Source of the DNA: CBDCXE01 sp965223725 [NCBI: Nitrospinota bacterium]
Lineage (GTDB): Bacteria > Nitrospinota_A > UBA7883
Direction of reading: 5' to 3'
Assembly: GCA_965223725.1 (NCBI GenBank)
Contig: CBDCXE010000005.1
Location: 62,001-126,000 of the forward strand
DNA: 64,000 nucleotides
The notes below the pieces were generated by a model. It did no database searches. It saw only the letters and a list, made by a program, of their open reading frames with translations, and was not told the DNA's origin. The translations under genes were made by a program, and so were the position numbers. Below are positions 1-64,000 of the stretch, in pieces (positions within the stretch are counted from its first letter, which is position 1; each line of letters begins with the position of its first letter).

Positions 1-1768
1 TCTCCATGCCCCGCCCGATGTCATGGGCCAGCCGGACCGATTCCCGGAAACCGGTGGAAGGTGGTATGGCCACGAAAACGTTGCCCGCCTTGACCGCCCT
101 CTCCACCGCCTCCTCCGGGTCCATACCCCGGGCGGCGGCCATGCAGGCGCAGGTCACCACATCCATGGAGCAGGCGCCCAGGCACATCATGTCGATGATC
201 GCCATGGCGGTGGCGGAGATGGCGTCGATGGTCTCCCGGTCGCGGTTCATCAACGCCTCCGGCGCGGCTTTGGCCAGCACGTTTTCCAGCTCGTAAACCT
301 TGCCGTCGATCTTCACCTCCACATCGATATGGGCGTCGAAGGCGAAGTGGCTATGGGCGAACTTATGCTTGCGTCTGCCGGAGCCGGGGGCCACCCTGGT
401 GAAGTTGATATACTCCACATCCTTCCCGGTCAGGCGGCTCATGGTTTTCGCCACCGCTTCGGCGTTGCGCACGATCAGCTTCTGCTGGATATCGCCGATC
501 AGCTCCTCCAGCGAGGCGCCCGCCTCCATCTGTTCATAGGCGTATGTGGCGCGGTTCGATATGGCGTTGGTCATCACCGGCTCCGTCGCCCGGATGATCA
601 TGTTCGTCAGCGGGCCGCGGTTGATACTCTCCGCCTTTCTGGCCAGCAGGTTGTTGGCCGCCGAGGCCGATTCGCTCTGAAAATAGTGATCGCACACCGA
701 CCGGATGGCGTCAATTATATCCTCCTCCGAAGCGCCGGAGCCCAGCATGCGCAGCGCCAGCACAGGCGCGGTGACCCAATGGTGCAGCGGCACCACCAGC
801 GGCCCGCCCGCCCGGCCAACGCCGATCATGGCGCCCTCCTGCACAATCGAGCATATCTCCGAAAACATGATCATGCCCACGACCGTGGGGGTGCCGGAGT
901 CTTTCAGTATGATGGCCAGGTCGCCGATAACCTTCGCCGTCTCCAGTTCTTCACCGGTGCCGCGGATATGTATCTTTTTTGGCAGGCCCACTTCCTCCAC
1001 GGCGGTGGTGGCGGATGTCTCCGGCGTTCTGGTTTTCAGGAAATCGCCGAACTCCTCGCCCACATAAGAGTCGGGGTGGATAATCTCCAACGCGGCGGCG
1101 GAACCGAACAGCGCTGATAGCCACCGGTTCGGCCGCATACCGGCGGATTGATAGGCGCTGACCATTGCCCGGGAGCCGATGGACGCCAGCTTCTTGCCCA
1201 GCTTTGGAAACAGATGATCCTCGCCAATGGCCGAATGCCCGACCACAGGGCCACCCGCCCCCAGCGGCAGAAAGTTCGCGTCGTACGGCGCCAGGTTCTG
1301 CTCCGCCATGGCCTGGTATATGGCCAGCGTGGCGGCGAACCCCGATATTTTGTTGTTCTGCTTTTCGGTAGGCATCGACGATATCCTGCCGGATGGTATC
1401 TGTGCCGCCATCCGTGTGACCGCGCCCAGCTTCCGGTTGGGCATAGGGATGCCGCACTGGGCGCCCACCCCGGACCAGTAGAGAAGCGTCGCTGTGCACA
1501 AGGCGGCGTTGGCCGGGTCGGCGCCGCACCGCATCAGCATGTCGATCGCTTTTTTCGCGGTTTCGTCCAGCTCCGTATACTGTTCGGAGCCGACCTCCAT
1601 GTCGTGCCTTTTGCCCTTTTTTATCTCTTTGGCGATGACGTCGCACGCCGCCCAGATGCCCATGTTGAACGCGCCCCATCCGCCCAGGCCCGGGTCAAGG
1701 TTTTCCAGCGTAAGGTAATCCGGCTTCGCAGTGACAGCCCTGAACGTGGCTATTATTTCCTTGTTCAT
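1..1768 (-). CDS. Large unrecognised protein, 3' end cut off by the window edge
   Basis: The minus strand is open for about 589 codons from ATG 1768 to the left edge without a stop, starting MNKEIIATFRAVTAKP. I do not recognise the family. It looks cytosolic: no signal peptide, many Gly/Ala-rich stretches such as GAGGPVVGHSAIGEDHL, several scattered Cys (WAACDV, MRCGADP, ALCTAT, GAQCGIPM) and a Cys group near the visible end (LGACSMDVVTCACMAAARG). The ATG shares one base with the stop of the upstream methyltransferase gene (TGATG), so the two are translationally coupled and a shared role in corrinoid methyl transfer is inferred. GC-rich wobble positions, as in the cbi operon, support real coding. 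Shadow reading frames on the plus strand are long but show no family features. Confidence 0.75.
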   Translation of the reverse strand, partial: MNKEIIATFRAVTAKPDYLTLENLDPGLGGWGAFNMGIWAACDVIAKEIKKGKRHDMEVGSEQYTELDETAKKAIDMLMRCGADPANAALCTATLLYWSGVGAQCGIPMPNRKLGAVTRMAAQIPSGRISSMPTEKQNNKISGFAATLAIYQAMAEQNLAPYDANFLPLGAGGPVVGHSAIGEDHLFPKLGKKLASIGSRAMVSAYQSAGMRPNRWLSALFGSAAALEIIHPDSYVGEEFGDFLKTRTPETSATTAVEEVGLPKKIHIRGTGEELETAKVIGDLAIILKDSGTPTVVGMIMFSEICSIVQEGAMIGVGRAGGPLVVPLHHWVTAPVLALRMLGSGASEEDIIDAIRSVCDHYFQSESASAANNLLARKAESINRGPLTNMIIRATEPVMTNAISNRATYAYEQMEAGASLEELIGDIQQKLIVRNAEAVAKTMSRLTGKDVEYINFTRVAPGSGRRKHKFAHSHFAFDAHIDVEVKIDGKVYELENVLAKAAPEALMNRDRETIDAISATAMAIIDMMCLGACSMDVVTCACMAAARGMDPEEAVERAVKAGNVFVAIPPSTGFRESVRLAHDIGRGME

Positions 1769-2796
1769 CAGTTTTTCCAGTTGTTGGCGGTGTCAATCAT
1801 TGTGTGTATGTTAGCCAGCGGCACATCGGGCGGGATATCGCAGCCCGGCATCAGGATAAATCCGCCGCCATCGGCCGCCCTCTCTAAAATATGCAGGCAG
1901 TCCCGCTCTACCTTCTCCACCGATCCATGTAGCAACGAGTGCACCGGGTCGATGTTTCCAGCAAAGCAGATCTTGCCTGCAAGGGTTTCCCTGGCTTTTC
2001 CTATATCGGTCTTATGATCCAGGCTGATACAGCTCGCCCCGGTTTCCGGATAGAGCTCCAGCCGGTCTGTCGTGTCACCGCATATATGCAATATTGTCAG
2101 CACATCGTGAGAGTTTGTCCAGTCGAAAAATTTTCTCAGATGGGGCAACGCAAAAGTTTCGAACTGTTTTTTCGAGATCAGATCGCCCGAGGCGGTCGGG
2201 TCGCCGATGGTTATCATCTCTATGGCGCCATCCTCCACCAGCGGCGTGAAAATACGTATCAGCAGTTCGTTGATAAAATCCAGAACCTTCTCCAGAAACT
2301 CCGGCTTCTTGTAAATCATTTTGACGAACGCCTCTTCCCCCACGATCCGCGCGCCCAGGGTGAACGGACCCCAGGCGGTCATGGTCACCAGATACTCGTC
2401 GCCGATCTTCGCCTTTGCGGCGCGGAATGCGGCGCGTACTGTATTGATGTAAGGGTCGGTATCAACCCGGGAGATGTCAAGCTGTTCCAGCTCATCCTCC
2501 GACGAGACGATGGTATGGTCCAGATCCACCGCGCCCTTCTCCGGAAACATGATCCCGGTACCCAACGCAACCGCCGGCAGGTTCGGGAATCCGGAGCCGG
2601 CGTAGACAATGCCGCTGCGCGCCTCGGCGGCCATTTTCAGCAGGAAGCCGGTCATGGTCTCCTCGTCGCTGAGGATATGTTTCAGCGTGGTATTGAAATG
2701 GGACGCGCCCCAGGTGCCACCACCCATGAGCGCCACCGGGACCGTGTCTGGTTCGCCGCAGTTCAAGGCTGTGACCAGGGCGTCTTTCGGGTTCAT
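1768..2796 (-). CDS. URO-D family corrinoid-dependent methyltransferase (MtaA/MtbA/CmuA-like)
   Basis: 342 aa, TIM-barrel uroporphyrinogen decarboxylase superfamily, methylcobalamin methyltransferase branch. The zinc-site pattern known from MtaA/MtbA is visible: H-x-C in LTILHICGDTTD and a late Cys in LMPGCDIPPDVP. GNIDP and the N-terminal MNPKDALVTALN are also typical. Such enzymes move a methyl group between a corrinoid protein and a thiol or other acceptor; the acceptor is unknown here. ATG 2796 is preferred because AAAGGTG lies 7 bases upstream and homologues begin with MNPKD or similar; an in-frame ATG at 2823 would add nine residues. It follows cbiJ after a 111-base gap, so it may belong to the same transcript, and it is coupled to the unknown gene downstream. 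True heme-pathway HemE is unlikely given the Zn ligands. Confidence 0.85.
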   Translation of the reverse strand: MNPKDALVTALNCGEPDTVPVALMGGGTWGASHFNTTLKHILSDEETMTGFLLKMAAEARSGIVYAGSGFPNLPAVALGTGIMFPEKGAVDLDHTIVSSEDELEQLDISRVDTDPYINTVRAAFRAAKAKIGDEYLVTMTAWGPFTLGARIVGEEAFVKMIYKKPEFLEKVLDFINELLIRIFTPLVEDGAIEMITIGDPTASGDLISKKQFETFALPHLRKFFDWTNSHDVLTILHICGDTTDRLELYPETGASCISLDHKTDIGKARETLAGKICFAGNIDPVHSLLHGSVEKVERDCLHILERAADGGGFILMPGCDIPPDVPLANIHTMIDTANNWKN

Positions 2797-2907
2797 TAAC
2801 CCGCACCTTTCATGACCGGGCAAGGATTTTCCAATTGACCACCTCCATCTTCTTTATAACGGAAGCTTATCATATCAGAAAAACCGCAACAACAACCCTG
2901 CGAGGCT

Positions 2908-3678
2908 TTAATCTACGTGGCTCAACTCATCGGCTAACGCAACGACAATATCGTCTATATTTTTGAACGATTTAACGTTATCTTCCGGAGGGCGGTTGAC
3001 CAACACCACATGGATGCCCGTCCGCCGCGCCGCTTCCACCTTCTCCGGCACGCCGCCCGGTTTGCCGCTGTCTTTGGTGACCAGCACACCGGCGCCGATC
3101 TGGTTGATATGATCGATGTTCTGCTCCACGCTGAAAGGGCCACGCATTGCGATGATCTCGTCATCGTTCAGCCCGGCTTTGCGGCACGCCTCGATGGATG
3201 CGGGATGATCCAGCACCCGCGCCACCACCGTAAGCCCGGTCCGACGCGCTTCGGCGGCGTAGGGTCCGGCGTTGTTGGAGCCTATGGTCAGCAGCGCCGG
3301 CTTGCCGTAATAAAACGCCAGCGCGGCCGCCTGCTCATGGGTGTCCACCGCCGCCATGTTCTCATACTCATACACTTCGCTGTCGCGGGTATAGGTCAGC
3401 AGACCGATGCCGGCGGACTTAGCGGCTTTGGCGATGGTGATGCTGGCGTCCCGGGCGAAGGGGTGGGTGGCGTCGACGACGCAACGGATCCCTTCCGCCT
3501 CAATCAGCTCGATCATTTGGTCCATATTCAACCTGCCGCGCCGCCTGCGGATACGTGGGTGATCCCCCACACTAAGCTCCACATCGGTGGCGGTGGAGGC
3601 AAGAACATCGAACCCGGCCCCGGCGATCTTCTCCGCTATCGGCGCGGTCTCGCTGGTGCCGCCGAACAGCAGGATCAT
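2908..3678 (-). CDS. cbiJ: Cobalt-precorrin-6A reductase
   Basis: 256 aa. NAD(P)H-dependent reduction of the corrin macrocycle in cobalamin synthesis. The N-terminus MILLFGGTSETAPIAEK is the family's nucleotide-binding signature, followed by VVDATHPFARDAS, LTIGSNNAG and a C-terminal LVTKDSGKPGG, all typical of CbiJ/CobK. The start at 3678 overlaps the cbiH stop by four bases (ATGA); the in-frame extension up to 3834 is antisense-like in composition and not conserved. It is the last cbi gene of the riboswitch-controlled operon. Confidence 0.93.
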   Translation of the reverse strand: MILLFGGTSETAPIAEKIAGAGFDVLASTATDVELSVGDHPRIRRRRGRLNMDQMIELIEAEGIRCVVDATHPFARDASITIAKAAKSAGIGLLTYTRDSEVYEYENMAAVDTHEQAAALAFYYGKPALLTIGSNNAGPYAAEARRTGLTVVARVLDHPASIEACRKAGLNDDEIIAMRGPFSVEQNIDHINQIGAGVLVTKDSGKPGGVPEKVEAARRTGIHVVLVNRPPEDNVKSFKNIDDIVVALADELSHVD

Positions 3679-4454
3679 ATCTTGTAACCCCTGGCGGTGA
3701 CGATCCTGCCGTCGATCACGGTGGAAGATGTGGAGCCGATGATCAACGTGGTGCGCATGGCGATCTTCTCGTTGAGGAAATCGCCCAGGGTGGAGATCAC
3801 GATGTTCTGGTTTTCCAGGCTGATGGAATCGCAAATGCCCACCGGCGTTTCGGCAGGGCGGTGCTTGGCGAATATCGCCGCCGCCTCTTCGATCTGCGTC
3901 ACCCGTTTTTTGCTCTTCGGGTTATACAGCGCCACCACCATATCCGCCTTGGCCACCGCCTCCAGCCGCTCCAGGATCATCTCCCACGGCACCAGTAGGT
4001 CGCTGAGGCTGATGACGGCGTAGTCGAGCGACAACGGCGCCCCCAGCAGAGCCGCCGCAGAGTTGGCCGCCGACACGCCCGGCACTATTTCGATATCCAG
4101 GTCGGCGCCTTCCGTCTCCACCAGCTCGATGGCGAGCCCCGCCATGCCGTACACACCCGGGTCGCCGCTAGACACGATGGAGACGACATTGCCCTCCGCC
4201 GCCTTTTCGATGGCGGCCTTGCAGCGGTCCACCTCTTTGGTCATACCGGTGGAAATGACCTCCTTTTCGTCGGTCAAATCCTCGACCAGCTCCACATATT
4301 TGGTATAGCCGACAACTATATCGCTGGCGTCGATCGCCGCTTCGGCTCTATGGGTTCTGTCCATCGCGCCTCCGGGTCCTATTCCAACGACGAACAGTTT
4401 TCCTTTGCTATTGCCACCGTTATTCCGTTGTATTTCGTTTTGCGTAGTATTAAT
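3675..4454 (-). CDS. cbiH: Precorrin-3B/cobalt-factor III C17-methyltransferase, with an abnormal start
   Basis: SAM-dependent methylation at C17 with ring contraction. Family motifs: GKLFVVGIGPGG, STGMTKEVDRC, VSSGDPGVYGMAG, IEIVPGVSAANSAAA, VALYNPKSKKR. The first ATG (4364) lies after the essential GxGPG motif, so translation must enter further upstream. The frame is open there but has no ATG, GTG or TTG; the best candidate is ATT at 4454, six bases after GGAAGGAG. Alternatively cbiG and cbiH are joined by a -1 slip at A-AAG near 4404-4407, since cbiGH fusions are known. The coordinates use the ATT. Overlap with cbiG is about 76 bases. Confidence 0.85.
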   Translation of the reverse strand: MNTTQNEIQRNNGGNSKGKLFVVGIGPGGAMDRTHRAEAAIDASDIVVGYTKYVELVEDLTDEKEVISTGMTKEVDRCKAAIEKAAEGNVVSIVSSGDPGVYGMAGLAIELVETEGADLDIEIVPGVSAANSAAALLGAPLSLDYAVISLSDLLVPWEMILERLEAVAKADMVVALYNPKSKKRVTQIEEAAAIFAKHRPAETPVGICDSISLENQNIVISTLGDFLNEKIAMRTTLIIGSTSSTVIDGRIVTARGYKI

Positions 4455-5164
4455 TTTGTTCTCCTTCCAGACAGTAACGCAGCCGGCTCCGCCACGGCGG
4501 GCAGGCCGACCGATTTCTTTACAAATTCAGAATCGGAAAATTCCCTGTTCGATGCAAGGATCTCTTCCGACTGTATGAACCGGGCGGGGATTTCCAAACT
4601 CTCCGCCGCTTCCAGCAATCCGGTTTCATTCTTTTTGACATCGGCTGATGCGATATAACGCACCTTGTCGATATCGATCCCGGTCACTTTCAACGCATCC
4701 TTTATTGCGTATAATATTTCATTTTTACTTTTGCCTTTACGGCAGCCGACCCCCACGATAATGTTTTTCACAGCCTCGGTGGTGGTGGTGATCACAGGCT
4801 CCGCCCCCAGCGCGTTGGAGACTTTTACGGCGAGGTCGTTGGCGCCCCCTTCATGGCCGCTGAGCAGGCTGACGACATGCCGAGCGCCCACATCGAGGAC
4901 CAGCACCGCCGGGTCAGACTTTTTGCTTTTCACCAGCCCGGCGATGGCGCGCACCACCGCCCCGCATGGCGCCGCGAAGACCAGCCCGTCATACTTGTCG
5001 AACGAATCCACAACCACCGGGACGACTTTATCGAACCGCTCGGCGTCCTCGTATTCGCCATCGACCACGTTGCTGACAAACAGTTTCGCCTCCGGCATCG
5101 CCCTTTTCACCTGGCGCAGGGCGGCGGCGCCTTCCTTTGACAACGTTATGAGAGCTACTTTCAT
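4379..5164 (-). CDS. cbiG: Cobalt-precorrin-5A hydrolase
   Basis: 261 aa. Removes the two-carbon fragment (as acetaldehyde) from cobalt-precorrin-5A. The N-terminal domain has LVFAAPCGAVVRAIAG, VLDVGARHVVSLLSGHEGGANDLA and the C-terminal domain GVGCRKGKSKNEIL and IASADVKKNETGLLE, all CbiG marks. At 261 residues it is shorter than the usual 320-370, the linker between domains being compact. ATG 5164 overlaps the cbiF stop by four bases. The C-terminal end runs into the cbiH coding region and stops at TAG 4379-4381. Confidence 0.92.
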   Translation of the reverse strand: MKVALITLSKEGAAALRQVKRAMPEAKLFVSNVVDGEYEDAERFDKVVPVVVDSFDKYDGLVFAAPCGAVVRAIAGLVKSKKSDPAVLVLDVGARHVVSLLSGHEGGANDLAVKVSNALGAEPVITTTTEAVKNIIVGVGCRKGKSKNEILYAIKDALKVTGIDIDKVRYIASADVKKNETGLLEAAESLEIPARFIQSEEILASNREFSDSEFVKKSVGLPAVAEPAALLSGRRTKLILRKTKYNGITVAIAKENCSSLE

Positions 5165-5919
5165 TTTGCCGCGCTGTGCCTGTATTCGTGGGAAAAATTC
5201 TTGTCATACAACATAGAGAATGTGCTCTCGTCCCCCAGGGCATGGCCGACGATGATCATGGCGGTTTTCCTTATCCCGGCCGCCTCGACCTGGTCGGCGA
5301 TGTCCTCCAGGGTTCCTCGAAAAATCTGCTGGTCCGGCCAGGTGGCGCGGTATACCACCGCGATGGGGCAGTCGGCGCCGTAATCCTCCGCCAGTGTCAC
5401 CGCCATCTCCCGTATCTTGGTCACCGACAAAAAGATGCACATGGTCGATTGCGACTTGGCCAGCGCATCGATGCTCTGCTTCTCCGGTGTCGGCGTGCGC
5501 CCGGCGGCCCTGGTCAGGATGATGGTCTGCGATATTTCCGGCGCGGTCAGCTCCAGGTTCAACGCCGCCGCCGCGCCCTGGAACGAGCTGACGCCCGGCA
5601 CGGTCTCGTACTCTACACCCATTTCGTCGAACTTGAATATCTGCTCCCGGATGGCGCCATAGATCGACGGGTCGCCGGTATGGAGGCGCGCCACATCCTG
5701 CTCATTTTCCTTCGCCGATTTCACGACCTCGACAATGTCGTCCAGCGACATCTCGGCGGAGTTATGCAGCTCGGTCCCCTTCGGCACGGTGTTCATCACA
5801 TGATCGCTGACCAGCGAGCCTGCGTATATACATACAGGGCACGATTCCAGCAGACGTTTGGCCTTTAGTGTCAGCAGCTCCGGGTCGCCCGGCCCGGCGC
5901 CTATAAAATATACTTTCAC
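5161..5919 (-). CDS. cbiF: Cobalt-precorrin-4 C11-methyltransferase
   Basis: 252 aa SAM-dependent tetrapyrrole methylase. MKVYFIGAGPGDPELLTLKA is the start motif; YAGSLV, HTGDPSIYGAIREQ, ETVPGVSSFQGAAA and IILTRAAGRTPTPE are diagnostic of CbiF/CobM, which methylates C11 after ring contraction. It overlaps cbiL upstream and cbiG downstream by four bases each, so translation is coupled along the operon. Confidence 0.95.
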   Translation of the reverse strand: MKVYFIGAGPGDPELLTLKAKRLLESCPVCIYAGSLVSDHVMNTVPKGTELHNSAEMSLDDIVEVVKSAKENEQDVARLHTGDPSIYGAIREQIFKFDEMGVEYETVPGVSSFQGAAAALNLELTAPEISQTIILTRAAGRTPTPEKQSIDALAKSQSTMCIFLSVTKIREMAVTLAEDYGADCPIAVVYRATWPDQQIFRGTLEDIADQVEAAGIRKTAMIIVGHALGDESTFSMLYDKNFSHEYRHSAAK

Positions 5920-6644
5920 TGTTGATACCCTTTCGTATGAAGCAAAATTGTGGAGAGATACCCCTTGGTCTCCTCCGCGCCCATCAGCGCTCGCAGGTCG
6001 GTCTCGATGATCTGGCGCTCTTCCATCCCGGCGCCCGCCACGAACACGGCGTCGTCGATCACGTTCATATTGTCCAGCAGCTCCAGGATCGGTTGCAGAC
6101 GTTTGCCGACTTTCATTATCACCACGGAACCGCCAGTTTTAATCGCGTCCTCGATATCCTGCAGATCGTCGGAGCTGGGCACGATGGTCACCAGCTCTTT
6201 GCCTTCACCCACGGGGAAATTGGTCAGCGCCGCCACAGCCGCCAGCGCCATGACACCGGGGATGGTGACCACCTTCGCCTCCGGCAGGATCAGCATCAGC
6301 TCCCGCACCAGATATATGTATGTGGAATAGAGGAGTGAATCGCCCAATGTAATGAAACAGACGCTTTTCCCTTCGCGCAAGACCTCCGCCACCTGGGTCG
6401 CGGAGTCGATCCATTTTTTCCGCAGTTCGGTTTTCTCGGTGACCATGGGGAACACCAGCTCCCGCACTTCTGTTTGGTCCCCGACATATCGTTTGACGAT
6501 CTCGTACGCCACGCTTTCCGACTTTATCCTCGCCTTCGGCACGAACAGGCAGTCGCACTCCGAGATCAGCCTTGCCCCCTTCACCGTGATCAGCTCCGGG
6601 TCGCCCGGGCCGACGCCTATGCCGTATAATGTTCCAATGCTCAA
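5916..6644 (-). CDS. cbiL: Cobalt-factor II C20-methyltransferase
   Basis: 242 aa SAM-dependent methylase acting first after cobalt insertion. Motifs: LYGIGVGPGDPELITVKG, CLFVPKAR, ITLGDSLLYSTYIYL, TIPGVMALAAVAA. The LFVPK segment and the SLLYST loop separate CbiL/CobI from the other methylases in this operon. Four-base overlaps with cbiE upstream and cbiF downstream. Confidence 0.94.
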   Translation of the reverse strand: MSIGTLYGIGVGPGDPELITVKGARLISECDCLFVPKARIKSESVAYEIVKRYVGDQTEVRELVFPMVTEKTELRKKWIDSATQVAEVLREGKSVCFITLGDSLLYSTYIYLVRELMLILPEAKVVTIPGVMALAAVAALTNFPVGEGKELVTIVPSSDDLQDIEDAIKTGGSVVIMKVGKRLQPILELLDNMNVIDDAVFVAGAGMEERQIIETDLRALMGAEETKGYLSTILLHTKGYQQ

Positions 6645-7273
6645 TTGATATGCTCCTTTCTTACCAAAACCGCGATAGCCATCGACTCGGTCTCCACCTT
6701 GTCAAACTGATCGACGGTCAGTTTTCTAACCTTTTCGTTCTCCAGACTCAGGTTTTCACACAAATACAGAACCCAATCGCCTTTTAATTTATTTGCAAAC
6801 CCCACCACCCAGTCCTGCGACCTTTTTGTACCTAATAGCACCGCTATTTTGGTTATGGTGTCGTCCGGTTCGGTCACTTTTTCCGGGTCCTTGGAATGTG
6901 CGCTTATTATCATCGCGTCGTTCCAGCTCTGGCCCAGCGCGGCAAACGCGGCCTGGATAGAGCTGATACCCGGTATGATCCTGCACTGCTCAATACCAAA
7001 CTTTTTAACCACCAGTTTCGCCACGCTGAATATCCCCGGGTCGCCGGAGACCAGCACGGCCACCTTTCCTTTGCCCCGGTTTTTTTCTATGAACTCGATG
7101 GCCGCCTCGGTATTGGCGCCGCTGTTTAGTGTTACTGCGTCGGTATTTCCAGCCATCTCCAGCAACCGCCGGGAGCCGACGATGTAATCGGCGGTTTCAA
7201 TCGCCTCCGTCGCCGCCTGTGTCATCAATCCGGTGGCGCCAGGGCCGCATCCGACGATTGTTATCTTATCCAT
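6641..7273 (-). CDS. cbiE: Cobalt-precorrin-7 C5-methyltransferase (no CbiT domain)
   Basis: 210 aa. SAM methylase fold: ITIVGCGPGATGLMTQAA, YIVGSRRLLEMAG, VLVSGDPGIFSVA, IIPGISSIQAAFAALGQSW. It matches CbiE, which methylates C5. The C15 methylase/decarboxylase CbiT, usually adjacent or fused (CobL), is missing here; the protein ends just after the CbiE domain. ATG 7273 shares one base with the cbiD stop (TGATG) and has GGAG six bases upstream; a GTG at 7285 is a weaker alternative. Confidence 0.92.
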   Translation of the reverse strand: MDKITIVGCGPGATGLMTQAATEAIETADYIVGSRRLLEMAGNTDAVTLNSGANTEAAIEFIEKNRGKGKVAVLVSGDPGIFSVAKLVVKKFGIEQCRIIPGISSIQAAFAALGQSWNDAMIISAHSKDPEKVTEPDDTITKIAVLLGTKRSQDWVVGFANKLKGDWVLYLCENLSLENEKVRKLTVDQFDKVETESMAIAVLVRKEHIN

Positions 7274-8337
7274 CAACCGCTCCACCGCGACAGGTCGCCA
7301 TGGGCGCCGACTATTTTCGAAACCATGTTAATCAACACCACCGACACCGGTATATCGCGGCCGACTTTACGCCCGATCGCTTCGGCTATCCGTTTCGACG
7401 CCAGGTCGCCCAACGCCTTGCCCTGCCGCTCATCGATCACAGAAAATATCTCTTCCACCGTATTGTCCGCATCCGGCCGGAACCCGAGCGCCTCTTCCGC
7501 CGTCTCCAGAAATATCGGCACGGCGCTGGTCGAGTTTTTCGAATGGGTGTCCCACTGGCCGGTGATCAGCTTGCCCAGCTTGCCAGGGTGGCCCACCGCC
7601 AGTATCGCCTCCAGCTTTTTCACCGGCTCCGAGTCCATGATGAACCCCCATTCATTGCCGATCTCGACCACCGTTTCTTTTTTGATTTTCAAGGTCTCGA
7701 TGGCCGCCTTCGTCCCGATGTTCCCCGGAGTGAAGACCGGCGCCCTGACCCCCGCCGCCAACGCCACGTTCAGCAGGCACATGATCGATTGGCGAATCGC
7801 ATCGCAACTGTATGGTCGGACAATGCCTGTGGTGCCCAGTATGGACAGGCCCCCTTCCACGCCCAGCTTCGGGTTAAATGTTTTCTGCGCCAGCTTTTCG
7901 CCGCCGGGGATAGAGACCCGCACAACCAGGGGAATATCCGTTACCTCTCGAACAGCTTCGGTGATCATCCGTCTTGGACCCGGGTTGATGGCCGGTTCGC
8001 CCACCGGAACAGATAGGCCGGCCCGCATTACCGTTCCCACTCCTTCGCCAGCCTCGAATTGTACTTCGCCTCGATCCGTCATAAATACATCGGCGAAAAC
8101 GCTGGAACCATGGGTGATATCCGGGTCATCGCCCGCGTCCTTAATGACAGCGGCTCGCGCTCCATTTTCAATTTTTTCACCCTCCTCCACTTTCATCCGC
8201 GCCCGGTCGCCGTTGGCCAGGGTGATCTCTACATATTCCGGGAGGTCATCGCCGGTGATCAGGCAGGCCGCAGCTTTAGCGGCAACAGCCGCGCAAGCGC
8301 CTGTAGTGTAGCCGGATTTCAGGTTTTCTTTTTTCAT
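7273..8337 (-). CDS. cbiD: Cobalt-precorrin-5B C1-methyltransferase
   Basis: 354 aa, specific to the anaerobic cobalamin route. MKKENLKSGYTTGACAAVAAKA is the hallmark N-terminus; GIVRPYSCDAIRQSI, GNIGTKAAIE and GNEWGFIMD follow as expected. It differs from the SAM tetrapyrrole-methylase fold of its neighbours. It overlaps cbiO upstream by four bases and cbiE downstream by one. Confidence 0.95.
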   Translation of the reverse strand: MKKENLKSGYTTGACAAVAAKAAACLITGDDLPEYVEITLANGDRARMKVEEGEKIENGARAAVIKDAGDDPDITHGSSVFADVFMTDRGEVQFEAGEGVGTVMRAGLSVPVGEPAINPGPRRMITEAVREVTDIPLVVRVSIPGGEKLAQKTFNPKLGVEGGLSILGTTGIVRPYSCDAIRQSIMCLLNVALAAGVRAPVFTPGNIGTKAAIETLKIKKETVVEIGNEWGFIMDSEPVKKLEAILAVGHPGKLGKLITGQWDTHSKNSTSAVPIFLETAEEALGFRPDADNTVEEIFSVIDERQGKALGDLASKRIAEAIGRKVGRDIPVSVVLINMVSKIVGAHGDLSRWSG

Positions 8338-9236
8338 AGCACAGTCTCGTCGAATGGCTTGGCCAGAATTTCTTCTGGTATCAGCTCCAGCATGCGTTTC
8401 CTGGCCTCGCCGATGGTCAGCGGCAGGCCGTTTATGGGGACGCCATCGTAATGCTTCATCTCGTGCAGCAGCGATGATATGTATGGGAGGCGAAGGCTGG
8501 CCTGCTGTAACATCTCCTGATCGCAGAAGATTTCTTCCGCATCGCCGTTTTTCAGTATGGCGCCGTTTTTAAGCACGAAAATATGATCAGCGAACAGCGG
8601 AAGTGTATCGATGGAATGGGTGGCCAGGACAACGGTGACGCCAAGGTTTTTGTTGAGCTGACTGAGCAGTGTCATCATCATATCTTCACCGTGAGGGTCG
8701 AGTCCGGCGGTCGGCTCATCCAGGATCAGGATCGAAGGCTCCATAGCCAGGATGCCGGCGAGGCATACCCGTTTTTTCTCACCAAAACTGAGGTGATGTA
8801 TTGCGCGGCCCTTCAGCTTCAACGCGCCCACATGATCCAGCGCTTGATTAACCCTATCGTTTATTTCGCTATCTGGCAGGTCCATGTTCCGCGGCCCAAA
8901 CGCCACATCCTCCGCCACGGTAGGTGCGAATAACTGTTCATCCGGGTTCTGAAATACTATACCCATTTTGGAATACAGCTTTTTCGGTTCTATATTTTGC
9001 AGGTACTCTTTATCGATCAACACATCGCCCCGGCTGGGCTGAACCAGGCCGCTGATATTTTTTATCAACGTGGTTTTGCCCGATCCGTTGGACGCAAGTA
9101 GCGCCACAAACTCCCCTTTATGAATCTTCATGTCGATATCGAACAGCGCCTGACTCCCCTCCTGGTATGTGAAGCAGAGCCCTCTGGTTTCTACGATTAT
9201 TTCTGTTTGGTCACGCAAGTCTATATACCCTCGCAA
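8334..9236 (-). CDS. cbiO: Cobalt ECF transporter ATPase
   Basis: 300 aa ABC ATPase energising CbiMNQ cobalt uptake at the inner membrane. Walker A is LASNGSGKTTLIK, Q-loop FQNPDEQLFAPTVAEDVAFG, signature HLSFGEKKRVCLAG, Walker B ILILDEPTAGLDP and the switch His is in LATHSID. Walker A has SNGSGKT rather than the usual PNGSGKS. It overlaps cbiQ by 16 bases upstream and cbiD by four downstream. Confidence 0.95.
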   Translation of the reverse strand: MRGYIDLRDQTEIIVETRGLCFTYQEGSQALFDIDMKIHKGEFVALLASNGSGKTTLIKNISGLVQPSRGDVLIDKEYLQNIEPKKLYSKMGIVFQNPDEQLFAPTVAEDVAFGPRNMDLPDSEINDRVNQALDHVGALKLKGRAIHHLSFGEKKRVCLAGILAMEPSILILDEPTAGLDPHGEDMMMTLLSQLNKNLGVTVVLATHSIDTLPLFADHIFVLKNGAILKNGDAEEIFCDQEMLQQASLRLPYISSLLHEMKHYDGVPINGLPLTIGEARKRMLELIPEEILAKPFDETVL

Positions 9237-9994
9237 ATAATAAATGTGGCCACCAGGGTGAACGCCATAACTGCAACTATGGATACCCGTTTTGCGCCCA
9301 GCGGCTTCATCGGGTCGAAATGAATCTTCCCGTTAAACCCACGGGCAGTCATCGCCTGCGAAGCGCTGCAAGCCTTGTCGTAAGCGATCAGAAAAGAGCC
9401 ACCAACAACAGAGCCAGACGATGAAACTGAACGCTTTAAAGTGGAGTAGCCAAGCCTCACCTTTTGCGCAAGGCACATGCTGATAACTGTGTCCAACAGC
9501 TCAAATGTATATCTGTAAATCAGCATGGCCACTTCAATCCAGCCGTGGGGCAAACGGAACCATTTAAGCGACCGGAATATCTGATGCGCTGGAGTGGTGA
9601 CACTTAAAAGCTGCAAGGCGGAAAGAGCGCCCAGCATCCTGGCGGCGATAGCCAGACCTTCGATCACACCTTCGCGGGATGCGGTCAACGTCCATAAAAA
9701 CAGTTCATACGTTGCCACCGGTTCACCCACCGTAACAAAACTTTTAATAGCAAATATAACCAAAGCCGCGCCAAGCGGCAGAGTAAGCCGCGCCATCACA
9801 AACCGAAACGGCACACCAATGGCAATGGTCAGGCTTGCGCTTAAAATGAACAGAACCAGGGGAAAAATCAGGGTATGGGACATTATGGCAAGCGTCATGG
9901 CAGTAGCTGTGATCATGATCTTGACCCTGGGGTCAACCCTGGTCAAAGCATTATCCCTGATTGTAAAAATATCGGTAAATATATCCGATATCAT
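9221..9994 (-). CDS. cbiQ: Cobalt ECF transporter transmembrane subunit
   Basis: 257 aa, several membrane segments, the T-component that links CbiO to the substrate subunit. N-terminal LTRVDPRVKIMITATAM and the coupling-region motifs AMTARGFNG and SSGSVVGGSFLIAY fit CbiQ. It starts at ATG 9994, overlapping cbiN by four bases. Confidence 0.9.
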   Translation of the reverse strand: MISDIFTDIFTIRDNALTRVDPRVKIMITATAMTLAIMSHTLIFPLVLFILSASLTIAIGVPFRFVMARLTLPLGAALVIFAIKSFVTVGEPVATYELFLWTLTASREGVIEGLAIAARMLGALSALQLLSVTTPAHQIFRSLKWFRLPHGWIEVAMLIYRYTFELLDTVISMCLAQKVRLGYSTLKRSVSSSGSVVGGSFLIAYDKACSASQAMTARGFNGKIHFDPMKPLGAKRVSIVAVMAFTLVATFIICEGI

Positions 9995-10281
9995 CTGCCC
10001 AGTTCCCCTGGCTCTGTATCACTATTCGATGTAAAAAGCTTGTGGAAGTAGAAACCAAGCACAAAACCACCCAACGCGCCTGCCAAAAGGAAAGCGAACA
10101 ACAGAAGGTCCCCCTGCGCAACATTTATGTATGGATCGGCAGGTGGTCGGCCAGCTTCCTCGGCGATCTTGCCGACGATCGTCTCGTCTATTCCACCCCA
10201 TTCCGCCTCATGGCTATAGAAGACCATCATTAAGACCCAGCTTAAAGCCAGGGCCAACACGAAATATACAGCTTTTTTCAT
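9991..10281 (-). CDS. cbiN: Cobalt ECF transporter accessory subunit, CbiN-like
   Basis: 96 aa with an N-terminal membrane segment (about 4-22), an acidic outside loop WGGIDETIVGKIAEEAG and a second membrane segment (about 59-81). Two helices around a short exposed loop, placed between cbiM and cbiQ with four-base overlaps on both sides, fit CbiN. Sequence similarity to textbook CbiN is modest, so the call rests partly on position. Confidence 0.78.
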   Translation of the reverse strand: MKKAVYFVLALALSWVLMMVFYSHEAEWGGIDETIVGKIAEEAGRPPADPYINVAQGDLLLFAFLLAGALGGFVLGFYFHKLFTSNSDTEPGELGR

Positions 10282-11009
10282 TCTGGCCTCCCTTGCGGCG
10301 CCATCGCCAGCAGAGTCGGCCGCCGATGCAATATGAATCCATATGCTTTCATGGTCACAAAACCTTCCAGCAAGCCCAATGGAAGCTGGGTCGGTACAAA
10401 CGCCGCCATGATGCCAAGGAGCATGGTTGTAAATTCACCCTCTTGCGCCAGACCGAGGGCCAGGAATAGCGAAGTGCCGAAATATGTGGCCCAGTCGGAG
10501 ACTACGCCCGCCAGAAACGCGCCCACCTGCCACGACGCGCCAAAGCGTAGCGCTAGCTTGTATGCCGCATACCCGGAGAATGCGCCCAGCACACCCATCG
10601 ATAATACATTGGCGCCAATAGTGGTAACCCCGCCATGCGCCAGGAACAGCGCCTGCAACATCAGCGTGACACTGCTGATCAATGCCGTCAGCGCAGGACC
10701 CAACAGAATGGCGCCAAGCCCAACACCGCATGGATGAGCGGTGGTGCCGGCAATAGGGACCGGTATCGGCATGCATGAAATTATGAATATGGCCGACCCC
10801 ACCAGCGCCACCATCGGCTTGAAAGATTGCAGACTTGCGCTTTTTTTGTTTAGCTCCCAGATGCCCATAGCCACGAATGGGATAGCAAGCACAATCCATA
10901 ACGCCGCCCAAGACGCAGGCAGGATACCTTCTGTTATATGCATGGCTAGCGCATTGTTTGGCGATAGGGTGACTATCGCTACAGCGCAGGCCGCAATGTA
11001 ATATCTCAC
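10278..11009 (-). CDS. cbiM: Cobalt ECF transporter substrate-binding membrane subunit
   Basis: 243 aa, polytopic. After a cleavable leader ending ALA, the mature protein begins MHITEGILP, the CbiM metal-site N-terminus (N-terminal amino group and His in the family). TTAHPCGVGLGAILLGP and GGVTTIGANVLSMG are diagnostic of CbiM. The start is GTG 11009 with AAGGAG upstream. It lies 14 bases after cbiX, ahead of cbiN, cbiQ and cbiO. Confidence 0.95.
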   Translation of the reverse strand: MRYYIAACAVAIVTLSPNNALAMHITEGILPASWAALWIVLAIPFVAMGIWELNKKSASLQSFKPMVALVGSAIFIISCMPIPVPIAGTTAHPCGVGLGAILLGPALTALISSVTLMLQALFLAHGGVTTIGANVLSMGVLGAFSGYAAYKLALRFGASWQVGAFLAGVVSDWATYFGTSLFLALGLAQEGEFTTMLLGIMAAFVPTQLPLGLLEGFVTMKAYGFILHRRPTLLAMAPQGRPE

Positions 11010-11023
11010 TGCTCTCTCCTTAT

Positions 11024-11545
11024 TTATGTTTTTGCAGGTTGTGATTGCTGCGCCTCTCGATATCTCTTTGCCTCATCCGGAGTCATGGCCACAAATTCTT
11101 TCTCGCCCATGGGCAGCGGGAAAGACTCTTTCGGCGGCAGCGCCACATCCCTTATATCTTCCAGGCCTTCAGATTCATTGATTCTTTTCTCCACCAGGTC
11201 GATCAGGCTGTCGTCGAAGCCTAGGTGCGGTCCGAACACAATATTTACACCAGGATATTTGTCCGCTTCCCTTTTCATCATTGTGGGGATATCGAGCCGC
11301 ATATGAAGCCCCACATGCAGAAAGTATGGGATCAACAGCACCCGGGTCGCGCCTTGCTTGACGCACTTTTTCAATGTATCCGCGAAAAATGGAGGGTTGC
11401 GCGACATATAACAGGTCTCTACGATGTCATAATCATCTTTTTCTCTCAACACATCCGCCACTTTCACCATACTCGACGCGGCGGCAGGCACCCTGCTGCC
11501 ATGGCCCAGCAGAATGATGGCGTTTTTCCGAGTTTTATTACTCAT
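11024..11545 (-). CDS. cbiX: Sirohydrochlorin cobaltochelatase, short type
   Basis: 173 aa. Inserts Co(II) into sirohydrochlorin, the committing step of the early-cobalt route. The catalytic His motifs are visible: ILLGHGSRVP and YFLHVGLHMRLDIP. It is longer than typical CbiX-S (about 125 aa) because of a charged C-terminal tail of about 45 residues with no recognised domain. It follows cbiC after 12 bases. A sirohydrochlorin ferrochelatase role is possible for the family, but the operon favours cobalt. Confidence 0.9.
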   Translation of the reverse strand: MSNKTRKNAIILLGHGSRVPAAASSMVKVADVLREKDDYDIVETCYMSRNPPFFADTLKKCVKQGATRVLLIPYFLHVGLHMRLDIPTMMKREADKYPGVNIVFGPHLGFDDSLIDLVEKRINESEGLEDIRDVALPPKESFPLPMGEKEFVAMTPDEAKRYREAQQSQPAKT

Positions 11546-11557
11546 TGTCCCGTCCTT

Positions 11558-12262
11558 TCAGTTTCCATTAGCGATAGCGCAGAGCGAATGCAGGATGCTA
11601 ACAGCGATGGGGCTGCCACCCCGTCTTCCAGCAATCGATATATATGGCGCGCCGGAGGCCATCAGCTCTTCCTTGCTCTCCACCACGTGCACGAACCCGA
11701 CCGGGACACCGATGATGGCCGCCGGTCGAATGTTTTCTTCCACGATCATTCTATTGATTTCCATCAGAGCCACCGGCGCGTTGCCGATGAGGGCGATGCC
11801 GCCGTCGATGATGTTCTTCGCCTTGCGCGCGGCGAACAGCGAGCGGGGCAGCTTTGCGGCTTTTGCTTCTTCCGCCACATCCTTGTCGGCGATATGGCTG
11901 ATGACGTCCGCATCCTTGGAATAGTCGCCATTTACGGCCCTCAGCCGGACCTCCGACACGCCCGCCCGGATCATGTTTGAATCGACATATATGGAACATT
12001 TGTTCCGAAGCGCCGCCGAGGCGGACTCCATGACATCGCTGGAGAATTTAATATCTTTCAACAACGTAAAATCGGCTGTGGTGTGAATAATCCTGCGGGC
12101 AACGATCCATTGATCAGGAGTAAACCCCTGGCTATCCGCTTCGTCATCGATAGCCTGAAAAGATCTTGACTCGATTTCTTCTCCGCTTATCGGATTTTCC
12201 ATCAGGTTATGCACATGGGGTCTTGAGCCGTTGCTCTTGTCTGTCATTGTTTGTTCGTTCAT
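11558..12262 (-). CDS. cbiC: Cobalt-precorrin-8 methylmutase
   Basis: 234 aa. Moves the C11 methyl group to C12, giving cobyrinate. Family motifs: IESRSFQAIDDE, RRIIHTTADFTLLKDI (catalytic His region), KNIIDGGIALIGNAPVAL, IIGVPVGFVHVVESKEEL. ATG 12262 overlaps the cbiA stop by four bases. An upstream in-frame start at 12298 lies inside cbiA and adds an unconserved segment. Confidence 0.94.
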   Translation of the reverse strand: MNEQTMTDKSNGSRPHVHNLMENPISGEEIESRSFQAIDDEADSQGFTPDQWIVARRIIHTTADFTLLKDIKFSSDVMESASAALRNKCSIYVDSNMIRAGVSEVRLRAVNGDYSKDADVISHIADKDVAEEAKAAKLPRSLFAARKAKNIIDGGIALIGNAPVALMEINRMIVEENIRPAAIIGVPVGFVHVVESKEELMASGAPYISIAGRRGGSPIAVSILHSLCAIANGN

Positions 12263-13653
12263 GATTTCCTCGTTTCGATACATTTGCCCGCAAACCATTC
12301 CGCCGCTCCAGGTTTCGAGGCGAAATGCAGGTGAGCGTAACTGATTAGAGCCGAGCCTTTTTGATAGCCCTCGACCTGGGTTTTCCCTGTTCTGGGACGC
12401 GTGAGCGTGTAGACTGTATCCCAGTCCGGATCACTCTCTGGCGCGTCCAGTAAAAATGAATAATGAAATTTGTGGCCGCGTAGCTTGACGCCTCGCTGGC
12501 CGAATAAAGAATCGTTTTTCAACTCCGCTTCCACATATCCAAGAGAGCTGAATTTATCCGACATTTTGCACCAGGAGGGCAAGACGCCAGCAAACGGGTG
12601 GCGCCTTCCTTCCAGGTCTTCCACACCCTGGGACATGTAAATCAGCCCGCCACACTCCGCATAGATCGGCCGACCTGATTTGTAAAAACCGTTTATCGAA
12701 TCGATCATGCCCCGGTTCATGGCGAGCTCCTCCGGCATGGTTTCCGGATATCCGCCACCGAAATAGGCGGCGTCCAGCCCCTCTGGCAATTGATCGTCAT
12801 TCAATGGGGAAAATCTGACGATCTCTATTCCCTGATCTTCCAGCGCGTGCAGGTTATCAGGGTAATAAAAATGAAATAACCTGTCGTAGGCGATGCCTAA
12901 CCGCCCTTTTATACTATTACAAGGCTCTGTACGCTCATACTCCCCTGATGGGATCGATGGCGCGCTTTTGGCCATACTGATTAACTTTTCAAGGTTTACG
13001 CTTTGCTCGATAGCGTCCGCCAACTGGCCAAGGGCGTGTTCATCCAGCATTTCGGAGTTGGCGGTGACAAGGCCAAGATGTCGCTTTTCAAGTTTCGGGA
13101 AGGCGCCTTTCAATATCCCGCCCATCAGCGGTGGCGCGTTGTTCATGGACAATACTTGTGCAAGAAGATCGGCATGATTCTTTGACCCGCAATGGTTTGC
13201 GATTACCCCGCTTATGTTCACGTCTTGCTCGAAATTATCAAAACCAGTGGCAAGAGCCGCAAAGCTTCTGGCGACACCACCAGCGTTGGCCACCAATGCC
13301 ACAGGCGCCTGCAGCCATTGGGCTATCTGAGCCGAGCTTCCATCCAACGAGTCAGGAGAGGATGAGTCGAACAGGCCCATGACCCCTTCGATTATAGCGA
13401 TGTCGTATCCTGCTGTGGTTTGCTCGAATATTGTCTTTACATATTCCTGCCCCATCATCCAGCCATCCAGGTTGTAACAATCGTGACCAGACGCCAGCTT
13501 TAAATATGTAGGGTCGAGAAAGTCGGGGCCAACTTTGAACGCCCTCACTTTCAACCCGCGCCTTTTCAACGCGTGGACAAGCGCAAGGGTGACGCTGGTT
13601 TTGCCCACACCGCTGTGGGCGCCGCCGATAAGTAGCCTGGGGCATCTGATCAT
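12259..13653 (-). CDS. cbiA: Cobyrinate a,c-diamide synthase
   Basis: 464 aa. ATP- and glutamine-dependent amidation of side chains a and c. The N-terminal P-loop is GGAHSGVGKTSVTLAL, with KVGPDFLDPTY; the C-terminal class I glutaminase domain has the catalytic Cys in YAECGGLIYMSQGV and late His in RGHKFHYS. ATG 13653 is chosen because the conserved N-terminus MIRCPRLLIGG begins there, with GGAG nine bases upstream. The open frame up to 13785 runs through the riboswitch leader. First gene of the cbi operon. Confidence 0.94.
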   Translation of the reverse strand: MIRCPRLLIGGAHSGVGKTSVTLALVHALKRRGLKVRAFKVGPDFLDPTYLKLASGHDCYNLDGWMMGQEYVKTIFEQTTAGYDIAIIEGVMGLFDSSSPDSLDGSSAQIAQWLQAPVALVANAGGVARSFAALATGFDNFEQDVNISGVIANHCGSKNHADLLAQVLSMNNAPPLMGGILKGAFPKLEKRHLGLVTANSEMLDEHALGQLADAIEQSVNLEKLISMAKSAPSIPSGEYERTEPCNSIKGRLGIAYDRLFHFYYPDNLHALEDQGIEIVRFSPLNDDQLPEGLDAAYFGGGYPETMPEELAMNRGMIDSINGFYKSGRPIYAECGGLIYMSQGVEDLEGRRHPFAGVLPSWCKMSDKFSSLGYVEAELKNDSLFGQRGVKLRGHKFHYSFLLDAPESDPDWDTVYTLTRPRTGKTQVEGYQKGSALISYAHLHFASKPGAAEWFAGKCIETRKS

Positions 13654-13855
13654 ATGAGTATGCTCCAGCGGTGGAGAATGGGGGAAATGCCAATACAACA
13701 AAAAGCAGGATATGAAAAACAGAAAGAATGACCTGGGGCGGATATTGGCATCTTTATATCTCCTGGATTCGTATAACGTTTCCAAGGATGCCGTATTTAA
13801 TCCTTATTTACCGGGCAGCCGTAAAATCCGACGGCGCAACACGATACTATCTATA

Positions 13856-14020
13856 AAGTGAGTAAGTTTTCTGGCTTCCGGATTAATAACCTACTTACCG
13901 CGTCTTCCCATCCTATTAAAAGGACAGTGACTTTATGCGGTGTTCGTTCCCGGTTACAGCGGCGGTTCCGCAACGGTTTCTAACCGTTTTCCTTGACAGC
14001 TCCAATGGAGCCCCTCACTT
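13856..14020 (-). promoter_or_regulatory. Cobalamin riboswitch ahead of the cbi operon
   Basis: Read on the minus strand it shows the conserved order of an AdoCbl aptamer: closing stem AAGTGAG with CTCACTT, a G-rich P3-P4 region with CCGCCGCTGTAACCG, GTCACTG, GGGAAGACG, and the B12 box GAAGCCAGAAAACTT. It lies about 200 bases before cbiA, so the operon is expected to be repressed when cobalamin is plentiful. No clear U-tract terminator follows; a weak hairpin GCCGT/ACGGC at about 13818-13836 is the only candidate. Control may be translational. Confidence 0.92.
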
Positions 14021-14118
14021 ATGATTAAATGAAATACCATAATCATAATACTATGTCAACAAATTAAATCCGTCCCAAGTACAATATTTTTGTGTTTGAT
14101 ACTTTCATGGCTGCCGGG

Positions 14119-14144
14119 TGTAACCTTTCTTCACAGCTTACGTC
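14119..14144 (+). promoter_or_regulatory. Candidate ECF-type promoter for the Cys-rich/sigma locus
   Basis: TGTAACC (14119-14125), 15 bases, then CGTC (14141-14144) fits the AAC...CGTC pattern of group IV sigma promoters. It lies about 48 bases before the Cys-rich gene, which precedes an ECF sigma gene, so autoregulation is inferred. Confidence 0.5.
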
Positions 14145-14191
14145 TTACTGTACATAGGGCTGAATTTTAAATTTACTGGAAGGATAAAATC

Positions 14192-14380
14192 ATGATTAAT
14201 AAAGAGGTTTTTGAAAAGTGTGATTGTGGGTGTTTCTGTATAATGGAGGAGGCGCATCAAGGGCAAAAGGATAAAGGATACAAAAATTTAATTGAACACT
14301 GCTGCCCGGACTTAAAAAGAGTTTCTTCTGGTGAGCAGGATGGAGGTGAAAAATCGAAAGGCTGTTGTTATTGTTGTTAA
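14192..14380 (+). CDS. Small cysteine-rich protein of unknown function
   Basis: 62 aa, with GGAAGG about ten bases before ATG. Cysteines are grouped at both ends: CDCGCFC near residues 10-16, a central HCC, and CCYCC at the C-terminus, ten Cys in all. There is no signal peptide or membrane segment, so it is probably cytosolic. Grouped Cys suggest binding of a soft metal such as Cu, Cd, Hg or Zn, or thiol redox sensing. It lies just upstream of an ECF sigma gene behind a candidate ECF promoter, so it could be a target of that sigma or its partner. It resembles bufferin-type metal-binding peptides only in context; DUF692-type bufB is not nearby. Confidence 0.65.
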   Translation: MINKEVFEKCDCGCFCIMEEAHQGQKDKGYKNLIEHCCPDLKRVSSGEQDGGEKSKGCCYCC

Positions 14381-14577
14381 CAACAAAGAGACCGCAAAGC
14401 ATGGACATCGGACAGAATTGTTCGATGATCAGGCGGAAAGAGGGCTTTGGAACAGGCGACGTCATTGGTTTTAATTGAATTGTGCATTATTATGAAAGTA
14501 ACAAGTTAATGGAAAGCATGGACTATGGGTTGCATGACAACAAACTTCCAGTCTTGTAATAATGATTCGGAGGCGGT

Positions 14578-15180
14578 ATGAAAATGGATGGCAAAGAGCT
14601 TAATCTTGACGAGACACTAGCTTCATACAGACCCCGGATAGCAGGGTTCATATCAAGTATGACGCATGGCGATGTCGATATCGACGACATGGTTCAGGAA
14701 ACTTTGATCAGAATATCAAAGGGGCTGGAAAACTATAGGGAAGAGTCTTCGCTCTCTTCCTGGGTTTTCCAGGTTGCCTCAAATGTTGTAAAAGATGATT
14801 TCAGATCCAAAGCGTCGCGTAGGGGCCAATTTAATCATTGGGAAGTTGCCAACTTTGCTGAGCCAGAGGACAATTTGACGCAGATAGTAAAAAGAGAGAC
14901 GCGCGATTGTGTGCGTGATGGAATAGCGTCATTGCCAGAGAAATACCGCCAGACATTAGTCTTGTTTTATATGGAAGGTATGTCCGTGAAGGAGATCGCC
15001 GCCTCCGAAGGTTCGAGCGAAAATTCTGTCAAGGTCCGTCTCCATCGGGCTCGTAAAAGGTTTCGCAAAATTTGCGCATCAACATGCAATGTTACCACTG
15101 ACCCTGCTGGAACGGTCGCCTGTGAACCTAAAGGCGATGACTTGCAAAAGAATAGCAGTTACGGGCAACCAGGCTTGTAA
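14578..15180 (+). CDS. ECF-type RNA polymerase sigma factor
   Basis: 200 aa. Region 2 includes DIDDMVQETLIRISKGLENYREESSLSSWVFQVASN and region 4 includes LPEKYRQTLVLFYMEGMSVKEIAASEGSSENSVKVRLHRARKRFR. A C-terminal tail after region 4 carries three Cys (CASTCN...VACEPKGDD), a pattern seen in one set of ECF factors and possibly a metal or redox sensor. GGAGG precedes the ATG. No anti-sigma gene follows, since the next gene is convergent; the Cys-rich protein 198 bases upstream is the only candidate partner. Confidence 0.9.
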   Translation: MKMDGKELNLDETLASYRPRIAGFISSMTHGDVDIDDMVQETLIRISKGLENYREESSLSSWVFQVASNVVKDDFRSKASRRGQFNHWEVANFAEPEDNLTQIVKRETRDCVRDGIASLPEKYRQTLVLFYMEGMSVKEIAASEGSSENSVKVRLHRARKRFRKICASTCNVTTDPAGTVACEPKGDDLQKNSSYGQPGL

Positions 15181-15216
15181 GCTATCCTGCGTTGGAGGTA
15201 AAGCGCTGTTATCACA

Positions 15217-16584
15217 TCAAAAACTCTTCAGATTATATATTTTTAAGGGGCTGTGCAAAGGATTATTTACAGCCTTGAATTCAGCGACAGGCTTCATTGC
15301 ATGGGAGGTAAAACCTGGTATGTCGTCGCAAACCAGCAATTTTTCGGAAGGGGGCCATTGGCCCAGAACCGAGTCTTGTAAGGTTGCCATGCTTTTTACA
15401 CTTTTGACGGTAATTGTTGATGGATAACGGTCGAAATATCGTTCCACCGGACCGCAGTATAGCGTTGTATCTGCATGTGACGCATTCAGCCATTCGGCCA
15501 TTTGAGCAACTGGTGGATTGCGATTGGTAACGCTGGCATATAAGAAAAGCGTTGTGATGATTATCGATACGGCTATAAAAAATATACTGCATGACCAGCG
15601 TTTGGCGGCTGGCGCCAGCATGATGATAAATGCGGGAACAACAGGCGCAAAATGTCGGCTGTTATTTATGTTCTGCCCAAACGCTAGCCATACCAGGTAT
15701 AGCGCTGTGGCTGCAAGGTACATGCTGGCGCTGCTATCTAACCCGCGCCATTTTTTTATTATCGAAATAGCGCCTAAGATAAACAGGCATGTCCACAACA
15801 TACTTAATACAACCGAACCGCCTGAGTAAAGGCCCAGCGTCGCGCAGATTTGCATGATTAAAATAAAAATACGGTTATTAGCCCCGTTAGCCGAGGAGAT
15901 GGCGCCGCCCCAATCAGTGAAGTGCCCGAAGGTAAAGGCTGCACCGGCTTTGAATAGCTCGTGCGGGCCCACAATCGCCATCTCTGGAATTAGCCATATA
16001 AGCATGCCAAGCGCGACACCTGGCAATATTCCAGTTAAGCGACGATAGTATATACCGAAAGCCATAAACGCCAGAGCGTATGGCCACCAGGAGAGGCGAA
16101 CACCAAGCATTATCCCCAAGGCTATACCGGCAATGAACCAGCTTATAACACGATCAGAGCCCCCTCTGTTTAAAACGATCGGTACTGCCAAAAGGATAGC
16201 GAGCGCTGTGGCCTCTGTGAGCATGGCGCTGGAGAGGAAAAAGAAAAGCGGGTTCGCCGCCATGATTGCTATAAGGAGAGTAGCTGCGAGTCGATCTTTG
16301 TATCCAGTCAGCCAGAGATGCATAATCAACAGGCATAGCGTCCCCGATATTATCGATAACAAAACCAGCGCCCATTCAGTGGATGGGGCGATTAATGTTA
16401 ATAATTTGCCAGCGCCAATATAAACCGGATAACCAGGGAAATGCGGCTGATGAAAAACCGGATCGTAATATTCGACGCCGAACAGAAAGTTGATACTGTC
16501 CTGGTTGCCAGGCGCTGGCGCCGCGCAAACGTAGGCGCCAACTATAAAAAAAAGTATAATGACTGTCAGCGCCGCTATTGCCAT
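15217..16584 (-). CDS. Polytopic membrane protein, probable GT-C-type glycosyltransferase
   Basis: 455 aa with about ten membrane segments and a C-terminal soluble part (about 365-455). The first outside loop has HQPHFPGYPVYIGAGKL, reminiscent of GT-C enzymes (PMT/ArnT group) that use lipid-linked sugars, though the expected acidic pair is not clear. It is the last gene of the run FTR1 - periplasmic protein - porin - FAD enzyme - this gene, 18 bases after the FAD gene. No strong ribosome site precedes ATG 16584. The family call is tentative. Confidence 0.65.
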   Translation of the reverse strand: MAIAALTVIILFFIVGAYVCAAPAPGNQDSINFLFGVEYYDPVFHQPHFPGYPVYIGAGKLLTLIAPSTEWALVLLSIISGTLCLLIMHLWLTGYKDRLAATLLIAIMAANPLFFFLSSAMLTEATALAILLAVPIVLNRGGSDRVISWFIAGIALGIMLGVRLSWWPYALAFMAFGIYYRRLTGILPGVALGMLIWLIPEMAIVGPHELFKAGAAFTFGHFTDWGGAISSANGANNRIFILIMQICATLGLYSGGSVVLSMLWTCLFILGAISIIKKWRGLDSSASMYLAATALYLVWLAFGQNINNSRHFAPVVPAFIIMLAPAAKRWSCSIFFIAVSIIITTLFLYASVTNRNPPVAQMAEWLNASHADTTLYCGPVERYFDRYPSTITVKSVKSMATLQDSVLGQWPPSEKLLVCDDIPGFTSHAMKPVAEFKAVNNPLHSPLKIYNLKSF

Positions 16585-16602
16585 TTATCTCAATAACAAG
16601 CG

Positions 16603-18000
16603 TCAGACGACCGACCCAGCCTCGATAACCTTACCGGCGTTATGAATGTTTTCGATCTCGTTGTCATCGGTTCCATTAATAATTTTGCTGGCCCACCTTC
16701 TGCCCATCAGCATGGCCGTATCCATGAAAATATATTTGAACAACCCTTGCCTGCCCAACGTGTCGAGATTATCATACCGCTTGACTACGTTTCGCAATGT
16801 TCTCACTTTCGCGCTGTAACCCAGCCCATACCTTGGGTACGCATGTTCGGCGTACGTGGAAAAATGGCTAGACACATTGGCGGAAAAATCAAACCCCAGC
16901 TTACCCAGGTCGACTATTGCCCGTTCCATAAGATCGTCCCCGTTGACGTTCCATATGTATTCGTCTTTCTCGCATGGTATCTCCAGCATCAGCGATGTTT
17001 TCCCTTCCGGCGCGCTGTATGGGCTCCTACGTTTTGGTTCCTGAACCCTGGTCATCAATATATCTTTCTCCGGAGTATACATCCATGTGTTTGGCGAAAC
17101 ATTTTCCACTCCGTCCAGAACTATATTCAGAAATCGTAATGAACGAAAAGGGAGTGGTTCGATCTCGTCCGGCTCCAGTAATGAAACAAGCTGATCCAAT
17201 GGTATTGTGGATAGGAAAAAATCGGCGTCAAGTCCAACTTTTTCGCCCGATTCTTTTTCAATAAGCGCTTGGCAGATTGTATTTTTCTCCGACAGGAATG
17301 CGACCGGCCTGGCGCCTGTTAATATTTTCCCGCCCTTGCGTTCAATATCCTGTGCCATCGCTTCGAATATCTGGCCTATGCCACCTTCAGGGTAATGATA
17401 CTTGGAGGCATATGATCGTGGCTTCGATCCGGTTAATCCAATCGATTTAATGATCGCCTGTTTCAAGTCTGGAGTCGATATCCGTTGCGCAGCCCAATCG
17501 GACGATAGTCGCGCCGCCGGGATGCCCCACAGCTTTTCAGTGTACGGTTTGAAAAAATAGTCGGCCAAAGGTTTACCAAACCGATTGTCGACCCACGCTT
17601 CAAATGAATCGGCCGGGGCGGACGATTTGGTAAAACCGATAGATGACGCAAAATAGCCGGCTGCAAAACGCGCAGTGTCTGGCAGGCTCGATTTTGTAAA
17701 CGCGTCGACCAGATTAATCGGGTAATCGTATTGTCGGCCAGCAAACCGTATGATGCTTTTGCGTTCTCTGGTTAGCAGACGATCACCCAGCAGAGAGCTG
17801 ATGTCATTGATAAGCAGCTGGTCAGCAGAGATGAAACGATGCCCACCCAGATCGAACTGGTATCCATCCCTCCGTGTGGTTTTGCACAGGCCGCCCGGGG
17901 CGCGATCCCTTTCGATTACGGTTACATCTACTCCGGCGTTTGCCAGGTCCCAGGCGGCGGTGAGTCCGCATGGCCCGCCGCCAAATATAACCGCGTTCAA
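16603..18000 (-). CDS. FAD-dependent oxidoreductase, UDP-galactopyranose mutase/protoporphyrinogen oxidase-like
   Basis: 465 aa. N-terminal dinucleotide fold VIFGGGPCGLTAAWDLA and IERDRAPGGLCKT, then FDLGGHRFI, FFKPYTEKLWGIPAARLSSDWAAQRIS and a C-terminal FAD contact GRQGLFKYIFMDTAMLMGRRWA. Such NAD(P)-binding Rossmann enzymes are often placed near polysaccharide genes; with the adjacent GT-C-like protein, a sugar or lipid-linked-sugar substrate is possible. The start is TTG 18000, with AAGGAG eight bases upstream. It lies 12 bases after the porin gene. Confidence 0.8.
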   Translation of the reverse strand: MNAVIFGGGPCGLTAAWDLANAGVDVTVIERDRAPGGLCKTTRRDGYQFDLGGHRFISADQLLINDISSLLGDRLLTRERKSIIRFAGRQYDYPINLVDAFTKSSLPDTARFAAGYFASSIGFTKSSAPADSFEAWVDNRFGKPLADYFFKPYTEKLWGIPAARLSSDWAAQRISTPDLKQAIIKSIGLTGSKPRSYASKYHYPEGGIGQIFEAMAQDIERKGGKILTGARPVAFLSEKNTICQALIEKESGEKVGLDADFFLSTIPLDQLVSLLEPDEIEPLPFRSLRFLNIVLDGVENVSPNTWMYTPEKDILMTRVQEPKRRSPYSAPEGKTSLMLEIPCEKDEYIWNVNGDDLMERAIVDLGKLGFDFSANVSSHFSTYAEHAYPRYGLGYSAKVRTLRNVVKRYDNLDTLGRQGLFKYIFMDTAMLMGRRWASKIINGTDDNEIENIHNAGKVIEAGSVV

Positions 18001-18012
18001 AATATTATCTCC

Positions 18013-19110
18013 TTACCAGAAGGCGACTATCTGAAAGATGGTGTTGTTGTTGTCCACCTTCGGACCCTGCTCGTCATTTATCTGATGCTCCGCCTTCAAC
18101 TGCACCCCCTTGGTGGCGTGCCATACCACGCCGAACGATGTCTCGGTTTTCTGATTATCAGCTACATCCTTATCATTATCATACTGCCCGTATCTGGCGA
18201 CAATTTCAAATAGTGGATGGACATGAGAGCTAAGCTGCGCATAATAACCTTCCACATTTTTGTCTTGCCCTGCCAGGGAAGAAGCGCTCTCATCCTTGCC
18301 GTTTACGTACTCTGCTATGAGCGTCGGCGCCATATCGGCTCCAAATATTTTATCCGAGTCAACCCTCAAATGTGCGCCGAATCGCTGGGAAGTAAACTCA
18401 TCATTTTCATCCCATTTGCCAGAAGCGAATGATAGGCCGGTGTTTACGCCTTCCATTAGTTGATCCATCCGGATGGTGGCGCCGAAGGTTTTACTGTCAT
18501 TGCCGCCGCCTTTGCTGTCGCGGGAGATACCGCCGTTGAACGTGTCACCATTGATGACGTATAAATCGACCTGTCCAAACCCGTCGAACTGCTGGTTTAC
18601 TCCTACGCCCACATCTGACCATGTGCCTGGAATAATACCGCCGCTTTTCATGACTTTCGGGCGAGTTATCAATTTGTTTTTATGACCAGGATAGCTGAGG
18701 TATTCGATGCCGAAAGGTACATAAAAAATACCAGCGATCAATGCCGTTGGATCCCATGGTGTCAGGCGCAGGTTGGCGCTGTCAACCTTGATTTCACCCG
18801 ATCCTCCATCTCTACTTTCGCCCGAATCTTCGAGACGTGGAAAGTGCTCATATTCAATTTCGGAAGAGACGAAGGCTATTTCGCTTAGCTTCACTCCCAT
18901 CCAAACCGTGATTTTATGCGCGTCGAATGTACTGTTTTTACCTTCACTATCCCAATATTCAAACTCGTAATAGCCGTGCCACTCTACTGGTGAAGAGTCG
19001 CCTGATCCAACCTCCGAAACGTCGAATGCGTATCCATTTTCAGCATTGACAACGCTGACAACCACCGCTGCAATGAATATGAAAACCATTCTCAATAAAT
19101 AAAACCTCAT
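18013..19110 (-). CDS. Outer-membrane porin, phosphate/anion-selective porin-like
   Basis: 365 aa with a signal peptide (hydrophobic 5-22, cleavage near NAENGYA), then alternating beta-strand pattern, DPTALIAGIFYVPFGIEYLS typical of OprO/OprP-like porins, and a terminal Phe-Trp (IVAFW) for barrel assembly. It lies 55 bases downstream of the FTR1-associated periplasmic gene, so it may admit iron complexes, though the pore's selectivity is not readable. Confidence 0.82.
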   Translation of the reverse strand: MRFYLLRMVFIFIAAVVVSVVNAENGYAFDVSEVGSGDSSPVEWHGYYEFEYWDSEGKNSTFDAHKITVWMGVKLSEIAFVSSEIEYEHFPRLEDSGESRDGGSGEIKVDSANLRLTPWDPTALIAGIFYVPFGIEYLSYPGHKNKLITRPKVMKSGGIIPGTWSDVGVGVNQQFDGFGQVDLYVINGDTFNGGISRDSKGGGNDSKTFGATIRMDQLMEGVNTGLSFASGKWDENDEFTSQRFGAHLRVDSDKIFGADMAPTLIAEYVNGKDESASSLAGQDKNVEGYYAQLSSHVHPLFEIVARYGQYDNDKDVADNQKTETSFGVVWHATKGVQLKAEHQINDEQGPKVDNNNTIFQIVAFW

Positions 19111-19165
19111 GATTGCTCCTTAAAAGATAGATATAAAAATAGAATTGATCGTCTTTAGAATAGGG

Positions 19166-19774
19166 TCATTCTTTGAAGACGGGAAATGACTTTTCGATAT
19201 GCTCTTCGATCGATTTTACGGCAAGGTCATAATTCGCCACATCCGGCGCTTTCTGTCCGATGCCGAACAGGCCCGGGTTACCTAAAGCTTCCAGCGCAAG
19301 GTTAAACTGGGTGAAAATTTGTGCGCTGGTTTGCGGGTCGAGTTTCCTTATATTGCCATCCAGAACATCAGAATAGCTTTTATGGGCAAGCTTCAGCCGC
19401 GCCTTGGCGTTTTTGAAATCCGACAATTTTTCATTTTGATTTTGATGCAGCTTCTCGCGAATAGAGAGGTAGACCACATTCGCAAATACCTCGGCGGTTT
19501 TGGAAACATCCATTTCCTCGATGGCGGCGTCAACCCGCGGAGCCAGATAGTCCAGCTCGAACAGGTGGCCTTTTTGGAGCGCAACGCATTTATCAAATTC
19601 CGGCTTGACTTTATCCCACATCCCTTTTCGGGCAGAGGTGATGGCGGATTTGAATATGACCGCAATAGGGTCCTCCTTTTCGGCGTAGCTATAAGCCATC
19701 ACACCGCTTGCGCTGGAAAGAATAATGCCTGAGACCGCAATCATAACGGTCAAAATGGTACGAGGATTATGCAT
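19166..19774 (-). CDS. Periplasmic protein of the FTR1 iron-uptake operon
   Basis: 202 aa with a signal peptide (MHNPRTILTVMIAVSG... cleaved near VMA). The mature part is helical (AIEEMDVSKTAEVFANVVYLSIREKLHQN...), comparable in role to the periplasmic partners found beside FTR1 permeases (EfeO/P19-like), but without the EfeO Glu-rich or M75 signature. ATG 19774 overlaps the FTR1 gene by eight bases; an upstream in-frame start at 19807 would spoil the signal peptide. Confidence 0.7.
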   Translation of the reverse strand: MHNPRTILTVMIAVSGIILSSASGVMAYSYAEKEDPIAVIFKSAITSARKGMWDKVKPEFDKCVALQKGHLFELDYLAPRVDAAIEEMDVSKTAEVFANVVYLSIREKLHQNQNEKLSDFKNAKARLKLAHKSYSDVLDGNIRKLDPQTSAQIFTQFNLALEALGNPGLFGIGQKAPDVANYDLAVKSIEEHIEKSFPVFKE

Positions 19775-20594
19775 GAACAACTTCTTTTTTCCCATATAAA
19801 CGGTCACCCATCAGCAACCAGCCCATGCTGATCAGATAGCCCCAGTAGGTGACAACTTGTAGCGCGCTGGGCGAATGGGTGTAGCCAAAAAGGGCTTTGA
19901 AGAAAATGCCAACTTCGCTATGGTCCTTCATGAACCACCCGATATCAACAACGTTATTTTTTATGATGGGCAATGCGTTGATATCCTGCAATATCCCGAT
20001 GCAGTTGGAACAAAGCCCGGCGGCAATGAGTATGATCAAAGCGCCTGTAATCTGAAAAAATGTTTTAATAGGCAACGATTTCAGCCCTGTGAAAATAAGG
20101 ACCGTGGTAATGATCGACGCGGCAATACCAAGCAGGCCGCCTAGCAACACACCAGAGCCCATCTGGTCGCCGAAAAGCGCGCCCAGGAACAGCACGGTCT
20201 CGAACCCTTCCCTGACAACAGCCAGGTAGGCCATGAAAATGAGGGCGAATATACTGCCGGCGCTGATGACCTCGGTCAGCTTCGCCTCCATTGTGTTTTT
20301 TATGCTGCGGGAGTTGTGGCTCATCCAGATGACCATATAGGATAAAACAACAACGGCAAGCCCCATCGTGGCAAGCTTGATATACAGCTCGCCCATGGTG
20401 CTGGAGAAGCCGCTGTAAAATAGCTGAAATACGACAGCAAGAGCGAACGCGGAAAGCACACCAAGAGTGACGCCCACATAGACCCATTTGTAATATTGTT
20501 TCAAACCAGAGCGGGAAAGATAGGAGATGATAATCCCCACTACCAAAAACGCTTCTAACCCTTCGCGGAACGTTATTAAAAATCCACCAGTCAT
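19767..20594 (-). CDS. FTR1-family high-affinity iron permease
   Basis: 275 aa with about seven membrane segments. The two REGLE-type iron motifs are visible: TFREGLEAFLVVG in helix 1 and VVREGFETVLFLG in helix 4. FTR1 proteins move Fe3+ or Fe2+ across the inner membrane. MTGGFLITFREGLE starts at 20594, the usual N-terminus; 20615 is an in-frame alternative. A Fur-type operator lies about 80 bases upstream. Confidence 0.93.
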   Translation of the reverse strand: MTGGFLITFREGLEAFLVVGIIISYLSRSGLKQYYKWVYVGVTLGVLSAFALAVVFQLFYSGFSSTMGELYIKLATMGLAVVVLSYMVIWMSHNSRSIKNTMEAKLTEVISAGSIFALIFMAYLAVVREGFETVLFLGALFGDQMGSGVLLGGLLGIAASIITTVLIFTGLKSLPIKTFFQITGALIILIAAGLCSNCIGILQDINALPIIKNNVVDIGWFMKDHSEVGIFFKALFGYTHSPSALQVVTYWGYLISMGWLLMGDRLYGKKEVVHA

Positions 20595-20672
20595 CTTTCT
20601 GCCATTTTCTGTCAAATATTATTGACGCATGTTTACAAGTAATCACTTTTGCCGATTATCGGCTTGTATTTC

Positions 20673-20697
20673 GATATTGATAATCATATTCAATATC
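20673..20697 (-). promoter_or_regulatory. Fur-type operator upstream of FTR1
   Basis: A 25-base inverted repeat with perfect outer arms GATATTGA and TCAATATC around TAATCATAT. It contains TGATAATCATATTCA, close to the 7-1-7 Fur consensus TGATAATNATTATCA. It lies between the FTR1 gene and the DUF2284 gene, both read leftward. Fe-responsive repression of the FTR1 operon is inferred. Confidence 0.75.
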
Positions 20698-20770
20698 TAA
20701 AAGCAAGTCAACACTTTTTTTCATTTTTTTTGATCAGTAGTTAAAAGATCGGATTCCTCAGGATGGGAGC

Positions 20771-21424
20771 TTACTCTACCAGCAGCATTCCGTTCCAGAT
20801 GATCTCGGTTTTAGGCGGAAGGTCGAAGGGCAGGCCTGCATTAATAGAGGTTTGCACTACATCGATACCCACCGCTTCCAACGATGGACGGGGTTTGTAC
20901 GGCTCCGGGCACTTTTCCGTGGAACCGACGGCTACACATTCTTCACATAGCAGGCACCTGCCGCCAATAAACCCGGTGGCATAGTGAAACCCCATCTGCA
21001 TTGCCTTGCCTTCTATATTGTTGATGAGCATGTGGAGGTTGATCTCCGCCAGCCGCATGTCATCCAGTGCCTTTGCGACACTTTTGTCGGTGGTGGTTTT
21101 TATGCCCTTTTTTTCAAGCGAAGCGATAAATTTTAATACCTCGCTTTTATCAGCGGAGGTAATAGAGCCATCGATATCGCTTTTGGTCTGGATCAGCATA
21201 GCGACACTGTAGTTACCAGTCATCCTTCGGAAATCATCCACTGACATTGTGTTAGGTGGGCATGTGAGGCAATGCCCATAATGCGGGCACAGCGGTATTT
21301 CACATTTCATGCGCACCCGCTCGTCCACAACCACTTGTTCGGCAGGGAAGACGCTGGTTCTGTGGGCGCCGATATCGACAGCGAATTTTTCCAGCTCTTT
21401 ATAACTGGTGTTGGAGTTATTCAG
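20771..21424 (-). CDS. DUF2284 predicted metal-binding protein
   Basis: 217 aa if begun at CTG 21424. Cys-rich motifs are typical of DUF2284: MKCEIPLCPHYGHCLTCPPN near the N-terminus and FIGGRCLLCEECVAVGSTEKCPEP in the second half, suggesting metal or Fe-S binding. The first standard start, GTG 21334, would cut the conserved segment before VRMKC. The frame is open 30 codons further up, with no ATG/GTG/TTG, to a TGA at 21428-21430. CTG 21424 lies seven bases after AGGAG and is the likely start. Function is unknown; the family is common in anaerobes. Confidence 0.82.
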   Translation of the reverse strand: MNNSNTSYKELEKFAVDIGAHRTSVFPAEQVVVDERVRMKCEIPLCPHYGHCLTCPPNTMSVDDFRRMTGNYSVAMLIQTKSDIDGSITSADKSEVLKFIASLEKKGIKTTTDKSVAKALDDMRLAEINLHMLINNIEGKAMQMGFHYATGFIGGRCLLCEECVAVGSTEKCPEPYKPRPSLEAVGIDVVQTSINAGLPFDLPPKTEIIWNGMLLVE

Positions 21425-21622
21425 CTTTCATCTCCTGGTTGATACACTGTTCCCACTGATTTTAACATAACCTGAATCAAGCGCAATTTTTAGTCTTGAT
21501 GTCGATTATAGTCATTCAGCTTGCACAACCGCTGATTATCATGGACAATCCAGTTTTAGTTATTATGGTCGTTACCACACGATAGGCGCCAATAAATTTT
21601 AGGTTATTTAAAAACAGAAACA

Positions 21623-23632
21623 ATGAAACAAATATTTATTTTGCTGTCAATACTGCTTATGCCGGCCCAGCTTTGGGCGGGGGAATACCTTGTCACATTT
21701 ACCGACACCAGCGGCTCTAAAATCAAGCTGACATCACCGCCACAACGGGTGGTCTCTTTATCACCTCCAGTTACAGAGATATTAATGGCGATAGGCGCTG
21801 GCTCCGTCGTCAAAGGGATAACGTACCATTCAGAAAAATCAGCGCATAGCATTGGGAAAAAAATTATCGGAGGGTTTATAAATCCTGACATGGATCGTGT
21901 GGCCCGGCTAGATCCTGAAATCATATTTTATGAAGATTTGCATAAGGATGCAATCCAACGATTCGTCGGCAGGGCCATCCTTGTTCAGCTTACGGCCAAC
22001 TCTATTGCCGAAAGCTTTGATCAAATCACCCTCCTGGGTCGTATTTTTAACTCAGATGATGAAGCCGCCCGGATAATCAAAGAGCAGAAACTTCAACTGG
22101 CGAATATTGCCAGGAAGACCGCCAAGATTCCAGCAGACAAACGAAAGCGAATTTTGCGCCTGATGGATAATGAAACTGCCATGGCTCCAGGCGATGACTC
22201 TTTTCAAAACGAGTTAATCCGGGTCGCCGGAGGCGTTGCCCCTGAATTCGGAAATTCGGGGCATTTTACCTATGTGAGTTTGCAGGAATGGCAAAAGTTT
22301 AATCCACAGGTAATATACAGCTGCAGTGAACATCGCAAGGCCATAACCATACTAGACCAGCCCGGCTGGAAGGATGTGGACGCTGTGCGCAACCGTCAGG
22401 TATTCCTGTTTCCCTGCTATCAAATTAACCGTGTCGCCACCCATAGCGGCCACTTTGTATCGTGGCTGGCCGCCCGTGTTTATCGCGAACAGTTCAGTGA
22501 TAAGGGCAATTACATTCTGCCCCAGCAAGTGGTGGCGCGAAAACCATTGAATGTCGATGTGGGATATGTAAGGAAAGCTGAAATCATAGAGAGCGATATC
22601 AAGGATTTTCGAAATAAAACTGTGGCGCTCTATCTTAAAAAGCCAATGAAAGTTGTTTCTACTTTGGACGGACAGGTGGATAACATATCGATAATCGCCA
22701 ATAACTATTATCCCCAGCCATCATGGGGCCTTGGGTATAAAGAAGGATTAAAAGGTCTGCGAAAAAATACTCAGGCAACGCTTGGGTTCGATCCAGACAG
22801 CACGGCTATGCTCATCACAGGCGCTAACATGGACAACCTGACAGTTATAAAAAAATCGTTTAAAAGGATGGAAGTTACAGCGCTGGTTACTGCCGGGGTG
22901 GAAAGCAACGCAATACGAATGAGCGCCGATACCGGTAATTATTATGAACCGAAAATTGCCGACGGCAATGAAAAGCCGGGTACAATTAACATTTTGTTGA
23001 TGAGTAATATGCGCCTGACACCGCGGGCCATGACCCGGGCCATCATCAGCGCCACCGAAGGAAAAACAGCGGCGCTTCAGGATTTGGATGTCCGATCTAC
23101 ATATACATATGCCAACAATCAGGCGACCGGCACCGGCACCGATAATATCATTGTTCTTGAAGGCGAAGGGGAGCTGATCAACACCAGTGGCGGCCATAGC
23201 AAGATGGGAGAGCTGATGGCGCGTGCGGTCTATGATGGGGTGCAAAAGGCGGTTAGCTTGCAAAACGGAATCTTTACCAAACGCTCTGTTTTCCAGCGGC
23301 TCAAGGATCGCCAAATCAGCCTCTATGCTTTCAGCAGGCGGTTTGTTGGAGACGCAGACGCATTTGTCCTGAGTAGTATAGTGGAAAGGCTTCTGCTGGA
23401 GCCAGAATACGAAAGCTTTATGACAGCAATTATGGCCATCAGCGATGATTATGAAAGGGGACTTGTTACCGATACGCAAGCGCTGGATCTGTGGAGCCGC
23501 TCTATTGCCAGCAAGGTTGCCGGGGTATCAGTTGAACCCACTGACATAGAAGTTGACGGCATCCCCAAAGTTGTAGCCAAAGGTCTTGGCGCCCTGTTCA
23601 GCGGCGCGCAGGTGAAAATGGTAACGCCGTAG
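21623..23632 (+). CDS. Exported BtuF-CbiZ fusion: corrinoid-binding protein plus adenosylcobinamide amidohydrolase
   Basis: 669 aa. A signal peptide (1-19, LLMPAQLWAG) precedes a BtuF/FepB-type periplasmic binding domain (about 25-295: QRVVSLSPPVTEILMAIGAG, RLDPEIIFYED, LPQ after a linker). The second half (about 335-540) matches CbiZ: NNYYPQPSWGLGYKEGLKG, AMLITGANMDNL, VTALVTAGVESNAIRMS, TINILLMSNMRLTPRAMTRA, TGTGTDNIIV. CbiZ cleaves the aminopropanol arm from adenosylcobinamide to give adenosylcobyrate. About 120 further residues follow with no recognised domain. The leader suggests that corrinoid remodelling takes place in the periplasm. No btuCD or btuB is adjacent. Confidence 0.88.
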   Translation: MKQIFILLSILLMPAQLWAGEYLVTFTDTSGSKIKLTSPPQRVVSLSPPVTEILMAIGAGSVVKGITYHSEKSAHSIGKKIIGGFINPDMDRVARLDPEIIFYEDLHKDAIQRFVGRAILVQLTANSIAESFDQITLLGRIFNSDDEAARIIKEQKLQLANIARKTAKIPADKRKRILRLMDNETAMAPGDDSFQNELIRVAGGVAPEFGNSGHFTYVSLQEWQKFNPQVIYSCSEHRKAITILDQPGWKDVDAVRNRQVFLFPCYQINRVATHSGHFVSWLAARVYREQFSDKGNYILPQQVVARKPLNVDVGYVRKAEIIESDIKDFRNKTVALYLKKPMKVVSTLDGQVDNISIIANNYYPQPSWGLGYKEGLKGLRKNTQATLGFDPDSTAMLITGANMDNLTVIKKSFKRMEVTALVTAGVESNAIRMSADTGNYYEPKIADGNEKPGTINILLMSNMRLTPRAMTRAIISATEGKTAALQDLDVRSTYTYANNQATGTGTDNIIVLEGEGELINTSGGHSKMGELMARAVYDGVQKAVSLQNGIFTKRSVFQRLKDRQISLYAFSRRFVGDADAFVLSSIVERLLLEPEYESFMTAIMAISDDYERGLVTDTQALDLWSRSIASKVAGVSVEPTDIEVDGIPKVVAKGLGALFSGAQVKMVTP

Positions 23633-23676
23633 CGCCCCTCGAACTTAGCGCCGCAAGATGGTCTGACGAAAAATAA

Positions 23677-23753
23677 TGGGGTGAGCGACGGGATTTGAAC
23701 CCGCGACCACTGGAGCCACAATCCAGTGCTCTACCAACTGAGCTACGCCCACC
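23677..23753 (-). tRNA. tRNA-His (GTG anticodon)
   Basis: On the minus strand the cloverleaf is complete: acceptor GTGGGCG with CGCTCAC, D-arm GCTCAGTTGGTAGAGC, anticodon stem CTGGA/TCCAG with loop TTGTGGC (anticodon GTG), T-arm GGGTTCGAATCCC. The extra G at position -1 and discriminator C73 are the tRNA-His identity marks, and CCA is encoded. It lies downstream of leuS on the same strand. Confidence 0.97.
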
Positions 23754-23838
23754 TACGGAATAGTAATTAAAGCCCAACGTATCGGTTTAATCAACCGGAA
23801 AATGGAATTATTTAAACCACAAGCCACATCAGAACAAA

Positions 23839-26319
23839 TCAAATAACTATGTTGACCAGCTTCCCCGGCACAACGATCACTTTCCTGACATCCTTTCCAT
23901 CTATTATAGCCGCCACTTTTTTATCAGCCAGCGCTTGGCCTTCCATCTGCTCCTTCGTGATATCGGCCGGGACATTGATCCGGCCCCGCAATTTGCCATT
24001 CACCTGAACGATAATCAGGATCTCATCCTTGACCAGGCAAGCTTCATCCGCAACGGGCCAATGTTGATCAATGGACTCACCCTCGCCGCCGATCATCTCC
24101 CAAATCTGTGCGGAGAAATGAGGCGTCATCGGCTGAAGAAGCAGCGCTACCGTCTCCACAGCTTCATGGATCACCGATTTTGATGCAGGATCATCACCAA
24201 ATTTGAACGCTGTTAGGGTGTTGACGTATTCCATGATCGCCGCAATCGATGTATTGAACTGAAACCGATCGAAATCTGTATTTACTTTTGCCCGGGCCTC
24301 GTGTGTGGCGCGTCGCATATCAGCCAGATCTTTGGACAAACCTTCCAGCCCGGGGCCTGGCTCCCCCGCATTGCGTATCAACTCGATATTTTCATCCACA
24401 AATTTGTATACACGATTAAGGAACCGGAAAGAGCCTTCGATTCCGGCGTCGCTCCATTCCAGGTCACGCTCCGGTGGCGATGCGAACAGGATGAACAGCC
24501 GGGTCGCGTCTGCGCCATACTTCTTCGCCATTTCGTCCAGCGGCACAACATTGCCTTTAGACTTGCTCATCTTGGCGCCTTCCTTTATCACCATCCCCTG
24601 GGTCAGCAGCCGCTTGAAAGGCTCCGCCACCTGGACCACGCCGATGGATTGCAAAAACCGTGTGAAGAACCGGGCGTATAGCAAATGCAAAATAGCATGC
24701 TCTATCCCGCCAACATACTGGTCCACCGGCATCCAATAGTCGATATCGTCTTTATCTGCTAGCGCTGTTTCACATCGGGCGGAGCTGTATCTGTTGAAAT
24801 ACCATGACGAGCAGATAAACGTATCCATGGTATCGGTTTCCCGTTTGGCAGAGCCGCCACAGGTTGGGCAATCAACATTGGTGAATGAGTCAAGGTCGGC
24901 GATGGGCGAAATACCGCTTTCCGGAAATTCGACATCAGTCGGCAGAACAACCGGCAGCTGATCATCCGGCACGCGGACCGGGCCGCAACTGTCACAATGA
25001 ATGATCGGGATCGGCGCGCCCCAGTATCGCTGTCGCGAGATGCCCCAGTCACGAAGACGATAGTTGACAGAGCCTTCGCCGATGTTTTCATTTTCCAGAT
25101 GTTCTATAACTTTGCCAATACCATCCTTACGGTTATGGAGACCATCGAATGGGCCAGAGTTGACCATCACGCCATCGCCTGCATAAGCTTCATCCAATTT
25201 ATCGTCAGTCATGCTTTCACCATCGGGCGAGATCACTATCCGTATGGGGATGTCATACTTCTTCGCAAACTCAAAATCGCGCTGGTCATGGGCCGGGACA
25301 GACATGATGGCGCCGGAGCCATATTCGATCAGTACAAAGTTGGCGATCCATATCGGTATCCGTTCATTGTTCATAGGGTTCACAGCGTAACGTCCGGTGA
25401 ACACGCCCTTCTTCTCCACTGCGCCCGCTGCCCGATCGACGGCGTCCAGCGCGACAGTCTCCTGCACGAAATCTTGCACAGCGGCTTCATGTTCTGTACC
25501 CTTCGCCAAGTCGCCAGACAGCGGATGCTCCGGAGCCAAAGCTATGAACGTTGCGCCATAGAGGGTGTCCGGGCGCGTGGTGAAGACATCGATAGCATCG
25601 CCATCCTCGACCTGGAACCGGACCTTGGCGCCACGGGATTTGCCGATCCAGTTTTTCTGCATCGTCAGCACACGCTCCGGCCACGAGCCTTCAAGCCCTT
25701 TCAGTCCATCGAGCAATTGGTCGGCGTAGTCTGTGATTTTCAAAAACCAGCCATCCCGCTCCTGTTGGGCCACGTTGTTATCGCACCGCCAGCATTGCCC
25801 GTCGATCACCTGCTCGTTAGCCAGCACGGTATGGCAATGGCCGCACCAGTTGACGAACGATTTTTTGCGATAAGCCAACCCTTCGTCATACATGCGGGCG
25901 AAGATCCATTGCGTCCACTTGTAATAGCCGGGGTGGCTTGTGGCGATCTCCCGGTCCCAGTCGTAGGAGATGCCCATCAGCTTGAACTGACGGTGCATCT
26001 CGTCGATATTGTTTTTCGTCCACTTGTATGGATGACTTTTATTCTGGATCGCCGCGTTCTCCGCCGGCATGCCGAACGAGTCCCACCCGATGGGGTGGAG
26101 CGTGTTGAACCCTTGCATCCGTTTCTGCCTGGCGATGGCGTCGCCTATGGCATAGTTGCGCAGGTGGCCCACATGCAGCTTGCCTGATGGGTAGGGGAAC
26201 ATCTCCAGCAGATAAAATTTCGGACGGGCGCTGTCCCTATCGACTCGATAAACGCCGCGTTCTTCCCAATGTTTCTGCCATTTGGCCTCCACCGTTTTAA
26301 AGTCGTAATTACTCGCCAT
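23839..26319 (-). CDS. leuS: Leucyl-tRNA synthetase
   Basis: 826 aa class I synthetase, full length. HIGH-type motif [15 protein letters not shown] near residue 42, tryptophan-rich zinc-like module [14 protein letters not shown], editing domain with [20 protein letters not shown] near 597 and C-terminal [12 protein letters not shown]. Charges tRNA-Leu. Housekeeping gene with no sign of transfer. Confidence 0.98.
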
Positions 26320-26828
26320 TTTCCTTGATCAAAGTTATCTGTTGTCAACAATACAAATCGTAACGGTAAAGATAACATACCAGGCGGCGCTGTGGGCAGT
26401 CCAATAGCAATGACACGTGCTATAGAGAAGTACTTCTGCTTATATAAACATTTATGTCCAGGTCATTTTTCTGCTCCTTTCTACGTTTCTGCGCTTTATT
26501 GCGCATTACTTACGAATATAAATGAGTATTCTTGTTAGTAAATAGCAGGTGAGGGATTTGGAGCATTTGGAGCATATGAGGCATATGAGGGATTTGAAGC
26601 ATATGAGGAATCCATTTTCTTCTGTTTTGGCATTATTGCTGCATAAAAAGATGCGGGTGATTATGCCCAAGCCATTGATTATATAAAGATTAAATAAGTA
26701 GCCGTAAGTGTTTTTAGTATATGGCTCAACTTATTTCATTTTATGGACGATAAAACTAATAACAGTAAAGTGAAGGGAGGAGTACTAATTATTGGGCTTG
26801 TTGCCCTATGTTTTCGAGGAAAAGACTG
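26320..26828. other. Intergenic stretch with a 9-base repeat and leader of the repeat-protein gene
   Basis: AT-rich spacer between leuS and the SBBP gene. Apart from the 9-base repeat at 26554-26607 and a weak ribosome site before 26829, I see no gene, RNA or clear promoter. Confidence 0.6.
26554..26607 (+). repeat. Six tandem 9-base units, possibly within a 45-codon reading frame
   Basis: Units read GGATTTGGA, GCATTTGGA, GCATATGAG, GCATATGAG, GGATTTGAA, GCATATGAG. They lie in a GTG-started frame at 26549-26686 whose product would repeat tripeptides of the type RDL-EHL-EHM-RHM-RDL-KHM, followed by a hydrophobic stretch. There is no convincing ribosome site. The repeat may be only a noncoding microsatellite-like array. 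Confidence 0.7.
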
Positions 26829-27281
26829 ATGGATAAGCACTTTCAATCCAGATTTCATAATAATATTAAATTATTTGCAATATTGACGGCCTGCCTGTTG
26901 GTTGCCTCCACTTATGCAGCGGCCAATGCATATGCCACTCCTGCAAGTACGGCCAATGATGATATCCCGACCAGGAATATTGTGGCAAATACAATGATAA
27001 AAACGCCAATGCTGTTTGAAGAGAACAGAGGGCAGTCTCGCAATGAAATAGATTTCATATCCAGAGGGTTTGGCTACAGTATCGGGTTGTCCGCGGGTGG
27101 AATTGCGTCTATCCGGCTAAACAGCTCTGGTGAGGGAGGTAAAGTAGAGTATCTGCTCATCAAACCTGTGGACGCCGCTTTGTCTGTCGCTGACGGTTCA
27201 GATAAACATCAGGCGACATTTAATTATTATAAAGGCTCTGATAAAAGCAAATGGGTGACCGGGGCGGAATCTTTTCGCTAG
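26829..27281 (+). CDS. N-terminal part of exported SBBP-repeat protein, ended by in-frame TAG
   Basis: 150 aa: signal peptide (about 10-36, ending ANAYA) then the conserved front domain of SBBP/DUF7948 proteins (MLFEENRGQSRNEIDFISRGFGYSI, ATFNYYKGSDKSKWVTGAESFR). It stops at TAG 27279-27281, and the same frame continues straight on with VRYSEIYPGIDLVYYG, which is part of the same conserved domain. The TAG is therefore a nonsense change, a read-through site or a sequence error. ATG 26829 is preferred over 26808 for its spacing from GAGG. Confidence 0.75.
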   Translation: MDKHFQSRFHNNIKLFAILTACLLVASTYAAANAYATPASTANDDIPTRNIVANTMIKTPMLFEENRGQSRNEIDFISRGFGYSIGLSAGGIASIRLNSSGEGGKVEYLLIKPVDAALSVADGSDKHQATFNYYKGSDKSKWVTGAESFR

Positions 27282-29846
27282 GTTCGATACAGCGAAATAT
27301 ACCCAGGTATCGATCTTGTCTACTACGGTAATCAGCAGATGCTGGAATATGATTTCGTAGTATCACCAGGTGTGGACCCTGATCAAATTACCTTAGCTTT
27401 TGAAGGGTCAAAAAGAGTAAAAGTAGATGAAGGCGGAGCGCTGTTGCTTGAGTTCGATGAAGGTAAAGTAGTTTTCCGCGCGCCTGTATCGTATCAGACG
27501 ATAGAAGGCCATCGTATGGAGGTGGAGAGCGAATATGTAATAGACAAAGATAACCGGGTTTCCTTCAAGCTAGGTGATTATGATAAAAAAGCACCGCTGG
27601 TTATTGATCCAGTGCTGGTTTTTTCCACCCTTATCGGTGGCTCGGATGACGATGCTGGCAATAGTATATCTGTGGACAACGCCGGTAATGTCTGGATCAC
27701 TGGAGCGACTATTGACTCGACCACAGACTATCCAGTGACCGATGGCTCGACACACAAAGGCAGCAAAGATGTATTCGTTACGAAATTCAACGCGATCGGA
27801 GCCAGGCTGTTTTCCACACTCCTTGGTGGGACAGGTAATGACGAAGGCAAGGGTATAGCCGTGGACAGCGCCGGGAACGTCTGGTTTACAGGGTTGACAG
27901 TTGACGCGGCCACGGACTATCCGGTGAACAATGGATCCACGCATAATGGCGCCGTTGATGTGTTTGTCACGAAGTTGAACTCCGCCGGAACTTTATTATT
28001 CTCCGGCCTTATCGGTGGGAGCAGTGACGATGTTGGTAATGGCATAGCGCTGGATGTCGCGAACAACGTCTGGATCACCGGAGAGACTTTTGATGCGGCC
28101 ACAGACTACCCGGTGACTGACGCCTCCTCACATAAAGGCGGTGTTGACGCATTCGTCACGAAATTCAGCCCGGCGGGGGCCGTGATATTATCTTCACTCA
28201 TAGGTGGCACGGGCAACGATTATGGTAGCAGCGTAAAGGCTGACATTGCAGGTAACGCCTGGATCACAGGAAACACTGCTGACGCGGCCACAGACTATCC
28301 AGTGACCAATGGCTCCACACATAAAGGCGGTGTTGACGCCTTTGTCACGAAGTTTAATGCAACGGGTATTGTGCAATTTTCCACCCTGATCGGCGGTGGC
28401 AGCACAGATTTTGGTAATGGCATAGCGGCAGACAGAGCTGGGAACGTCTGGATCACAGGAAACACCATTGACGCCGCTCCGGATTATCCAGTGACCAATG
28501 GTTCCACACATAAAGGTTTTTCAGATGTATTCGTCACAAAGTTCAGTTCGGCCGGCGCGATTTTATTTTCCACCCTTATTGGAGGGGGGAGCGATGATTT
28601 CGGCTATGGCATAGCGGTAGACTTTGTCGGGAATGCCTGGATAACCGGGTCTCATAAAGAAGATATTATTGCGCCGATCGTGAAATATCCGGTGACCGAT
28701 GGTTCCATGCATAATGGCGCCGAAGATGTTTTTGTGACAAAGCTGAATCCTGTCGGGGCCTTGCTGTTTTCCACACTTATAGGTGGGGAGCTTGGTGATT
28801 TTGGCAATAGCATAGCTGTAACCTGGGTTAAAGATGTCTGGATCACAGGAAAGACTGATGATACAACCGCAACCTACCCAGTGACCGATTGGTCCACGCA
28901 TAATGGTAAACAGGATGTATTTGTAACCAAGCTTGCTTTGCCAAAGTCTTCTGATTTCAACAAGGACGGCAAATCAGACATATTAAGGAAATATACCCCT
29001 GATGGCCGCACCCTGGTCTGGACAATGTTTGGTAACATCGTAGCCCTGGCCCAATGGACATCGCAACTATATGATAAAAATTGGGAAGTTGTAGGTATCG
29101 GGGATTTTGATGGTGATGGCAAGGCTGACATCTTGCGAAGGTACAAACCGTATGGCCTGACCGCAGTCTGGTTTATGTCTGGCAGAGTCGTGCTTGCCGC
29201 CCATTTGACAACGAAGTTTTTCAACAACAATTGGGAAGTTGCTGGTGTCGGAGATCTAAACGGTGATGGCAAAGCCGATATATTATGGCGCTACAAACCG
29301 GATGGAAGGACAATTGTTTGGACTATGGATGACGCCACAGTCACCTCCATTAAATGGACATCATTGTTTTTCAATGTCAACTGGAAAGTGGCGGGCATAG
29401 GAGATTTCAATGATGATGAGAAAGTAGATGTGCTTTGGCGCTATAAACCGGATGGCCGTACCTTGTTATGGACAATGAGTGGCAACATTGCAACATCCAT
29501 CAGATGGACCACGCAGTTTTTCAATGTTAACTGGGCAATTGTTGGCCTAGGAGATTTCAACAATGATGGCAAGGCAGACGTGTTTTGGCGGTACAAACCG
29601 GATGGACGCACTTTGATCAGATTCATGTCTGGCAATGTAGTTCTTGCCACTCAATGGACATCGAAATTTTTCAACAATAATTGGGCAGTTGCCCGCCTTG
29701 GCGATTACAACGGCGATGGACGATCGGATGTATTGTGGCGATACAAACCAGATGGCCGCACTTTGATCCGGTTAATGTCTGGCCGTTTTGTAATAGCAAC
29801 CAGATGGACGTCGAAGCAGTATAACAACAACTGGTCGGTGGAGTAG
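27282..29846 (+). CDS. SBBP-repeat and FG-GAP/VCBS-repeat surface protein, remainder after TAG
   Basis: Continues the frame of 26829-27281; the first ATG after the TAG is 27339. About 100 residues complete the front domain, then come seven SBBP beta-propeller repeats (roughly 27606-28940; core STLIGGxxDDxGNxIAVDxAGNVWITG) and six FG-GAP-like repeats (roughly 28955-29840; core GIGDFDGDGKADILRRYKPDG) with calcium-loop Asp/Asn patterns. Such proteins are exported and often mediate adhesion or matrix binding. Ends at TAG. If translation starts at 27339 the product lacks a signal peptide and would be non-functional for export. Confidence 0.8.
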   Translation, partial: VRYSEIYPGIDLVYYGNQQMLEYDFVVSPGVDPDQITLAFEGSKRVKVDEGGALLLEFDEGKVVFRAPVSYQTIEGHRMEVESEYVIDKDNRVSFKLGDYDKKAPLVIDPVLVFSTLIGGSDDDAGNSISVDNAGNVWITGATIDSTTDYPVTDGSTHKGSKDVFVTKFNAIGARLFSTLLGGTGNDEGKGIAVDSAGNVWFTGLTVDAATDYPVNNGSTHNGAVDVFVTKLNSAGTLLFSGLIGGSSDDVGNGIALDVANNVWITGETFDAATDYPVTDASSHKGGVDAFVTKFSPAGAVILSSLIGGTGNDYGSSVKADIAGNAWITGNTADAATDYPVTNGSTHKGGVDAFVTKFNATGIVQFSTLIGGGSTDFGNGIAADRAGNVWITGNTIDAAPDYPVTNGSTHKGFSDVFVTKFSSAGAILFSTLIGGGSDDFGYGIAVDFVGNAWITGSHKEDIIAPIVKYPVTDGSMHNGAEDVFVTKLNPVGALLFSTLIGGELGDFGNSIAVTWVKDVWITGKTDDTTATYPVTDWSTHNGKQDVFVTKLALPKSSDFNKDGKSDILRKYTPDGRTLVWTMFGNIVALAQWTSQLYDKNWEVVGIGDFDGDGKADILRRYKPYGLTAVWFMSGRVVLAAHLTTKFFNNNWEVAGVGDLNGDGKADILWRYKPDGRTIVWTMDDATVTSIKWTSLFFNVNWKVAGIGDFNDDEKVDVLWRYKPDGRTLLWTMSGNIATSIRWTTQFFNVNWAIVGLGDFNNDGKADVFWRYKPDGRTLIRFMSGNVVLATQWTSKFFNNNWAVARLGDYNGDGRSDVLWRYKPDGRTLIRLMSGRFVIATRWTSKQYNNNWSVE
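27606..28940 (+). repeat. SBBP repeat array (about seven copies)
   Basis: Repeating unit of about 183-200 bases encoding STLIGG...DDFGNGIAVD...NVWITGxTxDAATDYPVT-GSTHKG..DVFVTKFN.AG. Copies are similar at DNA level but with many synonymous changes, which points to old duplication. One copy (near 28600-28700) carries a longer loop (SHKEDIIAPIVKY). Confidence 0.85.
28955..29840 (+). repeat. FG-GAP/VCBS-like repeat array (about six copies)
   Basis: Unit of about 50 residues: GDFNGDGKADILWRYKPDGRT.VW.MSG..V...WTS.FFN.NW.V. The D-x-N/D-G-D-G-x-x-D calcium loop is kept in most copies; one reads DFNDDEKVD. Confidence 0.85.
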
Positions 29847-29857
29847 CCTGATTACAT

Positions 29858-29922
29858 TGGCTCTGTTGTTTCATTTATACTGATTTGCTTTCACGCAGGA
29901 GTATAAAAAGACAACAGAGCCA
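29858..29922. repeat. Inverted repeat with 12-base perfect arms
   Basis: TGGCTCTGTTGT (29858-29869) and its complement ACAACAGAGCCA (29911-29922) flank a 41-base loop just after the repeat-protein gene. There is no U-tract, so simple intrinsic termination is doubtful. It could be a stem protecting the mRNA end or a small mobile-repeat remnant. Confidence 0.6.
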
Positions 29923-29990
29923 GACTGCCCGATTCACTCTTAATTATGCGATAATGTCCTCCATTAGCAAATGTATGGAGTAACCGGTTG

Positions 29991-30719
29991 ATGAAAAGTG
30001 TGTTGATCTGTTCGATGGCGATCCTTCTTCTGGGCGGCTGCGCATCTTTGGGTGATATGTCGGGCAAAAACAGATCTTTTAAAGATATGGTGTTGATTAA
30101 ATCTGGTTGTTTCGAAATGGGTGACCAATTTGGCGATGGAGACAGCGCATCCGAAAAACCAGTGCACAAAGTCTGCCTGGACACTTACTGGATCGATGAA
30201 CATGAAGTGACCCAGGCTGAATATGAGAAGGTTATGGGCAACAACCCTTCAGAGTTTCAGGACTGTTCTGATTGTCCGGTGGAGTGGGTGACATGGTTCG
30301 AAGCGATGGAATATTGCAACAATGTGGATAAACGCCTGCCCACCGAGGCGGAGTGGGAATATGCGGCGCGCGATGGCGGCCAAAAAGTAATATATGGCAT
30401 CGGGAAAGATGAGATTAGCAAAGAAGATGCTAACTATGGCGAGTCGGCCGGGCCGAAACCGGTGGGCAGCTATCCCCCCAATAAAACAGGGTTGTACGAT
30501 ATGGCAGGCAACGTGTCTGAATGGACGGCGGACTGGTATGGCCGCGATTATTATGGCGCCAGCCCGGTGTTGAACCCAAAGGGGCCGGATGATGGAACTG
30601 TAAGGGTGATCCGTGGTGGATCATGGATAGATTATCCTTACAATGTTCGAGCTTCGTTCCGGTTTTCCGGCAATCCGGATGACAAATTTCAGGTCAGCGG
30701 ATTTCGTTGCGCCCATTAG
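29991..30719 (+). CDS. SUMF1/FGE-fold lipoprotein
   Basis: 242 aa. Lipobox LLLGGCAS (Cys near residue 18) anchors it to a membrane. The rest is a formylglycine-generating-enzyme (DUF323) fold: GCFEMGDQFGDGD, WIDEHEVTQAEYEKVMG, RLPTEAEWEYAARDGG, GLYDMAGNVSEWTADWYG, VIRGGSWIDYPYNVRASFRF, SGFRCAH. The two catalytic Cys of true FGE, expected just after the GGS motif, are absent, so a binding or structural role is likely. Its fold closely matches the C-terminal domain of the kinase at 36388-39081. Confidence 0.88.
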   Translation: MKSVLICSMAILLLGGCASLGDMSGKNRSFKDMVLIKSGCFEMGDQFGDGDSASEKPVHKVCLDTYWIDEHEVTQAEYEKVMGNNPSEFQDCSDCPVEWVTWFEAMEYCNNVDKRLPTEAEWEYAARDGGQKVIYGIGKDEISKEDANYGESAGPKPVGSYPPNKTGLYDMAGNVSEWTADWYGRDYYGASPVLNPKGPDDGTVRVIRGGSWIDYPYNVRASFRFSGNPDDKFQVSGFRCAH

Positions 30720-30735
30720 CTGTGCAGCCAGGACG

Positions 30736-30760
30736 CCGCTGTCAGCTTGTCAGCGGTTTA
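30736..30760 (+). terminator. Weak hairpin between convergent genes
   Basis: CCGCTG and CAGCGG form a 6-base-pair stem with a 9-base loop followed by TTTATAATCTT. It sits between the SUMF1 lipoprotein gene and the convergent response-regulator fragment; the U-tract is poor. Confidence 0.4.
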
Positions 30761-30783
30761 TAATCTTCTCCGCTATCATTCCT

Positions 30784-31550
30784 TTATATCCAGGCGCCCA
30801 GGGTGGTGTACAATTTTTTTGGATCGATCGGCTTGGCAAGATGATCGTCCATACCCGCCTTTAGACACCTGTCAACATCGGTCAACAACGCGTTGGCTGT
30901 CATGGCGATGATCGGCAGGTTTTTGAACCGTGGATCGCGTCGGATCATGCCAGTCGCCTCATAACCATCCAGCACAGGCATTTGAATATCCATCAGCACT
31001 GCGTCGTAATTACCACTGCGGACCATCTCCACCGCTTCCTGGCCATTGGCCGCGATATCTACATTTACCGATGCCTGCTTTAGCAGTTCCTGCGCCACCA
31101 GCTGGTTGATATCATTATCTTCCACAAGCAGAACATGTGCGCCGGTGATCGCCTTTTCTTCTTTATTGTTTATTTGCTGGTCGGTTGTATAGAGCTTTTG
31201 CGTCGAGTTCTTTTCGGCTAACTCCATGATAGCGCTAAGCAGCATTGATCGGCTGACCGGCTTCAAAAGGAATGCGTCAATACCAGCTTTCCTTGATCTG
31301 TCGATAATATCATCGTGGCCATGCGCGGTCACCATGACGATCAGCGGTTTTTTAGAAAGCTTATCAATGTCTTTGATCAGGCCGGATGTTTCAATTCCAT
31401 CCATGCCTTGCATCTCCCAATCCATAAGCACTATATCGATTGGCTCGTTTTTATCTGATGTTTTCTGCAAGGTATCGATTGCCTGGGCTCCGGAAGAGGC
31501 CAGCTCAACCTCTAGCCCCATTTCCTCGAGCATCATTATGCATAACTTCG
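30784..31550 (-). CDS. Dual receiver-domain C-terminal part of the frameshifted hybrid kinase
   Basis: Continues the hybrid kinase in a different frame. Receiver 1 ([17 protein letters not shown]..., phospho-Asp in [12 protein letters not shown]) and receiver 2 ([21 protein letters not shown], phospho-Asp in [12 protein letters not shown], Lys in [11 protein letters not shown]). Receiver 1 lacks its start here because its DDNSSARE segment lies at the end of the upstream frame. The left boundary of the open frame upstream (to 31707) is not coding-like. The intact gene would give one protein with two receivers and no HPt domain. Confidence 0.8.
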
Positions 31551-34441
31551 CGGGCCGAGCTGTTATCATCCACAACCAGTGTACGCATACCACGGATATC
31601 GACGGCGGGCGCTGTTTCGTCAACTTGCTGGGTGGCTTTGTCGAACCTGGCGGTGAATGTGAACTCGCTGCCCTGGCCCGGCTCGCTGACCACCTGGATA
31701 TCGCCATGCATCAGTTTCACAAGATTTTTGCAGATGGCAAGGCCCAGTCCTGTGCCGCCATATTTTCTTGTTGTCGAAGTGTCACCCTGGGAGAACGATT
31801 CAAATAATTTTTCTTTTTCCTGGCTGCTTAGGCCAATGCCAGTATCCCGGACAGCAAATTTGATCATAACCTGTTTGTCGAGTTCTTCCACCAGTCCTGC
31901 CTTTAATACAACCTCACCTTTGTCGGTAAACTTTATCGCGTTGCTTGCAAGGTTGAGCAGAACCTGCTGGAGCCTGTCTGGGTCGCCCATCATCATTGCA
32001 GGGATGTTTTGTTTTATATCAAATATTATCTCCAGACCTTTCTCGTTGGCCAATGTCGTGATGACATTTGAGACATTGCTGATAACCTTATCCAGGCTGA
32101 AATCAATATTCTCCATCTCCAGCTTGCCAGATTCGATTTTCGAGAAATCGAGTATATCGTTAATAATGCGCAACAATGATTTGGCAGAGAATTCAATTTT
32201 TTCCAGATGGGACCGTTGCTTATTGTTAAGTTCTGTTTTTAGCGCCAGATAGCACATGCCAATTATGGCGTTCATGGGTGTTCTTATTTCGTGGCTCATA
32301 TTAGCCAGGAACTCACTTTTCGCTTTGGTAACTTCCTCCGCTTTTTCTTTGGCGACTTTCAGTTTTTCCTCGTTGTCCTTAAGCAGTTTTGCCTGGCTTC
32401 TGATTTCATCCAGGTCCAGGACGGTTCTGACTGTGGACGAAATTGATCGGGCCGCCTGTTCGAGCCATGTTTCTTCATTGGCATTGATTGCCTTGAAACT
32501 GCCCAGCTCCAGGGCCCCCAACAGCTCGTTATTGAACACCAGTGGAAAGACATACTCCACCTGGGGCGCCACATCACCAAACCCGAAAACAACCCTGGCA
32601 TAGTCCGGGATTTCATCAATCATTGCCGGCGCCATATTCTTAGCAGCCTGACCGACAAACCCGGACCCCAACTCAAAATATTCTGGCAGTTCCTTTCCAA
32701 CAGGGTAGCCATGGTTTGCTGTTCGCCACAATTTGCCATCATCCTTTTTGATATACAGAGCCACCAGCGGAATGCTGAGGAACTCCGAAATAAAGTTGGC
32801 GATATCTTCCGTCAACGCCGGAACATCATGGTTGTTTTCCATCAACGCGTTCAACGCATTCAGCTTTCTGCTCATCATGGAGGCCTCTATCGCCTTTTCT
32901 TTCGCTATCAGAATCTCTTTTTCAGATATTATCCGGTCGGTTATATCTGTGACCATGGCGAATGTGCCGTTGTTGCTTTTATCCTTGTCATTTTTAAGCG
33001 GAGTCACATTAACCAGGCAATGCACTTCTGTTCCGTCCGGGCGCAACAGGGCGATCTCGTAGGCGCCCTTTTCCCCCTGGGCTGGCAGTTTGCCCTCCTC
33101 TCTGGCAGTTTCCAGATAATTACGATCAGAAAAATCGTAAAAATCGTTTCCGATTATTTCATCAAAACCACGCCCCAGGATGTTAGACATCGCCTGATTG
33201 ACATTTCGGATTATTCCTTTATTGTCAGAAAACCAGAACCCTTCGTTGGCCGTTTCGATTATTTTCCTTAAACGGGTTTCACTTTTATGCAGTTCCATCT
33301 TTGCCATCTCCCGCTCCGCAGCTTCTTTACTAAGCAACTTTTGGTTGTAAAATAACTTGGCGGAAAAACCGACGAACAGCAGGACCGTGACTATGAAAAC
33401 GATGATTATGGTATTACGAATAATATAGTATGTTGCATACGCCTCTTTAGCGTCGACTTCGCTGGCTAGCCCAATATTCAGCTTATCGTTCCAACGCCAC
33501 ACGCCTATTACCTGCACACCGCGATAGTCCCGGTAACCATCTAGATTGACGCCTGAAGAGGCTTTGACCAATTCATTGGCCATATAGGTCAGGCCCCATT
33601 TATTTCGCTTTTCCTGTGGTTTAAAATTTTCCAGCAGGTTACCGCCAGGGTCGGTTATTTTTTGGGACAGGATGCCTACCCCACTATTATCTATCATTCC
33701 CAACCGTCTTAATTGGTCGGTAAAACGTGTTTCTGACAGTAAATATCCATCTTTATTAACTGCATAAATATCACTGCTGTCGCTCATGCGCGTGCTTTGT
33801 ATAATAGTAGAAAACTGTTTGGAAGGATCCAGACGCAGGGTCATAACAGCGATGACCTCCCCCTTCTCATCATGGATAGGGGCGCCTGCAAACATAGTGG
33901 GTACATTTTTGCTCATCTTTCCGGCGGCATTTCTTAGCGCCACTTTCGATTTAAGTGGCAAGGTCAGAAACGGTTTACCCTTGAAAGCCTCTTCCAGATA
34001 GTTTCCTTCATCCGCCAAAAGACTCCTGGCGCCAATATTGGAATCACGCATGGAAGCAAGGTTTGTATAATCGGGGGCTATCAAAAAGAAACCTTTCATA
34101 CCGAACTCCTGGACGAGCGGATTGATTGTTTCTTCCAATTCCTTCAACTCCTGGGAGGCCAGCAGCGCCTCTCTATCCCTCGGCAGTTTTAGGATACGTT
34201 TGAGCGCTTGTATTGCATCTGGAAATAAAAATTGCATTTTTATATGATCTTTTATTTCATCTGTCCAGCGCTCCAGCGAGTTTTCTGTGATATCAAGGAC
34301 GGTGTTCATGTTGTTATGCAGGTCTTGCTCGACAAGCTTTTCTATTCTATTGATTTCGACGAACAGAAGCATGCCAGCGAACAAAATAAAGACTACAGTC
34401 AACGCTGCTGCGCTTTTAATAGAGTACTTTTGATCACCCAT
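31505..34441 (-). CDS. Membrane hybrid histidine kinase, truncated by frameshift in its first receiver
   Basis: About 978 aa from ATG 34441. Order: membrane helix ([21 protein letters not shown]), periplasmic Cache-like sensor (about 35-330), second helix ([21 protein letters not shown]), PAS ([18 protein letters not shown]), GAF ([14 protein letters not shown]... [22 protein letters not shown]), HisKA with phospho-His in [18 protein letters not shown], HATPase ([41 protein letters not shown]) and the first residues of a receiver ([16 protein letters not shown]) before the frame breaks. Removing one base near 31533-31540 restores EVMHNMLEEMG. The in-frame ATG at 34543 is a possible longer start. 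Confidence 0.85.
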
Positions 34442-34764
34442 CACATGTGCTTCTTGTTTAATAACTGTGTCGTTGTTGTGGAAAGGATGATGCAGTTTAA
34501 TGCTTTGCTCTTTCAAACATTGACATAGACCAACAATGCGCAAATCGTACGCGAGCTATTATATACGCACAGATCATACCAAACAAAGCCTGTGTAATAT
34601 ATTGAAATACTACCTGTTGCAATTTTTGCTCTGCTTTCTTGTTTGCTCGCAAGTTCATTTTGTACAATTGCGTATAATATTGTATTTACTGAGCCTGTTC
34701 AATCTACCAAGGCGCTATAATTGATATCATCGATATCGTTAACATTCATAATAGGTGAAATTCA

Positions 34765-35838
34765 TTGGACAGATTTGAATCGATACTGGCATCCTTTACC
34801 GACGCGGTGATAATAGTTGATGAAAATATGATGATCGAATGGGTGAACCCTGCTGTGGAGCAACTGTTCGGCAAGTCCAGAAATATTACCGAAGGCAAAC
34901 TGATTAGCGACTTGTTCCCGATTGATAGCGATATTTATAATGAAATAAATCATTCTATCTCATCCGGTGTATCGTTGACAGATCATGACCTGCTCCTAAC
35001 GCTTGATCAGGGCCGAACCGCGTCGGTGGCGTTGACGGTTCAGCCCGCCGGCGAATCGGGCCGGGCGGAGACCATAATACTTTTGCGGGATATGACCGGA
35101 TTTACAGCACTACAAAGGACCATCCGCCTGCAAGATCGCTTGAAAGAGCTGTCGCTGCTGGCTGCGGGTTTGGCCCATGAAATAAAGAACCCATTGACAG
35201 GGATAAAAGGCGCCGCGCAACTTCTCCATACCGATGCCGGGGATGACAAAATGAAAAGCTATACTTCACTCATCGTCAAGGAATCGGACAGGATAGACCG
35301 CCTGGTCACCGGCTTTATTAAGCTCAATGACCCGATGGAAGAGTTTGCAAGAACCAGTGTGAATATCTATCCTATACTAGACAAAGTGATAACTCTGCTG
35401 GAGCCGTTGATATCAGAGAGATTAATAGCCATCGAAAAGGATTATGACCCAAGCCTTCCCCCAATAATGGGGAACAGCGACCGATTGAGCCAGATATTTT
35501 TAAACCTTGTTAAAAACGGGATAGAAGCATGTGACAATCGTGGCGCCGTTACACTGCGGACCAGGTTCGCCTGGGGCGGCGCGCCTGTTTCCGCTGGTAA
35601 GCTCGGCCATGGTAAGTATGCGCTGGTAGAGATAATTGATGATGGTCATGGGTTGGACGATGACGCTAAGAGAGATCTTTTCACCCCATTCCATTCGAAA
35701 AAGAGCGGCGGTTCCGGGCTTGGGCTTGCCGTCACGTTGCATCTGGTGCAGAAGCATGAAGGTATGCTGGAGATTGAAAACAGAAATGACAGCCAAGGGG
35801 TCATAGCTTCGGTTTACCTGCCGTACCCCGGACCATAA
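34765..35838 (+). CDS. PAS-domain histidine kinase, NtrB-like
   Basis: 357 aa, soluble. PAS domain (1-110: FTDAVIIVDENMMIEWVNPAVEQLFGKS), HisKA with phospho-His in LAAGLAHEIKNPLTGIKGAAQLL, N-box FLNLVKNGIEACD, G boxes EIIDDGHGLD and GGSGLGLAVTLHLVQKH. This layout is that of NtrB/GlnL. The start is TTG 34765, with AGGTG about nine bases upstream. No NtrC-type partner is adjacent; the sigma-54 activator at 56.7 kb has GAF input and no receiver, so it is not the partner. Confidence 0.88.
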   Translation: MDRFESILASFTDAVIIVDENMMIEWVNPAVEQLFGKSRNITEGKLISDLFPIDSDIYNEINHSISSGVSLTDHDLLLTLDQGRTASVALTVQPAGESGRAETIILLRDMTGFTALQRTIRLQDRLKELSLLAAGLAHEIKNPLTGIKGAAQLLHTDAGDDKMKSYTSLIVKESDRIDRLVTGFIKLNDPMEEFARTSVNIYPILDKVITLLEPLISERLIAIEKDYDPSLPPIMGNSDRLSQIFLNLVKNGIEACDNRGAVTLRTRFAWGGAPVSAGKLGHGKYALVEIIDDGHGLDDDAKRDLFTPFHSKKSGGSGLGLAVTLHLVQKHEGMLEIENRNDSQGVIASVYLPYPGP

Positions 35839-36370
35839 TAACGGGTTGTCTGCAAATACTGGTCAGGCTGTTGCGCCAGAGTTGAGGTGTTGGCTGATGT
35901 CGTCGGTGACTTCGTTCCTTTCGCGCCGCACGTCCATTTGGCGACCCTTCTGAACCCTTCGCCAAACACGCAGGCAGTTGCATAGTAAATGCACCTAAGG
36001 GAAAAATCGTATTTGCCCATGATTTCCAGGAACAGATTATCAGCTTCCGACGAAGTTAACGGCGGGTCGTCATCCAAAAACTGGCAGAGCGCGTCTTGAA
36101 CCAGCGAGGCGTAATAGGTTTTCGGTTTATTTGTATCTTTATGAATGGCGCCCTCTGGCACACCCAGGTATATCTCAAGCCAGCTAATTATCGGTGTGCA
36201 GCCGTCCCAGGTGTAATTTTATGTGATTATAATGTCGCCACTTTTCGGGGTTATTAACTTTGCTTTACCGGTTTTATCTTTAAAGACAAGGTTATTTTCA
36301 AACTCCCGGTTTGACTCGTAAATGAAATCATCATCCAGCCGATAGATTCAGTCAACAGCAGCTTGCCCAT
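35814..36370 (-). pseudogene. Decayed gene of unknown function, perhaps DUF1353-like
   Basis: A coherent reading is broken twice. It starts well (AAGGAG before ATG 36370; MGKLLLTESI), shifts frame, continues RLDDDFIYESNREFENNLVFKDKTG...SGDIIIT, meets an in-frame TAA at about 36218-36220, then runs on NYTWDGCTPIISWLEIYLGVPEGAIHKDTNKPKTYYASLVQDALCQF to a stop at 35814. The open part 35814-36161 alone lacks a conserved start. The pattern (short beta-rich, TWDGC, H-K-D, YYASLVQDALCQ) recalls DUF1353 proteins, but the match is weak. The end overlaps the NtrB-like gene. Confidence 0.6.
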
Positions 36371-36387
36371 TACGGCGCTCCTTGCCG

Positions 36388-39081
36388 CTAAAAATCTTTA
36401 TTCATCACGCAGCGCATGCCAAAATTATAATTACGAAAATCAGGCAATATCTTCATACGCGCGGAAGTACGCAAAAAGTTATCTTCCGACCCGCCCCAGG
36501 AGCCGCCCCTGGAAACACGGTACACGCCATCAGCCGGACCGGTCGGGTTATCCACAGGGCTTTTACTGTAATAGGTTGTGTCGTAGAAATCGGACACCCA
36601 TTCTCCCACATTCCCTGCCATGTCGTACAACCCCAGCGCATTAGGAGCAAACTTGCCCACCTGGTTGGGCCCTTCGGTCACTTTATACCTGGCGCTCGTT
36701 TCATCAAGTATGCTATTAGCAATTCCATACTTTTTCTTTTTGCCGCCAGCCTTCGCTGCATATTCCCACTCTGCCTCTGTGGGCAACCTTTTACCTATAT
36801 TTTTGCAATAGCTGTTGGCTTCCACCCAGGTGACCCTTTCTACAGGGCAGTTTCCGCCGCAGTCGACCCAATGGGAGGGATTGGAGCCGATAACATTTTC
36901 ATACTGCGATTGTGTAACCTCGTAAGCGTCCATAAAAAAACTATCCAGGCATATCTTGTGCGCCGGTTTTTCATCTGCCTCGCCATCACCAAATATATCG
37001 CCCATTTGATAGCACCCGCCTTTGACGAATACCATGCCGGCATATCTCTCGTTTAAAAGGGTGTAACGTTTTTGCGCGTCCTGGATCTCCGGTTTGCCGG
37101 GTAGTAACGAATCAGCTTTGTTAATCAGCCGGACCGCCTCACCCATGGCGCCATTGTCCAACGCGGCGCTGGCTTTTTTTGCCAGATTGTTTGCGTCCAC
37201 ATGTTTTGCAAGCCGACCTTGCGCTTCTACCAGGCTCTCATTTTCAGAGTCGATCTTTTTAGCCTGGGCCAGCAGTTTCTCCGCTTCTGCAAACTTTTCT
37301 GACAATATATTTTCATCTGCTTCTGCGACAAGCCTGTTGATCTCAGTTCTTTTTATAGCTTCCTCATCTGGTTCCGCCACTTCCTTCCCAATGCCGGCGA
37401 TTGCGTCGACCACGGTGTTGTTGTCCGCGTCAGTTTCTGTTTTATTACCAGTTTCATTTTTTAGTTGCTCCAGGCTTTTCCTTGGGTCAGAGATAGTGTC
37501 CAAGCCTGGGAACAACGATTCCGCTTTGTTCAGATAGCGCTCCGCCCTCGCAGGATTATTTTTGGTCATCGCTTCTGTCGCCAGCGCCACGTAACTGTTC
37601 GCTATCTTTCTCCGGCCCTCAGTCACCGCTTCTATGGCGGCGGGATCGATGGAGAGAACAGCGTCGTATCTCCAGATTGCGTTATCCTCCTTTGGGATGC
37701 TCAGCCGGTTGTTTTCTATATCTATAGCAGCCAGTTCCAGCAATGCGGCAACCTGAATTTCTTTGTCGATTAACTCTTGTTCCGCTTCTTTACTCGGCGC
37801 GCTTGTTTCGGTAAGGTTTCCGGCTTTTCCATTCTCCTTGTTCTGCGCGACGCTATTGTCATCAGAAAAATTGCCGCGGATAGCTGTGACAACATTATTA
37901 ATATTTGTGGAGCTAGTGCTGGACACATGGGACGCTGGTTTTTCCTGATGTTGATAAAGAAACAGGGCAAGCGCTGAAAGGAGTAACAGGAACATGGGTA
38001 CTATGGCCATCTTCAGCTGTTTTTTCCATGAAGGCTGGATCCTGGCAAGCATCTCTAAAACGGTTTCGGTGATATCTTCTGTGATATCACCCCGGATCAG
38101 CTCGTCATTTCTGAGAATATCCTCTTTTAAATCAAGGACTGTCGCATATCTATCCTCCGGTTTTTTCTCGAGACAGCGGAATATTATCTGCTCCAGCCCG
38201 GCTGGGACATCGGAGTTATACTTACGTATAGAAGGGGGTGTTTCTGTCATATGTCTGTGTAGAATTCCCCAAGGCGAATCGCTGTCAAACGGAGTTTTAC
38301 CCGATAGCAATTTGAACATCAAAATGCCCAGTGAATAGATATCGCTTCTACGGCTTATTTTATCGGTCTGGCCCCTTGCCTGCTCCGGTGACATATACGC
38401 CGGCGTGCCCAGAAGCAATCCATGGACAGTCAGCTCACTTCCGGTTTTCGATTTTTCCCACTGGCCCACTTCCTTGGCAAGCCCGAAATCAAGTATTTTG
38501 ACTATTTTCTGGTGTCCGGCGCATGAAATTATCACATTCTCGGCTTTCAGGTCTCTATGAATGATTCCCTTGCTATGGGCATATTCCAGGCCGTCGCAGA
38601 CCTGCACCATATATTCAAAAAAATCTTCAAACGAAAGTTTCTGCTCGTTCTGTAACAGTCCTCGCAGGTTTGCCCCCTCAACATATTCCATCACGAAATA
38701 GTATTGCCCGCTGGCGGTTTTGGAAAAATCGAGGGCAGTGACAAGGTTTGGATGGGATAGCTTGGACTGGAGATCGACTTCACGGCGGAACCTTTTGATG
38801 ATGTCGGAATTTTCTGTCATCTGGCTCATCACCATTTTGATGGCGACCGCCTTGCCAGTGCTTACCTGTTTGGCTTTATAGACAGAGCCCATGCCACCTT
38901 CACCGATCTTGAGAATTATTTCATATCGTTCATCAAAGATTTTCCCCGTCATATGGTCGTGAATATCTTTTATTAATTCCGAACCATCAAACGGACAAAA
39001 CTTTAACCTGTCGTCAAATTCTCTCTGACACAGATGACAAGATAACACTTCTTCTGACTGAACCAAGATGCTTCCTAACAA
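36388..39081 (-). CDS. Ser/Thr protein kinase with zinc ribbon, membrane segment and SUMF1 domain
   Basis: 897 aa. Zinc-ribbon-like CHLCQREF...FCPFDG (15-35); Hanks kinase with IGEGGMGSVYKA, VAIKMV, IIHRDLKAEN, DFGLAKE, GTPAYMSPEQARG (about 53-320), all catalytic residues present; one membrane helix (MAIVPMFLLLLSALALFLY, about 362-380); a long helical, Glu/Lys-rich stretch with repeat-like segments (about 430-660); then a SUMF1/FGE fold (about 670-890: GCYQMGDIFGDGEADEKPAHK, RLPTEAEWEYAAKAGG, RGGSWGG). Catalytic FGE Cys are absent. Likely a sensor with an outside SUMF1 domain and inside kinase. Confidence 0.92.
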   Translation of the reverse strand: MLGSILVQSEEVLSCHLCQREFDDRLKFCPFDGSELIKDIHDHMTGKIFDERYEIILKIGEGGMGSVYKAKQVSTGKAVAIKMVMSQMTENSDIIKRFRREVDLQSKLSHPNLVTALDFSKTASGQYYFVMEYVEGANLRGLLQNEQKLSFEDFFEYMVQVCDGLEYAHSKGIIHRDLKAENVIISCAGHQKIVKILDFGLAKEVGQWEKSKTGSELTVHGLLLGTPAYMSPEQARGQTDKISRRSDIYSLGILMFKLLSGKTPFDSDSPWGILHRHMTETPPSIRKYNSDVPAGLEQIIFRCLEKKPEDRYATVLDLKEDILRNDELIRGDITEDITETVLEMLARIQPSWKKQLKMAIVPMFLLLLSALALFLYQHQEKPASHVSSTSSTNINNVVTAIRGNFSDDNSVAQNKENGKAGNLTETSAPSKEAEQELIDKEIQVAALLELAAIDIENNRLSIPKEDNAIWRYDAVLSIDPAAIEAVTEGRRKIANSYVALATEAMTKNNPARAERYLNKAESLFPGLDTISDPRKSLEQLKNETGNKTETDADNNTVVDAIAGIGKEVAEPDEEAIKRTEINRLVAEADENILSEKFAEAEKLLAQAKKIDSENESLVEAQGRLAKHVDANNLAKKASAALDNGAMGEAVRLINKADSLLPGKPEIQDAQKRYTLLNERYAGMVFVKGGCYQMGDIFGDGEADEKPAHKICLDSFFMDAYEVTQSQYENVIGSNPSHWVDCGGNCPVERVTWVEANSYCKNIGKRLPTEAEWEYAAKAGGKKKKYGIANSILDETSARYKVTEGPNQVGKFAPNALGLYDMAGNVGEWVSDFYDTTYYSKSPVDNPTGPADGVYRVSRGGSWGGSEDNFLRTSARMKILPDFRNYNFGMRCVMNKDF

Positions 39082-39420
39082 AAATTCATCTTTGCAGAAC
39101 CCACTATAACCGGTAATTTTATCACAATGTGAACGATTCGAATCTGGAATCTGTCATTTCCGGCGATTTTCACACAGCAATATGTTCGGAAATGATTTGA
39201 CATATACAAGATCGTCTCATAAGCTAGTTGCGTACATAAAATAATGTGTGCAAAGCTTTGTTTTTTAAAGCAAAATAGGAGGTTTTATATTTGGAAACCA
39301 AAAAATATCGACTAATAAAATTCAAATATATCACCCAAGTTGTCAGCATACTACAATGAGACTTTATTGATTAGCTTTACCCGTTCCGCTTAATATATAT
39401 TTACAGAAAGTGATGATTTT
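39082..39420. other. Divergent intergenic region
   Basis: Lies between the kinase gene (leftward) and the sulfatase-fold gene (rightward). No gene seen. TTGACA at 39197-39202 with TAAGCT 17 bases on is a possible but weak sigma-70 promoter for the rightward gene. Confidence 0.4.
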
Positions 39421-41238
39421 GTGAAAGCGCCAAGCAGCCTGACCAACTTACAAAAAGCCATTTTGACCCTTAAATTTAGCGCTTTGGCGATTTTGTTTTG
39501 GCTCGACACCTCCGGTTTTATAATCGAAAACGCCATGCGTCGATCCCATGACCATCTCTACTGGAAACTTGCTGGGGTTGTTGGTTTTACTGTCACATGT
39601 TTCATCCTCATTCTGCTCGCTTCGTTCGCCAGGAACAGATTATTGCGGATAATCATGATGTTTTTCGTCGTAGTTACGATCTTCACAAACATTGTCGCTG
39701 ATCGCTTGACTGGCTCATTTCTTGATGACGATTTTCTCGCTGAGATGATCGAGGTTTTTGATGATGTGGCCATGGCGTTTATATCAGAGCAATTATTTGG
39801 CTTGAGCACAATTTTGCTGGTGGTTGTCGGGCTCACGCTATTACTTTCCTATGCGCCTGTAAAAACACGGATATCATCTTATTTTGCTTTTTCTATACCT
39901 GTGCTTCTGGCTCTATTATTTGCTCTTGTATCTGTGATACCAAAGGCTGATGTCGCCAAGTTCAGCCCCAGCCCTTTTAGTCTTATAGTCCACCTGTCCA
40001 AAGGTGTGGAAAAGCTAAACTATATGCATTCACTAAAACGCTCACCTGTGGCATACGATGGTGATATAGGAACTGGAATAGAAAAGATTGTTCTTATAAT
40101 TGATGAAAGCTTGTATGGCGGCGCACTGGAAATCAATGGCGGCCCGGCTGGAGCCATACCATACCTGAAACAGCAAAGCGATATTCTGATAAACTTTGGG
40201 ATCATTGGGAGTGGATCCAACAGAAGCGCTCCCAGCAACCTGATTCTTCGATCCGGTTTGCCCCATTTTATGATTCCAGACACCAAATATAACGGCTTTA
40301 CAAGACCAACCATCTGGCAATACGCTAATAAAGCTGGGTATAGGTCGGTCTATATTAATGCATGGCCATCTTTGCATCATAACTATTTTACAAAAGAGGA
40401 GTTGCGGTTCATTGACGAAGTTTATGGCGGCTTTACCGGGGACAGGAGCTATTCCGACTTTCTGGCGGCTGTAAAGCTTGTGGAAATTTTGAACAGTGAC
40501 GGCAAGGCATTCATAATTGTTCAAAAGGAAGGGGCCCATTGGCCTTATGCCAGGGCCTACCCCAGGGGCAGCGGCCCTTATTATCCGGTGGTTAAAAGCG
40601 TCGATTTTACACGTATGCCAGGGAGAAGCGCAAAGATCGATAAGGTGGTTTCAGAAAAGCTTGGAGTTATGCCATTGATGGAAAACAAACCGGCGAATGA
40701 ACTGGTAAACAGATTGCGAAAAATGGCTATGAACAACCCGGGCGCCAAGGCATATGATTCTGGTTCATTGCGAATGAATTTATATCTTAATGCCGTAAAC
40801 TGGACAGTGGATGAGTTTTTCCGGTTCACCCTGCAAGATATTGATCTGAACAAAACTTTAATACTGTTTACCTCGGACCATGGCCAATATGTTAGTACGG
40901 ATAATGAGTTTAGTGTCCATTTCACCGGCCACGGATCTTTAAAAGACCCTCACCCCGAAGAAGGTATGGCCCCGTTAATCGCATTCACTACCCATGAATC
41001 GGTTGCGCGGCGTCTACGTGCGTCAGCAGTTAAATCATTTAATAAAATGACCCATTTTGCGCTGTTCCCTACTTTGGTGAATATGATGGGTTATAACGAA
41101 GATTGGGTGCGGGGGAACCTGGGGCCATCGATATTCGATCCTGCCGGGCCGGAGCGGTTCTTTTTCTACGGCACCTCTATTTTTTCTGAAGGAGAATCAA
41201 GCAAGTATTACCTGGATAGGGATAAGCAAAACCAGTAA
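39421..41238 (+). CDS. Membrane-anchored sulfatase-fold enzyme (phosphoethanolamine/phosphoglycerol transferase-like)
   Basis: 605 aa. Five membrane helices in the first 180 residues, then an outside alkaline-phosphatase-superfamily domain. Metal-site motifs: KIVLIIDES, nucleophile region GSGSNRSAPSN (Ser/Thr nucleophile expected), HWPYARAYP, LFTSDHGQYVS and HFTGHGSLKDPHPEEG. The layout is that of EptA/MdoB/LtaS-like transferases that decorate lipids or glycans. GTG 39421 is taken as the start since it leaves the first helix whole; the ribosome site is weak. A 42-base palindrome follows the stop. Confidence 0.8.
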   Translation: MKAPSSLTNLQKAILTLKFSALAILFWLDTSGFIIENAMRRSHDHLYWKLAGVVGFTVTCFILILLASFARNRLLRIIMMFFVVVTIFTNIVADRLTGSFLDDDFLAEMIEVFDDVAMAFISEQLFGLSTILLVVVGLTLLLSYAPVKTRISSYFAFSIPVLLALLFALVSVIPKADVAKFSPSPFSLIVHLSKGVEKLNYMHSLKRSPVAYDGDIGTGIEKIVLIIDESLYGGALEINGGPAGAIPYLKQQSDILINFGIIGSGSNRSAPSNLILRSGLPHFMIPDTKYNGFTRPTIWQYANKAGYRSVYINAWPSLHHNYFTKEELRFIDEVYGGFTGDRSYSDFLAAVKLVEILNSDGKAFIIVQKEGAHWPYARAYPRGSGPYYPVVKSVDFTRMPGRSAKIDKVVSEKLGVMPLMENKPANELVNRLRKMAMNNPGAKAYDSGSLRMNLYLNAVNWTVDEFFRFTLQDIDLNKTLILFTSDHGQYVSTDNEFSVHFTGHGSLKDPHPEEGMAPLIAFTTHESVARRLRASAVKSFNKMTHFALFPTLVNMMGYNEDWVRGNLGPSIFDPAGPERFFFYGTSIFSEGESSKYYLDRDKQNQ

Positions 41239-41245
41239 ATTAAAT

Positions 41246-41287
41246 GTTAAACACTCCCACGCCAGGCCTGGCGTGGGAGTGTTTAAC
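41246..41287. terminator. 42-base perfect palindrome between convergent genes
   Basis: Perfect inverted repeat with 21-base arms, GTTAAACACTCCCACGCC... mirrored about 41266/41267. It lies eight bases after the sulfatase-fold gene and about 40 before the end of the convergent porin gene. AT-rich outer ends and a GC-rich core fit a bidirectional terminator, although long U-tracts are missing. Confidence 0.75.
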
Positions 41288-41328
41288 CATATCGACTGAA
41301 AAATCAGTGGCGCGCTTTAACTTCAAGA

Positions 41329-42453
41329 TCAAAAGCTTGCATTGAGCCGCATCCCATACACAAAAACATTTCTTTTTGATGTCCTTTCCAGATCATTGAT
41401 GAACTGAACATCACCGGTGAGCGCAATATGGTCGTTTATACCAAGGTTATAGTAACCCTCCAGCACCGATTCGCCTTCGTTCTGCTCTTTAACAAGGTCT
41501 TTGTTCAGCTCCACCTTGCCATACGCCAGGCCAACGGTATCGTTGTCCCTGCCCCACAGGCCGCCGCCAATCTGGGCGCCGCCGGAGATAGCGGAGGTTA
41601 CTTCGTTTTCCACCAGGCTGTCATCCTGCGCGGCGTATCGGAAAAACAGACCGACTTCATCCGCCACCTGCTGGTCCAGCGAGATGAGGAACCCCGTGTT
41701 GCTTTCCACTGAGTTTGTGTTGATTTTATGGAAATCAACATCGGAATGGACAATATATTTGAACCGGTAATTGCCAGAGCGCTCGCCAAACAACGGATGA
41801 AAGGCGACCTCCGCCACATGGTAACCTTTGTTGAACAGGTCTTCGGTCTCGTCCTTGCTGTAGTTATAGTTGAGCGACACAAGATTGTTCGGCCTGACGG
41901 TGAGTGAAATGGTCGGCGCGAAATAATTCAGATGTTCTGTGAATACAACACCAAACATGTTGACAAACATATTGTTGAGAAACTGGGTCATTTCATCATG
42001 GGCATATTCGTTTTGATCGTTCAGGTAATGAACATCCATTTTGCCGGCCATCAGGGTCACTTTGCCATCGAGGAACTCGCCCTCATAAAACGCCTCTATC
42101 ACCGTGGCTTGCACTCCCGTGTCATCAGTCGTATCTGCTGCGTCGAAGTTGGGCAAGGTCCGGCCGCCGACATTGAAATTGGCGCCATCGCCTTCCCCCA
42201 TCTCGAACCAGAGGTATACTTTATGACCTTCGGTAATCTCACCGATTAATCCGCCCTCGGCGGAGAAGGCGAAGTCCAACTGGTCCTTTATATCCTGATA
42301 ATCATTACCGGATGTACCCTGAAGAATGGTCGTAACGATAAACTCCGCTGTTATATGATCAGTCCACGACTCGCTATCCAAAGCCAGAGCGGTTGTTGTC
42401 ATCCAGATGGATAATAATCCTGCAATGGCCACTGTTTTCATTTTGATTTTCAA
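41329..42453 (-). CDS. Outer-membrane porin in a cobalamin-riboswitch operon
   Basis: 374 aa from TTG 42453 (GGGAG seven bases upstream; ATG 42441 and the upstream 42477 are alternatives). Signal peptide (VAIAGLLSIWMTTTALA), then barrel strands with VTLMAGKMDVHYLNDQNEYAHDEMTQF and GLAYGKVELNKDLV, and terminal RLNASF with C-terminal Phe. It resembles carbohydrate-selective OprB or other general porins. It lies 111 bases downstream of the CbtA-like gene, in the same orientation. It is likely co-expressed under cobalamin control, so passage of cobalt or corrinoid is inferred. Confidence 0.78.
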   Translation of the reverse strand: MKIKMKTVAIAGLLSIWMTTTALALDSESWTDHITAEFIVTTILQGTSGNDYQDIKDQLDFAFSAEGGLIGEITEGHKVYLWFEMGEGDGANFNVGGRTLPNFDAADTTDDTGVQATVIEAFYEGEFLDGKVTLMAGKMDVHYLNDQNEYAHDEMTQFLNNMFVNMFGVVFTEHLNYFAPTISLTVRPNNLVSLNYNYSKDETEDLFNKGYHVAEVAFHPLFGERSGNYRFKYIVHSDVDFHKINTNSVESNTGFLISLDQQVADEVGLFFRYAAQDDSLVENEVTSAISGGAQIGGGLWGRDNDTVGLAYGKVELNKDLVKEQNEGESVLEGYYNLGINDHIALTGDVQFINDLERTSKRNVFVYGMRLNASF

Positions 42454-42564
42454 CGTACTTCTCCCGTTATTTGTCACATTATTAATAATAAGTGATGATG
42501 AACAGCCAGACGTTTTGCCACAACACGTGCGGCAAAACGCTAGACTGATTGTTACTTTACGATG

Positions 42565-42987
42565 CTATCCTGCGAACACATCTTCGATCGTTTTCGTTTT
42601 CCAAATCAGGCCAAAGATCACACCAAGGGCTATCGCCAGGACGAGACCTTGTATCGATTGAACCATGACCGGATGGTAACGTTCATGATCAGCCATGGTG
42701 AGCGCTGAACCGACCAGACGAAGGATCGCCCAAAAACCGGCGGATAAAGCAACCGCCCGGATTACCGGCCTGTCAATGAGAAACAGCGAGTCAGTGACCG
42801 CCATCAACCCCCCGACAACCACGCCGAATATCGCGCCGCCGATCGAAAATGTAACAAGTAACATCACAATGTTCATTTCAAAAGGAAACGCGCTGGTGAT
42901 TGTGTTGACGATAATCCCGATAATACCGAGCAATACGCCAGACAGCACACCGATACTAAACCCTTTGAAAGCTAGTTTTGGATCCAT
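42565..42987 (-). CDS. Four-helix membrane protein, probable partner of CbtB
   Basis: 140 aa with four membrane segments (SIGVLSGVLLGIIGIIVN, MLLVTFSIGGAIFGVVVGGLM, ALSAGFWAILRLVGSALTM, GLVLAIALGVIFGLIW). GAGGACAAGG precedes ATG 42987. It sits 25 bases after cbtB, where cbtA normally lies. CbtA is usually about 220-260 residues with five helices, and I do not see its His motifs. It may be a reduced or replacement cobalt-transport subunit. Confidence 0.65.
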   Translation of the reverse strand: MDPKLAFKGFSIGVLSGVLLGIIGIIVNTITSAFPFEMNIVMLLVTFSIGGAIFGVVVGGLMAVTDSLFLIDRPVIRAVALSAGFWAILRLVGSALTMADHERYHPVMVQSIQGLVLAIALGVIFGLIWKTKTIEDVFAG

Positions 42988-43012
42988 TACCTTGTCCTCA
43001 AATTACATGGTC

Positions 43013-43192
43013 CTAATGACAAGGCATACCCATGACATGCCTGAAATCATGAAACACATCATGCGCGCCCATGGCAACTGCATCGATCCCAAAGGCGATG
43101 ACCACAGTTGAAAAAGTAAACGCCATCAACATCCCAACCACAGCCATTTGTGTGGATGCGCTGGATTTTGGTTGGGCAATTGTGTTTTCCAT
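43013..43192 (-). CDS. cbtB: Cobalt transporter subunit CbtB
   Basis: 59 aa: one membrane helix (MAVVGMLMAFTFSTVVIAFGI) followed by a His-rich tail AHDVFHDFRHVMGMPCH, the CbtB signature for metal capture. ATG 43192 has AGGAG seven bases upstream; the extension to 43228 is not needed. It is the first gene after the cobalamin riboswitch. Confidence 0.85.
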   Translation of the reverse strand: MENTIAQPKSSASTQMAVVGMLMAFTFSTVVIAFGIDAVAMGAHDVFHDFRHVMGMPCH

Positions 43193-43496
43193 TTTTCTTC
43201 TCCTTTTTAAATTTTCAATTCTTATCAATATATTAAGAAGCCGCGCCCAGGATGATCAGGCCCCAGACAAGACATTGATGAAGCGTCAACCCGGACTATG
43301 TAAGGGCAGAGCGCATAAAGAGGCGCAGAAATGGCGTGATGAATCGTAATTTGGGATAATTTCGACTTAGCGCTATTAGATAACAACGCCGAATTTAACA
43401 AAACAGCCATCCCAGCCTTAAAACTAAGGGTTTCCGGGAAGCCGTTTTTTCTTCCAGGTTCTGATCAGCCCATACCACGGGACATCAGACTAAACA
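43193..43496 (-). other. Leader between riboswitch and cbtB
   Basis: No coding region seen. The GGTTTCC/GGAAGCC pair at about 43430-43446 is followed by T's only on the plus strand, so it would not end the riboswitch transcript. It could pair with other leader segments. Confidence 0.4.
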
Positions 43497-43645
43497 CATT
43501 GCAGGCAAGTCTTCTGGCTTCCGGCTTAACCTACTGGCCACGTCTTCCCGTCCCAAAAAGGACAGTGACATAATGCGGCTTTCGTAACCGGTTACAGCGG
43601 CGGGTCCGCGACGGATTCAAACCGTCTTCCTTATTAAGGTTGCAT
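43497..43645 (-). promoter_or_regulatory. Cobalamin riboswitch ahead of cbtB
   Basis: On the minus strand: closing stem around TGCAA/TTGCA, AAGGAAGACGGTTTGAATCCG, CCGCCGCTGTAACCGG, GTCACTGTCC, GGGAAGACG and the B12 box GAAGCCAGAAGACTTGCC. The core is closer to consensus than the copy at 13.9 kb. About 300 bases of leader without a gene separate it from cbtB; I see no clear terminator there. Confidence 0.93.
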
Positions 43646-43890
43646 TACCACCTACAATGTCGGCCAGTGTAACAGAACTAAATGCGATGTCAAATATTTT
43701 TTTAAATATTTGTTTTGCCATTCACACAATAAAAACGGTCATCTCATATTTGAAAATAGTAAATCAAAATGTAAAATCAGCCTGACAAATTTTCTGATTC
43801 AGCGCTTGTTGTCACTAATCGGTTTGTCGTTATCTAACGGGGTCTTGCGTCCCAATTCTGTATTGTATGGCTACCCATCCGCTTTCATAG

Positions 43891-44877
43891 ATGTTATTAT
43901 TTAAAATAGTCCATTCGTGTGAGAGTATAATTGAGGAGCCGGATATAAGCAGCGAGCAAACCATAAATCAATCGCAAGCCAAGGAGATGACCGCCTTGCG
44001 ACTATCCGCCTGGGGCAACCTGTTCATGGCTCTGTTCGGTTGTCTGTTTGCTGTGTTGTCCAAGTCTGAAGCGATATTGCTGGATGGTGTTTTTTCTCTA
44101 ATATCTTTTTTCATGTCTTTGCTGGCGCTGAAAGTGTCACGCCTTGTGGAGGCGCCCGATTCAGAAAACTTTAATTTTGGGTACGCCCATTTCGAGCCGA
44201 TTTTCAACGCTATAAAAGGACTCATTGTCTTAACAATCTGTGCGCTGTCCATGGTATCAGCGGTGGAAGCGATCTTGCACGGCGGCCGCCAGATCAGCTC
44301 CGGAGCTGCTATATTTTATGCTGTTATCGCTTCGGCAGGTTGTCTGATCATTGCATATACCCAACACCATTATTCAAAAAAAACTCAATCACCATTAATC
44401 GCAGTGGATTATCAAAACTGGTTGATAGATGGGCTAATCAGCCTGGTGGCTCTGGCGGCGTTCATCTGCGTTTATCTGGTTAAGGGCACATCATGGGCGA
44501 GCGTCGCCCCATACATCGACCCGGCGCTGGTCACCGGTATGGTCCTTTTTATGATACGCATACCTGTGGTTACGGTATTGGATAATGTGAAAGAAATATT
44601 GTATATGGCGCCCGACAAAGAAACGAGGAACAGCATCCGCGCTATACTGGATGAAGCGGTGGATGATATCGAGTTGAGCAAATACAACTTTCGCCTGAGC
44701 AAAGTTGGCCGGTTTCTATTTGTCCAGGTCCACCTTGTGGTTTCAGAGGATTTTGAGCTGGATAACATTGCCAGGCTGGATGCTATTCGAAGCAAAATCT
44801 ACGATAAATTGATCGAATGCCACCCCCGGCTGATTATCGATGTGATATTTACCGGCGAAGAACGCTGGATCCGGTAA
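43891..44877 (+). CDS. Cation diffusion facilitator (CDF) metal exporter
   Basis: 328 aa, six membrane segments (about 38-225) and a cytosolic C-terminal domain. Helix 2 has LLDGVFSLISFF and helix 5 VDYQNWLIDGLISL, where CDF proteins place their metal-site Asp/His residues; the first motif reads D...S rather than H/DxxxD, and the second QNWLID, which suggests an altered metal choice. NFGYAHFEPIFNAIKG is a family mark. It is divergent from the cobalt cbtB operon, so Co or Fe/Mn export is possible. Confidence 0.85.
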   Translation: MLLFKIVHSCESIIEEPDISSEQTINQSQAKEMTALRLSAWGNLFMALFGCLFAVLSKSEAILLDGVFSLISFFMSLLALKVSRLVEAPDSENFNFGYAHFEPIFNAIKGLIVLTICALSMVSAVEAILHGGRQISSGAAIFYAVIASAGCLIIAYTQHHYSKKTQSPLIAVDYQNWLIDGLISLVALAAFICVYLVKGTSWASVAPYIDPALVTGMVLFMIRIPVVTVLDNVKEILYMAPDKETRNSIRAILDEAVDDIELSKYNFRLSKVGRFLFVQVHLVVSEDFELDNIARLDAIRSKIYDKLIECHPRLIIDVIFTGEERWIR

Positions 44878-45216
44878 CAACAAAACCCTGACGCTTTTGG
44901 GCAAATCCGGCGAGCTTTTTATCTTATTATCAAAGTTAATAATTTTTGGTTGAACCTTAATCCGCCCTTAACTTGACTCTCCTGTTTTTCCTGAACAAAA
45001 AAGTTATGAGTATGAGCGGACAATTGATATCAACAAGTCTTTCATATGAATTTGGTTTGCCACTAACCATATCCCGCACAGCAGGGTGATAGCCTGATCT
45101 GCGTCAGGTTCTTTTTGATGGAGTACGTTGAAACATGATAAGCTACTGTGAGGACGCAAACTATCTGGCGCAGGACTTGATTTTATACCATTTAATCAAT
45201 ATTGGACACTGCTGAT
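44878..45216. other. Intergenic region before the efflux operon
   Basis: No gene recognised. Contains the hairpin described at 45091-45116. Confidence 0.5.
45091..45116 (+). terminator. Short hairpin with T-rich tail
   Basis: AGCCTGA and TCAGGTT form about seven pairs (one G-T) around TCTGCG, followed by CTTTTT. It lies 214 bases after the CDF gene and 100 before the efflux operon. It could end the CDF transcript or act in the efflux leader. Confidence 0.4.
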
Positions 45217-46284
45217 ATGAAAATACTATCCAAATCAACTTGCCTTGTTTTTATATTGCTCCTTGGCTGCAATTCCAAGCCCCCGGTGGATTCCAGCATG
45301 CAGCAAGCCAAAGCCCGGCCAGTTAAAATGATAGAAATAAGCCAGGAGGAAAGTGACCAATACCTGAATTATCCCGCCGTCATTCAATCACAAAAACTAT
45401 CTGTTCTCGCCTTTGAAGTGGGAGGATTGCTGAATGAACTAATGGTAGTGGAAGCGCAGAAAGTTAAAAAAGGCGACCTGTTGGCAAAGCTTGATCAACG
45501 AGACCTGATGGCGAAGCGGCAATCTGCGCGCGCGCAATATGATAACGCCAACACAGAATACCAGCGGGCGTTACGTTTGATTCAGGAGGACGCCATATCC
45601 CGCAGTGAAGTTGAAAGGCGAAAGTCTCAACACGATGTTACAAAATCTCAGCTTGAGACTGCGGAGAAGGCATTACAAAATTCGGTGTTAATTGCGCCAT
45701 ATGATGGAGCGATCGCCAAAGTGTCGATCGAAAAACGGGAAGTTATTGAACCAGGTAAACCGGCGATCACTATCCTGGGCAGAGAAGGGCTGGAGGCCGT
45801 ATTCAACTTGCCTTCCAGCGTTATAGCCAGGGGCAAGAAACATAATCCATCAGATATCGAATCTTATATAATCTTGGACGCTGCGCCGGATAGACGTATT
45901 CCAGCCAAATTTAAAGAGGCGTCTTTGGAGGCGGACCCCGCGTCACAGACCTATGAAGCCTCGTTTGCTTTCAAGGCTCCGGAGGATATCAATATCCTGC
46001 CGGGAATGAACGCCGTTGTATGGCTAAAGGATCCAGGGAAATCATCAGCGAATGATACCGGGTTAGGCGTTCCGCTCACCGCCATCGCGACGGATGGTGA
46101 TCAAAAGTATGTGTGGGTGGTGGATACTAATACCATGACCGTATCGAAAAGGGAAGTCATGATTGAAGAGAATGTTGGTATAAAACTGGGGATAACCAAC
46201 GGTTTAGAGCCGGGGGAGAAGATAGTCGCCGCAGGTGTTTCCGCATTGTCCGAGGGTATGAAAGTTTCTGTATGGTCTAAATAA
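45217..46284 (+). CDS. RND efflux periplasmic adaptor lipoprotein (MFP)
   Basis: 355 aa from ATG 45217. Lipobox LLLGCNSK (Cys near 20). Barrel-sandwich (lipoyl-like) halves GGLLNELMVVEAQKVKKGDLLAKLD and SVLIAPYDGAIAKVSIEKREVIEPG flank a helical hairpin with SRSEVERRKSQHDVTKSQLE; beta-barrel and membrane-proximal domains follow (GVPLTAIATDGDQKYVWVVD, LEPGEKIVAAGVSALSEGMKV). It links the inner pump to the outer-membrane channel. First gene of a three-gene pump operon. Confidence 0.93.
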   Translation: MKILSKSTCLVFILLLGCNSKPPVDSSMQQAKARPVKMIEISQEESDQYLNYPAVIQSQKLSVLAFEVGGLLNELMVVEAQKVKKGDLLAKLDQRDLMAKRQSARAQYDNANTEYQRALRLIQEDAISRSEVERRKSQHDVTKSQLETAEKALQNSVLIAPYDGAIAKVSIEKREVIEPGKPAITILGREGLEAVFNLPSSVIARGKKHNPSDIESYIILDAAPDRRIPAKFKEASLEADPASQTYEASFAFKAPEDINILPGMNAVVWLKDPGKSSANDTGLGVPLTAIATDGDQKYVWVVDTNTMTVSKREVMIEENVGIKLGITNGLEPGEKIVAAGVSALSEGMKVSVWSK

Positions 46285-46316
46285 ACCACCACCCACGCGC
46301 ATGGCAGGAACAGAAT

Positions 46317-49300
46317 ATGAACATTGCTGAATTTTCCATAAAAAATCAGGTCCTCAGTGTCATTGTTATATTAATAAGCATATTTGGCGGCTGGCACGCA
46401 TACAAGCATATGGCGCGGTTTGAAGATCCTGAATTTACCATACGGACCGCTTTAATCTTCACATCGTACCCTGGCGCCAGCCCGGAAGAAGTCGCCAGGG
46501 AAGTTTCTGAACCGTTGGAGACGGTGCTGCAGCAACTGCAGGAAGTGGATAAAATAAAGTCGAAGTCCACTGCCGGTATATCAGAAATCAACGTTGAGAT
46601 AAAATATGAGTTTTCCAAGGATAAGGAAGCCCTTCAGACAGTCTGGGCGAAGATGCGTAACAAAATAGATGATGCGCAAAGCTCTTTACCCCCCGCCGCC
46701 GGGGTTCCTTTGGTCAACGATGATTTTGGCGATCTATATGGCCTTTACTATTTCATCACGGGCGACGACTACAGCCCCGAGGAATTAAGAATTTACGCAA
46801 AAGCGCTACAAAAGGAAATTTTGCAAGTGGAGGGCGTCAGCCAGGTTGAACTGGCCGGTGTTCAAAAAGAAGCGATATATGTTGAAATGACCCGTGCCCA
46901 GCTGGCGGCGCTAGGCAGCTCTGTCTCTGCGCTTTACGATATTCTCAGCCAACAAAACTCTGTGGTTTCGGCCGGGAAAGTAAATGTTGAAGATCAATAT
47001 ATTGTCATCGATCCATCCAGCTCGATAGACTCTGTGGAATCTATCAAAAACCTTTTGGTGTCCAATACCCCCGACGGCAAAATCATTTACTTGGGCGATA
47101 TAGCAAATGTTTATCGCGGATACCAAACGCCTACCCAGCAAATCATCCGATACAACGGGAAGCAGGCGATTGCCCTGGGTGTGGCTAATGTAACCGGCGG
47201 CAACGTCGTGAAAATCGGCCACGCGGTGGATAAAAAAATCCACGAGGCGGAAAGCCGCAGGCCGCTGGGTATGGAAGTGTCCGAGTTTTACCACCAGGGA
47301 AAAGTTGTGGAAGCGGCGGTGGATGCTTTTGTGGTCAATGTGCTTGCCGCATTGGTGATTGTCATTGTTACCTTGCTGGTTTTTATGGGTTTACGATCCG
47401 CGGTTATCATCGGCTTTATTCTGATCCTGACCATTGCCGCCACACTGCTGACCATGAACCTGCTAAGCATCCCCATGCACCGGATCTCCCTGGGAGCGTT
47501 GATTATAGCGCTGGGGATGATGGTGGATAACGCCATAGTGATCACTGAAGGTATCCTGGTGGGTATAGAGCGTGGCGTAAAAAAGATGGAGATCGCCAAG
47601 GAGATGGTAACCCAGACCAAATGGCCGCTATTAGGTGGAACCCTGGTCGGCGTCATTGCCTTTGCCCCCATCGGTTTTGCGCCAGGGCAAACTGCGGAAT
47701 ACACCGGCCATCTGTTTTGGGTTGTGTTTATCTCGTTAATGTTCAGCTGGATATTCGCAATTACAATCACACCGCTTTGCTGCCACTGGCTGCTGGCGGA
47801 GGCAGGCGATAACATGAAAGAAAAAAGGGATGGCGCTTTTTTTCGCTATTATAAAAGCATGATGCGCGGCGCATTTAAAATTCGCTGGCTGATGATCGGT
47901 GGCGCAGTGGCGCTATTGATCGCCGCTATTTGGGGCGCGCAATTTATGACCAAAGGATTTTTCCCCCGATCGACCACACCGCAACTGGTGGTAGATTACT
48001 GGTTGCCAGAGGGCGCCCGCATAGAACGGACCGAACGGGATATGATAGAGATCGAAACATTTATCCGCGAAATGGAGAATGTGAACGCCGTTCAGATATT
48101 GATTGGTAAAGGCGGAATTCGTTATATGCTCACCTATGGACCAGAATCGCCCAACGGCTCCTACGGACAGGCGCTGGTAAGGGTGGACGACTATCTGAAA
48201 ATCGACGCTATGATGCCTCGAATACAGACGTTTATTAAAGATAGATTTCCAGATGCGGAAGCGAAGGCCTGGCGATTTGTTTTGGGGCCTGGTGGCGGCT
48301 CTGCCATTGAAGCGGAGTTTAAGGGCCCCGACCCCCAGGCGCTGCGGCGTCTGGCGAATCAGGCCACAGATATCATGCGGGCGGAGCGGACCTTGTCTGT
48401 AAAGAATGATTGGCGTGAGCCTGTGAATGTTATCGAGCCAATATACTCGGAGACCAAAGGCCGCCGCGCCGGTGTTTCCAGAAAAGATTTGGCCGAAGCG
48501 TTGCATACCCATTACTCTGGCAAGCAGGTTGGCGTATATAGGGAGGGAGACAACCTGATACCGATAATCGCGCGCGATCCGGGAACCGTCGACGCGACCA
48601 TTGACGACATTAAAAACCTGCAAGTCTTAAGCTCTGCCACAGGTAAAATGCTGCCCATCGCCCAGGTCACCAACGGTTTTAGAACCATCTGGCGCGACGG
48701 TATGATTCGCGCGGAGGATCGTGTCTTTATTATCAAGGCGCAGTGTGACCCTTATCCGGATGAATTGGCGGCCACTTTGCTGGAGCGAATCCGACCGGCG
48801 ATAGAAGGGATAGAGCTGCCCAATGGTTATACCTTGGAATGGGGCGGAGAAGAGGGAGATTCAAAAGAAGCGAATGAAGACCTGATGTCCACCATACCTT
48901 TGGGGTTGCTGGCCATGATATTGGTGGTGGTGATTTTGTTTGGCAAGATAAGGCAGCCGCTGGTGATTTGGCTTGTGGTTCCTGGGCTGTGGATAGGTGT
49001 TGTGTTCGGTTTGGTTGTCACCGATATACCCCTGGAATTTATGGGCATCCTTGGCATTCTTTCCTTATCGGGGTTGCTGATAAAAAACGCCATTGTATTG
49101 GTCGACCAGATGGATCTTGAAATCAGAAATGGTAAACCAAGGTTTGATGCGGTTGTGGACGCTTCCGCAAGCAGAGTGCGCCCGGTGATGATGGGAACTT
49201 TGACCACAGTGCTGGGAGTGTTCCCGCTCTTTTTTGACGCCTTTTTCCAATCCATGGCGGTGGTCATCGTTTTTGGACTCTCCTTCGCTACCTTGTTAAC

Positions 49301-49367
49301 GCTGTTAATTGAACCGTTGCTGTATAGCGTATTTTTCTCAATCAAACCAGAGGAGACCCGGTTATGA
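46317..49367 (+). CDS. RND efflux transporter permease
   Basis: 1016 aa, twelve membrane segments and two large periplasmic loops. Helix 4 has ALGMMVDNAIVITEGI (D-N where AcrB has D-D), and AYKHMARFEDPEFTIRTALIFTSYPGASPEEVAREVSEPLE marks the N-terminal pore region. Driven by proton influx, it expels drugs, detergents or similar compounds; specificity is not readable. It follows the adaptor after 32 bases and overlaps the channel gene by four. Confidence 0.95.
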   Translation: MNIAEFSIKNQVLSVIVILISIFGGWHAYKHMARFEDPEFTIRTALIFTSYPGASPEEVAREVSEPLETVLQQLQEVDKIKSKSTAGISEINVEIKYEFSKDKEALQTVWAKMRNKIDDAQSSLPPAAGVPLVNDDFGDLYGLYYFITGDDYSPEELRIYAKALQKEILQVEGVSQVELAGVQKEAIYVEMTRAQLAALGSSVSALYDILSQQNSVVSAGKVNVEDQYIVIDPSSSIDSVESIKNLLVSNTPDGKIIYLGDIANVYRGYQTPTQQIIRYNGKQAIALGVANVTGGNVVKIGHAVDKKIHEAESRRPLGMEVSEFYHQGKVVEAAVDAFVVNVLAALVIVIVTLLVFMGLRSAVIIGFILILTIAATLLTMNLLSIPMHRISLGALIIALGMMVDNAIVITEGILVGIERGVKKMEIAKEMVTQTKWPLLGGTLVGVIAFAPIGFAPGQTAEYTGHLFWVVFISLMFSWIFAITITPLCCHWLLAEAGDNMKEKRDGAFFRYYKSMMRGAFKIRWLMIGGAVALLIAAIWGAQFMTKGFFPRSTTPQLVVDYWLPEGARIERTERDMIEIETFIREMENVNAVQILIGKGGIRYMLTYGPESPNGSYGQALVRVDDYLKIDAMMPRIQTFIKDRFPDAEAKAWRFVLGPGGGSAIEAEFKGPDPQALRRLANQATDIMRAERTLSVKNDWREPVNVIEPIYSETKGRRAGVSRKDLAEALHTHYSGKQVGVYREGDNLIPIIARDPGTVDATIDDIKNLQVLSSATGKMLPIAQVTNGFRTIWRDGMIRAEDRVFIIKAQCDPYPDELAATLLERIRPAIEGIELPNGYTLEWGGEEGDSKEANEDLMSTIPLGLLAMILVVVILFGKIRQPLVIWLVVPGLWIGVVFGLVVTDIPLEFMGILGILSLSGLLIKNAIVLVDQMDLEIRNGKPRFDAVVDASASRVRPVMMGTLTTVLGVFPLFFDAFFQSMAVVIVFGLSFATLLTLLIEPLLYSVFFSIKPEETRL

Positions 49368-50743
49368 GACCAGGTGGCTTGATTATCACCGTAGTTATAT
49401 TCGCAGTGATGGCAACCTCGTGTACATATATGCCAAAGACAAAGGAGAGCCAGCAAGCCGCCAAAGGGGCAGTTAACGCGCCCGACGCATGGGCCACCGT
49501 AGCCGGGAAGTATGGAGATATATCTATAAAATGGTTAGAGAGTTTCGATGATCCGGTGATGCTCAAACTGATTCTAGAAGGAAAAGCTAATAATATCAAC
49601 CTGCGATTGGCCGCTGGCAATATGGAAAAGGCCTGGCTTTTGGCGAGGCAAGCGGGGGCCGCGCTCAGGCCTGGCGTCGACTTGTCGTTCGGCGGAACCG
49701 AAACGGGCAATGTAGATGGTGGCGACTCTGTCGGAAATTTCGATATTGGCCTTACAGCCAGTTGGGAGCTGGATGTCTGGAGACGTATAAGCGCTGGAGT
49801 CAGCGCGGCGCAAGCTAGCGCCCAGGCGGTGGGGGCTGACTATGTTTACGCTCAACACTCATTAAGCGCCAATATTGCAAAAACGTATCTGAAAGTGATC
49901 GAAGCCAAACTGCAGACCGAAATTTCACGGAAGAATGTTTCGATCCTTAAAGAAACCATGCGGATTACCAAGGTAAAGTATGAATATGGCCTGTCATCAG
50001 GACAGGATATTGCGCTTAATCGCACAAATCTGGCCTCCGCCCAGGAACAGATGATCAGGCTGGAAGGCATCCAGCGTGATGCATTGCGGGCATTGGAGCT
50101 GCTGTTGGGTCGATACCCAAGCGCCTCGCTGGAGATACCGGATGCGCTGCCCGACCTGCCTCCGCAGCCGCCCGCTGGTGTACCATCTGAAATATTGGAG
50201 CGCAGGCCTGATATAGTCTCCGCCGAAAGAAAAATAGCCGCAGCGTTCGACGCTATTGCCGAGGCGAAAGCGGCTCGGTTGCCCAGGTTTTCATTAACCA
50301 GCTCAGTCAGCGGGGCCTCCAGCTCGTTATCAGAAGTTCTCGATCCATCAAACATGGTGTGGCGCATGGGCGCAAACCTGCTGGCGCCATTGCTGGATGG
50401 TGGTAAGCGTAAGATAGATGTGGAGCTGGCCAATGTGGAGCAGAAACAGGCAATTTCAAACTATGCTCAAACAGCATTAACCGCATTTTCCGAAGTGGAA
50501 AATAATCTGGATCTGGGGCGTGTATTGGCCGACCGGAAGACTGCTTTGGATGAGGTGTTTACCCAGAGCGGCATAGCTTATCATATAGCGGACCTCAGGT
50601 ATAAGGAGGGTGAGATCGATCTGTTGGATACTTTAATAATTCAGCAACAAGCTATCCTGGCCGAAAGCGATCTGCAAGCAATCAAGCGTGTCCAGCTGGA
50701 ACAGCGCATCAACCTATACCTGGCGCTGGGGGGCGGTTGGTAG
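49364..50743 (+). CDS. Outer-membrane efflux channel lipoprotein (TolC/NodT family)
   Basis: 459 aa. Lipoprotein signal with MATSCTYM (Cys near 20). Two repeated OEP halves: SWELDVWRRISAGVSAAQASAQA and MGANLLAPLLDGGKRKIDVELANVEQKQAI, VPSEILERRPDIVSAERKIAAA. It completes the tripartite pump. ATG overlaps the RND stop by four bases. Confidence 0.93.
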   Translation: MRPGGLIITVVIFAVMATSCTYMPKTKESQQAAKGAVNAPDAWATVAGKYGDISIKWLESFDDPVMLKLILEGKANNINLRLAAGNMEKAWLLARQAGAALRPGVDLSFGGTETGNVDGGDSVGNFDIGLTASWELDVWRRISAGVSAAQASAQAVGADYVYAQHSLSANIAKTYLKVIEAKLQTEISRKNVSILKETMRITKVKYEYGLSSGQDIALNRTNLASAQEQMIRLEGIQRDALRALELLLGRYPSASLEIPDALPDLPPQPPAGVPSEILERRPDIVSAERKIAAAFDAIAEAKAARLPRFSLTSSVSGASSSLSEVLDPSNMVWRMGANLLAPLLDGGKRKIDVELANVEQKQAISNYAQTALTAFSEVENNLDLGRVLADRKTALDEVFTQSGIAYHIADLRYKEGEIDLLDTLIIQQQAILAESDLQAIKRVQLEQRINLYLALGGGW

Positions 50744-50756
50744 AATACGTTGATTA

Positions 50757-50972
50757 ATGGATTGCTGGGCGATGGCATTTACCACTGCTTTATTATTAGA
50801 GAAGTGGAACAGGTTTGATGGATTGTATTGGTCGTTTATAACCGCAACGACATCAGGGCCTGGTGGTATCCGCCCTTTATGGAAATTGATCATGGCGCTG
50901 TCTGTGATCATTGCATTAGAGAATCATATGGATAAGAGTGTGGTAGAAAATATGAAGGATGATTATAAATAG
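50757..50972 (+). CDS. Short potassium-channel-like protein with altered filter, possibly degenerate
   Basis: 71 aa. The stretch FDGLYWSFITATTSGPGGIRPLWKLIMALSVIIAL copies the pore helix, filter and inner-helix start of small two-helix K+ channels, but the TVGYGD filter reads TSGPGG and the inner helix is cut short by a charged tail (ENHMDKSVVENMKDDYK). A short hydrophobic segment precedes it. There is no clear ribosome site. It is either a decayed channel gene or a modified pore protein. Confidence 0.45.
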   Translation: MDCWAMAFTTALLLEKWNRFDGLYWSFITATTSGPGGIRPLWKLIMALSVIIALENHMDKSVVENMKDDYK

Positions 50973-51055
50973 TACTTACTATCAGCGCGGTCAATATCAA
51001 AAACACCTCTGTTTTGATAAAATGTTAGTAGGTCAAACAATATGAGGTAGCAACC

Positions 51056-54031
51056 ATGCCAGTCACTTCCCCTGATTCGGTTTTCAAAGTTCTGGCGGAT
51101 CGGTTTTATGAAAAAATAAAAGGCGAGACACCAACAGTTTACGACCCCAACTATTGGCAAGGCAGGTTGCTTGAATATTCGATGCGGGATGAGAAGTTTA
51201 GAACCAACCTTTTCCGGTTTGTTGATCTGTTACCAGCATTGAAAACAGGAAGCCAGATATCCCGCCATGTTAATGAGTATTTCGCGGGAAACGGGAATAG
51301 CAAATCCGGCGCAATAGACCTTTTGTTAAAAGCGGCCACCTTTGGGCCTTTCTCCGGGTTCGGATCCATAGCCGTGCGCAAAGGTGTGACACAACTGGCG
51401 GAGCGTTTCATCATAGGCAAGGATATCGAATCGGCCCTGAAGACAGCGGCAAAATTACATGATGAGGATTTTGCTTTGACCATCGATCAGCTGGGCGAGG
51501 CCACTTTGAGTTATCCTGAAGCCAAAAATTATCAGAAAGCTTACATCAACCTGATAAAGCAGTTTGGCGATAGAACGGCCAAGTGGCATGACAATCCGAT
51601 AATAACCAATAACCATTTTGGCGCCATCCCGGTGGGGAACATCTCGCTCAAACTTTCAGGGATCGAACCGAACCTCGACAGCGTGGATCCGGTTGGTTCG
51701 GTCGACAGGCTCAAGAAAGCTCTGCTCCCGATCCTGATGATAGCGAAGGAGAAGAATGTTTTTGTAAACCTTGATATGGAGCAGTGGGAGTACCACGGTA
51801 TAACCTATGACCTGTTTGAAGAGATCACCGCCACACCGGAGCTTCGGGGATGGCCGCATCTGGGGGTGGTAGCGCAAGCATACCTGAAAAATTCTGAACA
51901 GGACTTGAAGCGCCTGATATCTCTGGCTAAAAACCGGGGCGCGCCTGTCACCGTCCGCCTGGTGAAGGGCGCCTATTGGGATTATGAAGTGATTAACGCC
52001 CGTGCAAAAGGTTTCGATTGCCCGGTATATACAGAGAAGGTCGAAACCGATTATAACTTTGAGAAGCTGACAGAACTGCTGTTTGAAAATATCGATCATA
52101 TGCACCCCGCCATAGCGAGCCACAACCACAGATCGGTGCTGAACGCCATCGCAACGGCAGAATCGAAAGGTATCCCCAATAACAGTTTTGAAATACAGAT
52201 GCTATACGGCATGGCGGAGCCGGAGCGCAAAGCAATACGGGACCTGGGCCATCGTATACGGCTATACGCGCCGGTGGGCGAGCTTTTGCCTGGCATCGGT
52301 TATCTTGTACGCAGGCTTCTGGAAAATACATCCAACACCAGCTTTCTGAGGATGAGCTATCACGAAGGTTTTGACAAAGGTGAACTTTTGAAAAAGCCTG
52401 TCCCCGCTGAACAACCTGAAGAGACGATAAAGATGATATCAGGTGATCTTGATACCGCTTTTCAAAACGTTCCCAACACCGATTTTACAGAGAGAGCGGC
52501 ATATAAAACCTATAAGGATTCGATGGAAAATATTAAAGCGGAGTTTCCGATAAAGGCGCCGGTTGCTGTAAATAACGTTGAGCGATGGAAAGGGGAGACT
52601 TTTAGGCGGTTTGATCCAGGCTCCAACGATTTGCTGGTGGGTGAGACTGTCATCCCCACCCTCGAAGATGTGGAGAAAGCGGTTTTATCCGCCAACAATG
52701 CGATGCCGGAATGGAGCGGCATGGATGTTGTCGATCGGGCTGTTTATATAGAGAAGCTGGGCGAGATAATAGAGAATCACCGGAGCCGGCTGGCCGCCCT
52801 GGAAGCGTATGAGGTTGGCAAAACATGGCGCGAGGCGGACGCCGATATATCGGAAGCCGTCGATTTTTGCCACTACTATGCGCGAAGGGCAGTGATGGAA
52901 CTATCCGCCGGGCCGCAGAGTGATATAGCCGGGGAAGAAAACGAGCTACGATACAAAGGCAGGGGCCCCACAGCAGTGATAGCGCCCTGGAACTTCCCGC
53001 TGGCGATATTGTGCGGTATGACAACCGCGGCCCTGGTCGCCGGCAACAGCGTGATTATGAAGCCATCCGGCAATTCATCACTGGTCGGGTACGAGTTGTA
53101 CAAAATGCTGAAAGAAGTTGGTTTGCCAATGGGCGTTGTTCATTTCATACCGGGCGCCGGCAGGCTAGTGGGTGAGCGCCTTGCACAGCATCCATTGATA
53201 GCTCAGATCGCATTTACAGGCAGCAAGGAGGTGGGGCTGGGCATTATTGAAAAGGCAGCCAAGGTTGCGCCCGGCCAGCCGCAGATCAAAAGGGTTATTT
53301 GCGAGATGGGTGGTAAGAACGGTATCATTATCGACGATGACGCCGATCTGGACGAGGCGGTGTCGGGTGTGCTGAAAAGCGCATTCGGCTATGCGGGCCA
53401 GAAATGCTCGGCATGCTCGAGGGTTATCGTTGTTGGCGAGGATACCTACGATAGCGTTGTTGAAAGGCTTAAAAACGCATGTGACGGCATAATAATCGCC
53501 CCTGCCTGTAACCCGGAAACGCAGCTTGGGCCGGTGGTCGACGCCGAAGTTTATAAACGTTTACTGGACGTGATCAACAGTCCGGGCGCTGGCGCCGAGG
53601 CTATATATATTGGTGATAAAAGCAAGGCTCCTTCATCCGGCTATTATGTTCCTCCTGCCGTTTTTGCTGTGACAGATGAACAGCACCCACTAATGCAAAA
53701 GGAGTTTTTCGGGCCGATAGTGGCGGTGATGAAAGTAAATTCATTTGATGAAGCTCTGAAAGTCGCCACCTCCACCGAATATGCCTTGACCGGCGGACTG
53801 TTCTCCAGAAGCCCGGTGAATATTGAGAAGGCAAGGAAATCTTACGTGGTCGGTAACCTCTATATCAACAGAGGTATTACCGGCGCCCTGGTACACCGCC
53901 AACCCTTCGGAGGGTTTGGTATGAGCGGCATCGGAACCAAGGCGGGCGGGCCGGGCTATCTGCTGAACTTTGCAGAACCACAGTCGATATCGGAAAACAG
54001 CATGCGCCGGGGGTTTGCGCCTGATGAATAA
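51056..54031 (+). CDS. putA: Bifunctional proline dehydrogenase/P5C dehydrogenase
   Basis: 991 aa, the short PutA form without the ribbon-helix-helix DNA-binding domain. Proline dehydrogenase barrel about 60-430 (FVNLDMEQWEYHGITYDLF, VRLVKGAYWDYEVI, ASHNHRSV, LYAPVGELLPGIGYLVRRLLEN) and aldehyde dehydrogenase about 500-980 (APWNFPLAI, ITFTGSKEVG-type AFTGSKEVG, ICEMGGKNGIII with catalytic Glu, GYAGQKCSACSRV with catalytic Cys). Oxidises proline to glutamate with FAD and NAD+. GAGG precedes the ATG. It overlaps agrE by eight bases. Confidence 0.96.
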   Translation: MPVTSPDSVFKVLADRFYEKIKGETPTVYDPNYWQGRLLEYSMRDEKFRTNLFRFVDLLPALKTGSQISRHVNEYFAGNGNSKSGAIDLLLKAATFGPFSGFGSIAVRKGVTQLAERFIIGKDIESALKTAAKLHDEDFALTIDQLGEATLSYPEAKNYQKAYINLIKQFGDRTAKWHDNPIITNNHFGAIPVGNISLKLSGIEPNLDSVDPVGSVDRLKKALLPILMIAKEKNVFVNLDMEQWEYHGITYDLFEEITATPELRGWPHLGVVAQAYLKNSEQDLKRLISLAKNRGAPVTVRLVKGAYWDYEVINARAKGFDCPVYTEKVETDYNFEKLTELLFENIDHMHPAIASHNHRSVLNAIATAESKGIPNNSFEIQMLYGMAEPERKAIRDLGHRIRLYAPVGELLPGIGYLVRRLLENTSNTSFLRMSYHEGFDKGELLKKPVPAEQPEETIKMISGDLDTAFQNVPNTDFTERAAYKTYKDSMENIKAEFPIKAPVAVNNVERWKGETFRRFDPGSNDLLVGETVIPTLEDVEKAVLSANNAMPEWSGMDVVDRAVYIEKLGEIIENHRSRLAALEAYEVGKTWREADADISEAVDFCHYYARRAVMELSAGPQSDIAGEENELRYKGRGPTAVIAPWNFPLAILCGMTTAALVAGNSVIMKPSGNSSLVGYELYKMLKEVGLPMGVVHFIPGAGRLVGERLAQHPLIAQIAFTGSKEVGLGIIEKAAKVAPGQPQIKRVICEMGGKNGIIIDDDADLDEAVSGVLKSAFGYAGQKCSACSRVIVVGEDTYDSVVERLKNACDGIIIAPACNPETQLGPVVDAEVYKRLLDVINSPGAGAEAIYIGDKSKAPSSGYYVPPAVFAVTDEQHPLMQKEFFGPIVAVMKVNSFDEALKVATSTEYALTGGLFSRSPVNIEKARKSYVVGNLYINRGITGALVHRQPFGGFGMSGIGTKAGGPGYLLNFAEPQSISENSMRRGFAPDE

Positions 54032-56084
54032 GAAAAAAATTCTAATGTGCCGACCAGATTCATACAGCGTCGACTATGTGATCAACCCATGGATGAAAAG
54101 CAATGTCGGTAAAACGGATAAAGCAAAAGCTGATAACCAGTGGAACGATTTGTATAGCATAGTTGCAAAGCTGGCCGATATTGATTTTATAGAACCGATG
54201 CATGGGCTGCCCGATATGGTGTTCACCGCCAACGCCGGGTTTACTTTGGAAAACGATGTGCTGCTCTCCAACTTTGCATATAAGGAGAGGCAACCGGAAG
54301 AGCCGCTTTTCAAATGCTGGTTTGCAAGCAATGGGTTTGTGGTTCATGAGCTGCCAAAAAACCTGCTGTATGAGGGGGGCGGCGACTCGCTTCTCGATTC
54401 GGATGGCAGGCTTTGGGCAGGATATGGCCAGCGCACATCATTAGAAACCCATCCATACCTGGCGAAAATCTTCAAGCTGGAAGTTGTAAGTTTGCGTCTT
54501 ATGGACCAGCGGTTTTATCATCTTGATACATGTTTTTGCCCATTGGAGTCTGGTTATTTTCTCTATTACCCAGGGGCCTTTGATAGCAGGTCCAACAGGG
54601 TGATTGAAGAAAAGGTTCTGGATGAAAAGCTGATCGCCGTTTCGGAGGAGGACGCTGTTGAGTTTGCTTGCAACGGGGTAAATATCGACGACCATATTAT
54701 CATGAATAGCTGCTCCAAAGATTTATGCGTCCGGCTGGAATCTGTCGGCTTTGATGTTATCCAGACCGGGCTGAGCGAGTTTATCAAAGCGGGTGGAAGC
54801 GCAAAATGTTTGACTTTGAACCTATCCGAAATTCCACCATCCAATCGGGAGCCCCTTTCAACAGTAGTCAGCGGAACGGTTGTGACCAAAGGTCAGCTTA
54901 TCGACACCAGCCTGATGAGCCGTATATGCGACAGGATCGTGGATGGCGGTGCGTCGTTCCAGGTCAATGGCATCTCCATAAGCCAAAAGCGGAAAGAGCC
55001 ATCAATGGCGGAAATCGATATCAGCGCGCCGAGCGAGGTAATGTTTAACGATGTTGTCAAAGAAGTAGCCGTCCTGGGCGCCGAGCCGCTGCAGACAGAA
55101 TCGGACGACGCCACGCTGGCCGTTGTGGAGAATGCAGGAGTCGCGCCGGATGGTTTTTACACTACAACTATCTACAGCACCCAGGTCAGGGTGGATGGGC
55201 GCTGGATTGATGTTTCCAGACAGCGGATGGATGGCGTCATTATCATAGAGGAGGGGAAAGCTCGCTGCGACATTTTGCGCAACCTCAAAGCTGGCGATAA
55301 AGTTGTCACGGGCGAACAAGGAATAAAAGTCACCACCCCCCTTCGTGAATATGGTTACCACGAAATGTTCGGTTTCATGACGGCGTCCGCCTCCAGCGAG
55401 CGAAGGGTTGATATCACCATAGAAAGTGTCGCCAGAGATATACACCGACTGAAGGAGATCCATGGCAAGCTGGTGGTTGTGGCTGGGCCGGTGGCTATAC
55501 ATACAGGCGGGGCAAGCCACATAGCGTGGATGATTAAACATGGCTATATATCAGCCCTGCTCGGCGGGAACGGGGTGGCCACCCACGACATAGAGCGGGC
55601 GATTTATGGCACCAGCCTGGGTGTCAATCTCTATACAGGCAAGCCGGCGCATGAAGGGCACCGCAACCACCTGGAAGCTATAAATATAATAAGGAAAGAA
55701 GGGTCCATCGCGAACGCTGTGAAGAGCGGCAGGTTATCCTCCGGGATTTTTTATGAGCTGATAAAAAATGATGTCCCATATTCTCTGGCGGGCAGTATAA
55801 GGGACGATGGCCCGTTGCCAGACACGGAGATGGATCTGCTCAAGGCGCAGGATCAATATTCGGAATTGATACAGGGCGCCGATATGATTCTGGCGCTCTC
55901 CAGTATGCTTCATGCCATCGGGACCGGAAATATGACATCGGCTAACGCTAAATTTGTCTGCGTAGATATCAACCCTGCGGTCGTCACCAAACTTACCGAT
56001 AGAGGTAGCCTTGAATCAACAGGCATTGTCACAGATGTCGGCCTGTTCCTCTCCAAACTGACCGACCTGCTTAAAAGTTATTAA
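54024..56084 (+). CDS. agrE: Bifunctional arginine dihydrolase/ornithine cyclodeaminase (AgrE/ArgZ-like)
   Basis: 686 aa. N-terminal amidinotransferase-fold domain (1-290) with FTANAG, YEGGGDSLLD, RFYHLDTCFCPL and the nucleophile Cys in GGSAKCLTLNL; this set matches the dihydrolase that releases ammonia and CO2 from arginine giving ornithine. The C-terminal LOR/SDH-type domain (about 300-686) has VVAGPVAIHTGG, ALLGGNGVATHDIERAIYGTSLG, GHRNHLEAIN and SIRDDGPLPD, as in the ornithine cyclodeaminase half of cyanobacterial AgrE, which makes proline. It starts inside the end of putA, so arginine carbon would pass via proline to glutamate. Confidence 0.9.
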   Translation: MNKKKILMCRPDSYSVDYVINPWMKSNVGKTDKAKADNQWNDLYSIVAKLADIDFIEPMHGLPDMVFTANAGFTLENDVLLSNFAYKERQPEEPLFKCWFASNGFVVHELPKNLLYEGGGDSLLDSDGRLWAGYGQRTSLETHPYLAKIFKLEVVSLRLMDQRFYHLDTCFCPLESGYFLYYPGAFDSRSNRVIEEKVLDEKLIAVSEEDAVEFACNGVNIDDHIIMNSCSKDLCVRLESVGFDVIQTGLSEFIKAGGSAKCLTLNLSEIPPSNREPLSTVVSGTVVTKGQLIDTSLMSRICDRIVDGGASFQVNGISISQKRKEPSMAEIDISAPSEVMFNDVVKEVAVLGAEPLQTESDDATLAVVENAGVAPDGFYTTTIYSTQVRVDGRWIDVSRQRMDGVIIIEEGKARCDILRNLKAGDKVVTGEQGIKVTTPLREYGYHEMFGFMTASASSERRVDITIESVARDIHRLKEIHGKLVVVAGPVAIHTGGASHIAWMIKHGYISALLGGNGVATHDIERAIYGTSLGVNLYTGKPAHEGHRNHLEAINIIRKEGSIANAVKSGRLSSGIFYELIKNDVPYSLAGSIRDDGPLPDTEMDLLKAQDQYSELIQGADMILALSSMLHAIGTGNMTSANAKFVCVDINPAVVTKLTDRGSLESTGIVTDVGLFLSKLTDLLKSY

Positions 56085-56400
56085 ATGATTCGAGCAAGGC
56101 CCGATTTTGCGACATGCTGACCTTGCGATCCTGGGGCAGTTCCTTAACCCTTCGGCCCAGCTCCTTTAACGGGATATTCACGGCGCCGGGGATATGTCCC
56201 GCTTTATATTTTTCATTCGGTCGAACATCCAGCACTGTCACCAGCCCTTCCTTGGCCCGGCTCCAAAGCTCTTTTGCCGGTATGGGCTCCAGGTCATCTT
56301 TACGGTGCAGGAATATGTCAGCAATTCGATCCACTTCCGTGATATTTCACTCCACTACTGTACGTAGCAGAGCTGTCAGTAAATGGCGATACTATCGATA
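56071..56400 (-). pseudogene. Remnant of ArsR-rhodanese fusion protein
   Basis: The rhodanese part reads HRKDDLEPIPAKEL...VTVLDVRPNEKYKAGHIPGAVNIPLKELGRRVKELPQDRKV, the linker-plus-rhodanese seen in ArsR-HTH/rhodanese regulators. Upstream, LLTALLRTVVE then TGA then NITEVDRIADIFL continues the family sequence through an in-frame stop. Downstream, the catalytic-loop sequence (AYCRGPYC in relatives) survives only after a frame change as ACRKIGPC. The HTH domain is gone. The open piece 56071-56334 is unlikely to be functional. Confidence 0.75.
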
Positions 56401-56717
56401 AATCAAAGCTGCTATCACTACGGCGCTTTACCTGGGAAAGTCTTTTATGGTTAAAAAGTATTGCTCATTATAATTTCCAGCGCGCCTTGCAGCGGCAATG
56501 ATAATGTTTGGAACTCTTTGCGTCTGGCGGAAACAGCCACTGGAGATGATAGCAGAGATTAAACCTGGATCCATGAAAATATTACACGACCGGGCCATGA
56601 CTTCGGATAAAGTAGTCACTTTTTAAGAGTGAATCAAAAATATCACGTACGGATTTCTGATTCCATATGGTCTATTCTAATTGAAACGATCTCTGTGAAT
56701 CGCACAGCTAAGTTTTT
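56401..56717. other. Intergenic stretch without recognised features
   Basis: Between the rhodanese remnant and the sigma-54 activator gene. Short open frames only; no terminator, RNA or repeat recognised. Confidence 0.5.
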
Positions 56718-58280
56718 CTATGTTTGCAGATTTTTTATCTTGCTGACCCGCCTGCCGTCACTTTGCTCGTTTCCGATCTTTTTGTCGTATTTTTTCAGCT
56801 TTCTCCACAGGGTGGAAATATCCATGCCCAGTATTTTGGAGGCCTTTGTTTTGTTGCCCCCGGTGATATTGAGGACCATGTTTATATGCTGCCGTTCCAT
56901 GTTTTCCAGAGACAGGCTGCCCAAGCCTTCATCATTGGGAACAGCGAGACCTATTCTGTTATCGTCAAAAAGGATCTCATCATGTTCGGCCACAGCGACA
57001 GCCCGTTCTATGGTATTTTCAAGCTCCCTGATATTACCTGGCCAGTCGTAGCGCATAAGGGCGGCCATGGTAGATGTGGAGATGGTACGAACATTTTTGC
57101 CAAGTTTTTTATTAAACTTGTCCATAAAATGCCTTGTAAGCAAAGATATATCCTCCACTCTTTCCCTGAGCGGCGGCATCTCTATTTTTATGACGTTGAG
57201 GCGATAGTAAAGGTCCTCACGAAAAGTTTCTGTTTCGACCGCTTCTTTCAGGTTTTTGTTGCTGGCTGCCAATACTCTCACATTAACGGTGATGGGGGTG
57301 GAGCCACCTACTTTATAAAAGGTCAAATCCTGCAGGACACGAAGCAACTTGGCCTGCAGGCCCGCGCTCATGGTTTCAACCTCATCCAGGAAAATAGTTC
57401 CAGTATTGGCCACCTCAAACAAGCCTTTTTTGTCACAATTTGCGCCGGTGAACGCACCCTTGACATAACCAAACAACTCAGATTCCAAAAGGTTTTCAGG
57501 CAGGGCAGCGCAATTTACCGCAATAAAAGGGTCGTCCCTCCGCAGGCTGTTGTAGTGAAGCGCCTTGGCTATCAGCTCCTTGCCGGTTCCACTTTCACCT
57601 TCAATAAGTATGTTCGAGGATATGTTGGCTACCTTTTTTGAAAGTTTCAAAACCTCCATCATCTTGGGGCTATATCCTATTATCCCTTTGAAGTTGACAT
57701 ATCTTTTGATGGTCTCCGTATCTTTTTTCAGGTTTTCGAAATGCTTCGCGTTTTCTATCGCAAGGCCAATGGGCACTGTGGCGGCCCGCAATGTATCCAG
57801 CAGGTCGTTGGTTGGCCTGAAAGGCTTGAATTTGAATACGCATAACACTCCCATAACTTTCCCCTTTGCCATTAGGGGAAGTCCGGCATAGAATTCCATA
57901 CCTGCTTCCTGGAGTTTGCCTTTTAGAATCCTGGAATCTTTGGAAGCTTTTTCAAAAATAATTATTTCTTTTTCGAATTCGGCTATTGTGCCACAAAGGC
58001 ATTCCCCCACTTTTACCCTGTTTTCAGTGACATCCTTGATGATATCTTCTGATAAATTACAAAACGAAAAAGGGATCAACTCCATAGTTTCGCTATCGAT
58101 GATGTAAATAATCCCTGAGTCTACCCCCATAAAGTCAACAACTTTGACAACAACGTCATCGAGAATAGTTTTCAGGTTAAGGGAACTACCAACGGTGAGG
58201 GCAATTTCATAGAGTATCGACAGCTTCTTGCTTGAATTACTATTTTTGTTTTCCGAGCTCATATGTCCATATTCTTTCAT
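56718..58280 (-). CDS. Sigma-54-dependent transcriptional activator with GAF sensor
   Basis: 520 aa. GAF domain (about 25-180: VKVVDFMGVDSGIIYII, CLCGTIAEFEKEIIIFE, FYAGLPLMAKGKVMGVLCVFKF), AAA+ domain (about 205-430) with Walker A GESGTGKE, sigma-54 contact loop GAFTGAN, Walker B GTIFLDEVE, arginine-finger region LYYRLNVIKI, and C-terminal Fis-type HTH (GGNKTKASKILGMDISTLWRKLKKY). No receiver, so it responds to a small ligand or redox state through GAF (Cys pair CLC in the domain). It is divergent from the Mo/corrinoid cluster, whose promoter has a -24/-12 element. Confidence 0.95.
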   Translation of the reverse strand: MKEYGHMSSENKNSNSSKKLSILYEIALTVGSSLNLKTILDDVVVKVVDFMGVDSGIIYIIDSETMELIPFSFCNLSEDIIKDVTENRVKVGECLCGTIAEFEKEIIIFEKASKDSRILKGKLQEAGMEFYAGLPLMAKGKVMGVLCVFKFKPFRPTNDLLDTLRAATVPIGLAIENAKHFENLKKDTETIKRYVNFKGIIGYSPKMMEVLKLSKKVANISSNILIEGESGTGKELIAKALHYNSLRRDDPFIAVNCAALPENLLESELFGYVKGAFTGANCDKKGLFEVANTGTIFLDEVETMSAGLQAKLLRVLQDLTFYKVGGSTPITVNVRVLAASNKNLKEAVETETFREDLYYRLNVIKIEMPPLRERVEDISLLTRHFMDKFNKKLGKNVRTISTSTMAALMRYDWPGNIRELENTIERAVAVAEHDEILFDDNRIGLAVPNDEGLGSLSLENMERQHINMVLNITGGNKTKASKILGMDISTLWRKLKKYDKKIGNEQSDGRRVSKIKNLQT

Positions 58281-59019
58281 TGATTTACTCTTATATCATT
58301 ATCATTAAATCGTGAACAAAAAACAAGCTAAACTATCATTAAATGTTTTGCTTGCTTGTGCGACGCCAATTTTGGCCATTTGCAAATTTAGAAAAGTTTT
58401 GCCAAATCATTCAACAAACATTCTGTCATTAAGTCAAGATAGCATAAAGTAAAACCCATCTATATTACTGATCCTTTCCTCCATTCGCGCCATATTTATA
58501 ATACTGATACAGCGATGAAAAGTGAAATGTGTATTGCGCTGGCCAGTATCATTCCGGCCCCGGTTCCAACTATATGCTTCTATATGCTTTGCCTTGAAGC
58601 GCTGCATCCGGATTGTAACAACCCTATCTTTGATTAGTGGAATAATATGTTACTTTATTTAAAAAGGTCGGACTACGCGCTTTATCCTATGATTGCCCAA
58701 GATTATATGTGGGATTTTTATCAAACCTGTTTTGACATTTATTCGTTTATTGCTGTTCACCGAGTTGGCGGCAAGCAACTCCCCGGTGATTTTTCATCAT
58801 CGAAACTAACCATTGTAAATTGCATTGGTGCTTTTATCTCAATTATAACTCTTGCGATTTACTGGCCTGGAACTGGAATACCTTAATCTACATTTCTTAT
58901 TACTACTACTTGCTCCATGGCTAGCTCCAGTTAATTTGGTAGTGATTCCCGAACTCAATTAGAGTAGACAAGTCTCATACGTGTAAAGCAATGAAAAACA
59001 AGGGATATTGGAATTATAG

Positions 59020-59110
59020 TATCCGATATCGGCAAGTTCGATTCAAGGAAAATATATTGCGGTGTTATGGATTTATTCGAATCAGAAGAATTTACATTGC
59101 AAATCGGATA
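59020..59110. promoter_or_regulatory. Candidate activator-binding sites upstream of the sigma-54 promoter
   Basis: TATCCGAT at 59020-59027, extending into the palindrome CCGATATCGG (59023-59032), recurs inverted as ATCGGATA at 59103-59110. They lie 340-430 bases before the -24/-12 element, a distance at which sigma-54 enhancer sites can act by looping. The assignment is speculative. Confidence 0.35.
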
Positions 59111-59452
59111 TTAAGGAAGGGTGTATTTTAGTAACCAATAGCACTATGCATTGCATATTACAAAGACTTGTCGTCGAAACATTGTAACTTGCAAATAAAT
59201 TGTCTATAAATATTGGTCCATGACTCTAACTAAAAAAGTATTTTGGTTGTCAAAGTCGAACTTGGTGTTAAGGGTAATCAATGTCCTGGATAGAGAATAT
59301 CTGTTCACCTGACACTGACTGAAAAATACTTATACATAGCTAAAGTATTAATGTGTAACGACATATCATATCCAACTCTCCAATGTGGTGATCTGTTGGT
59401 CAAAAATGGTGGAATATTTGCAGCCTATGCTATTCAGCCTGGTTGGTTCATG

Positions 59453-59469
59453 TTGGCATTGAATTTGCT
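59453..59469 (+). promoter_or_regulatory. Sigma-54 promoter of the Mo/corrinoid cluster
   Basis: TTGGCATTGAATTTGCT: GG (59455-59456) and GC (59467-59468) have the exact spacing of the -24/-12 consensus TGGCAC-N5-TTGCW, with one mismatch in the first box (T for C). A start near 59480 would leave a leader of about 160 bases. Confidence 0.75.
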
Positions 59470-59643
59470 CCTTAGGGTGTCACATAGGAAATCATAATTG
59501 CAAAGTGAACTTTAGAACTGTTTGAGCAACTTAAATGATTGTGAGGGGAGCGCAACAGTGGCTATAACGTGGATTGGGTAGTCAATTTTGACATCCACAC
59601 CTTAGTTACTTTTGTTCCTTTAAATATATAAGGGGTTAATAAT

Positions 59644-61860
59644 ATGAGTGTAAGTAATGGCGTGCTTTCCAGCGGCGCTTTATTACAAAGAGACATGGAA
59701 AATGCTGACCGCATTGAGAAAACAGTTTGCCCGAGGAATTGTTTCGATACTTGCGGAATGCTGGCCTATGTCAAGGATGATAAATTAATCGGGATAAAGG
59801 GTGATCCGGAACATCCTATAACCAAAGGCCACCTTTGCGCCAAAGCAACAACTTACGTGCGCAGAACCTACCATAAAGACCGAATCAAATATCCCCTGAT
59901 GCGAGTTGGCAAAAGGGGTGAGGCTGATTTTAAACGGGTAAGTTGGGATGATGCTTTTGATTACATTACCAGCAAACTGAACTTTTGCAAAAAGAAGTAT
60001 GGTAGTGAATCGATTACCGAATACGCCTACAGCGGTAATCGCGAGTTTTTGGCAAAGGCTGTCGCTGGACGGTTTCTTAACCTCGTAGGCGCTTCAAGGC
60101 TTGTTGGCAGCTTTTGTATATTAAGCGGCTTGTCTGGGGCAACATATACAAATGGCACCCAATACGTGCAAAGTATAGAAGTCTGGTCCAAAAAGGCTGA
60201 AGTGATAATGATAGTAGGCCATAACTCTTCTTTCACAAATGTCCATTCCTTGCCATATATATGGGATGCTGTGGAAAGAGGCGCCTATCTTATCGTTGTT
60301 GATCCATACCTGACACCAATTGCCGCCAAGGCTGACCTTTTCTTGCAGCCGCGCCCTGGCACAGACGCTGCCATGGTTCTTGGCATGATTAACCATATTT
60401 TCAATAAAGGGCTTGAAGATAAGGATTTCATCTCAAAGCACACCTATGGTGTGGACGAATTGAAATCTGGTGTGACGGAATGGACTCTCGAGAAGGCGGC
60501 AGAGGTCACCGGCATCGATCCGCACAAGATCGAAAAAGCCGCTGAAATCTATGCGACAAATCACTCCCATATGGAATGTGGCTGGGGTCACCAGCGTTAC
60601 ACCAATGGTCATCAGACCCAGAGGGCGTATTCATGCATGGCGGCTATTTGCGGGCATATTGGTAAAGAGGGCGCAAGCGTAAATTATTTTGATATGCACG
60701 CCTACGACACCCGCGATCCAGACCAAGTGGCGACCCCACTGTTCACTCCCGGATTTCTGAACATGGAAAAGATTGTTTTCCCAAGGGGGGCGCCTCATAG
60801 AACTCTTAAAAAGAGACTGATTAATATAAGCACTTTCGGGCCCGCATTGAGAGAGGCTGCAGATCCACCATTGAAGGCTGTGCTTTCCTGGCGTGGCGGC
60901 CTTATCAGCCAGCTGCCTAATGTGAACGAAATGACCAAAACCTTGAATAATTTGGATTTGCTGGTCAGCTCTGAATTGTTCATGACAGATGACACAGATT
61001 GGGCGGACATTGTTTTGCCTGCTGCGGATACTTTCGAGCAATGGGGTATCCATCCATCATATTGGCATCACTATATCCAGGTTCAAAAGCCAGTGATTGA
61101 GCCACTTTACGAGTCGAAAGCGGATCTGGACATCTGGTGCGAGCTGGGCAGAAGAATGGGGCATAAAAAGTTCTTTCCAGAAGAGTATACAGGGGAAGAC
61201 TGGCTCAAAGAGATAATGCCACCGGATTTTGAATTGACCAAGTCAATGGATAGCGACATGATCGTCGAAGTCCCGGAGAAACATGCGCCGAGGGTTCCAT
61301 ATTCTGATCACGTTTTCAATACTCCGACCGGAAAGATTGAGCTTTACTCGACCGGTATGGTGAAGCGAGGTCAAAGGTATCCTGGTGAGTGGGCGCCGGT
61401 TCCACATTATGTAGAGCCTGGCGAAGGTCCAGTCAGTCGGCCAGACCTCTTTAAGAAATATCCTTTGATGATGATATCACAGCACGCGCCACTACGGACC
61501 CATTGTCAGTGGTTTAATATCGAGGAAATTCAGGAGATTGAAGGTCCTCCAGGTATATTCATAAACGAATTAGACGCGCGTGAATACATGATTGAAGAAG
61601 GAGACACGGTAAGCGTATTTAATGACCGTGGAGAAATTACAGTTGTCGCCAAGATAACCAACCGGATCAAAAAGGGCGTCGTCGAGATAAACAGCGGTAA
61701 CTGGGTGAAGTCTGGTAGCAGCGCAAATGTCTTGATGGATGATTTGATAGGCGGTCCAAGGGATGTCGGCGCTGGCGTAATGATAGCTTATGACATGGAG
61801 CGGGATGGCAACAGCATCGCTTATTTCAACTGCCTTGTGCAGATTAAAAAGGCAACTTAA
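59644..61860 (+). CDS. Molybdopterin (bis-PGD) oxidoreductase, DMSO-reductase family
   Basis: 738 aa. N-terminal 4Fe-4S motif CPRNCFDTCGML...HLCAKA (about 29-68). Family marks: RIKYPLMRVGKRGEADFKRVSWDDAFDYI, VIMIVGHNSSFTNVH, VDPYLTPIAAKADLFLQPRPGTDAAM, C-terminal pterin-contact SQHAPLRTHCQWFN and GDTVSVFNDRGEI. The Mo ligand is probably Cys in VGSFCILSG; no Sec codon is seen. No Tat signal, so it is cytosolic, unlike respiratory DMSO reductases. First gene of the sigma-54 cluster, followed after 25 bases by an electron-carrier gene. The substrate is unknown; a methylated or hydroxylated small molecule is guessed from the corrinoid protein downstream. Confidence 0.9.
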   Translation: MSVSNGVLSSGALLQRDMENADRIEKTVCPRNCFDTCGMLAYVKDDKLIGIKGDPEHPITKGHLCAKATTYVRRTYHKDRIKYPLMRVGKRGEADFKRVSWDDAFDYITSKLNFCKKKYGSESITEYAYSGNREFLAKAVAGRFLNLVGASRLVGSFCILSGLSGATYTNGTQYVQSIEVWSKKAEVIMIVGHNSSFTNVHSLPYIWDAVERGAYLIVVDPYLTPIAAKADLFLQPRPGTDAAMVLGMINHIFNKGLEDKDFISKHTYGVDELKSGVTEWTLEKAAEVTGIDPHKIEKAAEIYATNHSHMECGWGHQRYTNGHQTQRAYSCMAAICGHIGKEGASVNYFDMHAYDTRDPDQVATPLFTPGFLNMEKIVFPRGAPHRTLKKRLINISTFGPALREAADPPLKAVLSWRGGLISQLPNVNEMTKTLNNLDLLVSSELFMTDDTDWADIVLPAADTFEQWGIHPSYWHHYIQVQKPVIEPLYESKADLDIWCELGRRMGHKKFFPEEYTGEDWLKEIMPPDFELTKSMDSDMIVEVPEKHAPRVPYSDHVFNTPTGKIELYSTGMVKRGQRYPGEWAPVPHYVEPGEGPVSRPDLFKKYPLMMISQHAPLRTHCQWFNIEEIQEIEGPPGIFINELDAREYMIEEGDTVSVFNDRGEITVVAKITNRIKKGVVEINSGNWVKSGSSANVLMDDLIGGPRDVGAGVMIAYDMERDGNSIAYFNCLVQIKKAT

Positions 61861-61885
61861 ACACCAATAATTTTTGGAGACCAAA

Positions 61886-62497
61886 GTGGCTTACGACCAT
61901 TTAGCAATACACGTAGATACATTTCGTTGCGTAGGCTGTCATGCATGCGCTACGGCATGCAAGATAGAACACGACATACCCCCAGGGCCCAAGTGGATGG
62001 AGGTTATTGAAGTAGAGAAAAAGGTTGGCGATGAATGGGAAATGTTCTGGAAACCTATGGCATGCATGCATTGCGGCGAGCCTGACTGTCTTCCCGTTTG
62101 CCCAACCAAGGCTATATCCAAGAGAGATGAAGATGGCATCGTACTTGTGAGCAAAGACTTATGTATTGGATGCATGGAGTGCTTCAGGGCATGCCCCTTC
62201 GGGACTCCTCAGCTTGGGTTTGATGGAAAGATGGAAAAGTGCAACCTTTGCATTCATAAAGTGGCTTATGGCGGAGTGCCGGCATGTGTAGAAAATTGCC
62301 CCTCGGAGGCTATGTTTTTCGGCACCATGTTAGAGCTGTCTAACATGATGCGAGCAAAATATTCCAGTAAATCCTTGGGCAATAGCGAGCAGGTATACAA
62401 CCCTTCTGTGGCTCCAGGCGTTGGAAACGGGAAAAAGGAGGTGACCAGAAGAGGCGCGTCAATTAATTTTCATAGCAGAAAAAAGGCTATACGCTAA
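61886..62497 (+). CDS. Four-cluster ferredoxin-type electron-transfer subunit
   Basis: 203 aa, DmsB/HybA-like. Cys sets: CVGCHACATACK, CMHCGEPDCLPVCP, CIGCMECFRACP, CNLCIHK...CVENCP, enough for four 4Fe-4S clusters. GTG 61886 is preferred (GGAG six bases before) over TTG 61874. No membrane anchor subunit follows, so electrons probably go to or from a soluble partner. Placed to serve the Mo enzyme. Confidence 0.92.
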   Translation: MAYDHLAIHVDTFRCVGCHACATACKIEHDIPPGPKWMEVIEVEKKVGDEWEMFWKPMACMHCGEPDCLPVCPTKAISKRDEDGIVLVSKDLCIGCMECFRACPFGTPQLGFDGKMEKCNLCIHKVAYGGVPACVENCPSEAMFFGTMLELSNMMRAKYSSKSLGNSEQVYNPSVAPGVGNGKKEVTRRGASINFHSRKKAIR

Positions 62498-62527
62498 TTT
62501 CAATACTATAGAAAGGACACCGTTAAC

Positions 62528-63064
62528 ATGGCAGATACAGGATTACTCAATGGCGTAGATACTGAGATATTCATGAGCACAGTCGACGCAGTGAAGGATA
62601 ACCCAAATACGGGCGCTACGAGTTGGCGCGTAAGTACTAAGTGGAAAGGAGGGCTGAAAACTGAAGCTACCATCAGGCAATTTACTTTAAACTTTGATGA
62701 GCCTGAAGGCATAGCTGGTGAAGATTCAACGCAAAGTCCGCATGAAACAGTATTGGCATGTTATGGCGCATGTCTGACTGTTGGCATGTCACTTAGGGCC
62801 GCGCTGAAGGGGATTGCGCTTCAGAATGTTGAGATTGAACTGGAAGGTTTGATTGATCTGCCTGGTTTTCTAGGCCTTGCAGGAATCCAGGGCCTTAAAG
62901 ATACACCTGGGTTTCATACAGTGAGGGCCACAATGAATGTCCAGAGTGAAGCTCCTAAAGAGGATATTCAAGAGCTTTTCGATACAGTTGTAAAGTACTC
63001 GCCCGTTGGGCTAACTCTTTCGCAGCCAGTTAAAATGGAAAGCACGCTAGTGTACAAAGGTTAA
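62528..63064 (+). CDS. OsmC-family protein lacking the second peroxidatic Cys
   Basis: 178 aa. OsmC fold: SPHETVLACYGACLTVGMSLRAALKG carries the first conserved Cys region, but the usual CPV second-Cys site reads YSPVGLTLSQPV, with Ser. An extra loop LIDLPGFLGLAGIQGLKD separates the halves. Classical OsmC/Ohr reduce organic hydroperoxides through both Cys; this one probably does not, and may bind or carry a thiol or small electrophile. It is 31 bases after the ferredoxin gene, inside the sigma-54 cluster. Confidence 0.88.
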   Translation: MADTGLLNGVDTEIFMSTVDAVKDNPNTGATSWRVSTKWKGGLKTEATIRQFTLNFDEPEGIAGEDSTQSPHETVLACYGACLTVGMSLRAALKGIALQNVEIELEGLIDLPGFLGLAGIQGLKDTPGFHTVRATMNVQSEAPKEDIQELFDTVVKYSPVGLTLSQPVKMESTLVYKG

Positions 63065-63157
63065 TTACAGGAAAGCCATTTATTAGTAAGCGTTTGAAAA
63101 TGCATTACTTGTGCAATTTCAAGCAATTAAATTTTACTTTAGAATAAGGAGAGGTGA

Positions 63158-63820
63158 ATGTCTAAAGAGACAGAGATACTGGATGGATTGCATGACGCTA
63201 TCTTGGATTTGGACAAGGATGCGGCTGTGAGTTTAGCAGAAGAATTAGTGAAAACCGGGGGGGACCCACTCAAAGCCATAGATTCTATGGGCACAGCGAT
63301 GAACGAATTGGGCGTGAAATTTGAAAAGATGGAAGTTTTTCTTCCGGAAGTTGTTATTGCTTCTAAGGCGCTTAAGGCAGCCATGGTAATTTTGAAGCCT
63401 GAGATCTTGAAGCAGGGTGAGGAAACAGGCGCAGCAGAAAGGCCTGTTGTTGTCATTGGTACTGTGAAGGGTGATATTCACACCATTGGTAAGGACATGG
63501 TTGCTACTTTGTTGATGACCGCTGGCTTTGAAGTGGTGGACATGGGCCCGGATACTCCGCCTTCGGACTTTCTCAATAAGGCCGAAGAATTGGGCGCCAC
63601 CATCATCGCGGCAACTGCCATGATGTCCACTACCTTGCCAATACAAAAAGATCTTGTTGATTTCCTTGACGCAAAGAAACTTCGCGACAAATATAGCGTT
63701 ATGGTCGGTGGTGGTGTTGCTTCGCAAGGTTGGGCGGAGAGCATTAATGCAGATGGTTATGGTCAGGATGCTATAGAAGCAGTTAAAGTAGCGAAAAACT
63801 TGGCTTCTAAGAAAAAGTAG
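63158..63820 (+). CDS. Methyltransferase corrinoid protein (MtaC/MttC-like)
   Basis: 220 aa. N-terminal helical cap (about 1-90, AEELVKTGGDPLKAIDSMGTAM) and a Rossmann B12 domain with the lower-ligand motif D106-x-H108-x-x-G111 (VKGDIHTIGKDMV) and ATAMMSTTLP. It carries Co(I)/methyl-Co(III) between a substrate methyltransferase and an acceptor enzyme. No MttB/MtaB-type methyltransferase or RamA-type activator is in the visible part of the cluster. AAGGAGAGG precedes the ATG. Confidence 0.95.
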   Translation: MSKETEILDGLHDAILDLDKDAAVSLAEELVKTGGDPLKAIDSMGTAMNELGVKFEKMEVFLPEVVIASKALKAAMVILKPEILKQGEETGAAERPVVVIGTVKGDIHTIGKDMVATLLMTAGFEVVDMGPDTPPSDFLNKAEELGATIIAATAMMSTTLPIQKDLVDFLDAKKLRDKYSVMVGGGVASQGWAESINADGYGQDAIEAVKVAKNLASKKK

Positions 63821-63899
63821 GAAAGCATCTAGCATTATGCAAGGGCTTAATCTAAATAAATATCAGAATATTACACAAATATAAAAAGGAGATGTTGCA

Positions 63900-64000
63900 A
63901 TGCCAAATACAGGATCAAAAGGTAGGCTACTTGAAGTTTGGTCTAGGGGTGAGACCGGCGAAGTATGTTTTAATACCGAGTTTGATACAGATAGATTCTG
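63900..64000 (+). CDS. Start of a further cluster gene, cut by the window edge
   Basis: AAAAGGAGATG precedes ATG 63900 at good spacing. The 33 visible codons read MPNTGSKGRLLEVWSRGETG then EVCFNTEFDTDRF, with no family recognised. It follows the corrinoid gene by 79 bases and is likely part of the same operon; a methyltransferase would be expected but cannot be shown. Confidence 0.7.
   Translation, partial: MPNTGSKGRLLEVWSRGETGEVCFNTEFDTDRF

What the first reader, a model, noticed from the sequence alone, without database searches (positions are those of the whole stretch)
59453..64000. Sigma-54-controlled Mo/Fe-S/OsmC/corrinoid cluster of unknown substrate
A cytosolic Mo-bisPGD enzyme, a four-cluster ferredoxin, an OsmC-like protein and a MtaC-type corrinoid protein lie in one run behind a good -24/-12 promoter, divergent from a GAF-type sigma-54 activator. 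Known corrinoid methyltransferase systems pair the corrinoid protein with a substrate methyltransferase and RamA-type activator; pairing with a Mo oxidoreductase and an OsmC protein is a layout I cannot match to a described pathway. It may couple methyl transfer to a redox step on a small methylated compound.
Basis: partly seen in the sequence, partly recalled or inferred. Interest (0 to 1): 0.78.

Follow-up and report, generated by a model that had tools for sequence, protein, structure and literature searches.

The report
Molybdenum enzyme linked to methyltransferase genes
A rare molybdenum- or tungsten-type enzyme of subsurface bacteria lies beside genes of a vitamin-B12-dependent methyl-transfer system whose methyltransferase probably begins at the very end of the window, which suggests an undescribed way of using a small methylated compound whose identity is still unknown.

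Summary
The genes are as described: sigma-54 activator divergent from a Mo/W-bisPGD enzyme (MopB), four-cluster Fe-S protein, OsmC-fold protein and corrinoid protein behind a strong -24/-12 site. MopB orthologues (52-84% identity) occur in 9 of the genomes sampled from two phyla. The probable metal ligand is Cys in 4 and Sec (in-frame TGA) in 6 of 10 readable copies. In 7 relatives the core adjoins an ABC importer, not a corrinoid gene. Window and L046 corrinoid proteins are sisters while their MopBs lie in different subclades, so the tie is probably functional. Substrate, direction and coupling are inferred. One non-pyrrolysine MtmB (MtqB, PMC13044021) has a demonstrated function. No paper with this combination was found.

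The parts
56718..58280 (-). GAF-AAA+-HTH_8 sigma-54 activator, divergent from the operon
   Evidence: orthologues beside the core in L005, L006, L030, L008, L025 and L034; none found in L026 or L046, and about 6 kb away in L047
59454..59469 (+). -24/-12 (sigma-54) promoter-like site TGGCATTGAATTTGCT
   Evidence: score 21 of 22.5, best of the window, 1 of 300 shuffles reaches it; similar sites upstream of MopB in L030, L008, L025 and of the corrinoid gene in L046; none in L005, L006, L026, L027, L034
59644..61860 (+). MopB: Mo/W-bisPGD enzyme with N-terminal [4Fe-4S] site (CPRNCFDTC)
60115..60117 (+). codon of Cys158, probable Mo/W ligand; Cys or Sec in the 10 copies where it can be read
   Evidence: alignment A1
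61874..62497 (+). Fe-S protein with four [4Fe-4S] cluster motifs (DmsB-like); the start may be GTG at 61886
62528..63064 (+). OsmC-fold protein; one catalytic-type Cys (Cys82) invariant, the second position read as Ser158
63158..63820 (+). corrinoid protein (B12-binding, GDIHTIGK motif), MtgC/methylamine type
   Evidence: sister of the L046 corrinoid protein
63900..64000 (+). first 33 codons of a probable MtmB-type methyltransferase; runs off the window
   Evidence: match to L046:6750-8207, 11 of 31 identical, pairwise E 2e-7, 0 of 5000 shuffles reach the score; the fragment alone found no relative

Best explanation
A sigma-54-switched anaerobic utilisation operon. Shown: a MopB without a visible export signal (Cys or Sec at the metal-ligand position), with a four-cluster Fe-S partner and an OsmC-fold protein, forms a conserved core; in the window and in L046 this MopB is linked to a corrinoid protein and an MtmB-family methyltransferase (whole gene only in L046, with Lys where MtmB has pyrrolysine). 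Inferred: the methyltransferase takes a methyl group from a small methylated substrate (an N-methyl, perhaps quaternary compound is the first guess, from MtqB; an S-methyl compound is possible) to Co(I) of the corrinoid protein; MopB carries out a redox step on the same compound or on its demethylated product, passing electrons through the Fe-S protein to or from the ferredoxin/NAD(P) pool. In relatives without the methyl module, an ABC importer would bring in a substrate that needs no demethylation.
For: Order corrinoid - MtmB-like - membrane protein - MopB - FeS in L046, with a -24/-12 site 228 bp before the corrinoid gene (9 of 300 shuffles reach its score). Window and L046 corrinoid proteins are sisters (100/100) among 8 rows, while their MopBs fall in different supported subclades among 12 rows. 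MtmB family: Pfam 227 bits against cut-off 25, PDB 1tv2 E 4e-50. The window's last gene matches the L046 protein's start. Ligand position only Cys or Sec in 10 copies; SelB above cut-off in 7 of 7 and tRNA-Sec at or above gathering score in 6 of 7 carriers tested. PadI/PadH-like ferredoxin and flavoprotein in the operons of relatives.
Against: No corrinoid or MtmB-like gene was found in the stretches read around MopB in the other carriers, so MopB is found without the methyl module more often than with it. Only two loci show the linkage, and L046 has no OsmC gene within its 19 kb. 93 bp separate OsmC from the corrinoid gene. No RamA-type activator was seen among the window proteins scanned (not every ORF was scanned). 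The window's methyltransferase is 33 codons only. The L046 MtmB-like protein matches no NCBIfam model. The fold after the TGA does not stand out from shuffles in 3 of 4 loci.
Confidence: 0.4

Rival explanations
1. Chance neighbours: the MopB-FeS-OsmC core is an ABC-importer-linked system, and the corrinoid/MtmB pair is a separate methyltransferase operon that lies next to it.
For: In 7 of the 9 relative genomes OsmC is followed directly by the substrate-binding protein of an ABC importer; 93 bp gap before the corrinoid gene.
Against: The same corrinoid clade and an MtmB-like gene adjoin a MopB of another subclade in L046; same strand, no terminator-like site found between them (weak).
Confidence: 0.3
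2. The MopB/Fe-S module is the reductive activator of the corrinoid protein (Co(II) to Co(I)), in place of RamA.
For: Four-cluster Fe-S carrier close to the corrinoid gene; no RamA-type gene seen among the window proteins scanned (not all ORFs).
Against: MopB occurs with an importer and without a corrinoid gene beside it in 7 relatives; a Mo/W active site is not needed for activation (general knowledge); RamA may lie outside the window.
Confidence: 0.07
3. The core handles an imported organo-metalloid or organo-sulfur compound, akin to the Sec-assisted organometallic (SAO) system or to sulfonate import; the methyl module demethylates it.
For: The ATPase of L030 scores best with SaoA (254 bits) and the permease with SaoP (174); the SBP is SsuA/SaoX-like (102 and 72 bits); OsmC hits only the OsmC-related (seleno)protein model, below its cut-off (55 of 95 bits).
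Against: All Sao scores lie below their cut-offs (360, 295, 300); SaoP is barely ahead of TauC (171 bits); no Sao lyase (SaoL) match in the neighbours scanned.
Confidence: 0.15
4. A formate dehydrogenase or acetylene hydratase under another layout.
For: Best PDB profile hits are acetylene hydratase (345 bits), polysulfide/thiosulfate reductase (321) and HDCR FdhF (320).
Against: The His that follows the ligand Cys in FdhF is Ile, Leu or Val in the 10 copies read; the residue aligned with the Asp after the second cluster Cys of acetylene hydratase is Phe in 7 and Tyr in 1 (L027) of the 8 orthologues read (Trp and Phe in the paralogues L028 and L033). Roles of these residues are recalled.
Confidence: 0.05

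Closest known systems
MtqB/MtqC, non-pyrrolysine MtmB homologue and corrinoid protein of Methanococcoides methylutens Q3c (PMC13044021; abstract, outline and passages seen)
   Same: Non-Pyl MtmB-family methyltransferase with a cognate corrinoid protein
   Different: Methanogen; no Mo enzyme, OsmC or sigma-54 activator mentioned in the passages seen; substrate known (tetramethylammonium, and choline); no direct sequence comparison was made here
Acetylene hydratase (2e7z)
   Same: Highest-scoring solved relative by profile; 28% identity over 425 residues in the model-based alignment
   Different: Asp after the second cluster Cys not kept; its ligand Cys is two columns off in the profile alignment; hydratase without a four-cluster partner (recalled)
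Polysulfide/thiosulfate reductase PsrA (2vpw)
   Same: Ligand Cys in the same column; MopB with a four-cluster Fe-S partner (partner recalled)
   Different: Exported and membrane-bound (recalled); here no export signal visible and no membrane subunit in the core
SAO (Sec-assisted organometallic) system (PMC13188914, passages; the original paper PMC9879109 is not held)
   Same: Related ABC importer, Sec use
   Different: Scores below every Sao cut-off; no SaoL match in the neighbours scanned
MOLY cluster of sulfur disproportionation (PMC12998232, passages)
   Same: Mo enzyme plus Fe-S subunit in Nitrospirota
   Different: MOLY has a TorD/DmsD chaperone and is thought extracellular; no chaperone among the window's core genes
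Type 1 mlp gene clusters (PMC10418091; abstract, outline, passages and part 1 of Results seen)
   Same: Corrinoid protein with methyltransferases of unproven substrate in anaerobes, most with Sec machinery
   Different: Methyltransferases there are UroD-type (Mlp) with a Ram/RACE gene; here MtmB-type, no Ram seen

Membership tests
MopB (DMSO reductase superfamily) | Molybdopterin, Molydop_binding and Fe4S4 domains | tested here: met
   all three above cut-off
Formate dehydrogenase | Sec/Cys ligand followed by His | tested here: not met
   Ile, Leu or Val follows in the 10 orthologous copies read (Ile and Ala in the paralogues L028 and L033); FdhF of 7qv7 has His; role of His recalled; TIGR01591 282 of 666 bits
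Acetylene hydratase | Asp directly after the second cluster Cys | tested here: not met
   Phe in 7 and Tyr in 1 of 8 orthologues read; alignment; role of Asp recalled
Selenoprotein variant of this MopB | In-frame TGA at one conserved site in a genome with Sec machinery | tested here: met
   TGA in L030, L008, L026, L027, L046, L047. Of the 5 genomes with a TGA copy, SelB is over its cut-off in 4 of 4 tested and tRNA-Sec in 3 of 4 (G359 exactly at the score, G004 below); G451 not tested. Controls over cut-off: SelB 2 of 14, tRNA-Sec 5 of 14
Selenoprotein variant of this MopB | SECIS hairpin after the TGA | tested here: inconclusive
   z 0.16, 0.55, -1.04, -1.88; the L026 stretch holds only about 32 bases after the TGA
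Classical OsmC/Ohr peroxidase | Two catalytic Cys (recalled) | tested here: not met
   Cys82 invariant in 8 of 8 rows; the second site, placed by eye, is Ser158 in 8 of 8
MtmB methyltransferase family (PF05369) | Full-length domain match | tested here: met
   L046 protein 227 bits, cut-off 25; applies to L046 only
MtmB methyltransferase family (PF05369), window gene | Full-length domain match | tested here: inconclusive
   33 codons: no Pfam match; matches the start of the L046 protein
Pyrrolysine MtmB | In-frame TAG at the Pyl202 position | tested here: not met
   L046: Lys207, codon AAG; Pyl202 recalled; not readable in the window
SAO system | SaoX, SaoP, SaoA above curated cut-offs | tested here: not met
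   L030: 72/300, 174/295, 254/360 bits
MtaC-type methanol corrinoid protein | Score above an MtaC cut-off | tested here: not met
   97 of 420 and 88 of 450 bits; the MtgC model also stays below its cut-off, 190 of 310

The most novel reading that the evidence does not exclude
A pathway in which a non-pyrrolysine MtmB-type methyltransferase and a Cys/Sec-ligated Mo or W enzyme act in turn on one small methylated compound, so that demethylation and a redox step are coupled; in subsurface Nitrospinota and Nitrospirota the same Mo enzyme serves either an importer-fed or a methyl-transfer-fed version.
Probability: 0.3. Interest if true: 0.78.

Novelty: new variant of a known kind. Interest (0 to 1): 0.6.

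Why it matters
PMC13044021 states that MtqB is the first non-Pyl MtmB with a demonstrated function; its tree holds 1,061 Pyl and non-Pyl MtmB sequences, and it calls the remaining non-Pyl ones of unknown function. A genome-linked Mo enzyme gives a biochemical handle on another member. A MopB whose metal ligand swaps between Cys and Sec among relatives, with an importer or a methyl module as partner, makes its substrate testable and could add a C1 or organic nitrogen/sulfur input to subsurface Nitrospinota and Nitrospirota.

Tried and rejected
No whole genome is held for the window, so nothing past 64000 could be read. The 33-codon fragment alone found nothing in Pfam, only chance-level rows in PDB (E 0.64 and up) and plasmids (E 8), and nothing in 24 genomes of G001's phylum or 395 of G003's; earlier tries were in the wrong frame. 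A corrinoid search of 395 genomes at E 1e-40 was empty, but the threshold was stricter than the best hit seen (1.2e-36), and G451 was not among them (its handle first appears). The best corrinoid match in G001-G004 was 39%. OsmC as a probe found nothing in genome contigs. Plasmid hits of MopB, corrinoid, OsmC and SBP were all under 60%; the MtmB-like protein found nothing in plasmids. A first -24/-12 scan had a wrong spacer and is replaced. There, shuffles reach the best score in half or more of trials for L005, L006, L026, L027 and L034; in L046 MopB itself (116 of 300) and L047 MopB and OsmC (27 and 26 of 300) no clear site was seen. In some searches only 2 to 4 candidates per genome were fully scored in most genomes, so the tallies may miss copies. 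The AlphaFold model is mediocre (mean pLDDT 62.8); the look at PDB chains lists many MopB enzymes, formate dehydrogenases first (Z 21.5) and acetylene hydratase at Z 17.7, with rmsd about 8, so it does not settle the subfamily. Other corrinoid genes of carriers (L010-L016) showed no MtmB-like neighbour in their short flanks. Considered and rejected: nitrate assimilation (NasC model 200 of 1100 bits), MOLY cluster.
Full report
What is there. From left to right: a GAF-type sigma-54 activator (56718-58280, minus), a 1363-bp gap with a -24/-12 site at 59454-59469, MopB (59644-61860), a Fe-S protein (61874-62497), an OsmC-fold protein (62528-63064), a corrinoid protein (63158-63820) and the first 33 codons of another gene (from 63900). 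The -24/-12 site scores 21 of 22.5 on a consensus written from memory, is the best on both strands of the window, and is reached by 1 of 300 shuffles. The Fe-S protein keeps 16 Cys in all 7 aligned rows. The OsmC protein keeps Cys82 in 8 of 8 rows, while the place where I read the second catalytic Cys of OsmC is Ser in 8 of 8 (motif recalled), so it is probably not a standard peroxidase. The corrinoid protein is nearer to MtgC and methylamine types than to MtaC, though below each cut-off.

Relatives. One scan of GTDB genomes with MopB residues 16-340 gave four close loci (75-88% identity) and one distant one (30%, Nocardia). Further searches found orthologues in 2 of 24 genomes, 4 of 395, 2 of 4, 2 of 149 and 7 of 230. 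These samples overlap; the distinct genomes number 9: G001, G002, G003, G004, G289, G359, G377, G450, G451, with two copies in G451. Identities over the stretches matched run from 52% to 84%. The four named ones are Nitrospinaceae UBA7883, Nitrospirae HyVt-426, a Thermodesulfovibrionia bin and a groundwater Nitrospirae bin; HyVt-426 (G002) is nevertheless counted by the tool in the phylum of UBA7883. The window's MopB is closest to UBA7883, so the window probably comes from a relative of that lineage; this is an inference from one gene. PMC10203281 (passages) describes a class UBA7883 as a basal Nitrospinota group, mostly sampled from subsurface sites; that the bin belongs to it I infer from the name.

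The conserved core. In L005 (G001), L029 (G002), L025 (G377), L026 (G289), L030 (G003), L008 (G004) and L034 (G359) the OsmC gene is followed by a substrate-binding protein (a twin-Arg leader is readable in L005, L030 and L008) and then permeases; the ATPase follows in all but L026, whose contig ends within a permease. So 7 of 9 relative genomes have an importer at the core. In G359 MopB lies after the ATPase instead of before OsmC. In G451 no SBP or permease match was found in the 19 kb read around either copy (one distant ATPase match, 28%, in L047), and the G450 contig is only 4.5 kb. L047 has OsmC before MopB, L046 has none. Several operons go on with a small protein without family, a cytochrome c, a ferredoxin and a flavoprotein; in L030 the last two score best with PadI and PadH. 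The importer is of the NitT/TauT/Ssu kind; its Sao scores are all below the curated cut-offs.

The metal ligand. The profile alignment puts the window's Cys158 at the ligand Cys of polysulfide reductase and FdhF; the Cys of acetylene hydratase lies two columns further. Among copies where the site can be read it is Cys in the window, G001, G002 and G377 and TGA in G003, G004, G289, G359 and both G451 copies, that is 4 and 6 of 10; the G450 piece starts after it. SelB is above its cut-off in 7 of 7 tested genomes and tRNA-Sec at or above its gathering score in 6 of 7 (G359 just at it, G004 below); in the 14 control genomes 2 and 5 pass. G450 and G451 were not tested. A hairpin after the TGA can be drawn, but it is not exceptional against shuffles in 3 of 4 loci, so Sec is inferred from the site and the machinery, not from a SECIS.

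Subfamily. By profile the nearest solved structures are acetylene hydratase, polysulfide/thiosulfate reductase and HDCR FdhF, about 25 bits apart at most. The residue after the ligand is Ile, Leu or Val, not His, and the Asp of acetylene hydratase after the second cluster Cys is not kept. I therefore file it as a MopB of unassigned function.

The methyl module. The class search brought G451. In L046 the order is corrinoid (49% identical to the window's), a 486-aa protein, a 373-aa membrane protein without family, MopB (TGA) and FeS. The 486-aa protein is a full-length MtmB-family protein (PF05369, 227 bits; PDB 1tv2, E 4e-50), without an NCBIfam match. At the position of pyrrolysine 202 of MtmB1 (number recalled) it has Lys207, codon AAG, and no stop lies in frame. 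The window's last 33 codons match its start: 11 of 31 identical, pairwise E 2e-7, and none of 5000 shuffles of the peptide reaches the score. Both genes directly follow sister corrinoid genes, which supports the same reading. A -24/-12 site lies 228 bp before the L046 corrinoid gene; 9 of 300 shuffles reach its score. In trees the window and L046 corrinoid proteins are sisters at 100/100 among 8 rows (two rows with long branches), while their MopBs sit in different supported subclades among 12 rows. So the pair was either present early and lost often, or joined this MopB twice; either favours a functional tie, though two cases are few.

How it most likely works. Shown: gene content, the -24/-12 site, the ligand swap, linkage in two subclades. 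Inferred: that the MtmB-like enzyme moves a methyl group from a small methylated compound to the corrinoid protein, and that MopB carries out a redox step on that compound or its product with electrons moving through the Fe-S protein. MtqB, the first non-Pyl MtmB homologue with a demonstrated function, demethylates tetramethylammonium in vitro; the abstract also gives choline, by proteome, assay and docking (PMC13044021, abstract and passages). Another non-Pyl MtmB-family protein had the greatest increase on dichloromethane in strain DCMF (PMC9768040, passages). The substrate here cannot be named.

Novelty. Searches of the paper library for these combinations listed no paper that, by title or the part seen, describes a MopB/OsmC core with a corrinoid/MtmB pair; the library lacks most subscription papers, and only passages of a few papers were read. 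Each part belongs to a known family; the combination and this MopB clade appear undescribed.

Noticed in passing
window 1768-2823 (-): UroD-superfamily protein closer to MtaA/CmuA-type methyltransferases (157-160 bits, cut-offs 235-244) than to HemE (65 bits), at the end of the cobalamin synthesis run; a possible second methyltransferase for a corrinoid protein.
   Followed up: partly
window 2908-14033 (-): Anaerobic-type cobalamin genes (among them cbiD, cobB, a precorrin-8X methylmutase, cbiM, cbiQ, cbiO-like) behind a cobalamin riboswitch at 13844-14033.
   Followed up: no
window 41329-43670 (-): Second cobalamin riboswitch (43487-43670) upstream of an OprB-type porin gene on the same strand.
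   Followed up: no
window 21623-23632 (+): One protein with a periplasmic-binding-protein domain (Peripla_BP_2) and a CbiZ adenosylcobinamide amidohydrolase domain.
   Followed up: no
window 51056-56084 (+): PutA-like protein followed by an ArgZ-type arginine dihydrolase/ornithine cyclodeaminase (976 bits, cut-off 1025); a likely arginine-to-glutamate route.
   Followed up: no
L046 8358-9479: 373-aa membrane protein (by reading) between the MtmB-like gene and MopB, no Pfam, NCBIfam or PDB match; possible transporter.
   Followed up: partly
L046 4-5262: DmsA-type, Fe-S and chaperone (Nitrate_red_del) genes just before the corrinoid gene, similar in content to the MOLY cluster.
   Followed up: no
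L028 and L035 (G377): Two paralogues of MopB (38%) with a FeS gene each; L028 also has TctA/TctB transporter, CCG-domain and PadH-like genes nearby.
   Followed up: partly
L030 15127-15657: A second OsmC-type gene in the same cluster, lacking the first Cys of the CYGAC motif.
   Followed up: no
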